Assembly (NCBI GenBank): GCA_003153435.1
Contig: PLYR01000087.1
Coordinates: 1 to 34,646 of the forward strand
Direction of reading: 5' to 3'
DNA length: 34,646 bases
From: Bacteroidota bacterium
GTDB taxonomy: Bacteria; Bacteroidota; Bacteroidia; Palsa-965
The first letter of the stretch is position 1, and every line of letters starts with the position of its first letter. Below, in pieces: positions 1 through 34,646 of the stretch. The notes beneath the pieces were generated by a model. It saw only the letters and a list, made by a program, of their open reading frames with translations. It had not been told where the DNA came from and ran no database searches. The position numbers were made by a program, and so were the translations under genes.

Positions 1-1095
1 GCCCTGGGGAAAACGATCTCTAACGAGACCTTCATCACCGACCTGGCCAAGATGCCTCACTTATTGATGGCTGGTGCGACGGGCCAGGGTAAGTCGGTTG
101 GGTTGAATGCACTGCTCGTGTCTCTGCTTTACAAGAAGCATCCATCTCAGATTAAATTTGTACTCGTCGATCCTAAGAAAGTAGAGCTGACTCTATTCAA
201 TAAGATCGAGCGACACTTCCTGGCGGCTCTTCCCGATTCTGCAGAGCCTATCATCACTGATACCAAGAAGGTAGTCCATACCCTGAATTCTCTTTGTATT
301 GAAATGGATCAGCGTTATGACCTTTTGAAAGAGGCACAGGTGCGGAATATCAAAGAATACAATGCCAAGTTCATTCAGCGTAAGTTGAACCCCAATAACG
401 GGCATAAGTTCCTTCCATACATAATTGTTGTAATCGATGAGTTTGCTGATCTGATCATGACCGCCGGTAAGGAAATAGAAACCCCCATTGCGCGTATCGC
501 GCAGCTTGCACGAGCAGTAGGGATTCACTTAATTATTGCGACCCAGCGTCCATCCGTAAACATTATTACCGGAACGATCAAGGCTAACTTCCCGGCCCGG
601 ATTGCCTTTAGAGTAACCTCTAAGATCGATTCCCGCACCATTCTTGATTCGGGAGGGGCGGAACAGCTGATCGGTCGCGGTGATATGCTTTTAAGCACCG
701 GCAACGATCTCATTCGCTTGCAGTGCGCATTTGTTGACACACCGGAGGTAGAACGCATCTGTGAATTCATAGGCTCCCAACGTGCCTACCCGGATGTGTT
801 CCGTCTCCCCGAATATGTCGATGAGAATGAAGAAGGAAGCGGAAAAGGTGATATCGACCCCAGCGAACGCGATTCCATGTTTGCGGAAGCGGCACAGATT
901 GTGGTTCAACATCAGCAAGGCTCAGCTTCCCTACTTCAGCGTAAATTGAAGCTTGGGTATAACAGAGCAGGACGTATTGTGGACCAACTGGAATCCGCAG
1001 GAATCATCGGAAAATTCGAAGGCAGTAAAGCCCGTGAAGTGCTCATCAAGGATCTCGCTTCGCTCGAGGCTATTATAAAAGGCGGAGGAGAGTAA
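1..1095 (+). CDS. ftsK: DNA translocase FtsK, C-terminal part (5' end cut by window)
   Basis: This is the motor and DNA-reading part of the septal DNA translocase that pumps chromosome ends to daughter cells and activates XerCD at dif. The reading frame is open from base 1, so the N-terminal membrane and linker regions lie outside the window. Visible parts are the Walker A motif GATGQGKS (about nt 76-99), the Walker B stretch IIVVIDEFADLI (about nt 421-456), the following ATQRPSVNIITG segment typical of FtsK/SpoIIIE, and a C-terminal winged-helix gamma domain (about nt 865-1080) with FAEAAQIV and GRIVDQLESAGIIG, which in the family reads the polar KOPS/SRS sequences. The lolA-like gene follows 107 nt downstream on the same strand. 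Truncation is only the window edge; nothing suggests a pseudogene. Confidence 0.95.
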   Translation, partial: ALGKTISNETFITDLAKMPHLLMAGATGQGKSVGLNALLVSLLYKKHPSQIKFVLVDPKKVELTLFNKIERHFLAALPDSAEPIITDTKKVVHTLNSLCIEMDQRYDLLKEAQVRNIKEYNAKFIQRKLNPNNGHKFLPYIIVVIDEFADLIMTAGKEIETPIARIAQLARAVGIHLIIATQRPSVNIITGTIKANFPARIAFRVTSKIDSRTILDSGGAEQLIGRGDMLLSTGNDLIRLQCAFVDTPEVERICEFIGSQRAYPDVFRLPEYVDENEEGSGKGDIDPSERDSMFAEAAQIVVQHQQGSASLLQRKLKLGYNRAGRIVDQLESAGIIGKFEGSKAREVLIKDLASLEAIIKGGGE

Positions 1096-1109
1096 CCCCG
1101 CCAACTTGC

Positions 1110-1159
1110 GACGCCGAAGGCGTCATTAAATGGAACGATTATTGAATACCTCCATTTAA
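1110..1159. terminator. two hairpins between ftsK and lolA
   Basis: Two inverted repeats follow the ftsK stop. The first is GACGCC-GAA-GGCGTC at 1110-1124 (6-bp stem, 3-nt loop). The second is a perfect 9-bp repeat, TTAAATGGA (1126-1134) with TCCATTTAA (1151-1159), followed by an A-run. Neither has a good T-run on the plus strand, so attenuation or mRNA processing between ftsK and lolA is as likely as full termination. Confidence 0.4.
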
Positions 1160-1202
1160 AAAACAACCCTATCTTTACCTCTCAAACTCAGAACCACTTT
1201 AC

Positions 1203-1883
1203 ATGTCCAATAAACTAATAATCACCCTAATCGCTGTTCTCATCGGTTATTCCAGCACCTACGCTCAAAAAGAAGCATTGGATCCTAAAGCGAAGGCCGT
1301 TTTGGATGATTTGAGCGCCAAGACCAAGGCTCTTAAGACCATCAAATCGACCTTTACCATCACTACGGAAACAAAGGATAAAAAGAAAGACTTCCAGGAC
1401 GGAACACTGATCATCAAAGGAGCTAAATATAAGGTCAGCTTGAAGGGCCAGGAATATTACAACAACGGAACGTATATATGGAATTACGTGGCCTCTGCCA
1501 AAGAAACCACCAAGGACTTTGCCCCTAAGCCCGATGATAAAACCAAGAAAAAGAAAGGAATTGACATCAGCAAGATGTTTACCATCTATGAAGAAGGCTA
1601 CAAATACAAATTTGATAAAGAAGAAGTGGTAGACGGTTTAACCATTCAAACCATCAACCTCTATCCACTCATCCCACAGGATCAGGATTTTCATACCATC
1701 AAGCTGATGATTGATAAGAACAAGAAACAAATACAATCGGTTAAATTTCTCAACAAAGACGGGTCCACCCGCTTGATCGTGCTCACCTCTTTTGTTTCCG
1801 ATGGAGCAATGGCCGATGATCTTTTCAATTATGAGGCTACTCCTCATCCGGGCATTCACCTGGAAGATATGACAAAGGATTAG
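1203..1883 (+). CDS. LolA-like outer-membrane lipoprotein carrier protein
   Basis: A 226-aa secreted protein. Residues 1-21 are a Sec signal peptide ending in STYAQ. The body matches the LolA-like pattern: a helix with 'AKAVLDDLSAKTKALKTIKSTFTI', then alternating beta strands such as 'GTLIIKGAKYKVSLKGQEYYNNGTYIW' type segments and 'IDKNKKQIQSVKF'. LolA shuttles lipoproteins across the periplasm to the outer membrane, and length and fold pattern fit the Bacteroidota version. It is very lysine-rich (a KKKK stretch near residue 117). A lolA gene just after ftsK is a common arrangement in this phylum, which supports the call. A weak -7-like TATCTTTA lies at 1170-1177, but no matching TTG is at the usual distance. 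Confidence 0.82.
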   Translation: MSNKLIITLIAVLIGYSSTYAQKEALDPKAKAVLDDLSAKTKALKTIKSTFTITTETKDKKKDFQDGTLIIKGAKYKVSLKGQEYYNNGTYIWNYVASAKETTKDFAPKPDDKTKKKKGIDISKMFTIYEEGYKYKFDKEEVVDGLTIQTINLYPLIPQDQDFHTIKLMIDKNKKQIQSVKFLNKDGSTRLIVLTSFVSDGAMADDLFNYEATPHPGIHLEDMTKD

Positions 1884-1900
1884 TGGGAGCTAGGTGCTGG

Positions 1901-2063
1901 CTTCGACTTCGCTCAGCCACCCATGAGCTACATTTTAAACTCAAGGTTGACATTAGTGGTTTCGACTCCGCTCAACCACCCCTGAGACTGAGCGGAGTCG
2001 AAGTGCCCTCTATCAAAACACCAGTCGCAAGAATTGCAGCGGTCCCCGAGCGGAGTCGAGGGG
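1901..2063. repeat. cluster of dispersed palindromic repeat (TTCGACTCCGCTCA family)
   Basis: Three copies of one motif occur within 165 nt. A perfect 14-bp inverted repeat is formed by TTCGACTCCGCTCA (1961-1974) and TGAGCGGAGTCGAA (1989-2002), with a 14-nt loop. A diverged left half sits at 1901-1917 (TTCGACTTCGCTCAG) and a diverged right half at 2047-2062 (CGAGCGGAGTCGAG). The motif is of the kind found scattered between genes in Bacteroidota, like REP elements. An open frame across this stretch (1883-2110) is Arg/Ser/Pro-rich and consists of these repeats, so it is not called as a gene. Confidence 0.7.
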
Positions 2064-2128
2064 TGCTCCAGACAAACTGTTCACTCACTAGAGCGAATAC
2101 GCAAGATTAGGGAAGTATAAAAGACAGT

Positions 2129-2170
2129 ATCTAACCAACTGAAATGCATTGATTAGATAAGCGGTTAGAT
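2129..2170 (-). terminator. probable terminator of sucD
   Basis: A perfect 8-bp inverted repeat, ATCTAACC (2129-2136) and GGTTAGAT (2163-2170), with a 26-nt loop that itself contains the palindrome AATGCATT (2143-2150). It lies 20 nt beyond the sucD stop. On the minus strand it is followed by ACTGTCTTTTATAC, a weak T-rich tail. Confidence 0.45.
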
Positions 2171-2189
2171 GGAATTGTTTGCTTAATAA

Positions 2190-3071
2190 TTACGCGACCA
2201 CCTTCTTCAATATCTTCGCCATCGTCACCCCAATAGTAGCAGGAGACTCTACCACTGTAACCCCACATTCACGTAAGATCTTCATCTTGGCAGCAGCGGT
2301 GTCTTCTGCTCCTCCAACGATAGCACCAGCGTGACCCATAGTACGGCCTACTGGAGCGGTTTGGCCGGCAATGAAACCGACTACAGGTTTGGTGCCATTT
2401 TCCTTGATCCAGCGAGCTGCTTCAGCTTCCATGCCTCCGCCAATCTCACCAATCATTACAATACCTTCTGTTTCTTTATCTGCCATTAAGAGCTGTACCG
2501 CTTCCATGGTAGAAGTTCCGATAATCGGGTCCCCTCCTATTCCGATGGCCGTGGTAATCCCTAAACCGGCTTTCACAATCTGATCGGCTGCTTCGTAAGT
2601 AAGAGTACCTGATTTGGAAACGATACCAATCGTTCCCTTTTTGAACACAAAACCAGGCATGATGCCTACTTTGGCTTCTCCGGCGGTGATTACACCCGGG
2701 CAGTTTGGCCCGATTAATCTGCAATCACGTCCTTTGAGGTATTCCTTTACCTGAATCATATCCTTGGTCGGGATGCCTTCCGTAATACAAACAATGACTT
2801 TGATCCCGGCCTCTGCAGCTTCCATGATGGCATCGGCTGCGAATGCTGGAGGTACGAATATAATGGAGACATCTGCTCCGGCTTTCTTAACAGCTTCCTC
2901 TACGGTATTGAACACAGGTTTATCGAGGTGCATGGTTCCACCCTTACCCGGAGTAACCCCTCCAACCACTTTCGTTCCAAATTCTATCATCTGGCTTGCG
3001 TGGAAGGTTCCTTCTGTACCGGTAAAGCCCTGTACGATTACTTTTGAGTTTTTGCTTACCAATACCGACAT
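2190..3071 (-). CDS. sucD: succinyl-CoA synthetase (ADP-forming) alpha subunit
   Basis: A 293-aa cytosolic TCA-cycle enzyme subunit that, with SucC, converts succinyl-CoA to succinate while making ATP or GTP. The CoA-binding Rossmann domain is at the N-terminus (VIVQGFTGTEGTFHA, residues 11-25). The ligase domain contains SKSGTLTYE (152-160), IGIGGDPIIGT (176-186) and the active-site histidine His247 in TMGHAGAIVGG, which carries the phosphate. Length is that of the family (about 290 aa). Genes on both sides are on the plus strand, and sucC is not adjacent in this window, so the two subunits are encoded apart or sucC is elsewhere. No clear TAnnTTTG promoter was found upstream on the minus strand. 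Confidence 0.97.
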   Translation of the reverse strand: MSVLVSKNSKVIVQGFTGTEGTFHASQMIEFGTKVVGGVTPGKGGTMHLDKPVFNTVEEAVKKAGADVSIIFVPPAFAADAIMEAAEAGIKVIVCITEGIPTKDMIQVKEYLKGRDCRLIGPNCPGVITAGEAKVGIMPGFVFKKGTIGIVSKSGTLTYEAADQIVKAGLGITTAIGIGGDPIIGTSTMEAVQLLMADKETEGIVMIGEIGGGMEAEAARWIKENGTKPVVGFIAGQTAPVGRTMGHAGAIVGGAEDTAAAKMKILRECGVTVVESPATIGVTMAKILKKVVA

Positions 3072-3119
3072 AGTGTGTGTTTTTGTGGATTTTCGAGGGC
3101 TAAATTAACTTTTTATACC

Positions 3120-3147
3120 TTGTATACCAAGTAAAATTATAAATTTG
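3120..3147 (+). promoter_or_regulatory. candidate promoter for mnmE
   Basis: TTG at 3120-3122 and TAAATTTG at 3140-3147 (full match to TAnnTTTG) are separated by 17 nt, slightly shorter than the 19 nt seen at two other promoters in this window. A small inverted repeat, CTTG-TATAC-CAAG, at 3119-3131 overlaps the upstream element. Transcription from here would give a leader of about 135 nt containing the hairpin at 3193-3211. Confidence 0.4.
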
Positions 3148-3192
3148 TAAGGATGGGTTGCGTTGAAGCGTGCTCCACGGACCTCTCCCTAA

Positions 3193-3211
3193 CCCTCTCC
3201 AAAGGAGAGGG
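3193..3211. repeat. dispersed hairpin CCCTCTCC-AAA-GGAGAGGG
   Basis: A perfect 8-bp stem with a 3-nt loop, preceded by a second CCTCTCC copy at 3182-3188. It lies in the leader region of mnmE. The sequence resembles short intergenic repeats common in Bacteroidota genomes. It has no T-run, so it is not a standard terminator. Confidence 0.55.
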
Positions 3212-3287
3212 GATGCGTGAGGGAAGAGTGTGAGGAAAGTTTCAGTGATACTTACATCAACATACCAACTATCTGTCGGTCTATTTT

Positions 3288-4688
3288 ATGAATAAGAACC
3301 CCTTTGCAGACGATACTATCGTTGCCCTGGCAACCCCACAAGGGTCAGGAGCCATTGCGGTGATCCGTCTCTCGGGGAAGAATTGCATCAAGCTCGTAGA
3401 TACCGTCTTCTGCAATACCTATAAACCCGATAAACACCTCAGTCAGGCCAAGGGCTATACCCTCCATTATGGAGAAATAGCCGAGGATCAAACCGTTTTG
3501 GATGAAGTGATCGTAAGCGTTTTTAAAGCCCCGCATTCCTATACTGGAGAAGATGGTATTGAAATCTCCTGCCACGGCTCAACTTTTATTCAACAACAAA
3601 TTATCCTTTTACTTGTCCGCCAGGGAGCGCGCTTAGCCAATCCCGGAGAGTTTACTCTCCGTGCTTTTTTAAACGGAAAGATTGACCTGAGCCAGGCTGA
3701 AGCGGTAGCCGATTTGATTGCCTCCAACTCCTCTACCTCCCATCAGGTTGCGATGCAACAGATGCGGGGAGGCTTTTCTAACAAGATCAAGATCCTTCGC
3801 GATAACCTCGTAAACTTCGCCTCCCTCATCGAACTCGAACTCGATTTCGGAGAAGAAGATGTTGAGTTTGCAGATCGTAATGATCTCAAAAAACTTATCC
3901 TGAGTATACAAAACATTGTACAGCGCTTAGTACACAGCTTTGAAATAGGTAATGTTATCAAGAACGGAATCCCAGTAGCCATTGTAGGCAAGCCAAATAC
4001 CGGGAAGAGCACCTTGCTGAATGTCCTCCTCGAAGAAGAGCGGGCCATCGTCAGCGAGATCCCAGGTACCACCCGCGATACCATTGAAGATGAAATAACC
4101 ATTGAAGGCATCCTCTTCCGTTTCATAGACACCGCCGGCATCCGCCACACCACCGACACCATCGAAGCCATGGGCGTAACCCGCACCTGGGAAAAGATGC
4201 GTCAGAGCAGTATCGTGATGTATGTTTTCGATGTACACGAAATAACACCGAAAGAACTCAGCATCACGGTAGGAGAGATCCGGGAAACCTTAGGAGGCTC
4301 CTCCCTCCTGTTGGTAGGAAACAAAATTGACAAAGAAGACATCCTCTATACCCAACGTGAATTCAAAGATTTTCAGGATATCATATTCATCTCCGCCAAA
4401 GAACATCTCTATATCGAAGACCTCCGATCCAAACTGGTGGCACTCTTCGATAGCAAAGCCGTAAATGTCTCCGAAACAATTGTAACCAATGCCCGGCATG
4501 TGCAGGCTTTGCAGCATACCAACTCTGCCCTTACCAAAGTCTTTGAAGGACTGAACAATAATCTTTCCGGCGATTTGCTCTCTATTGAAATCCGCGGTGC
4601 TCTGGAGCATCTGGGGGAGATTACTGGGGAGGTTACTTCGGATACGCTGCTGGAGAATATATTTTCTAGGTTTTGTATTGGAAAGTAA
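3288..4688 (+). CDS. mnmE: tRNA uridine-5-carboxymethylaminomethyl modification GTPase MnmE
   Basis: A 466-aa protein that acts with MnmG to install the cmnm5 group on wobble uridine 34 of certain tRNAs. The N-terminal formyl-THF-binding domain starts DDTIVALATPQGSGAIAVIRLSG (residues 8-30, seen as two blocks) and includes SYTGEDGIEISCHG (84-97). The helical domain is split by the G domain: P-loop GKPNTGKS (234-241), switch region IPGTTRDT (258-265), DTAG (281-284) and NKID. The protein ends FCIGK, the conserved C-terminal cysteine motif of the family. The length is normal. The ATG at 3288 places the first motif at the usual distance from the start. Confidence 0.97.
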   Translation: MNKNPFADDTIVALATPQGSGAIAVIRLSGKNCIKLVDTVFCNTYKPDKHLSQAKGYTLHYGEIAEDQTVLDEVIVSVFKAPHSYTGEDGIEISCHGSTFIQQQIILLLVRQGARLANPGEFTLRAFLNGKIDLSQAEAVADLIASNSSTSHQVAMQQMRGGFSNKIKILRDNLVNFASLIELELDFGEEDVEFADRNDLKKLILSIQNIVQRLVHSFEIGNVIKNGIPVAIVGKPNTGKSTLLNVLLEEERAIVSEIPGTTRDTIEDEITIEGILFRFIDTAGIRHTTDTIEAMGVTRTWEKMRQSSIVMYVFDVHEITPKELSITVGEIRETLGGSSLLLVGNKIDKEDILYTQREFKDFQDIIFISAKEHLYIEDLRSKLVALFDSKAVNVSETIVTNARHVQALQHTNSALTKVFEGLNNNLSGDLLSIEIRGALEHLGEITGEVTSDTLLENIFSRFCIGK

Positions 4689-4746
4689 CAGAGCTCAGCG
4701 ATTTACTTTTAAAGATTTTTATTGGCTTTCTTACAACGGATGCCTT

Positions 4747-4777
4747 CCACGATGGCGTGGATATGTGCCATCGCGTG
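4747..4777. other. imperfect hairpin downstream of mnmE
   Basis: CGATGGC (4750-4756) pairs with GCCATCG (4767-4773) across a 10-nt loop, and the flanks (CCA/GTG) extend the pairing with a bulge. It lies about 60 nt after the mnmE stop. There is no T-run, so its role as terminator is doubtful. The rest of 4689-4937 shows no gene. Confidence 0.3.
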
Positions 4778-4937
4778 TTCCAGCTAATCCGTGCCTTTAA
4801 AAAATATTCAATAAAACCGCTTCACACTAGGAATTTGCAATCCCATCCTCTTCTGCTTACATTTACATTGGGTATAGCATCAAAATGAAGTACAGTGTCT
4901 GATTGTAGCCTTTGAAAATATCAACTGATTTTACTAT

Positions 4938-6449
4938 ATGAGACTAATCATAAAAAACCGGATCCTTTCATGTTGCCTTTACGGTTTGGTCCTTGGCGCA
5001 AACTGTTCTGCTCAAAATTGGCAACCCATTAACTCTCATGACGAGTATAACTATTTTACCACTCCTGCCTTTTCATCAGCCTCCATCATCAAAACCGAAT
5101 CCGTTGGTCTGAATGGCTCCGATTCTGTATTCTATCTCAACCGTGTTGTGACGAGCATACCCGGGAATGCAAACCATAAGCTCCTCCGTCAGGGTCAGTT
5201 TCTTGGGAAAATGGTGATTCAGCGAAGCAACGGACTTGTCACCTTTATGGGCAACAAGGATTTCACCCTGAATGTTACAGCAGGAGCCGGAGCAAGCTGG
5301 ATTTTCGATACCCTTAGAGGCTCTGTGGCAACTGTCCTTGTTGTTAAATACGACACCATATTCGGCCAGCACGACTCTCTTAAAGTGATCGGGGTTTCGA
5401 ATTACGACACACTTGTGCTGTCCAAGCAGTATGGACTGATTTCCTTCAGAGATTCCTCCTCTTCGCAAATATATTCACTAAAAGGAATCCAGAGCAGGAA
5501 CCTCGGTTATCATGTGCCGGAGTATGGTAATATCTATAATTTCAACATTGGAGATGTTTTTGAATATAGGAAGCACTACACGGCATACGAATATTCAACC
5601 GGCGTAGATGAGAGCGATTATTTACATTGGAAGCTGACCATCACCTCAAAAACCATCAACGGCAACCAATTGTCATATGTCGCAAATAAAATTGAATCGG
5701 ACACGCTCTGGAACCTCTCCAATTCGACACATACCACTCAGCATTTTTCAGGCATCGTTCAACTAACCTTTACCGACACCGCCTCAAATTACCTAAATGG
5801 ATTTAATCAGCAATACATTCTCGCAGGTGACACAAATTGTACATCTTACGGTGTGCCTACCGGTGTAAATTCAGTTGAGAAGGTACTTGAATATGAGTAC
5901 AACACGCTTTTCCAGACTGAGATGAAATCACATCGTTCAGAATACCTTACCCCGGCAAGCGGAGATACTGTTTCCACTGACAACTACTTCACCAATGACA
6001 ATCACCAGACAGAAAGACAAAGCTCAGCCCAATACGGAAATGGAACAGGTCTCGTTTATTACCATTTCTCATTCGAATATGTTCCCATTAATTCTTACAC
6101 AACTGATATATGGCTTGAAGGATGTGTAAAAGGAGGTATTACTTATGGACACATTACCGCTGACTCAATTCTCCTGAGTGGTGTGCATGAAGGAGTTCAC
6201 CTGTCTCATTATCTCGTTTACCCTTCGCTGCTGACCGGAGAAGATCTTCTGCATATCAATGGATCAGGAATCCCCTGTCAGGTCTCTATCTATAACTCAG
6301 AAGGACGTATGATACTCAGCACCCGGCTTTTTAATTCGGGCGAAACCGAAACTGATCTGAACCCGGGCACACTCGCCAAAGGCATATATTTCATAAAACT
6401 GCAGGACAGATCCGGTGTTTTCTTCAGCACGAAATTCATAAAAAACTAA
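4938..6449 (+). CDS. secreted protein with T9SS type A sorting domain, function unknown
   Basis: A 503-aa protein with a signal peptide (residues 1-26, ending CSAQ) and a long beta-rich body rich in Ser, Thr, Tyr and Asn. No enzyme family was recognised in the body. The last about 85 residues form a T9SS type A sorting domain: 'GIPCQVSIYNSEGRMIL' followed by LNPGTLAKGIYFIKLQDR and a short basic end, FSTKFIKN. By family knowledge such proteins cross the outer membrane through the type IX system and are released or attached to surface lipopolysaccharide. It stands alone between mnmE and the higA remnant locus. An imperfect -7-like AGCCTTTG lies at 4907-4914, without an upstream TTG at the right place. 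Confidence 0.8.
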   Translation: MRLIIKNRILSCCLYGLVLGANCSAQNWQPINSHDEYNYFTTPAFSSASIIKTESVGLNGSDSVFYLNRVVTSIPGNANHKLLRQGQFLGKMVIQRSNGLVTFMGNKDFTLNVTAGAGASWIFDTLRGSVATVLVVKYDTIFGQHDSLKVIGVSNYDTLVLSKQYGLISFRDSSSSQIYSLKGIQSRNLGYHVPEYGNIYNFNIGDVFEYRKHYTAYEYSTGVDESDYLHWKLTITSKTINGNQLSYVANKIESDTLWNLSNSTHTTQHFSGIVQLTFTDTASNYLNGFNQQYILAGDTNCTSYGVPTGVNSVEKVLEYEYNTLFQTEMKSHRSEYLTPASGDTVSTDNYFTNDNHQTERQSSAQYGNGTGLVYYHFSFEYVPINSYTTDIWLEGCVKGGITYGHITADSILLSGVHEGVHLSHYLVYPSLLTGEDLLHINGSGIPCQVSIYNSEGRMILSTRLFNSGETETDLNPGTLAKGIYFIKLQDRSGVFFSTKFIKN

Positions 6450-6528
6450 AACGGGTGTGAACCTTGAGTTAACTGATTATTGAGATAAAAAACGAATCCT
6501 GAAGAGTCTTTCTTTTACTTGCAGTTGT

Positions 6529-6627
6529 TCTTATATTATCTGGTTTGGAACGCATAAGGAGTACGACAAAGTAAATACAGAAATCATTGAATTTGACACA
6601 AAGATTTTAAAATACAAGGCCAAATGA
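6529..6627 (+). pseudogene. remnant of HigB-type mRNA interferase (toxin), C-terminal stub only
   Basis: The frame ending at 6627 reads YII followed by WFGTHKEYDKVNTEII and then EFDTKILKYKAK, which matches the conserved C-terminal GTHxEYDK block of HigB toxins. A stop codon (TGA at 6481-6483) lies 15 codons upstream of the stub, and the region between the previous gene and this point is far too short for the missing two thirds (about 70 residues). The catalytic core is therefore lost by deletion, not by a point change. The stub stop (TGA 6625-6627) overlaps the antitoxin start in ATGA, as expected for an original higB-higA operon. Confidence 0.75.
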
Positions 6628-6986
6628 ACATGAACTGGAAAGTGATAAAAACAGAAGCAGCCTATCAAAAAGCCATTAAAAGAACACTGGCTATTTTTCA
6701 GGCGAAAGAAAACACAGCTGAAGCGGATGAGTTGGCTTTATTATTGGTGTTGGTAAAGGATTATGAAGACAAGCACATCCATTTGCCTTCCTTAGACCCA
6801 ATTGAAGTGATCAAATTCAAAATGGAAGAACGAGGAATGAAAGCTAAAGACCTTGAACCGATTCTTGGTTCTAAAGGTCATGTTTCCTCTATCCTGTCCG
6901 GGCGAAGGGAAATAACACTGAAAATGGCTCAACGCTTAAAGAATTATTTCCAACTACCTGCCGAATTGTTTTTACCTGCCGCTTAA
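6624..6986 (+). CDS. higA: HigA-like antitoxin, XRE-family helix-turn-helix (orphan)
   Basis: A 120-aa DNA-binding protein. The N-terminal helical part (residues 1-60, AIKRTLAIFQAKENTAEADEL as a charged helix) is typical of the HigA/COG5499 group. The C-terminal half is an XRE helix-turn-helix with IKFKMEERGMKAKDLEPILGS, then KGHVSSILSGRREITLKMAQR, then LKNYFQLPAELFL. In the family HigA neutralises HigB and represses the operon. Here the toxin is only a stub, so the antitoxin is an orphan that may still act as a repressor or as an anti-toxin against a related HigB elsewhere. The ATG at 6624 overlaps the toxin stop; a second ATG two codons later is possible. Confidence 0.88.
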   Translation: MNMNWKVIKTEAAYQKAIKRTLAIFQAKENTAEADELALLLVLVKDYEDKHIHLPSLDPIEVIKFKMEERGMKAKDLEPILGSKGHVSSILSGRREITLKMAQRLKNYFQLPAELFLPAA

Positions 6987-7004
6987 ATCCGAAATCATAG
7001 GATC

Positions 7005-7032
7005 GCCCATTAGCTGAATACAGGGCTTTTTT
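7005..7032 (+). terminator. weak terminator candidate after higA
   Basis: GCCC (7005-7008) and GGGC (7023-7026) can pair over a 14-nt loop and are followed at once by six T residues (7027-7032). The short stem makes this weak alone; the strong hairpin at 7052-7090 lies just downstream. Confidence 0.35.
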
Positions 7033-7051
7033 ATTGACCGATGTTTATAAA

Positions 7052-7090
7052 CTACAAGCCCCGACTGATTAGATCAGCCGGGGCTTGTAG
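7052..7090. terminator. strong bidirectional terminator hairpin
   Basis: CTACAAGCCCCG (7052-7063) and CGGGGCTTGTAG (7079-7090) form a perfect 12-bp stem; inner CTGAT/ATCAG can add 5 bp around a 3-nt loop. It lies between two convergent genes, higA (plus) and the T9SS gene at 7105-8982 (minus). It is followed by ATAAAAAAG on the plus strand and TTTATAAAC on the minus strand, fitting termination of the minus-strand gene best. Confidence 0.75.
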
Positions 7091-7104
7091 ATAAAAAAGA
7101 TAGC

Positions 7105-8982
7105 TTATTTATTCACTACAAACTTACCGTTCAGTTTACCGAAATCGGTCATGAGCGTGTAGAAATAAGTTCCGGAAGCATAAGCACCTAAATCGAGGTG
7201 TGTAGTATGCTGACCCAAGTTAGCATGTTCCTTGATTGTTCCAACCTGTTTACCGGCAACATCGGTAACGGTGATCACTATATCGCTGGATTTATTCAGC
7301 TGGTAGTTGATCGATATGCTTTGCATAGCAGGGTTAGGATAAGCCGAAATAAGGCTCATATCCAGGTTATGCTCCTGAATGCCTGCAGGGCCTTTCAGAA
7401 TGTTGAGGCGAATCATAGGCAAGGTGGTGATGTATCCCCAGGCTGGAGTTGGTGTTTGTCCGGCTGGGAATACAAAAGAGGTATGTAAAGGCTGGTCAGT
7501 CACTTGGTCTGCTCCGATCATGACACCTTGAGAGGCTGATGTGCTGGAACCGGCAACCTGACCTGTGGCCGAAACGGCTGCAATATAAGTACCGGGAAGC
7601 ACGGGCATGGTCGTCGTCATGGTAATCCATTTACCCAAACCGGTCTTGCTTGCAATATTCATGATGGCGGAAGTGGCAATCTCATTGAACGCACCCGTAG
7701 AATCTACACGCAGCAGATGATAGGTCATGGTGGTACCTGGAGCTGTAGAGGTATCGATGAAAGCCGAAATACTGCTCACTGTTGTGGCAACAGGAATCTG
7801 ATACAAGTTGGCAATCATGGAATTGTCGACATCACCACCGGTATAATCCACACTTGCAATGGTGCCTGATATTGGCAGCATTCCATTGTCACGTGCAAAT
7901 ACCGTGTCGGTAACAGAGAACAAACGGGTAACCCCATTGTTCGCCGTATCGGCAGGGAGTTCAACCTGGGTTTGGGAAATTTCCAAACGGGCTGTATAGC
8001 TGGCTGGTATAGAAGCCGGTGTAAATACAGTAAGGGTATCAAACAGGGTATCTCCGGCTAAATAGGCCAAAGAGGAATGAACACCACTGGTCTGATTGTA
8101 AACGGTGGAAGATGCATTGTGGATTCCCACCATAAGTTTGTTATTGGTTTGTGTAGCTGTTCCCTGATTCGAGATCGCTGCACGGAAAGTCATAGGCACG
8201 ATCTGAGTTACCGGAGTTTGGGTATAATATCCTCCACCCTGGTATCCGAAATCCAGATAGGCTTTATCGAGAGACAGGTCATTGGCTGGAATATCCTCTA
8301 AATACACATCATCCACCATCCAGGAATAAGAACAGCCTGAACCGGTACCCAAACTGCTTGGGCTCCAGAATTCAAAACGAATCCATACTGTTGACTGACC
8401 TCCTACAACGGCAGAAATATTAAGCTTGACTTGAGTAGGATTAGTAGGACAGTAATTATTCGTCTGAACCAGCTGGTTTACTTCATAAGAGGTCCAGGTA
8501 GTACCGTTGATACTGACCAACACGTAGGTGCTGTCAATATAACGGCGGTATTGCTCCTGGAATACCAGATTTACGTAAGGGTGCAACGAACAGTTAATGG
8601 CAGTAGCATTTGTCAGATCAGCAATCTGGTTTCCACTGCAATCGTTATCGGAGTCGAATGTTGCAAATCCATTAGCATGGGTAGTGGAATTGATTTTGGT
8701 AATTTTGTATGTACCGATAGGTCCGATGGTATCTATTTTCCAGAGACCAGGACCGGCCGATGAGGTCATGGTCCAGTTTGTTTTAACCGAGAAATCATCT
8801 GACCAGAATCCGAGCTGGGTGACAGAAGGATGTGTAATCATATGACGCGACTCCGTTTGTTTGTTGCTGACCTTCCCTTTCACGGCATGGGGATGCAGGA
8901 CTTTCATTTTTTCTGCTCCTTGCTGGCTGTACATTGCCACACCCAGGAACAAAAGGGAGCAGCTCATGATCGTTTTTTTCAT
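7105..8982 (-). CDS. secreted protein with jelly-roll/MAM-like domain and T9SS type A sorting domain
   Basis: A 625-aa secreted protein. The signal peptide is residues 1-20 (MKKTIMSCSLLFLGVAMYSQ). Residues about 55-235 look like a MAM or concanavalin-type jelly-roll module: it starts LGFWSDDFSVKTNWTM and ends YSWMVDDVYLEDI, with 'TYVLVSINGTTWTSYEV' in the middle. Several Ig-like beta regions follow. The final about 80 residues are a T9SS type A domain: ISAYPNPAMQSISINYQL, then VTDVAGKQVG, then YASGTYFYTL, ending KFVVNK. The role is probably extracellular adhesion or scaffold; no catalytic motif was recognised. Its own promoter and terminator are visible, so it is monocistronic. Confidence 0.83.
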   Translation of the reverse strand: MKKTIMSCSLLFLGVAMYSQQGAEKMKVLHPHAVKGKVSNKQTESRHMITHPSVTQLGFWSDDFSVKTNWTMTSSAGPGLWKIDTIGPIGTYKITKINSTTHANGFATFDSDNDCSGNQIADLTNATAINCSLHPYVNLVFQEQYRRYIDSTYVLVSINGTTWTSYEVNQLVQTNNYCPTNPTQVKLNISAVVGGQSTVWIRFEFWSPSSLGTGSGCSYSWMVDDVYLEDIPANDLSLDKAYLDFGYQGGGYYTQTPVTQIVPMTFRAAISNQGTATQTNNKLMVGIHNASSTVYNQTSGVHSSLAYLAGDTLFDTLTVFTPASIPASYTARLEISQTQVELPADTANNGVTRLFSVTDTVFARDNGMLPISGTIASVDYTGGDVDNSMIANLYQIPVATTVSSISAFIDTSTAPGTTMTYHLLRVDSTGAFNEIATSAIMNIASKTGLGKWITMTTTMPVLPGTYIAAVSATGQVAGSSTSASQGVMIGADQVTDQPLHTSFVFPAGQTPTPAWGYITTLPMIRLNILKGPAGIQEHNLDMSLISAYPNPAMQSISINYQLNKSSDIVITVTDVAGKQVGTIKEHANLGQHTTHLDLGAYASGTYFYTLMTDFGKLNGKFVVNK

Positions 8983-9067
8983 GATAATTTTTTTTGGTTA
9001 ATAATGAATACTGATAAATCCGCTGTAGGGCACAGTTCAATGCAATGAGAAAATTACTGATGGAGGT

Positions 9068-9097
9068 CAAATATACGAATCTTACTGATTATCCCAA
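9068..9097 (-). promoter_or_regulatory. Bacteroidota-type promoter for the 7105-8982 gene
   Basis: On the minus strand TTG (9097-9095), then 19 nt, then TATATTTG (9075-9068) match the phylum consensus TTG-N19-TAnnTTTG exactly. The predicted transcript starts near 9061, giving a leader of about 80 nt. Confidence 0.7.
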
Positions 9098-9240
9098 TGG
9101 CGCGGAGATGAAGCACCGATTGTAAGTTAGCATATCCGTTGCCAACAAGCTATCGTACTTTCTGTATCGTCAAATAGCTCATTCAATTTACTCAGCAATC
9201 CTCAACCAGCTATTATATCATTAATTATAATAATTGTTTT

Positions 9241-9248
9241 TATATTTG
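9241..9248 (+). promoter_or_regulatory. possible -7 element very close to the phosphatase start codon
   Basis: TATATTTG matches TAnnTTTG but ends only 4 nt before the ATG at 9253, and no TTG lies 19 nt upstream. If used, the mRNA would be leaderless or nearly so. The 9098-9240 stretch otherwise shows only AT-rich sequence. Confidence 0.25.
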
Positions 9249-9252
9249 AAAG

Positions 9253-11616
9253 ATGCTGGATAAGTTAATAAGAAACACCTTGTTTGTAATACTCCTGGGA
9301 ACACTCCATATGTACTCCCAGAACAAGTACTATATAGATAGTTTATCTGCCAAGGTTAAAAGTGAAAAAAGCGCCTACCAAAGGGCAGAAGATTATTACC
9401 TGCTTTTTGATGAGACCTACAAGTCTGATACTGGCTCCAGCAATGCATACTGGCGAAAGTCCCTTAAAGAATCTGAAGCTATTACGGATGCTGGCCAAAA
9501 AGCAGACTTCCTTTTCAGAAAAATCATGCATGACTTTAATATGCATCATTATAAAGAGTGCAAAACAGAATTGGATGCCATTTCTCTAAAAGTAAAAAGT
9601 AATCCATCCCTTGCTGGTAAGTACCACTGCTCTCTTGGAATGTATTTAATTGATAACCACACCGAAAGTGATACGGCTCATAAACGTATTGTATCCCAGT
9701 TCAACAAAGCAATAAAAGAAATCGGGAACTCTGATAATGAATGGCTGGCTAAGGCGTATATGGGTCTCTTCTATTTTTATTATCAGGATAAGCAACGCGA
9801 AAAATTAGCCGAGCTTCTTCCTAAAGTGGATTCTATAGTGGCACTTGTGCCACCCACAATTCGGGCTAAAGATTTTCATTTAATGGGCCGGATACTCAAA
9901 TTCTCCGAATATAGTTCCAAGGCATATATAGAAAATAAAAAAGCATTGGAGTGCTATCGTCTTTGCAGAGATTCTATAAACATCGCTGGGCTAATGATTA
10001 ATTTAGTAAGCGCTGAATATGACATACCCGATGCGGAAATGAAGAGTTCTCTTCTGAAAGCAATCGGTATTTTAAAAAGAAACGCTTCCCTGAATCCAGA
10101 CAAAACAAACCAGAATATGTCAAGCGCTTACATGCGCTTGGCTAAAATATATGATTCGGAAAAGGATACAGTCCAGTGTCTCAGAAGCTTTGAACTTGCC
10201 CATATCCATAATAATAAAGGTGGAAATTTTAGGAACGAACCCCTTGTATTGGGTGAAATGGGGAATGCCTATCGAAGATTCGGATACCTCGATTCTGCCA
10301 TGATTATTGAAAATAAATCGCTACAACTGCGTGAGAAGTTTCATATAACCGAGGGGATCATGTATTGCTATGCAAGCATCTCTCAAATTTATCTTGCCAA
10401 AAAAGATTATCGGGAAGCCATAACCTACGCGAACAAGGCCATGAAACTTAGTATACAGTCTGGCTATCATGATTATGATGATAATTATCTCTCGGTGTTA
10501 GCTCTGGCTTATTCAAAAACAGGTGACTTCAAGCAGGCTTATGATTATCAAACGAGGTATTACAATTATACTGACTCAATGACGAAATTACATAACGACA
10601 AAGAGGTTTATAGATTAAAGAGTGAGGAGAAGGAAGCGGAACAACAAGCCGAGTTCAACAAAAAAACAGCGCTGGCTAAGATAGAACAGGAAAAAAGAGA
10701 TGTTATCACAGCCTCCAACAGTAAGCGGCAAAAATTGTACATTTTATTTACTTTACTGATTGCCGCTGCTTCCGGCATTGTTGCGTATGTGGTTTTCCGT
10801 TCTTTAAAAATAACCCGCAGGCAGAAAGCTGAAATTGAAATTCAAAAGGAATTGGTTCAGGAAAAAAATAAAGAGATATTAGACTCCATCGCTTACGCCA
10901 AAAGACTCCAGGATGCCATCTTACCCCCATTGAGTCTAGTCACCCAATGCCTGCCAGAATCCTTCGTGTTGTACAGACCTAAAGATATTGTTGCGGGTGA
11001 CTTTTATTGGATGGAGCAGACAGACGATACTATTTTAATAGCTGCCGCTGATTGTACCGGACATGGGGTACCAGGCGCTCTGGTTAGTGTTGTTTGTTCC
11101 AATGCTTTAAACCGAACCGTAAAAGAGTTTCACATTGAGGAACCCGGAAAGATATTGAACAAAGTACGGGAACTGGTGCTCGAAACCTTTGAAAAAAGTG
11201 AAGGAAATATTCAGGATGGTATGGACATCTCCATGTGCTGCATAAACAGAAACACCAAAGAAATTCAATGGAGCGGCGCTAATAATGCACTCTGGTACAT
11301 TCATCATGGAGAAATGAGTGAAGTGCCAGCGAATAAGCAACCTATTGGTAAAATTGATAACCCGATGCCTTTCAGCACGCATAACCTGAGCTTGCAAAAG
11401 GGTGACCTGTTATACCTCTTCACAGACGGCTATGCCGATCAGTTTGGAGGACCCAAAGGAAAAAAATTTAAATACAAACAATTGCAACGAATTTTAATGG
11501 AGAACATGTCCATGTCTATGGAGGAGCAAAAGAAAGTATTGGAAGACAATCTTACTCAATGGAAAGGTAACTTAGAACAAGTGGATGATGTTCTTATTAT
11601 CGGTATAAAATTATAA
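9253..11616 (+). CDS. membrane TPR-sensor with SpoIIE/PP2C-type serine phosphatase domain
   Basis: A 787-aa protein. A signal peptide or anchor is at residues 1-22 (ending MYSQ). A helical TPR region spans about 25-450, with clear repeats such as GEMGNAYRRFGYLDSAMI and ISQIYLAKKDYREAITYANK. A transmembrane helix is at about 494-516 (LYILFTLLIAAASGIVAYVVF), then a coiled coil with many Gln/Glu/Lys. The SpoIIE phosphatase domain fills about 565-787. Metal-binding acids are visible: Asp583 in VAGDFYW, Asp600 in ADCTGHGVPGA and Asp778-Asp779 in VDDVLIIG. By family knowledge the periplasmic TPRs sense a signal and the cytosolic domain removes phosphate from serine, often on STAS anti-anti-sigma proteins. 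A STAS-like gene lies at 13347, but no partner kinase was seen. Confidence 0.88.
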   Translation: MLDKLIRNTLFVILLGTLHMYSQNKYYIDSLSAKVKSEKSAYQRAEDYYLLFDETYKSDTGSSNAYWRKSLKESEAITDAGQKADFLFRKIMHDFNMHHYKECKTELDAISLKVKSNPSLAGKYHCSLGMYLIDNHTESDTAHKRIVSQFNKAIKEIGNSDNEWLAKAYMGLFYFYYQDKQREKLAELLPKVDSIVALVPPTIRAKDFHLMGRILKFSEYSSKAYIENKKALECYRLCRDSINIAGLMINLVSAEYDIPDAEMKSSLLKAIGILKRNASLNPDKTNQNMSSAYMRLAKIYDSEKDTVQCLRSFELAHIHNNKGGNFRNEPLVLGEMGNAYRRFGYLDSAMIIENKSLQLREKFHITEGIMYCYASISQIYLAKKDYREAITYANKAMKLSIQSGYHDYDDNYLSVLALAYSKTGDFKQAYDYQTRYYNYTDSMTKLHNDKEVYRLKSEEKEAEQQAEFNKKTALAKIEQEKRDVITASNSKRQKLYILFTLLIAAASGIVAYVVFRSLKITRRQKAEIEIQKELVQEKNKEILDSIAYAKRLQDAILPPLSLVTQCLPESFVLYRPKDIVAGDFYWMEQTDDTILIAAADCTGHGVPGALVSVVCSNALNRTVKEFHIEEPGKILNKVRELVLETFEKSEGNIQDGMDISMCCINRNTKEIQWSGANNALWYIHHGEMSEVPANKQPIGKIDNPMPFSTHNLSLQKGDLLYLFTDGYADQFGGPKGKKFKYKQLQRILMENMSMSMEEQKKVLEDNLTQWKGNLEQVDDVLIIGIKL

Positions 11617-11807
11617 GCTTTACAGATCTAATCAATCCCCACAATCTCAAAATCTACGAGATCAATCTTTATAAAGACTGATATTCCTGAGCTAAATAGC
11701 CTAACCATCTCATTTACTATACAAACTCTCATTCTACAAGAAGTAATCCCTTCCTTGAACAAATTCCTTTTTAGTTAATCGGGAATCATTCCGAAGCTAG
11801 TAAAAGT

Positions 11808-11828
11808 GACTTGGGAAGTGATTAGGTG
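11808..11828 (+). repeat. left cap of array: 21-bp terminal inverted repeat
   Basis: This 21-mer begins GACTTGGGAAG and ends TTAGGTG. It is the exact reverse complement of 12166-12186. It has the same length as the repeat period of the array. No target-site duplication is seen outside it (left flank AAAGT, right flank GCTCC). Confidence 0.85.
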
Positions 11829-12165
11829 TACTCCCTTCTTAGTAATAGTTACTCAATACTTAGATGGAGTTACTCAATTCTTAGTAATAGTTACTCAATA
11901 CTTAAATGGAGTAACTCAATTCTTAGTAATAGTTACTCTTTGTCTTAAGGAAGTCACTCAATTCTTAGTAATTGTGACTCTTTGTCAGAATGGAGTCACT
12001 TTTTTCTTAGTAATTGTTACTCTTTGTGTGAATGGAGTAACTTCTTTCTTAGTAATTGTTACTCCTTGCATGAATTGAGTAACTTCTCCTTTAGTAATAG
12101 TTACTCCATTTAAGAATTGAGTAACTTCTTCTATTGTAATTGTTACTCCATCTAAACAAGGAGAG

Positions 12166-12186
12166 CACCTAATCACTTCCCAAGTC
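12166..12186 (-). repeat. right cap of array: 21-bp terminal inverted repeat
   Basis: Begins CACCTAATC and ends CCCAAGTC; a perfect inverted copy of 11808-11828. Together the caps bound a 379-bp element. The rest of 11617-11790 holds no gene or clear structure that I can see. Confidence 0.85.
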
Positions 12187-12271
12187 GCTCCGTTTGAACC
12201 GGAACAACTTTAGTTCTCACGGAGACTTCTTTTTTCTGCCATTTTGTCAATTCAATTTCAAAATCAGACAT
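12173..12271 (-). CDS. possible 32-aa microprotein ending in the array cap
   Basis: An ATG-initiated frame on the minus strand encodes 32 residues: MSDFEIELTKWQ, then KKEVSVRTKVVPVQTERLGK. The amino-acid mix looks protein-like (amphipathic, charged), but there is no ribosome-binding site or homology I recognise. Its stop codon falls inside the right inverted repeat and overlaps a GTG from which an array frame could continue. It could be a real small gene, a fragment of a lost gene, or chance. Confidence 0.25.
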   Translation of the reverse strand: MSDFEIELTKWQKKEVSVRTKVVPVQTERLGK

Positions 12272-12284
12272 GCTCAGAGGGGGA

Positions 12285-12413
12285 TTAAGAAGCGCCCCTT
12301 GACCGATAACTATCGGTCTTAGCAAACTTCAGTGCCTTAGTGACGGCTTTGGCGAAATACATCCTTTCGCCAATCCTATCCTCCATTGAAGAACTTTTCT
12401 TAAACTTGCTCAT
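12285..12413 (-). CDS. possible 42-aa basic microprotein
   Basis: An ATG-initiated minus-strand frame of 42 residues, MSKFKKSSSMEDRIGERMY then FAKAVTKALKFAKTDSYRSR then GAS. It is rich in Lys and Arg and would be strongly basic. Its last ten codons run through the palindrome at 12301-12318, which looks like a dispersed intergenic repeat, so the C-terminal part may not be ancestral. It starts 15 nt from, and divergent to, the 12429 gene. No function can be assigned. Confidence 0.3.
   Translation of the reverse strand: MSKFKKSSSMEDRIGERMYFAKAVTKALKFAKTDSYRSRGAS
12301..12318. repeat. palindrome GACCGATA-AC-TATCGGTC
   Basis: A perfect 8-bp inverted repeat around 2 nt. It resembles the short palindromic repeats found between Bacteroidota genes. 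It lies between the array and the GIY-YIG-like gene. Confidence 0.6.
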
Positions 12414-12428
12414 TATCCGATTTATAAC

Positions 12429-13301
12429 ATGAATATGACCACCGAAACCTGTATCCGTTTCTCAAAACCTTGTTCCCTTTCCGAGTTTATCAAACAGCCA
12501 GAAGCCGATTTGCCCGGTGTATATATCTGGGGAACGGAGGAGAAAGGACACTTTATTCCTTATTATGTAGGGGAGTCAACCACCAGTGTTAAAATGAGGG
12601 TATTAAAGCATAAGGCTGATATACTGAAAGATACCAGCACCTACCGGAGACTGAAGGCCTCTTATTCCAATTTTTATATGGACCCTGGCTTCCCGGCTTA
12701 TGTGGAAATTCCCAAAGGACATAATACAACCCACCTGAAAGCGAGGGAGCTGAAACAGGGCATGCCTGAAGCAACACCGCTGAATGATGAGGAGTGGTTT
12801 AAGAACAGAGAGCATTTTTTAAATTCCGTCTATTATTATAATCATAAAGAATTCTTCCCAGGTTTACCGGATCTTAAGGAATTCTCCATCCAAAACCTCC
12901 CCGCATCAAGATTACAAGAGGATATCCTGAGAGTTTGGCTGGAACAGAATCTGTTCAGGGTTATGTATTGGACGATACCCGCCGAGGGAGTACCTGGAAA
13001 GAACACACCTGTTGTAACCCAGGACCTGCTTGATTGGCAGAATAAAGCAGCCGACGAAGGCATCCAACCCAAAGATCAAAAGCGCTGGGTCATGGAAGTA
13101 TTGGAGGCTTTTACTAAATTCTCTCTCAAAGGAAAAACTGGTAGTACCAGCATCAGTATTACCGAGCTTAAAAAGAGATGGGCGAAACTTGGAATGGATC
13201 CTTCTCTGTCGATCTGTTCAGATGAGGTACTGGTGAGTACGGTCATAAGCGATTTGAAATATCATAATTTTGCAACAGGACAGGTTGATCCTTATATCTA
13301 A
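12429..13301 (+). CDS. GIY-YIG-like domain protein, function unknown
   Basis: A 290-aa protein. The N-terminal part has the spacing of a GIY-YIG nuclease fold: GVYIW (residues 30-34), then YYVGES (45-50), then an Arg (Arg57) in KMRVLKHK. A Glu/Asn pair that could complete the site is in WLEQNLF (Glu172, Asn174), later than in the compact family, because an insert of about 90 residues lies between. The C-terminal third (from about 215) is a charged helical domain with KRWVMEVLEAFTKFSLKG. The nuclease reading is an inference from the motif only; the protein could bind rather than cut nucleic acid. The STAS-like gene follows 45 nt downstream, so the two and the beta-lactamase gene may form one operon. 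Confidence 0.6.
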   Translation: MNMTTETCIRFSKPCSLSEFIKQPEADLPGVYIWGTEEKGHFIPYYVGESTTSVKMRVLKHKADILKDTSTYRRLKASYSNFYMDPGFPAYVEIPKGHNTTHLKARELKQGMPEATPLNDEEWFKNREHFLNSVYYYNHKEFFPGLPDLKEFSIQNLPASRLQEDILRVWLEQNLFRVMYWTIPAEGVPGKNTPVVTQDLLDWQNKAADEGIQPKDQKRWVMEVLEAFTKFSLKGKTGSTSISITELKKRWAKLGMDPSLSICSDEVLVSTVISDLKYHNFATGQVDPYI

Positions 13302-13346
13302 AAAGCTAGTCGAACAGAATTGACATACTCTCTATAGAAAGAAATC

Positions 13347-13745
13347 ATGCAAGGATCAAATACTAATACAAAAAGTATTGATTTTGAAAAAGGTATTGCA
13401 GAATATCGGGAGGATGGTATTGTTTATATCTGTTATAAGGAGGGCACTGTTATAGATCCTGCTTTGCAGCTAGAGATGCACGACATGTTCCTTCAACTTT
13501 GCGATGGGAAAAAACCTCCTTTCCTGTTCTCAGCGATGGATTATGTTACTGTGACCAAGGAAGGAAGAGAAAACGCGAAGAAGATGGAACCTATATTCCC
13601 CGGATCTGCAGTGGCTGTGTTGGCGGATAGTGTGGCCTACCGTTTGATTGCTAATTTTTACCTCAAAGTTCAAAGACCTAAAGTGCCTTACCGGGTATTC
13701 AATAATGAAGAACTCGCTGTGAATTGGCTTAAAACCTTTTTGTAA
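13347..13745 (+). CDS. STAS/SpoIIAA-like small protein
   Basis: A 132-aa cytosolic protein. It starts with a strand pair (GIAEYREDGIVYICYKEGTV, residues 20-39). It alternates strands and helices (ALQLEMHDMFLQL; PPFLFSAMDYV; GSAVAVLADSVAYRLIANFYL) and ends with FNNEELAVNWLKTFL. This pattern resembles STAS-like domains (the DUF7793-type group in Bacteroidota), in which the last helix carries EExAxxWL. The family often has a regulatory, ligand-sensing or partner-switching role. The beta-lactamase gene starts 5 nt after its stop, so they are almost certainly co-transcribed. A link to the SpoIIE phosphatase at 9253 is conceivable but unproven. Confidence 0.6.
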   Translation: MQGSNTNTKSIDFEKGIAEYREDGIVYICYKEGTVIDPALQLEMHDMFLQLCDGKKPPFLFSAMDYVTVTKEGRENAKKMEPIFPGSAVAVLADSVAYRLIANFYLKVQRPKVPYRVFNNEELAVNWLKTFL

Positions 13746-13750
13746 AAAAC

Positions 13751-14692
13751 ATGAAACTTCCAGCTCTGGCCCTTGCCCTACTCCTTCTATCCTCCTGTGG
13801 TTCCCACAAAAGCCCCACAGATAGTACCCTAGTAAACGATCAAAAATCCAATCAGAACCAAGAATCAATTCTTCGGAAACAGCTGCTTGAAATATCCGAT
13901 TCGGCAAAAGGAACGGTAGGCATCTCTTTCTTCTGCCCGGAAGATGGTGACACTTTAAGCATTCATGGACATGACCACCTCCCCACGCAGAGCGTTTATA
14001 AGCTGATGCTCTCCATGGCTGTACTCGATCAGGTGGATCATGGAAAGTTAAAACTCGATGATAAAATCCATTTTGAAAAGACGGATGTTGTTCCGGACAC
14101 ACACAGTCCGATTCGGGATAAATATCCGAAAGGCATTCCCGATCTTCCTCTGAGCGAGATTCTGAGTGCGACGGTTTCTCAGAGTGATAATATCGGGTGC
14201 GACCGACTCTTTCGTTTGATCGGAGGGCCGAAGGTGGTGAATGATTATATCCATTCCATAGGAATCACGGAACTCAACATTGCTACCACCGAGCAAGAGA
14301 TGCATGGTGATTGGAACATACAATACACGAATTGGTGCAGCCCGCTGGCTATGGTTCAGATCCTGGATTGGATATTTAAGAAGAGTAATGCGGCTCCTTC
14401 CGGTGCCACTCCGGTTTATCTGAGAAAGCTGATGGTGGAAACGACCACCGGACCGAAACGGATTAAAGGACTTCTGCCCCCAAACACAGAGGTGGCACAT
14501 AAAACAGGATCAGGTCCAACAAACAAAGGGATTACTTCAGCAACGAATGATGCAGGCATTATCACCTTACCCAATGGAAAGCACCTGATCCTTGCGGTTT
14601 TCGTTTCCGATTCTAAAGCGAGTGAAGAGGTCCGCGAACGGGTGATGGCAAAAGTAGCAAAGGCTGTCTATGATTTCAAAACGTTGAAATAA
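13751..14692 (+). CDS. class A beta-lactamase, lipoprotein
   Basis: A 313-aa serine beta-lactamase of the Bacteroidota/PER-like A2 subgroup, which opens the beta-lactam ring. The N-terminus is a lipoprotein signal (ALLLLSSCGS, lipid-modified Cys16), so the enzyme is likely anchored in a membrane facing the periplasm or surface. Catalytic motifs are Ser81-Val-Tyr-Lys84 (SxxK), Ser145-Asp-Asn147 (SDN), a Glu in TTEQEMH (Glu181 or Glu183, the general base of the omega loop) and Lys251-Thr-Gly (KTG). The acid residue context lacks the classical LN after ExxL. Sequence closeness to QSVYKLMLSMAVLDQV places it with chromosomal Bacteroidota enzymes. No mobile-element sequence is next to it, so it seems intrinsic. 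Confidence 0.92.
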   Translation: MKLPALALALLLLSSCGSHKSPTDSTLVNDQKSNQNQESILRKQLLEISDSAKGTVGISFFCPEDGDTLSIHGHDHLPTQSVYKLMLSMAVLDQVDHGKLKLDDKIHFEKTDVVPDTHSPIRDKYPKGIPDLPLSEILSATVSQSDNIGCDRLFRLIGGPKVVNDYIHSIGITELNIATTEQEMHGDWNIQYTNWCSPLAMVQILDWIFKKSNAAPSGATPVYLRKLMVETTTGPKRIKGLLPPNTEVAHKTGSGPTNKGITSATNDAGIITLPNGKHLILAVFVSDSKASEEVRERVMAKVAKAVYDFKTLK

Positions 14693-14739
14693 GGTATACG
14701 AGAGTCTAGCAGAACAAATTTAAATTCCCCAAATGATTC

Positions 14740-14763
14740 AATATCTTACACGTGTAAGATATT
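14740..14763. promoter_or_regulatory. perfect 24-bp palindrome (operator or terminator)
   Basis: AATATCTTACAC is followed with no gap by its reverse complement. It lies 48 nt after the beta-lactamase stop and is followed by ATTTTATTTTG. As RNA it could form a stem of about 10 bp followed by U-rich sequence, which suits a terminator. As DNA it has the symmetry of a dimeric regulator site. A closely related half site (ATGTAAGATATT) recurs at 16682-16693 within the third gene of the next operon. Confidence 0.5.
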
Positions 14764-14867
14764 ATTTTATTTTGCTTGATGCCTGACACGGAATAGCTTC
14801 TGATTCCAAACTCCTCTGAATTGCCTTTAAATAAACCCTAATCAGGCCAAACCTTACATCTATCAAT

Positions 14868-14905
14868 TTCCGATATTAGAATCGGAATAATTTATCTGTA
14901 CTTTG
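14868..14905 (+). promoter_or_regulatory. candidate promoter with overlapping operator for the 14930 operon
   Basis: An inverted repeat, TTCCGAT (14868-14874), ATTAGA, ATCGGAA (14881-14887), overlaps TTA at 14876-14878. After 19 nt from that TTA comes GTACTTTG (14898-14905), a degenerate TAnnTTTG element. The geometry fits a promoter whose -33 region is covered by a dimeric regulator. The start codon is 24 nt further. Confidence 0.4.
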
Positions 14906-14929
14906 CAGTGAACACCCAGGCAAAACCAG

Positions 14930-16399
14930 ATGATACAGTTGAAAAGTGTTGTTCAACAACTCTCTCCAAAAGATTTTCAGATTATTGAGGAACAGTTTCA
15001 GAAAAGCAAAGCAAACAAATACCTCTGTCTGTTTAATCAGCTCCGGGAATCAGAACTTTCCGAAGAAGAAATTCTGGGACAACTCACACAGAACAAAGCG
15101 GCCTATTATACCCTAAAGTCAAGGCTTTATGATAAAATTCAGGATTTCCTGCTTTCCAATTCCACCGACAAAAAGGTAGGCTTGATCCGGAATGTTGCCA
15201 ACATTGAGAAAATACTCTTTAGTTCTCCAAAAATTTCGGCTATTGCCAGCCTGATTAAAATGGAGAAAAAACTTATAGAGTACAATATGACTCGTGAGTT
15301 GATTCTGGTATACAAAGCACTCCGCAAACTGCATCTTTGCACTCCAAAATATTATGAGTTCTCAAAGCTCTATAACAAATGTGTGGCTCATATCATCACA
15401 CTGGAAAAGGCGCATGATCTGTTGTCCCGTTTCACAAAGACCACAGGGGAATATCTCATTTCCAGAGATCAGGATGATTTGGAAGTTCTCACGTTCATGC
15501 AGCAGGAGATGGACGAATTGTCGGACCATCATCACTCTCATCACCAAACTATTTACCGGAACATCATGTTCATCTCTTATCAGATCTATACCGGAATATC
15601 AGAGATCAACGAGAAAAAATATCCAATACCGGTGCTATTAGAGCAGAGTGAGAACATCCTGTCTCAGAACAGCGAGGAAGCAAGCTACCGGCATTTACGC
15701 CCAGTATTCGATTTCTTAGCATTCGAATATTATCATAAACTGAATGATGAACAAAACGCCTTGCATTACTTTGACCGCGTCAACTCCATGCTGGGCACTT
15801 TTCTTTTGGCTGATCATTGCTGCCTCAGCGCGCACTTTCTTATCTCAAAAGTGGAACGCTATTCCAAACAAGGCTTAATGCGAACACTGGTCAGTGAAGA
15901 TCAGCTTCTGACCACGCCGATCTCCGACGCGGATGAAGCCAGCTATATCTTTTATGTCCTTTATAAAGCAAGCATTCTATTTTACTCCGCTGAGTACACC
16001 GAATCCATTCATCTAATGGAAGACCTGCTTCAGAAACTGAATTTCACAAAAAGACTTCATGCCGAAATAGAAGTAAAATTTCTTCTGGCTTTGAGCTACC
16101 GTTTGGAAGGCAAAGTGGACCAGTCCTTTCTTTTGCTGAAAAGCCTGGCCCGAAAAATAAAGCTGCGAAAAAACAAAGAATATCCTCAGGCTCGCTATTT
16201 TATGGCATTCGTCAGGGCAGGACAAAAGGGCGATTTTCAAAATCTAGAGAAGAAGCTCAGACAACAGATGGATTCATTTGCGGCGCGAAATAAAGGTAAT
16301 TACAGAGTGCTGGGAATCTTAAATATGGACGAAGAATTCATTCATAACTATGCCACAAGGCTTCTTAAAGTCAGTAAAAACACAAAAACAGCAACATGA
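14930..16399 (+). CDS. helical-repeat protein, function unknown (first gene of adhesin locus)
   Basis: A 489-aa cytosolic protein with no signal peptide or membrane helix. It is almost entirely helical, rich in Leu, Lys and Glu, with TPR-like segments in the second half (for example HLRPVFDFLAFEYYHKLNDE and AEIEVKFLLALSYRLEGKVD). The N-terminal 70 residues (LSPKDFQIIEEQFQKSKANK, then AAYYTLKSRLYDKIQDFLL) look like a helical bundle that could bind a partner. I recognise no named family. Its stop overlaps the next start in ATGA (16396-16399), so it is translationally coupled to the zinc-ribbon microprotein. Together with the giant adhesin downstream this suggests a regulatory or assembly role, but that is only inferred from position. 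Confidence 0.75.
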   Translation: MIQLKSVVQQLSPKDFQIIEEQFQKSKANKYLCLFNQLRESELSEEEILGQLTQNKAAYYTLKSRLYDKIQDFLLSNSTDKKVGLIRNVANIEKILFSSPKISAIASLIKMEKKLIEYNMTRELILVYKALRKLHLCTPKYYEFSKLYNKCVAHIITLEKAHDLLSRFTKTTGEYLISRDQDDLEVLTFMQQEMDELSDHHHSHHQTIYRNIMFISYQIYTGISEINEKKYPIPVLLEQSENILSQNSEEASYRHLRPVFDFLAFEYYHKLNDEQNALHYFDRVNSMLGTFLLADHCCLSAHFLISKVERYSKQGLMRTLVSEDQLLTTPISDADEASYIFYVLYKASILFYSAEYTESIHLMEDLLQKLNFTKRLHAEIEVKFLLALSYRLEGKVDQSFLLLKSLARKIKLRKNKEYPQARYFMAFVRAGQKGDFQNLEKKLRQQMDSFAARNKGNYRVLGILNMDEEFIHNYATRLLKVSKNTKTAT

Positions 16400-16599
16400 A
16401 AATCAGATGTTTGTCGTGTGGACGCAGAGAAAAGTATTATGTGATGAGGTGCAGAAAATGCAGTGAGCTCATCCCAACTTTTTACATCCGTCATCATTGG
16501 TTACTCATTTCTTTCGCTCTGGTTAGTTTTTTCATTTCAATTTTTATTTTTCATTTATTCTGCCTTCAAATTGAAGACATGCCGCTTAAAATAAAATGA
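16396..16599 (+). CDS. zinc-ribbon single-pass membrane microprotein
   Basis: A 67-aa protein. Residues 5-22 contain CLSC and CRKC, a four-cysteine zinc-ribbon arrangement (CxxC-N10-CxxC). A transmembrane helix follows at about 34-57 (WLLISFALVSFFISIFIFHLF), with a short tail. The start ATG overlaps the stop of the previous gene, and its own stop overlaps the start of the next in another ATGA. Function is unknown; a small membrane tether or a partner of the upstream helical protein are both possible. Confidence 0.75.
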   Translation: MKIRCLSCGRREKYYVMRCRKCSELIPTFYIRHHWLLISFALVSFFISIFIFHLFCLQIEDMPLKIK

Positions 16600-16748
16600 G
16601 CGATGAAGTGGCAATATCATGCTCCCGGACCGAACTATTTATTCGATGGAAGCAGGAAGAAAATCCAACAGAAAAGAAAGGATGTAAGATATTGGCCGAA
16701 ATCGTAGAAACTAAATCTTTTTATCTACGTAAAACAACCCATAAATAA
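16596..16748 (+). CDS. 50-aa microprotein coupled to the zinc-ribbon gene
   Basis: The ATG at 16596 overlaps the stop of the zinc-ribbon gene (ATGA). The frame encodes MSDEVAISCSRTELFIRWKQ, then EENPTEKKGCKILAEIVETK, then SFYLRKTTHK. It is charged, with two Cys and no signal peptide. The third successive ATGA junction is the best argument that it is a real gene. No family was recognised. 16749-16903 separates it from the adhesin start and shows no gene. Confidence 0.5.
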   Translation: MSDEVAISCSRTELFIRWKQEENPTEKKGCKILAEIVETKSFYLRKTTHK

Positions 16749-16903
16749 CCTTCTTATTGCTTCAATTTGGGCATCGGAATGATGGCTCAGATGAAATGAT
16801 CTTAGTTAATGGATGAATTTGTGTTTCATCCGATGGTATATGAACTGCGCGGAATACGATTCAATAATTTTTGTTTACAGTTTCAAACGCTAATGACAGG
16901 CTA

Positions 16904-19900
16904 ATGAAACAACACTACAAAGTCCATATCCTTAAATGTTATATCCTGCTGATTTTATTCGGTGGTATAAATTCTTTGGGCTTGGCCCAGCGGTATAGCA
17001 TTGCCCCTTTTCCCAATCAACTTTTTTGTAGCTCTTCTTACCCGACTGCTTATAATACCGTAAACTTTGCGCTAAACGAAACAAATGTTACTGGTTTTAA
17101 CCGGAACCAGAACAATGTGACGATGATTCTGACCCTTCCGGCCGGGTTTCAGTTTAATCCTGCCGCAGGAACAATCAGCTTTACCGCAGCCAGGGGAATC
17201 ACCAGCATCGTGCTCACTTCAGTCACCACCACTGCCATCACCATAACCGTCACTACTAATAATAATAACACCCTATTAGATACTATTTACTTCAAAAATT
17301 TCCAGATCAGAGCCAGTGCCGCCGGTGCCGGGAGCCTTACCCGAACCGGTGGTACCATGCAAGTGGGTAATGCGACTACAAATCCCACTGCTGCCGAATC
17401 ATTCGGATACCTGAGTTCAAGCCCGGCCATGATACTCGACTCCAGTGTTGTTTCTCAATATACCATTGCCCCCATCAACCGTCAGTGTTCCCAGAGCGAA
17501 CAAGTCATACTGAGGATTAAAGTATGTGTAAAAGATACTTGCCCGGCCACCATCACTCAGTTCAATTTCAGTACCAACGGGGATGCAGGAGCTTCCGCAA
17601 ACCCATTAACCAATATTACCCGGGCCAATTTATTTTTCGGAGGAAACAATTCCATTCCGCTCATCGATGCAACTACTCCTTTATTCGGAACCGTTGCCAG
17701 CCCGAATGGGGCCTTCACCATTTCAGGATCTCAGCAATTACTGCTGGGTACGGGGAGCTACTATTTCTATCTGACTTATGATGTTCCGGTCACTGCCAAT
17801 ATCGGCGACCAGTTGGATGCTTCTCTTAACTCCTTCGTCTTTAACGGATCCACCATCACAACAGCTCTTAACCCGAACCCAACCGGTACCCGTACCATCA
17901 TCAGCACTGTTTGCAACACTCCCGATATGCCCGGCCCTCCGGCTAACTTGGTTACTGTTCCCGGAGGCTCTTATGTCATACCGATGGATAATACGAATCA
18001 GAGTCTTGTGGCACCTTTTAATGTCAAAGCCTATGGATTGGTACACGAGCTGCTGATGAATGATGTGCCGGTTAAATGGGTGATTCTTTCGGGTAAGGCA
18101 AAAGATGCCGCCGATTTTACAGCTAATGCCTCCCGTGTTTTCCCAACAGTGATTGCTTCCGCTCCGGTAACCTTTAAAGCAAGTGCCTTTATTATAGACA
18201 CTACCTGGCTCAATACTTCCTTTTATTCGGGTGGTCTTACCGCATTACAAGTCATTGCTGCATTCAATGCCCGGGGATCGGAGTATGCCAAGGTGGCCAT
18301 CTATAAACTCACCTCCAATACTCCTGTAAACGTTCGATATACACTTGATCAGCGTCCTAAAATTGCCTGCTTTAATAACGGAACCTACGAAGGAATTGCC
18401 ACCAAAATGCTGGACAGTGCAGGTATTACTAATTATGTAACAATCAGTGCAGGTGTTTTCCCAGGCTTGTCTCAATGTTTTACCTTTTGTTGTGAAGAAC
18501 ACTGGGATGTGGCTACGAACCCGCCTACAGCCCCGGCTACTGTTGGATCGATCACACAAAAGGTATGGGACTTCGTTTATGAAGGAGGAAATTTCTTTGC
18601 ACAATGTGCTGGTGTGAATACCTATGAGAACCTCATGAATTCCCCTCAGCATTTCCATTCCACCAATGGAGTGATTGTCAGCAACAGCAATACGGTCGCA
18701 ACCAATGCCTATTATAGTTCGGATATGGCCTTTATGCAGTTTGAAGGGAATGTAGTAGCCAACAATACCGGAACCGGTAAAAACTGGGTTCTAAACCGAC
18801 CCGGAGCATCGAAGTGGGTGAATAGCTTTTACCATGGATTGAGCGATAATGTACATATGGATACAATAGTGGCCGCTGCCGGCCACTTCCTCCCAGCCGA
18901 TTCTGTCGGAGGAAACGTTTTCTATCTTGGAGGACATGACTACGCGAATGGTGCTGCTGAATGGGGAAACATCACCTATGTGAATGCTATCAGGATGTTC
19001 CTGAATGCAACCTTGGTACCTGCAACACGTCCTACTGCCTTCACCCTTGCAGCAGGAGCTGCCCGCACCATTTGCAATGGAACCAATACAACCCTGGGAG
19101 GAAGCCCGACCGGCCCGACAGGAACAACTTATAATTGGAGCCCTTCTGCAAGTCTGAACAATGCTAACTCGGCAAACCCTGTTGCAACACCAACAGTTAC
19201 CACCACCTACACAGTTGTTGCCCAAAACGGAGGTTGTCCGGGTGGTCCGTCTTATGTTACCGTAACCGTCACTCCGCTCCCTGCCGCTCCTACTGCCTCC
19301 AGTAACAGCCCTGTCTGTGTGGGATCTGCATTAAACCTGGCCGCAAGCACCATCGCAACCGCCACTTATTCCTGGACAGGACCCAACACTTTTACATCTG
19401 CTGTTCAGAACCCCACCATTGCATCGGCCACTGTAGCCGCCGCAGGTACTTATTCCGTCAAGGCAACAGTTAACGGTTGTACGGGGCCCGCTGGAACCAC
19501 TGCTGTAGTCGTAAACGCTACACCCGGTGCGACCACTGCAAGCAACGGAGGACCCATCTGTGCTGGAAACACTTTAACACTAGCCACCCCAACCGTAGCC
19601 GGTGCTACGTATAGTTGGACAGGACCGAATGCATTTACATCTGCTCTGCAAAATCCTTCCATTTCCGCTGCCACCACAGCCGCAACAGGAACATATTCTG
19701 TTACTGTAACCGTTGGCGGATGTACGAGCGTGGCAGCCACCACCGCCGCCACCGTAACTGCAGTACCGGCAGCTCCGGCGCCAACGAGTAACAGTCCGAT
19801 ATGTGCCGGTTCCACATTGACTCTTGCTACAGCTACTGTAGCCACCGCAACGTATAGCTGGACCGGGCCAAACGGATTTACCTCAACCCTTCAAAATCCT

Positions 19901-22900
19901 TCTATTACTGCCGCAACGACAGCTGCAACAGGCACCTATTCAGTTATCGTAACCGTCAATGGCTGTGCGAGTGCAGCAGGAACGGTGGCCGCAACAGTAA
20001 GTCCGATCACGGCAACACCAGTTCCCACCAGCAATAGCCCAATCTGTGCAGGCTCAACACTCACGCTTGCAACGGCTACCGTAGCCACAGCTACGTATAG
20101 CTGGACGGGACCCAATGGATTTACGTCCACTTTACAAAACCCTTCCATAGCAGGTGCGACAATAGCCGCTACCGGAACCTATTCTGTTACTGTTACGGTT
20201 GGGGGCTGTGCAAGTGCTGCCGGAACAATTGCATGTACGGTGACGACCATACCCGCCACTCCTGCACCAGGAAGTAACACTCCTGTTTGTACCGGGAATA
20301 GTATCAACCTGACCACTGCCACCGTTGCAACGGCCACCTATAGTTGGACAGGTCCGAACGGATTTACATCCACTGTACAAAACCCTAGTATTGCAGGTGC
20401 TACCGCAGCCGCTGCCGGTACTTACTCTGTTACAGTTACAGTGAATGGATGCTCTGGAAGTGCAGGTACCACTGCGGTGGTCATCAACCCAACTCCGGCC
20501 ACTCCCGCACCTTCGAGTAATAGTCCGATCTGTGCCGGATCGACACTCACGCTTGCAACAGCTACCGTAGCAACAGCCACGTATAGCTGGACAGGACCCA
20601 ATGGATTTACTTCTACTTTGCAAAACCCTTCTATAGCAGGCGCAACGGTAGCCGCTACCGGAACCTACTCTGTTATTGTAACGGTTGGAGGTTGTGCAAG
20701 TGCCGCCGGAACAATTGCATGTAACGTGAATAGCATTCCGGCCACACCAGCACCAGGAAGTAACTCTCCCGTTTGTATCGGGAACAGCATTAACCTAACC
20801 ACTGCCACAGTTGCCACTGCTACCTATAGCTGGACCGGGCCGAACGGATTTGCATCCACATTACAAAACCCAACTATTGCAGGTGCTACCGCATCGGCAG
20901 CCGGCACATACTCTGTTACGATTACCGTGAATGGATGCTCCGGAAGCTCTGGGACCACTGCAGTAGTCATCAACCCTACTCCGGCCACTCCGGCTCCTTC
21001 CAGCAACAGCCCGGTATGTATCGGTGCGACGATCAGTCTTTCAACATCCGCTGTAGCCACCGCTACCTACAGCTGGACAGGCCCGAACGGATTTACATCC
21101 ACCTTACAAAACCCATCCATAGCTTCGGCAGTGGCAGCATCAGGAGGCACTTACTCGCTTACTATTACTGTAAATGGCTGCCCGGGTGCAGCAGGAACAA
21201 CCGCTGTGATTGTAAGTCCGGTTCCTTCTACCCCAGTGGCATCAAACAACAGTCCGATTTGTGTCGGAGATGCACTCAACCTCACTTCAAATCTAATAGC
21301 AGGAGCAACCTATAGCTGGACCGGGCCGAATGGATTTACATCCACCCTGCAGAATCCTTCTATTGCAGTTTCCACGGCACTTGCAACCGGCACGTATTCT
21401 GTATCTGTTAACATAGCAGGATGCCAGGGATCAGCCGGTACCACATATGCTGCAGTCAATTCCCCACCAGCAGCTCCGGTGGCTGGAAGTAACAGTCCGG
21501 TGTGTACAGGAAATACTATTAATCTAACAGCAAGCACCATCGCAGGCGCAACTTATACCTGGACCGGTCCCAATGGATTTACTTCCACTTTGCAAAACCC
21601 TTCGATAGCAGGGGCCACCGCAGCAGCAGCCGGCACTTATACGGTAAATGCAATTGTAAACGGATGTACCGGTGCCGCTGGAACGACTTCTGTAATCGTC
21701 AATCCTACCCCAGCAACCCCTACTCCTACAAGTAACAGCCCTATTTGTGTGGGCGTCACCTTAACCTTTGCAACGGCTACGGTTGCAACAGCTACATATA
21801 GTTGGACAGGGCCCAATGGATTTACCTCTACCCTTCAGAATCCATCCATTGCCGGTGCTACCACCAGTGCAACCGGCTCTTATCAGGTAATGGTAACAGT
21901 GGGTAGTTGTACAAGTGCACCTGGAATCGTATCCGCAACCATCAACAGTGCACCCGCTACTCCTGTTGCAGGCAGCAACACACCAGTATGTGCCAGTTTT
22001 TCAATTAACCTAATCGCTTCTACTATTGCCGGAGCAACCTATAGCTGGACCGGTCCGAACGGATTTTCGTCCACACTTCAAAACCCTACGGTCGCGGCAG
22101 CAACGGCAGCAGCAGCAGGAACATACACGGTAACTACAAATAATGGTTGCGCAAGCACTCCGGCCACCACTTCTGTGACCATACTACCTACTCCGGCCAC
22201 CCCTGCTGCAAGCAATGATGGCCCTGTATGCGATGGATCTAATATTGATTTCAGTACTCCTGCCGTTGGAGGAGCCACCTATAGCTGGACCGGCCCGAAC
22301 GGATTTACTTCCACCACTCAAAATCCAACCATCACAGCTGCAACTCCAGCTGCGACGGGCACTTACTCAGTAACCATTACTTCCGGTGGATGTACAAGCC
22401 TGGCAGGCACCACTGCCGCTGTGATCAATGCGATCCCTTCAGCTCCGGTTGTATCCAGCAATAGTCCGGTTTGTATCGCAGCTACCATCAGCCTCAGCGC
22501 AAACACAATAGCGGGTGCCAGCTACAGTTGGACGGGTCCGAATGGTTTTACATCCACACTTCAAAACCCCACGATTGCATCAGCCGTAGCAGCGGATAGC
22601 GGAACTTACTCAGTTACGATTACGGTCAACAATTGCACAGGGCCAGCAGGAACAACGGCTGTGGTGGTTAGCCCGGTTCCTCCAACACCGGTGGCATCGA
22701 GTAATAGTCCGGTCTGTTCCGGAAACACCATAAACTTACAGGCGAATACCATCGCAAGTGCAACATACAGCTGGACCGGACCCAATGGATTTACTTCCAG
22801 TCTGCAAAACCCTACGATTACCAATGCTGCTGCACTGAACGCCGGCACCTATTCCGTCTCCGTGAATATTGCAGGTTGCCAGGGCGCTGCAGGAACAACT

Positions 22901-25900
22901 GCGGTGATCATCAACCCCACACCAGCCACTCCTGTTGCCGGAAGCAACAGCCCTATCTGTGCCGGGTCCACTCTTACTCTCACTACCACACCTGTTGCCA
23001 CAGCTACTTATAGTTGGACAGGTCCCAATGGATTTACCGATGTAGTACAGAATACTTCCATCGCTGCCGCTACCGTTGCAGCCTCCGGAATATATAGTGT
23101 CGTGGTTAACGTAAACGGTTGTCCAAGTGCACCAGGTACCATCTCTGCAACCGTTAACCCAATTCCAACCACTCCTTCTCCTACCAGCAACACTCCTGTT
23201 TGTACCGGAAATGCAATCAACCTGCAGGTGGGTGCACTAGCGGGAGCTACCTATAGCTGGACTGGACCAAACGGATTTACATCCACCTTGCAAAATCCAT
23301 CTATTGCATCAGCCACCACCCTTGCCACCGGAACCTATTCTGTAATGGTGAGTGTAAGCGGCTGCGGTGGAGCGGCTGCTTCTACAGCAGTAGTGGTCAA
23401 CCCAACACCGGCGACGCCTACTGCAAATAACGACGGACCTGTTTGTGCGGGATCCAATATCGACTTCACAACACCGGTTGTTGCCACGGCTACTTATGCA
23501 TGGAGCGGACCCAATGGATTTTCATCTACCACTCAAAACCCAACGATTGTAAGTGCCAGTGCAGCTGCAACCGGAACCTATTCCATAGTAGTAACCGTCA
23601 ACGGATGTCCAAGTGCTGCAGGCACTACCGCCGCAACCATCAACGCCATTCCGGCTACGCCCGCACCTTTTAGTAACAGTCCGGTTTGCTTTGGTAGTAC
23701 TTTAAACGAAAGCACTTCAGCGATTGCAGGGGCAAGCTATAGCTGGACAGGCCCTAATGGTTTTACATCCACCCTTCAAAGCCCAAGCATAGCGGCAGTA
23801 GGCGCTGCGGCTGGAGGCACTTATTCAGTAACCATAACTGTAAACGGATGCTCCAGCCAGACCGGAACAGATAGTGTGATTATAAACCCATTGCCGTTAG
23901 CACCGCTGGCAGGAAGCAATTCTCCGGTTTGTTCCGGAAGCACCGTAAACCTTACTGCATCGAATATAGCAGGTGCTACCTATAGCTGGTCTGGCCCGAA
24001 CGGATTCACCTCTTTGGTTCAGAATGCGGCTGTCAATAATGTTCCCATGGCAGGAGCAGGTACATATACCGTTGTAGCCATCGCAGGCGGCTGTGCCGGC
24101 CCTGGTGGAACTACTTCTGTTGTGGTGAAAGCTACTCCTGTCGCCCCAGCCGCAGCGAATAACGGTCCGATCTGTGCTGGCACCACCCTGAGCTTAACTT
24201 CTGCTTTGGTCCCTACTGCAACCTATTCCTGGACCGGACCTAACGGATTCATTTCTTCAGCTCAGGACACCTCCATTGCAAATGCAACTGCAACTGCTTC
24301 GGGAACGTATGCTGTTGCCGTCACCATCAATGGCTGCACCAGTGCTCCTGGAACCACAGCAGCAACCGTCTATCCCATCCCAGCCCCTCCGGTGGCTGGA
24401 AGTAATAGTCCGCTTTGTGTAGGATCCACCATCCAGCTTTCAGCAAATGCAATCATAGGAGCAAGCTATACCTGGACAGGGCCGAACACATTCAGTGCTT
24501 CTGTTCAGAATCCTTCTATCACCGGAGGAGCTCCGATAAATAATGGAATGTATTATGTGAATGTAACCGTGAATGGCTGCACCGGTGGAACAGACAGTGT
24601 ATCTGTAACCGTGAATACAGGCCCGGCTGCTCCAGTCGTGACTACCAATAGCCCGATCTGCAGCGGAACAAATCTTAATCTCGTCGCGGATACGATTCCC
24701 GGAGCGATATACAGCTGGACCGGACCGAACGGATTTACTTCCAGTCTTCAAAGCCCTGTTATTACGAATGCTCCTGTGGCTGCTGCCGGAACCTATTCTC
24801 TGATTGCTAATAACGGATGTTCCAGTTTACCTGCAACGGCCAGTGTAACGATCAATCCCTCTCCTGCCCAACCGGTAGCAGGAAGCAACAGCCCTCTTTG
24901 TATAGGCAACACACTCAACCTCACCAGCACCACGCCAGGAGGTGTTACCTATAGCTGGACCGGGCCAACCGGTTTTACATCCATCTCGCAAGATACCTCC
25001 ATCACCAGTGCCACCGTGGCTGCAACCGGAACTTATACGATAGTGCTCACCAGTGGAGGATGTAACAGTTTACCAGGGAAAGTAGCTGTTACCGTCAATT
25101 CCACTCCGGCTACCCCTGTTCCTTCCAGCAACAATCCTGCTTGTACAGGTAATACATTGAATCTGATCTGTGACACGATTCCCGGTGCTCTTTATTCCTG
25201 GACCGGACCCAATGGGTTCACCGCATCCTCACAGGATTCATCCATAGCTAATGTTTCTTTATCAGCAGCAGGCACCTATACCGTAACCGCTAATAATGGT
25301 TGCGCGAGTGTGCCAGCAACTACAACTGTTCTGGTGAACCCCACCCCTGCTGCACCCGCTGCAATGGACAATAGTCCTCTTTGCACCGGATCATCTCTGA
25401 ATCTTTTTTCATCCCTCATCCCTTCCGCAACTTATCAGTGGACCGGGCCGAACGGATTTATATCTTATGCACAGGACACTTCTATTGCAGCAGCTACCGT
25501 TAGTGCAAATGGTACTTACACGGTAACCGCAACCTTGAATGGTTGTACCAGCAACTACGGAACCGTGGCTGCCGTTGTAAATCTGATTCCGGCAATACCC
25601 ACAGTCACCAGCAATACCCCGGTTTGCTCCGGAAACACACTTACTCTTTTTGCAGATACGGTTGCAGGTGCAACTTATAGTTGGACCGGGCCCAACGGTT
25701 TTACTTCAAACCAACAAAACCCAGTTCTTACCAATGTGGCTACAGCTGCCACCGGAACGTATTCTGTGACGATAACCACCAATGCCTGTACCGGTTCAGC
25801 CGGAACTACCAGTGTGACTATAAACCCAACTCCTGCAACACCTGCTCCGGGAAATAACGGTCCTGTATGTGTGGGTTCGCCTATTAACTTCAGTACCCCT

Positions 25901-28900
25901 GCAGTAGGAAGCGTAACCTATAGCTGGACAGGGCCCAACAGCTTCTCTTCAACCAGCCAGAACCCCGGCATCCTCAGTACGACCTCCGCTGATTCCGGAA
26001 GTTTTTCTTTAACAGTTACTGCAATTGGATGTACCAGTGCCCCTGGATTAACTAATGGGGTCATCAATTCATTCCCGCTTACTCCGTCCATTTCGAGTAA
26101 CAGCCCTGTTTGTGCAGGTTCAGGATTAAATCTTAACACACCAAGTCTGACAGGTGGCAGCTTTACCTGGAGCGGACCAAATAGCTTCAGCTCTGCACTC
26201 CAGAGCCCATCGGTCGCAATCATGACTTCTGCAGACTCCGGAATGTATTCAATGACGGTTACCCGAAACGGTTGTACAAGTCCTGCGGGTTCTGCTGATA
26301 TTGCAATTACTCCGTTGCCTGCATCACCAATGGTATCTTCTAATGGTCCGGTCTGTTCCGGCTCCACACTCATGCTCCATGCAGACACCATTATAGGCAC
26401 CACCTATTCCTGGACAGGACCCAACGGATTCACTTCCACCGCTCAAAATCCTGCAATTGCATCAGCAACAACCAGCGCAACCGGAATTTATACCGTGGTC
26501 GTTCAATCCGGCGGCTGTTCCAGTTCTCCTGATACGATCACGGCAATCGTCACCCCGCCTGCAGCAGGACCTACTGTATCTAGTAATAGCCCTGTCTGTG
26601 CTGGATCTCTCTTAAGTCTCTCTGCTACCGCAGGAACCGGAGCAACTTATAGCTGGACCGGACCGAATAGCTTTGCCGACACCGCACGGAATCCTTCTAT
26701 TACGGCTGCAACAGTAGCGGCAGCAGGTACTTACTCTGTAACCTATACGTTAGGGGGCTGCACCAGTGCCCCTAGCACATTGAATGTGATTGTAAATCCC
26801 GGTCCCGGCGCTCCACTTGCAGGAAGTAACAGTCCTCTCTGCGTAGGTTCCGGATTGAACCTCACCAGTAATTCCATTGCAGGCGCAACCTATGCCTGGA
26901 CTGGGCCGAACGGATTTAGCTCCTCCCTTCAAAATCCAGCTATTCCATCAGCCACTATCACGGAAGCTGGAACCTATTATGTTTCTGTAACCGTCAGTGG
27001 CTGTACAGGCAGTATAGACAGCACAAAGGTGACCGTAAGCACTACCCCTGCCATCCCTGTTATTTCGAGCAATAGTCCATTGTGTAATGGAACAACTTTA
27101 AATCTTATATCCAATGCAGTTGTAGGTGCAACCTATAGCTGGACAGGACCCAACGGATTTACTTCTTCTTCCCGGGATACTTCCATATCTCCTGTCACCC
27201 TTGCGGACACCGGTCAATACACCCTCATTCTGAATAACGGTTGTCCGAGCCTGCCAATCAGTTTAAATGTAAATGTGTATCCGGTCCCGGCTGCAACTGC
27301 TGGTAGTAATAGTCCGGTTTGTGTAGGCTCTATACTGAACCTCACCAGCAATACTTTTGCAGGTGCATCTTATAGCTGGACAGGACCAAACGGATTTACT
27401 GCTACAAGCCAAAACCCAACTATTGCAAACGCCACGACAGCAGCAAGCGGCACTTATTCTGTTACCCTCACCTCATCCTCAGGATGTATAGGATCACCGG
27501 GAACAATACTCGTGGCTGTCAATAATCCTCCAGCAACACCTGTCATATCGAGCAACAGCACACTCTGTAGTGGCGCGGCACTGAACCTTCGTTCTGATAC
27601 CATTGCCTGGGCAACCTATAGCTGGACCGGACCAAATGGATTTACTTCTGCAACCCAGGATCCAACGTTATCCAATGCAACCACATCTGAAACCGGCACC
27701 TATACGCTGAGTGTAAACAACGGCTGTGCCGGCACACCAGTTACGCTGAATGTACAAGTCAACCCTACTCCTTTGGCTCCTGTTGTTGGAAGTAATAGTC
27801 CGATTTGTGTGGGAGCTACACTGAACCTCACTAGCACTTCGCTTGCAGGCGCAACTTACAGCTGGACAGGACCGAACGGATTTAATGCCAGCATCCAAAA
27901 CCCGAATATTGCAGCAGCAACTGCAGCAGCAAGCGGCACTTATTCTGTAACGCTGACTTCATCTTCCGGATGTATAGGATCACCGGGAACAATACTCGTT
28001 GCTGTCAATAACCCTCCGGCAACACCCGTCGTATCGAGCAATAGCCCACTCTGTAGTGGCGCAGCTCTAAACCTCCATTCCGACACCATTGCCGGAGCAA
28101 CCTATAGCTGGACCGGACCAAACGGATTTAATTCTGCAACCCAGGATCCATCGATATTAAATGCAACCGTGTCTGAAACCGGCACCTATACACTTAGTGT
28201 AAACAACGGTTGTGCCGGCACACCGGTCACGCTGAATGTACAAGTCAACACTACTCCATTGGCTCCTGTTGTTGGAAGTAACAGTCCGCTTTGTGTAGGA
28301 TCTTCATTGAATCTTACTTCCAATACTGCAGGAGCATCTGCTTATATCTGGACTGGCCCCAATAGCTTCAACAGCAATCTCCATAACCCGGTGATCGTCA
28401 ATGTGAGCCTTGCCGATTCTGGAATTTATACAGTCAAAGCCAGTGCAGGGGTATGTACCAGCCCATCGGCCACCATCCATATTCAGATCAGTACCGGTGC
28501 ATTGGTTGAAGCCGGAAATAACCAGCAAGCTTGCTCCGGCAAAACATTTGTCCTTTCAGGAACGGTCAGTGGTGCTCCGAATGGAACGTGGAGCAGTTCA
28601 GGCAATGGAATATTCAGTCCTTCGGATACCGCTCGCAATGCTACGTATACCCCCGGCAGTACTGATTTGAGTAGTGGCAGTGCAACCCTAATCCTAAGCA
28701 CTCCAGCCAGCGGAACCTGTGCTGCGGTGAGTGATACCGTAATGCTAAGTATCAACCCGCTGCCGGTAGCAAACTTTGCACATACCCATGTATGCGGAAC
28801 AAACCCAATAGCATTCATGGATGCCTCCTCTATCTCCAGCGGAACATTCAGCATCTGGAATTGGAAATTCGGTGACTCTGTTACATTCACCGGTCAGAAC

Positions 28901-29296
28901 GCAAGCCACGCCTATACTTCGTCAGGAATCTATACTGTTACTCTTCAGGTAACCTCTGCATTCGGATGCAGCGGATCGGTGAGCGATACTATACAAATAG
29001 AAAATTGCGGAGAGAATGGAGTCTTCCCTCCGGTATTACCGGAAGCCTTTACTCCAAATGGTGACGGTCATAATGATATTCTGTATGTGCGTGGAGGGCC
29101 CTTCAAACAAATGGACTTTACCGTTTATAATAACTGGGGTAATGTAATCTTCCATACCAACACGCAGAGTCAGGGATGGGATGGCAGTTACGGTGGTCAG
29201 CCTCAGCCCGGAGGATCTTATGTGTGGATTCTTGTTGGAGAGACTATCGATAATCAGGCTGTGAAGAAAAAAGGAGATGTAACACTCATTCGTTAA
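16904..29296 (+). CDS. giant T9SS-exported adhesin: 38 Ig-like repeats, PKD and CHU_C C-terminus
   Basis: A 4130-aa surface protein. The start was set at the ATG at 16904 because it begins a signal peptide (MKQHYKVHILKCYILLILFG, ending LGLAQ); an upstream TTG at 16871 is in frame but unlikely. Residues about 30-345 are beta-rich; the 180-330 part resembles the N-terminal domain associated with BNR-repeat proteins (ITRANLFFGGNN; GSYYFYLTYDVPVTANIGD). Residues about 355-720 look like a glutamine-amidotransferase-like fold (FVYEGGNFFAQCAGVNTYE with Cys568; LGGHDYANG with His678). From about 794 to 3866 come 38 Ig-like modules of about 81 residues. Then follow a beta module, a PKD domain (NWKFGDSVTFTGQNASHAY) and the CHU_C domain (FTPNGDGHNDILYV; VYNNWGNVIF; GWDGSYGGQPQPGGSYVW). 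CHU_C is the T9SS type B signal. PorP/SprF follows 11 nt downstream. Confidence 0.93.
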   Translation: MKQHYKVHILKCYILLILFGGINSLGLAQRYSIAPFPNQLFCSSSYPTAYNTVNFALNETNVTGFNRNQNNVTMILTLPAGFQFNPAAGTISFTAARGITSIVLTSVTTTAITITVTTNNNNTLLDTIYFKNFQIRASAAGAGSLTRTGGTMQVGNATTNPTAAESFGYLSSSPAMILDSSVVSQYTIAPINRQCSQSEQVILRIKVCVKDTCPATITQFNFSTNGDAGASANPLTNITRANLFFGGNNSIPLIDATTPLFGTVASPNGAFTISGSQQLLLGTGSYYFYLTYDVPVTANIGDQLDASLNSFVFNGSTITTALNPNPTGTRTIISTVCNTPDMPGPPANLVTVPGGSYVIPMDNTNQSLVAPFNVKAYGLVHELLMNDVPVKWVILSGKAKDAADFTANASRVFPTVIASAPVTFKASAFIIDTTWLNTSFYSGGLTALQVIAAFNARGSEYAKVAIYKLTSNTPVNVRYTLDQRPKIACFNNGTYEGIATKMLDSAGITNYVTISAGVFPGLSQCFTFCCEEHWDVATNPPTAPATVGSITQKVWDFVYEGGNFFAQCAGVNTYENLMNSPQHFHSTNGVIVSNSNTVATNAYYSSDMAFMQFEGNVVANNTGTGKNWVLNRPGASKWVNSFYHGLSDNVHMDTIVAAAGHFLPADSVGGNVFYLGGHDYANGAAEWGNITYVNAIRMFLNATLVPATRPTAFTLAAGAARTICNGTNTTLGGSPTGPTGTTYNWSPSASLNNANSANPVATPTVTTTYTVVAQNGGCPGGPSYVTVTVTPLPAAPTASSNSPVCVGSALNLAASTIATATYSWTGPNTFTSAVQNPTIASATVAAAGTYSVKATVNGCTGPAGTTAVVVNATPGATTASNGGPICAGNTLTLATPTVAGATYSWTGPNAFTSALQNPSISAATTAATGTYSVTVTVGGCTSVAATTAATVTAVPAAPAPTSNSPICAGSTLTLATATVATATYSWTGPNGFTSTLQNPSITAATTAATGTYSVIVTVNGCASAAGTVAATVSPITATPVPTSNSPICAGSTLTLATATVATATYSWTGPNGFTSTLQNPSIAGATIAATGTYSVTVTVGGCASAAGTIACTVTTIPATPAPGSNTPVCTGNSINLTTATVATATYSWTGPNGFTSTVQNPSIAGATAAAAGTYSVTVTVNGCSGSAGTTAVVINPTPATPAPSSNSPICAGSTLTLATATVATATYSWTGPNGFTSTLQNPSIAGATVAATGTYSVIVTVGGCASAAGTIACNVNSIPATPAPGSNSPVCIGNSINLTTATVATATYSWTGPNGFASTLQNPTIAGATASAAGTYSVTITVNGCSGSSGTTAVVINPTPATPAPSSNSPVCIGATISLSTSAVATATYSWTGPNGFTSTLQNPSIASAVAASGGTYSLTITVNGCPGAAGTTAVIVSPVPSTPVASNNSPICVGDALNLTSNLIAGATYSWTGPNGFTSTLQNPSIAVSTALATGTYSVSVNIAGCQGSAGTTYAAVNSPPAAPVAGSNSPVCTGNTINLTASTIAGATYTWTGPNGFTSTLQNPSIAGATAAAAGTYTVNAIVNGCTGAAGTTSVIVNPTPATPTPTSNSPICVGVTLTFATATVATATYSWTGPNGFTSTLQNPSIAGATTSATGSYQVMVTVGSCTSAPGIVSATINSAPATPVAGSNTPVCASFSINLIASTIAGATYSWTGPNGFSSTLQNPTVAAATAAAAGTYTVTTNNGCASTPATTSVTILPTPATPAASNDGPVCDGSNIDFSTPAVGGATYSWTGPNGFTSTTQNPTITAATPAATGTYSVTITSGGCTSLAGTTAAVINAIPSAPVVSSNSPVCIAATISLSANTIAGASYSWTGPNGFTSTLQNPTIASAVAADSGTYSVTITVNNCTGPAGTTAVVVSPVPPTPVASSNSPVCSGNTINLQANTIASATYSWTGPNGFTSSLQNPTITNAAALNAGTYSVSVNIAGCQGAAGTTAVIINPTPATPVAGSNSPICAGSTLTLTTTPVATATYSWTGPNGFTDVVQNTSIAAATVAASGIYSVVVNVNGCPSAPGTISATVNPIPTTPSPTSNTPVCTGNAINLQVGALAGATYSWTGPNGFTSTLQNPSIASATTLATGTYSVMVSVSGCGGAAASTAVVVNPTPATPTANNDGPVCAGSNIDFTTPVVATATYAWSGPNGFSSTTQNPTIVSASAAATGTYSIVVTVNGCPSAAGTTAATINAIPATPAPFSNSPVCFGSTLNESTSAIAGASYSWTGPNGFTSTLQSPSIAAVGAAAGGTYSVTITVNGCSSQTGTDSVIINPLPLAPLAGSNSPVCSGSTVNLTASNIAGATYSWSGPNGFTSLVQNAAVNNVPMAGAGTYTVVAIAGGCAGPGGTTSVVVKATPVAPAAANNGPICAGTTLSLTSALVPTATYSWTGPNGFISSAQDTSIANATATASGTYAVAVTINGCTSAPGTTAATVYPIPAPPVAGSNSPLCVGSTIQLSANAIIGASYTWTGPNTFSASVQNPSITGGAPINNGMYYVNVTVNGCTGGTDSVSVTVNTGPAAPVVTTNSPICSGTNLNLVADTIPGAIYSWTGPNGFTSSLQSPVITNAPVAAAGTYSLIANNGCSSLPATASVTINPSPAQPVAGSNSPLCIGNTLNLTSTTPGGVTYSWTGPTGFTSISQDTSITSATVAATGTYTIVLTSGGCNSLPGKVAVTVNSTPATPVPSSNNPACTGNTLNLICDTIPGALYSWTGPNGFTASSQDSSIANVSLSAAGTYTVTANNGCASVPATTTVLVNPTPAAPAAMDNSPLCTGSSLNLFSSLIPSATYQWTGPNGFISYAQDTSIAAATVSANGTYTVTATLNGCTSNYGTVAAVVNLIPAIPTVTSNTPVCSGNTLTLFADTVAGATYSWTGPNGFTSNQQNPVLTNVATAATGTYSVTITTNACTGSAGTTSVTINPTPATPAPGNNGPVCVGSPINFSTPAVGSVTYSWTGPNSFSSTSQNPGILSTTSADSGSFSLTVTAIGCTSAPGLTNGVINSFPLTPSISSNSPVCAGSGLNLNTPSLTGGSFTWSGPNSFSSALQSPSVAIMTSADSGMYSMTVTRNGCTSPAGSADIAITPLPASPMVSSNGPVCSGSTLMLHADTIIGTTYSWTGPNGFTSTAQNPAIASATTSATGIYTVVVQSGGCSSSPDTITAIVTPPAAGPTVSSNSPVCAGSLLSLSATAGTGATYSWTGPNSFADTARNPSITAATVAAAGTYSVTYTLGGCTSAPSTLNVIVNPGPGAPLAGSNSPLCVGSGLNLTSNSIAGATYAWTGPNGFSSSLQNPAIPSATITEAGTYYVSVTVSGCTGSIDSTKVTVSTTPAIPVISSNSPLCNGTTLNLISNAVVGATYSWTGPNGFTSSSRDTSISPVTLADTGQYTLILNNGCPSLPISLNVNVYPVPAATAGSNSPVCVGSILNLTSNTFAGASYSWTGPNGFTATSQNPTIANATTAASGTYSVTLTSSSGCIGSPGTILVAVNNPPATPVISSNSTLCSGAALNLRSDTIAWATYSWTGPNGFTSATQDPTLSNATTSETGTYTLSVNNGCAGTPVTLNVQVNPTPLAPVVGSNSPICVGATLNLTSTSLAGATYSWTGPNGFNASIQNPNIAAATAAASGTYSVTLTSSSGCIGSPGTILVAVNNPPATPVVSSNSPLCSGAALNLHSDTIAGATYSWTGPNGFNSATQDPSILNATVSETGTYTLSVNNGCAGTPVTLNVQVNTTPLAPVVGSNSPLCVGSSLNLTSNTAGASAYIWTGPNSFNSNLHNPVIVNVSLADSGIYTVKASAGVCTSPSATIHIQISTGALVEAGNNQQACSGKTFVLSGTVSGAPNGTWSSSGNGIFSPSDTARNATYTPGSTDLSSGSATLILSTPASGTCAAVSDTVMLSINPLPVANFAHTHVCGTNPIAFMDASSISSGTFSIWNWKFGDSVTFTGQNASHAYTSSGIYTVTLQVTSAFGCSGSVSDTIQIENCGENGVFPPVLPEAFTPNGDGHNDILYVRGGPFKQMDFTVYNNWGNVIFHTNTQSQGWDGSYGGQPQPGGSYVWILVGETIDNQAVKKKGDVTLIR
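20012..20983 (+). repeat. duplicated two-module block (units 4-5 and 6-7)
   Basis: 20012-20497 and 20498-20983 are each exactly 486 bp and encode two modules. Units 4 and 6 share 'SNSPICAGSTLTLATATVATA', and units 5 and 7 share 'GNSINLTTATVATATYSW', so the pair was duplicated as a block in frame. Confidence 0.7.
27290..28258 (+). repeat. duplicated two-module block (units 34-35 and 36-37)
   Basis: 27290-27772 and 27773-28258 repeat the same pair of modules. Units 34 and 36 share SSSGCIGSPGTILVAVNNPP, and units 35 and 37 share CSGAALNL and YTLSVNNGCAGTPVTLNVQV. About 30 bases around GGATGTATAGGATCACCGGG are identical, indicating the most recent duplication in the gene. Confidence 0.75.
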
Positions 29297-29307
29297 CACC
29301 TATCTCT

Positions 29308-30327
29308 ATGAGAAAAAGATTAATGGTCGGAATTACATTGGCGTTTCTGGCATTGCTGGCATTAATCTCCGCAAGCCTGAACGCACAGGATTTTCATATG
29401 AGTCAATATGATGCCACCACACTCTATATGAACCCTGCACTTACCGGTATGTACACGGGTGAAAAAGGAGATTTCAGGATTACAGACGATTACCGTCAAC
29501 AGTGGAAAGCTCTTGGGATTAAACCATTCAGCACCATTTACATTTCTTATGATATGCCGGTCACCGTCAAGAAAAAGAAAATAGGCCTAGGAGCTTATCT
29601 CGTGAATGAAAGAGCTGGACAGGGAAATTTCAATACCCTGGAATTTATGGCTTCTGCTGCCTATAACATCATCGAAGGCTCTGAGAAGCATTATCTGACA
29701 ACCGGCCTGCAGCTGGGATTCTTTAACAAAAGCTTCAGTCCTTCCTCATTTACGTATGATGCTCAGTACTCTGGGAGCACCGGAAATTTCGATACCAATC
29801 TTCCTACCGATGAAAGCAATTCAAACACCAATCTCTTGCGCCTGGATGCGAACGTTGGAATTTATTATAAATATATCGCCAAAGAATCAAAGGCTAATCC
29901 TTACGTAGGTTTTTCAATTGATCACCTGAATATCCCCAAAGAAACCTTCGCAGGAACCACCACCCGGCTTCCCATGCGCTTTAACTATAATGCTGGGTGT
30001 GATATCAAGGTGAGTGAAACGTTTACAGTAGTCCCTAAAATCCTGTACATGCAACAAAGTACGGCTACAGAATTATTTTTCGGGGCTGAAATGCGATATA
30101 AGCTGAGCGGAGAATACACGGCCCTTTTAAATTTGAATTACCGGAACCAGGATGCTTTCGTCTTCGATATCGGCCTTAAAAAAGGAGGGCATGTGCTGAG
30201 GCTGGGATATGACCTGAATACCTCCGGTCTTTCTAATTATACCGGAGGCAGAGGAGCCTTTGAAATATCTCTGATTATCACCGGAATTAAGGGACAAAGC
30301 CTGTTTAGCAATAAGGCGAGGATTTGA
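29308..30327 (+). CDS. PorP/SprF family T9SS-associated outer-membrane protein
   Basis: A 339-aa beta-barrel-type protein. The signal peptide is residues 1-26 (ending LNAQ). The start of the mature part, DFHMSQYDATTLYMNPALTG (27-46), is the family hallmark, followed by 'YRQQWKALGIKPFSTIYISYDMPV' type sequence and a C-terminal FEISLIITGIKG strand. By family knowledge PorP/SprF proteins work with the type IX system and are paired with individual large CHU_C or SprB-like proteins to place them on the surface. The gene starts 11 nt after the giant adhesin, so it is almost certainly its dedicated partner. Confidence 0.92.
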   Translation: MRKRLMVGITLAFLALLALISASLNAQDFHMSQYDATTLYMNPALTGMYTGEKGDFRITDDYRQQWKALGIKPFSTIYISYDMPVTVKKKKIGLGAYLVNERAGQGNFNTLEFMASAAYNIIEGSEKHYLTTGLQLGFFNKSFSPSSFTYDAQYSGSTGNFDTNLPTDESNSNTNLLRLDANVGIYYKYIAKESKANPYVGFSIDHLNIPKETFAGTTTRLPMRFNYNAGCDIKVSETFTVVPKILYMQQSTATELFFGAEMRYKLSGEYTALLNLNYRNQDAFVFDIGLKKGGHVLRLGYDLNTSGLSNYTGGRGAFEISLIITGIKGQSLFSNKARI

Positions 30328-30332
30328 ATTAA

Positions 30333-30433
30333 AAATATTTTGGGATTTAGAATTTTTGGATTTCAGGATTTTAAAAAACTCCGGCTTTTAATCTTAAATC
30401 CGAAAATCCTATAATCCTAAATCCAAAAATATC
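30333..30433. terminator. large imperfect hairpin between convergent genes
   Basis: AATATTTTGGGATTTAG (from 30334) can pair with CTAAATCCAAAAATAT (to about 30432), and inner AGGATTTT can pair with AAAATCCT. The motif GGATTT recurs on the left arm and AAATCC on the right. It lies between porP/sprF (plus) and the T9SS gene (minus), so a bidirectional terminator is likely. The short tandem GGATTT motifs suggest it is also a dispersed repeat. Confidence 0.55.
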
Positions 30434-30461
30434 TTCAATCTCTTTGACCAGAAATGTTGGT

Positions 30462-31490
30462 TTAAAGTACAATCAACTTGCTCACCGATTTGCTTGCCCC
30501 TGACGTAATTTCTACGAAGTATAAACCCGAAGTCAACCCTTGAGTCTGAATAGATTCAGAATAAGAACCGGAAGCAAGAAGGCCCTTGTTTAAATTCAAG
30601 ACAGTCTGTCCTTGCACATTAATGATTGTGATCTTGGTCTGCCCTTCCTCTTTCAAAACAAACTGCAGATTGGTAAAATTCTCACTCGATGGATTTGGGT
30701 AGAGGTATGCATGCAGATCAATTCCGGCTGTTTCATTGATCCCCGTAGAAGGTGTATAACCCATGTAAACAGATTTGCCTTTGTTTATAGATCCTGGGTT
30801 ATTGGATGGCCAGGTGATGTAGGATTGGATATAGAACACTGGTTTATGCTGGGAAGCTACATACCAGTTGTAAGAGGTCCATACATAATGCAGACCCACA
30901 AATCCAATCAGGGAATCATCATAATTTTCAATCACTTTTACACGAAGTGCATTGGTGTAGACCATCCCATCAGGAGTCTTAAGTGTTCCATACGCATCAG
31001 CCATTCCGTTATTGACTCCGAAAGCAGAATCCGGAAGTCCTCCTCCGTTTGAATGCCCTTGAAAAATATCGTTAAAAGCTCCGTTATAAGTAAGTGGGAA
31101 AGCAACCACTTCGAATGGTTTACTCATCACGGTATTCGAAGTAGCAGACGACTGTCCTCCCAATTCATAATAACCCGTAGCATCCACTTTGTAATAGGTA
31201 TAGCTTGCTCCACTTTGGGAGGCAAGGGTAGCGGCAGGATAATTTCCAACGTAGGGGGTTCCGGCTGCAGCAATATAGGTGGTTATAGTCTTGATGGTAT
31301 CAATAGTCTTTGTAGAAAAATCCCAGGTCACATTTGTTCCTGAAGCTCCTGGAGCACAGGAGGTATCAATCATTTTATAAGCAAACACATCCCCTATTAC
31401 AGGTGCATTGGTAGAAGAGGTAAGAGTGATCTGCGCTTGTGTGACAAAAGCAGTGATCAATAACAGAAAGGAGAAGTAGTATCTTTTCAT
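30462..31490 (-). CDS. secreted protein with T9SS type A sorting domain, function unknown
   Basis: A 342-aa protein with a signal peptide (MKRYYFSFLLLITAFVTQAQ, residues 1-20). The body is beta-rich with no recognised catalytic motif; it contains CAPGASGTNVTWDFSTKTID, common in Bacteroidota secreted proteins of unknown role. The C-terminal about 85 residues form a T9SS type A domain: LYPNPSSENFTNLQF, IINVQGQTVLNL, LTSGLYFVEI, ending SKLIVL. It has its own promoter and is not linked to the protease-inhibitor pair upstream. Confidence 0.8.
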   Translation of the reverse strand: MKRYYFSFLLLITAFVTQAQITLTSSTNAPVIGDVFAYKMIDTSCAPGASGTNVTWDFSTKTIDTIKTITTYIAAAGTPYVGNYPAATLASQSGASYTYYKVDATGYYELGGQSSATSNTVMSKPFEVVAFPLTYNGAFNDIFQGHSNGGGLPDSAFGVNNGMADAYGTLKTPDGMVYTNALRVKVIENYDDSLIGFVGLHYVWTSYNWYVASQHKPVFYIQSYITWPSNNPGSINKGKSVYMGYTPSTGINETAGIDLHAYLYPNPSSENFTNLQFVLKEEGQTKITIINVQGQTVLNLNKGLLASGSYSESIQTQGLTSGLYFVEITSGASKSVSKLIVL

Positions 31491-31529
31491 CGGTTGTCGT
31501 TTAGGTGTTTTAAGTTTGAATTACCTAAA

Positions 31530-31559
31530 CAAAGATACAGCCGCAGAGAATGTTGACAA
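31530..31559 (-). promoter_or_regulatory. Bacteroidota-type promoter for the 30462-31490 gene
   Basis: On the minus strand TTG (31559-31557), 19 nt, then TATCTTTG (31537-31530) fit TTG-N19-TAnnTTTG exactly. The transcript would start near 31523, with a leader of about 33 nt. The remaining 31560-31688 shows no gene. Confidence 0.75.
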
Positions 31560-31688
31560 CCTCATTATTAAAACAGGATTGGAGGTCGAAGCTCACAATT
31601 GCAGATAACTTCTGCGTTTACCAGGATCGTTTACTTGATTAAAACAAAGGGTTGGAAAAGGTGATTAAGGATCTAAATCAGTAAGATC

Positions 31689-31988
31689 CTAACCCACCGT
31701 AATCTGAAATTCTTTTGAATCTAAGGGAGGCTTATCTTTTTCCCAGCTTCTGGTCTGCAAAAAAGTTACAGAGCATGTTCCGGATGAAACCCCTGTAATA
31801 GTGAAACGTTCGATCCCGCTTCCTCCAGCAAGCTTCATATCCCCGGGAATATATTCATTAGCGATCTGAAGTATGCTTATAAATTCCGGTTTATAGTGCC
31901 ACCCATACCCCGATGTTCTTTTACCCGGTAAATCAATCCGTACCGATTCATTCATCTTCAAGGCAATTTTTTCTATCTGCTTTTCCAT
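31689..31988 (-). CDS. chagasin-type cysteine protease inhibitor (I42 family)
   Basis: A 99-aa protein matching the chagasin fold, which blocks papain-type proteases by inserting three loops into the active site. Loop motifs are visible: KRTSGYGW (residues 23-30, matching NPTTGYxW), GGSGIERF (55-62) and RSWEK (80-84). There is no signal peptide, unlike many periplasmic relatives. It is preceded by AGGTGA at 31997-31992, three nt from the ATG, a Shine-Dalgarno-like site that is unusual in this phylum. The papain-family protease gene ends 73 nt upstream on the same strand, so the inhibitor is probably co-expressed with its target. Confidence 0.85.
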   Translation of the reverse strand: MEKQIEKIALKMNESVRIDLPGKRTSGYGWHYKPEFISILQIANEYIPGDMKLAGGSGIERFTITGVSSGTCSVTFLQTRSWEKDKPPLDSKEFQITVG

Positions 31989-32007
31989 AGTTCACCTAAT
32001 TAAATAA

Positions 32008-32039
32008 GATTAACCTGGCCCATAAAGGCCAGGTTAATC
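32008..32039 (-). terminator. 13-bp perfect hairpin between protease and inhibitor genes
   Basis: GATTAACCTGGCC (32008-32020) pairs fully with GGCCAGGTTAATC (32027-32039) around 6 nt. On the minus strand it is followed by TTATTTAATT, so it resembles an intrinsic terminator or an mRNA-stabilising hairpin. It starts 22 nt after the protease stop and ends 19 nt before the inhibitor start. No complete promoter fits in that remaining space. Confidence 0.75.
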
Positions 32040-32061
32040 CATTCTATTCTGAAACGAACAA

Positions 32062-34017
32062 TTAATTATTGACCAGTTCAGCCTCCATGTTTAAGGTGGC
32101 TTTGACTAATACTTTGGCAATGATCGGTCCAGCAAACCATCCGGACCCATTCCTCCACCAGTGTTGCACACTTCCATCATTCAAAAGGAGTATGCATTCC
32201 AGATCGAAACCATAACTGCTCTCAATGAGTCCGATAACCTGGCGAACGTTCGTACCAAAGGTAGTACTCATATGCCATCCGGTTCCACCGTAATTATCCC
32301 TCCACCAGTGCTGAGCAGTTCCTGCAACAGCCACACAAAGCTCGAAGTTTCCAATATTGGTTTCCTGTGTGGCCCCAAACTGACCTTCAATCATGACCGG
32401 TGCACTATAAACGTTGGCACCGAAACAGACTCCTTCATGCCAAACATTTCCATGGTCGTCATCCCTCCAGAAATGCCACATCTGGTGTGTACTTGCACAA
32501 ACAGCTACCAGTTCAAGATTCCCCTGATTACCATACTGACTTTGCACGAGTGTAGCTCCACTGTAGGAAACAAGTCCGGGTAACAAACCTCCGTCATGCC
32601 AGTTGAAACTACCATCTCTCCACCAGTGGTTCAGAGAACCGTCAGCTCTTCTCACCACCGCTTCAAAGTTTCCTGGAGCACCGTAATTACCCTGTATAAA
32701 GGCAGGAACTCCGGCTGCATTGGTGGGACCAAAGACTCCTCCATCATTCCATTTTCCGGTAGTCTGATCCAACCACCAGTGATGCAGACGGCTACCGGTA
32801 GTCAGGTATACGCATTCGAAATTGCGGTTATAGGTTGTTCCGGTAAGTGTCGGTGCAGAGGCCACATCATTACCGAAAGTGGGACCCGCTGCCCAGTTAT
32901 TGGTTGATCCGTCTCTCCAGTAATGCTTAACTGTAACTCCTGATTGAATTAACATTTCAAAATTCCTGTGCAAAGCTCCGTTTCCGCTTTCATAAAGATT
33001 GCCATTATGAATTCTTCTCTTCGTCCAGGGATCCGGATTCGGATCATTCACTCCATATTTGGAATAAACATCACAGCTGGCCTGTCCATACCCGATCCGG
33101 AAATATCCTTTCACCCCGTTCCAAACCTCTCCCCAGCCTTGCCCCCATGAATTCTTACAGATCCAGCACTGGTTCGTATCATCATAACCTACAGCAAACA
33201 CACAATGCCATCCCCTGCTGTAGTTGGAAGGATCGTTTGATTTTTTATAGACTCCTCCCCCATATCCGTCAAAATCGGCAAATACTTCAAAGCAAAGGGT
33301 AATCGGGCCCACGGTATCGATCCAGGTTTTTTGATCAGACATGGAGCTAAGCGTGGAATAATCGGTGATCTTCACGGTCCTTCCACTCCGGTCTGCGGTT
33401 GGCGTCCAGGCATGATCCCCGTGATAGTAAGGATAACAACCAGGATCCGCGATCCCGTTTTGTTTGATCCAGTCCAGTGCATTGGAAGGCCATCCTCCAT
33501 CACCACAATGAGCACCCATACCATCATGTACATCTCCTTCTGATCGGACACTCCATACACAATGCTGGATTCGAGTCATGCTTTCGACCACACCGGTGGC
33601 ACCAAACGACCAGCAGGATTCACATCCGTTCTGATCTTTGGGAAGAGTGATCCATCTCCAGCCCCAACGATCTCTCCAGTCAACCATATTGGCAGCACCG
33701 GCTGTCAGGCCTGCCACCATTTCAGGTTTGACAATTGCGTTGGCCAGATAGCTTACTTTGGCATCCTCACCGGTAATGAAACCAAGAGCCTTCCTTCTCT
33801 CATAAAGGAAAGGGTTTTGGGTGTTGGAATTGATAAGAAGCTTCAGTTCAATCGGTTTGGCATCAGCAGCCTTTACAATTTTTGGCGGAATGCTAGCACC
33901 CAGCGTATGCTGAGGCACCTGATCCGTGTCTTTCAGGGTTTCGTCGACGGTCCACCCCACTTTTTGATCCTTGACCAGCTTGGCAAGATCTTTTGCAATA
34001 AACGGTTTGTTAGCCAT
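32062..34017 (-). CDS. papain-family (C1A) cysteine protease with WW-rich six-repeat propeller-like domain
   Basis: A 651-aa protein. Residues 1-110 are a hydrophilic leader with no signal peptide, possibly a propeptide. The protease domain is about 110-330: Gln129 (oxyanion hole) and Cys135 in DQNGCESCWSFGA, His271 in WHCVFAVGYDD and Asn289 in CKNSWGQGWGEVW form a complete catalytic set. Residues about 335-640 contain six repeats of about 50 residues with the pattern NFExxV, HWWRDGS, W, GxxFGxNV, YG (for example LNHWWRDGSFNWHDGG), which suggests a beta-propeller of lectin type. The chagasin-like inhibitor follows 73 nt downstream. The arrangement fits protease plus its own inhibitor. Substrate is unknown; cytosolic location or export by an unrecognised route are both possible. 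Confidence 0.88.
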   Translation of the reverse strand: MANKPFIAKDLAKLVKDQKVGWTVDETLKDTDQVPQHTLGASIPPKIVKAADAKPIELKLLINSNTQNPFLYERRKALGFITGEDAKVSYLANAIVKPEMVAGLTAGAANMVDWRDRWGWRWITLPKDQNGCESCWSFGATGVVESMTRIQHCVWSVRSEGDVHDGMGAHCGDGGWPSNALDWIKQNGIADPGCYPYYHGDHAWTPTADRSGRTVKITDYSTLSSMSDQKTWIDTVGPITLCFEVFADFDGYGGGVYKKSNDPSNYSRGWHCVFAVGYDDTNQCWICKNSWGQGWGEVWNGVKGYFRIGYGQASCDVYSKYGVNDPNPDPWTKRRIHNGNLYESGNGALHRNFEMLIQSGVTVKHYWRDGSTNNWAAGPTFGNDVASAPTLTGTTYNRNFECVYLTTGSRLHHWWLDQTTGKWNDGGVFGPTNAAGVPAFIQGNYGAPGNFEAVVRRADGSLNHWWRDGSFNWHDGGLLPGLVSYSGATLVQSQYGNQGNLELVAVCASTHQMWHFWRDDDHGNVWHEGVCFGANVYSAPVMIEGQFGATQETNIGNFELCVAVAGTAQHWWRDNYGGTGWHMSTTFGTNVRQVIGLIESSYGFDLECILLLNDGSVQHWWRNGSGWFAGPIIAKVLVKATLNMEAELVNN

Positions 34018-34039
34018 AGGAGTTGTTTTAGATGAGCCA

Positions 34040-34070
34040 CAAGTATAGACTCATTTAAAAATAAAGTCAA
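34040..34070 (-). promoter_or_regulatory. promoter for the protease-inhibitor unit
   Basis: On the minus strand TTG (34070-34068), 20 nt, then TATACTTG (34047-34040), one mismatch from TAnnTTTG. The transcript would start near 34033, giving a leader of about 16 nt. A small inverted repeat, ATGAG (34032-34036) with CTCAT (34050-34054), brackets the -7 element and could be a regulator site. Confidence 0.5.
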
Positions 34071-34307
34071 GTTATTTAAATGTAATTTCATATAGGATAT
34101 TTATTTATGATTGTTATTTAGTAACAATACATAATGATTTACAATTCGAATGAGTCGAAATCAAGGTTATTAGGGCTCTCTATATTTATCATGAAATCTG
34201 TAACCCTTTACCGCAGGGAGCTGGTTTTGAAAATTTATTCGGGCAAATTAATTGTTAATAACTTTCGTCTATGTAAGTATTGTAACTTGCGTCAAATTCA
34301 CAATTCT

Positions 34308-34559
34308 ATGAACCCGGAAGAACCTAACAAACCACCACGTCAGTATACGAAAGAGGATGAAGAAGCGATCAGAGCCGCTTTTGAGGCTGAGAGTGCAAAA
34401 TGGATGGAATATGATGAAAACGGAAAAGAGAAAACCTTTTTCGATTATTCGGCTGAGGAGCTGGAGAAAATGCCCCCGGAGAGGAGCATCTTACTTTATG
34501 CCAAGGCTACCTTTAAAGATCAGCGTGAGGAAAAGAAAAATGAAAGAAAGCTGGAATAG
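34308..34559 (+). CDS. small charged protein, function unknown
   Basis: The ATG at 34308 gives 83 residues: MNPEEPNKPPRQYTKEDEEA, then a helix rich in Glu, Lys and Ala, an FFDYSAEELEKMPPERSILL core, and a KDQREEKKNERKLE tail. The frame is open for 58 codons upstream, but that part reads unlike protein (basic, hydrophobic and Cys-rich), so the internal ATG was chosen. No family was recognised. A helical cytosolic protein is likely. A 7-bp hairpin overlaps its stop (34548-34567). Confidence 0.6.
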   Translation: MNPEEPNKPPRQYTKEDEEAIRAAFEAESAKWMEYDENGKEKTFFDYSAEELEKMPPERSILLYAKATFKDQREEKKNERKLE

Positions 34560-34567
34560 CCCAGCTT
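34548..34567 (+). terminator. small hairpin over the stop codon of the 34308 gene
   Basis: AAGCTGG (34548-34554) and CCAGCTT (34561-34567) form a 7-bp stem with the TAG stop in the loop, followed by GGTAATTTGATTT. A weak terminator or stability element. Confidence 0.35.
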
Positions 34568-34605
34568 GGTAATTTGATTTATATTAATTGAACTTCATCC
34601 TATTT

Positions 34606-34646
34606 ATGAAAACGCTCTCTCTCATACTGATTTGTTTTGTAGCCCT
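34606..34646 (+). CDS. start of a secreted protein gene (cut by window end)
   Basis: ATG at 34606 opens MKTLSLILICFVA, a typical Sec signal peptide core, and runs to the window edge. Only 13 codons are visible, so the product cannot be named. Confidence 0.5.
   Translation, partial: MKTLSLILICFVA

What the first reader, a model, noticed from the sequence alone, without database searches (positions are those of the whole stretch)
31689..34017. Papain-family protease paired with a chagasin-type inhibitor in one transcription unit, both without signal peptides
The protease has an intact Gln-Cys-His-Asn set, and the next gene encodes an inhibitor of exactly that protease class. Most bacterial papain-like enzymes and chagasins are thought of as exported, but neither protein here has a Sec signal or a T9SS domain, while three other secreted proteins in the window have obvious ones. 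This looks like a cytosolic protease with antidote, comparable in logic to toxin-immunity or to a self-protection pair for an effector released by lysis or a contractile system.
Basis: partly seen in the sequence, partly recalled or inferred. Interest (0 to 1): 0.76.

Follow-up and report, generated by a model that had tools for sequence, protein, structure and literature searches.

The report
Lectin-armed protease with cytosolic inhibitor
The window holds a papain-type protease with a predicted lectin-like tail and, right behind it, the gene for an inhibitor of that enzyme class; both lack an export signal, and the same two genes travel together across several bacterial phyla, so the inhibitor most likely keeps the enzyme harmless inside the producing cell.

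Summary
Window 32062-34017(-) encodes a papain-family (C1A) protease with an intact Gln-Cys-His-Asn set, and 31689-31988(-) a chagasin-type (I42) inhibitor. Neither has a signal peptide.

Two things were missed. The protease ends in a beta-propeller most like the Photorhabdus PLL lectins. A 15-bp terminator-like hairpin lies between the genes, so 'one transcription unit' is doubtful here.

The pair is a conserved module. Among 51 orthologs with an intact catalytic Cys (Bacteroidota, Chlorobium, Acidobacteriota, Proteobacteria, Actinomycetota), 46 have I42 directly downstream on the same strand, and none of 58 proteases scanned has a signal peptide. These two are the only genes shared between phyla within 8 kb. 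Of six copies that lost the Cys, four also lack I42; suggestive, but not significant after correction for the tree.

Best reading: a leaderless, glycan-targeted protease kept in check in the cytosol by its own chagasin, analogous to staphopain/staphostatin. The release route is unknown; no contractile apparatus was found in this genome. The same genome exports two other proteases with I42 fused to the enzyme. Adjacent protease/inhibitor genes are known; leaderless C1A-propeller plus I42 was not found described. Binding and inhibition are untested.

The parts
32062..34017 (-). Leaderless C1A (papain-family) cysteine protease, 651 aa, with N-terminal ~110-residue domain, catalytic domain and C-terminal propeller
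   Evidence: ORF and Pfam PF00112 E=4.6e-35; cathepsin H/L-like in PDB by sequence; Q-C-H-N intact; no signal peptide
33691..34017 (-). N-terminal domain (residues 1-109): no Pfam name; W22, L39-G40 and N68 conserved; present in nearly all orthologs; possible propeptide (inferred)
33061..33690 (-). Peptidase_C1 catalytic domain; Cys135 in DQNGCESCW, His271, Asn289
32113..33003 (-). C-terminal beta-propeller with HWWRDG-type repeats, PLL/PHL-lectin-like
   Evidence: phmmer to PLL4/PLL5/CV39L chains 1.8e-7 to 6.9e-5; AlphaFold2 model matches PLL and PHL structures, Foldseek E about 1e-10, prob 1.0
32007..32040 (-). Terminator-like hairpin between protease and inhibitor (15-bp stem, 4-nt loop, tail TATTTAATTA)
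   Evidence: (z -6.0); the sister genome has a different hairpin at the same place (z -5.7)
31689..31988 (-). Leaderless chagasin-type (I42) cysteine peptidase inhibitor, 99 aa
   Evidence: Pfam PF09394 E=8.7e-17; chagasin chains of the PDB 1.2e-9
34042..34070 (-). Promoter-like site upstream of the protease (TTGACT-17-TATACT); consensus match only, no more than chance density

Best explanation
A cytosolic protease with its own antidote. The protease is made in the cytosol without an export signal, as a papain-type enzyme joined to a lectin-like propeller. The adjacent leaderless chagasin inserts its three loops into the active-site cleft and keeps the enzyme inactive while it is inside the producer, in the way staphostatin guards staphopain. 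When the protease leaves by a non-classical route (lysis is the simplest), dilution or loss of the inhibitor frees it, and the propeller holds it on glycans of other cells or debris, where it digests protein. Shown: genes, domains, catalytic residues, inhibitor loops, leaderless state, conserved adjacency across phyla. Inferred: that this inhibitor binds this protease, the self-protection role, glycan binding by the propeller, and the release route.
For: 46 of 51 Cys-intact orthologs in at least five phylum-level groups have I42 directly downstream on the same strand; the I42 domain starts between -20 and +102 nt of the protease stop, median 20. I42 is otherwise rare: 33 of 375 Bacteroidota-phylum genomes. 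Protease and I42 are the only genes shared between phyla within 8 kb. 0 of 58 proteases has a signal-like N-terminus. Three chagasin loops kept (loop roles from PMC2607524). A second leaderless C1-propeller subfamily also has I42 directly downstream, as does an unrelated leaderless C1 in L144. In the same genome two exported proteases carry I42 fused in cis, so I42-C1 partnership is recurrent. Copies that lost the catalytic Cys mostly lack I42 (4 of 6 against 5 of 51, Fisher p=0.004), and the genomes of L046 and L047 have none anywhere. PLL lectins lack signal peptides yet two were found extracellularly (PMC12203525).
Against: No binding or inhibition data. On the tree the Cys/I42 association is 3 pairs for, 1 against, 1 neutral: not significant. 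Two Cys-less copies keep I42 (L095, L115), and five Cys-intact copies lack it or have it broken (L055, L094, L097, L114, L118). Protease and inhibitor divergence do not correlate across 11 distant representatives (Mantel p=0.36). A terminator-like hairpin sits between the genes in the window and its sister. No export gene is linked. The propeller's sugar-binding residues were not checked. The AlphaFold chain holding both partners gave no interface score.
Confidence: 0.6

Rival explanations
1. The pair regulates an intracellular housekeeping or stress protease: the enzyme acts in the producer's own cytosol (as cruzipain is regulated by chagasin in trypanosomes), the inhibitor sets its level, and no release is involved.
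For: Both proteins are leaderless in every ortholog; protozoan chagasins are leaderless and control endogenous enzymes (PMC5014320); no export genes are linked.
Against: The conserved C-terminal propeller resembles lectins that bind surface sugars, odd for a cytosolic housekeeping enzyme; patchy distribution (2 of 30 genera among relatives; 29 of 393 Streptomyces).
Confidence: 0.2
2. Effector and immunity pair loaded into a contractile or other dedicated injection apparatus; the inhibitor is the immunity protein.
For: Small adjacent inhibitor, faster-evolving than its partner (99.9% of ortholog pairs); horizontal-looking distribution; other papain-like toxins have dedicated immunity proteins (Imm35 with Tox-PL1, PMC3482391).
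Against: No Phage_sheath_1 or VipB match in the window's 98%-complete genome; only 4 of 9 carriers have any sheath and none a VipB; no linked trafficking domain or apparatus gene.
Confidence: 0.08
3. Nutrient-scavenging or predatory digestive enzyme released on autolysis, with the inhibitor as a safety lock. This differs from the best explanation only in the target (food rather than rivals or hosts).
For: The genome secretes two other papain-like enzymes through T9SS; lectin propellers would hold the enzyme on polysaccharide-coated particles (inference).
Against: Scavenging enzymes are usually exported, as its paralogs are; this one is leaderless in all phyla.
Confidence: 0.1
4. The I42 gene is a chance or hitch-hiking neighbour whose real target is a foreign protease (as Pseudomonas Cip1 blocks plant proteases).
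For: Some bacterial chagasins do target foreign enzymes (PMC5014320); five active orthologs lack it.
Against: Cross-phylum adjacency with no other conserved neighbour; leaderless, so unlikely to meet foreign proteases; rare family in these genomes.
Confidence: 0.02

Closest known systems
Staphopain/staphostatin (C47 protease with cytosolic inhibitor, Staphylococcus)
   Same: Papain-fold protease gene next to a gene for a specific small inhibitor thought to guard the producer from misplaced activity (PMC2873492).
   Different: Staphopains are exported; the inhibitor has a lipocalin-like fold, not I42; no propeller; different peptidase family.
SpeB/Spi and Bacteroides fragilis Bfp/Bfi (C10 protease-inhibitor pairs)
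   Same: Adjacent, co-transcribed protease and inhibitor genes in bacteria, B. fragilis being a Bacteroidota member (PMC2873492).
   Different: C10 family; exported proteases; inhibitors are propeptide-like or staphostatin-like.
Cruzipain/chagasin (Trypanosoma cruzi)
   Same: C1A protease and I42 inhibitor; the same inhibitor loops (PMC2607524; chagasin chains found).
   Different: Eukaryotic; not a conserved gene pair; enzyme lysosomal or secreted; no propeller.
PLL/PHL lectins of Photorhabdus
   Same: Closest solved structures of the C-terminal propeller; also leaderless.
   Different: Stand-alone lectins without a protease domain; about 18% identity; sugar-binding residues not compared here.
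Exported I42-C1 fusion proteases of the same genome
   Same: The same two domains; one polypeptide with Sec signal, I42, C1, PKD and a T9SS-type tail.
   Different: Inhibitor fused in cis and exported with the enzyme; catalytic domain only 34-38% identical to the window's.

Membership tests
Peptidase family C1A (papain) | PF00112 domain over its cut-off | tested here: met
   E=4.6e-35, 122 bits against cut-off 20.7
Peptidase family C1A (papain) | Gln-Cys-His-Asn active-site residues | tested here: met
Peptidase family C1A (papain) | Proteolytic activity | not testable with these tools
   No assay
Inhibitor family I42 (chagasin) | PF09394 domain over its cut-off | tested here: met
   61.6 bits against 27.2
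Inhibitor family I42 (chagasin) | Loops NPTTG (L2), GXGG (L4), RPW/F (L6) | tested here: met
   Present in variant form: RTSGY, LAGGSG, RSW, aligned to chagasin
Inhibitor family I42 (chagasin) | Inhibits a C1 peptidase | not testable with these tools
   No assay; the AlphaFold chain with both partners gave no interface score
PLL-type beta-propeller lectin | Seven-bladed propeller fold | tested here: inconclusive
   All-beta repeats; Foldseek best hits PLL/PHL, E 4e-11, but TM to target only 0.55-0.63 and mixed confidence; blades not counted rigorously
PLL-type beta-propeller lectin | Sugar-binding residues and binding | not tested
   Residues not compared; no assay
Staphopain/staphostatin-type pair | Adjacent genes for a papain-fold protease and a signal-less inhibitor | tested here: met
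Staphopain/staphostatin-type pair | Co-transcription | tested here: inconclusive
   Terminator-like hairpin between the genes here and in the sister; genes abut or overlap in other phyla
Staphopain/staphostatin-type pair | Protease is exported by Sec; inhibitor lipocalin-like | tested here: not met
   No signal peptide; inhibitor is I42. Works like it, is not a member
Polymorphic toxin with immunity protein | Trafficking or repeat module plus variable C-terminal toxin | tested here: not met
   No trafficking domain; fixed architecture across phyla
Contractile injection (eCIS/T6SS) effector | Apparatus genes in the genome or locus | tested here: not met
   No sheath or VipB in the window's genome; none in conserved neighbourhoods

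The most novel reading that the evidence does not exclude
A widespread, horizontally moved module in which a leaderless, lectin-guided papain-type protease is released (for instance on lysis) against other cells, and a chagasin, so far known mainly from protozoa, serves as the bacterial producer's immunity protein.
Probability: 0.3. Interest if true: 0.72.

Novelty: new variant of a known kind. Interest (0 to 1): 0.52.

Why it matters
Bacterial chagasins have mostly been read as orphan inhibitors, or as weapons against host proteases. A cross-phylum pair with a leaderless protease gives them a likely native partner and makes it directly testable. It also raises the question of how a lectin-bearing protease without any export signal reaches its substrate. 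Streptomyces orthologs in which the active site, the inhibitor or both have decayed offer a natural series for the test. One genome using both solutions (inhibitor in trans for a leaderless enzyme, in cis for exported ones) is a neat comparison.

Tried and rejected
(1) Splitting of the local exported I42-C1 fusions as origin: rejected; the window's catalytic domain is 66% identical to that of a Ginsengibacter ortholog but 34-38% to the fused paralogs. (2) Contractile delivery: no sheath or VipB in the genome. (3) Phage or plasmid carriage: no phage match, only distant C1 matches on two plasmids. (4) Known defence system: no PADLOC match. (5) NCBIfam: no family for either protein. (6) Co-divergence of partners as evidence of contact: no signal among 11 distant representatives. 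(7) Correlated loss of Cys and I42: Fisher p=0.004 but not significant on the tree. (8) Predicting the complex as one read-through chain of the sister genome: a model was made, but the tool gave neither coordinates nor an interface score. (9) A first I42 scan wrongly called L085 and L087 inhibitor-less because of an ORF filter; corrected by reading the frames.

Full report
1. What is there. The two genes are at the stated coordinates. The protease (32062-34017, minus strand, 651 aa) has one Pfam domain, Peptidase_C1, at residues 110-319 (E=4.6e-35), and the next gene (31689-31988, 99 aa) is Inhibitor_I42 (E=8.7e-17). The closest solved relatives by sequence are cathepsins H and L for the catalytic domain and Trypanosoma chagasin for the inhibitor (1.2e-9). 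Gln, Cys, His and Asn of the active site are present. Chagasin's three contact loops are recognisable: RTSGY for NPTTG, LAGGSG for GXGG, RSW for RPW (loop roles from PMC2607524).

2. The C-terminal half of the protease is a repeat domain (HWWRDG motifs) with no Pfam hit over its cut-off. By sequence it is weakly like Photorhabdus PLL-family lectins and CV39L (1.8e-7 to 6.9e-5). An AlphaFold2 model from 18 orthologs (mean pLDDT 74.6) matches PLL and PHL lectin structures best (Foldseek E about 1e-10, TM to target 0.55-0.63). So the enzyme is probably a lectin-guided protease; sugar binding is an inference. The N-terminal ~110 residues carry conserved positions (W22, L39-G40, N68) but have no Pfam name; they could be a propeptide.

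3. Export. Neither N-terminus has a hydrophobic stretch (best 11-residue mean 0.89 and 1.0), unlike two exported neighbours (2.6-2.8). A T9SS tail is found at 30462-31490 but not in either protein of the pair. 0 of 58 family proteases scanned has a signal-like N-terminus, so the leaderless state is a property of the family.

4. Transcription. A 15-bp hairpin with a T-rich tail lies between the genes (32007-32040; folding z -6.0). The sister genome has a different hairpin at the same place (z -5.7). In most other orthologs the genes abut or overlap (I42 domain start -20 to +102 nt from the protease stop, median 20). Co-transcription is likely there, but unproven and doubtful in the window.

5. 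The same genome. It has four C1 and three I42 matches. Two C1 proteins are Sec signal - I42 - C1 - PKD with a T9SS-type tail (the C146 copy contains N's). The inhibitor is thus in cis for the exported enzymes and in trans for the leaderless one.

6. Conservation of the pair. The nearest congener (G003) has protease 86% and inhibitor 48% identical. A scan of 84,980 species genomes found 22 loci in Bacteroidota, Chlorobium, Acidobacteriota, Proteobacteria and Actinomycetota; two samples of Streptomycetaceae added more. In total 57 orthologs had readable downstream sequence. Of 51 with the catalytic Cys, 46 have I42 directly behind on the same strand; the exceptions are L055, L094 (I42 broken), L097, L114 and L118. 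Pfam confirms I42 in divergent partners, although two Streptomyces ones fall below the cut-off. Protease and I42 are the only cross-phylum neighbours within 8 kb. A second leaderless C1 subfamily with another propeller has the same arrangement.

7. Base rate. I42 occurs in 33 of 375 genomes of the phylum. Of 29 I42 loci read, 17 have a C1 gene directly upstream on the same strand; one (L144) is a leaderless/leaderless pair of another C1 type. In Chlorobiaceae the C1 is leaderless while I42 has a lipoprotein-like signal. So C1-I42 linkage is common, and the compartment of the inhibitor varies.

8. Natural experiments. Six orthologs lost the catalytic Cys: L046, L047, L053 and L112 lack I42; L095 and L115 keep it. 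Against 5 of 51 among intact ones, Fisher p=0.004. The genomes of L046 and L047 have no I42 anywhere, that of L053 only noise-level matches. On the tree there are five independent Cys losses: three go with I42 loss, one opposite, one neutral, not significant. The result points the expected way but is weak.

9. Mechanism. Most likely the inhibitor occupies the active-site cleft and holds the enzyme inactive in the cytosol; after release the propeller anchors the freed enzyme on glycans. Shown: anatomy, conservation, leaderless state. Inferred: binding, protection, glycan targeting, release. A contractile route is not supported in this genome and nothing in the neighbourhood suggests another route. 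PLL lectins are a precedent for leaderless proteins found outside cells (PMC12203525).

10. Comparison and novelty. Adjacent bacterial protease/inhibitor genes are known: staphopain/staphostatin, SpeB/Spi, and Bfp/Bfi in Bacteroides (PMC2873492). Protozoan chagasins control endogenous papain-like enzymes (PMC5014320). The combination of leaderless C1A, lectin-like propeller and leaderless I42 across phyla was not found described in the open-access library searched, which lacks most subscription journals. I call it a new variant of a known kind.

Noticed in passing
L014 (G000:C54:37594-38160) and L013 (G000:C146:78181-78756): Two paralogous exported proteases of the same genome with Sec signal, I42 fused N-terminal to C1, PKD and T9SS-type tail; the congeners G001 and G002 have similar fusions.
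   Followed up: partly
window 16871-29296 (+): Giant 4141-aa protein of about 80-residue tandem repeats (243/486-bp periods) ending in what looks like a gliding-motility-type C-terminal domain, next to a PorP/SprF gene at 29308-30327; probably a T9SS adhesin.
   Followed up: no
window 13751-14692 (+): Pfam Beta-lactamase2 domain (2.1e-37): probable class A beta-lactamase.
   Followed up: no
L039 6408-7681: A second, unrelated leaderless C1 gene with its own I42 directly upstream of the main pair: two protease-inhibitor pairs in a row.
   Followed up: partly
L122-L145 (Chlorobiaceae loci): Leaderless C1 of the 'RICN' type followed by I42 with a lipoprotein-like signal; protease and inhibitor seem to belong to different compartments.
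   Followed up: partly
L028, L017, L019: Leaderless C1 protease with a different propeller ('TAAWQPGDT..WRGWW' repeats) followed by I42: a second family of the same design.
   Followed up: partly
L041 9864-9882 and several other Streptomyces loci: I42 follows in frame after a single TGA of the protease with no ATG nearby; start at GTG or read-through not resolved.
   Followed up: no
L094 and L095: Sister Streptomyces loci broken in opposite partners: L095 lost the catalytic Cys but keeps I42; L094 keeps Cys but has an internally deleted I42.
   Followed up: partly
L016 68-1102 (+): A TIR-domain-like protein gene next to the Chlorobium pair, opposite strand; not conserved elsewhere.
   Followed up: no
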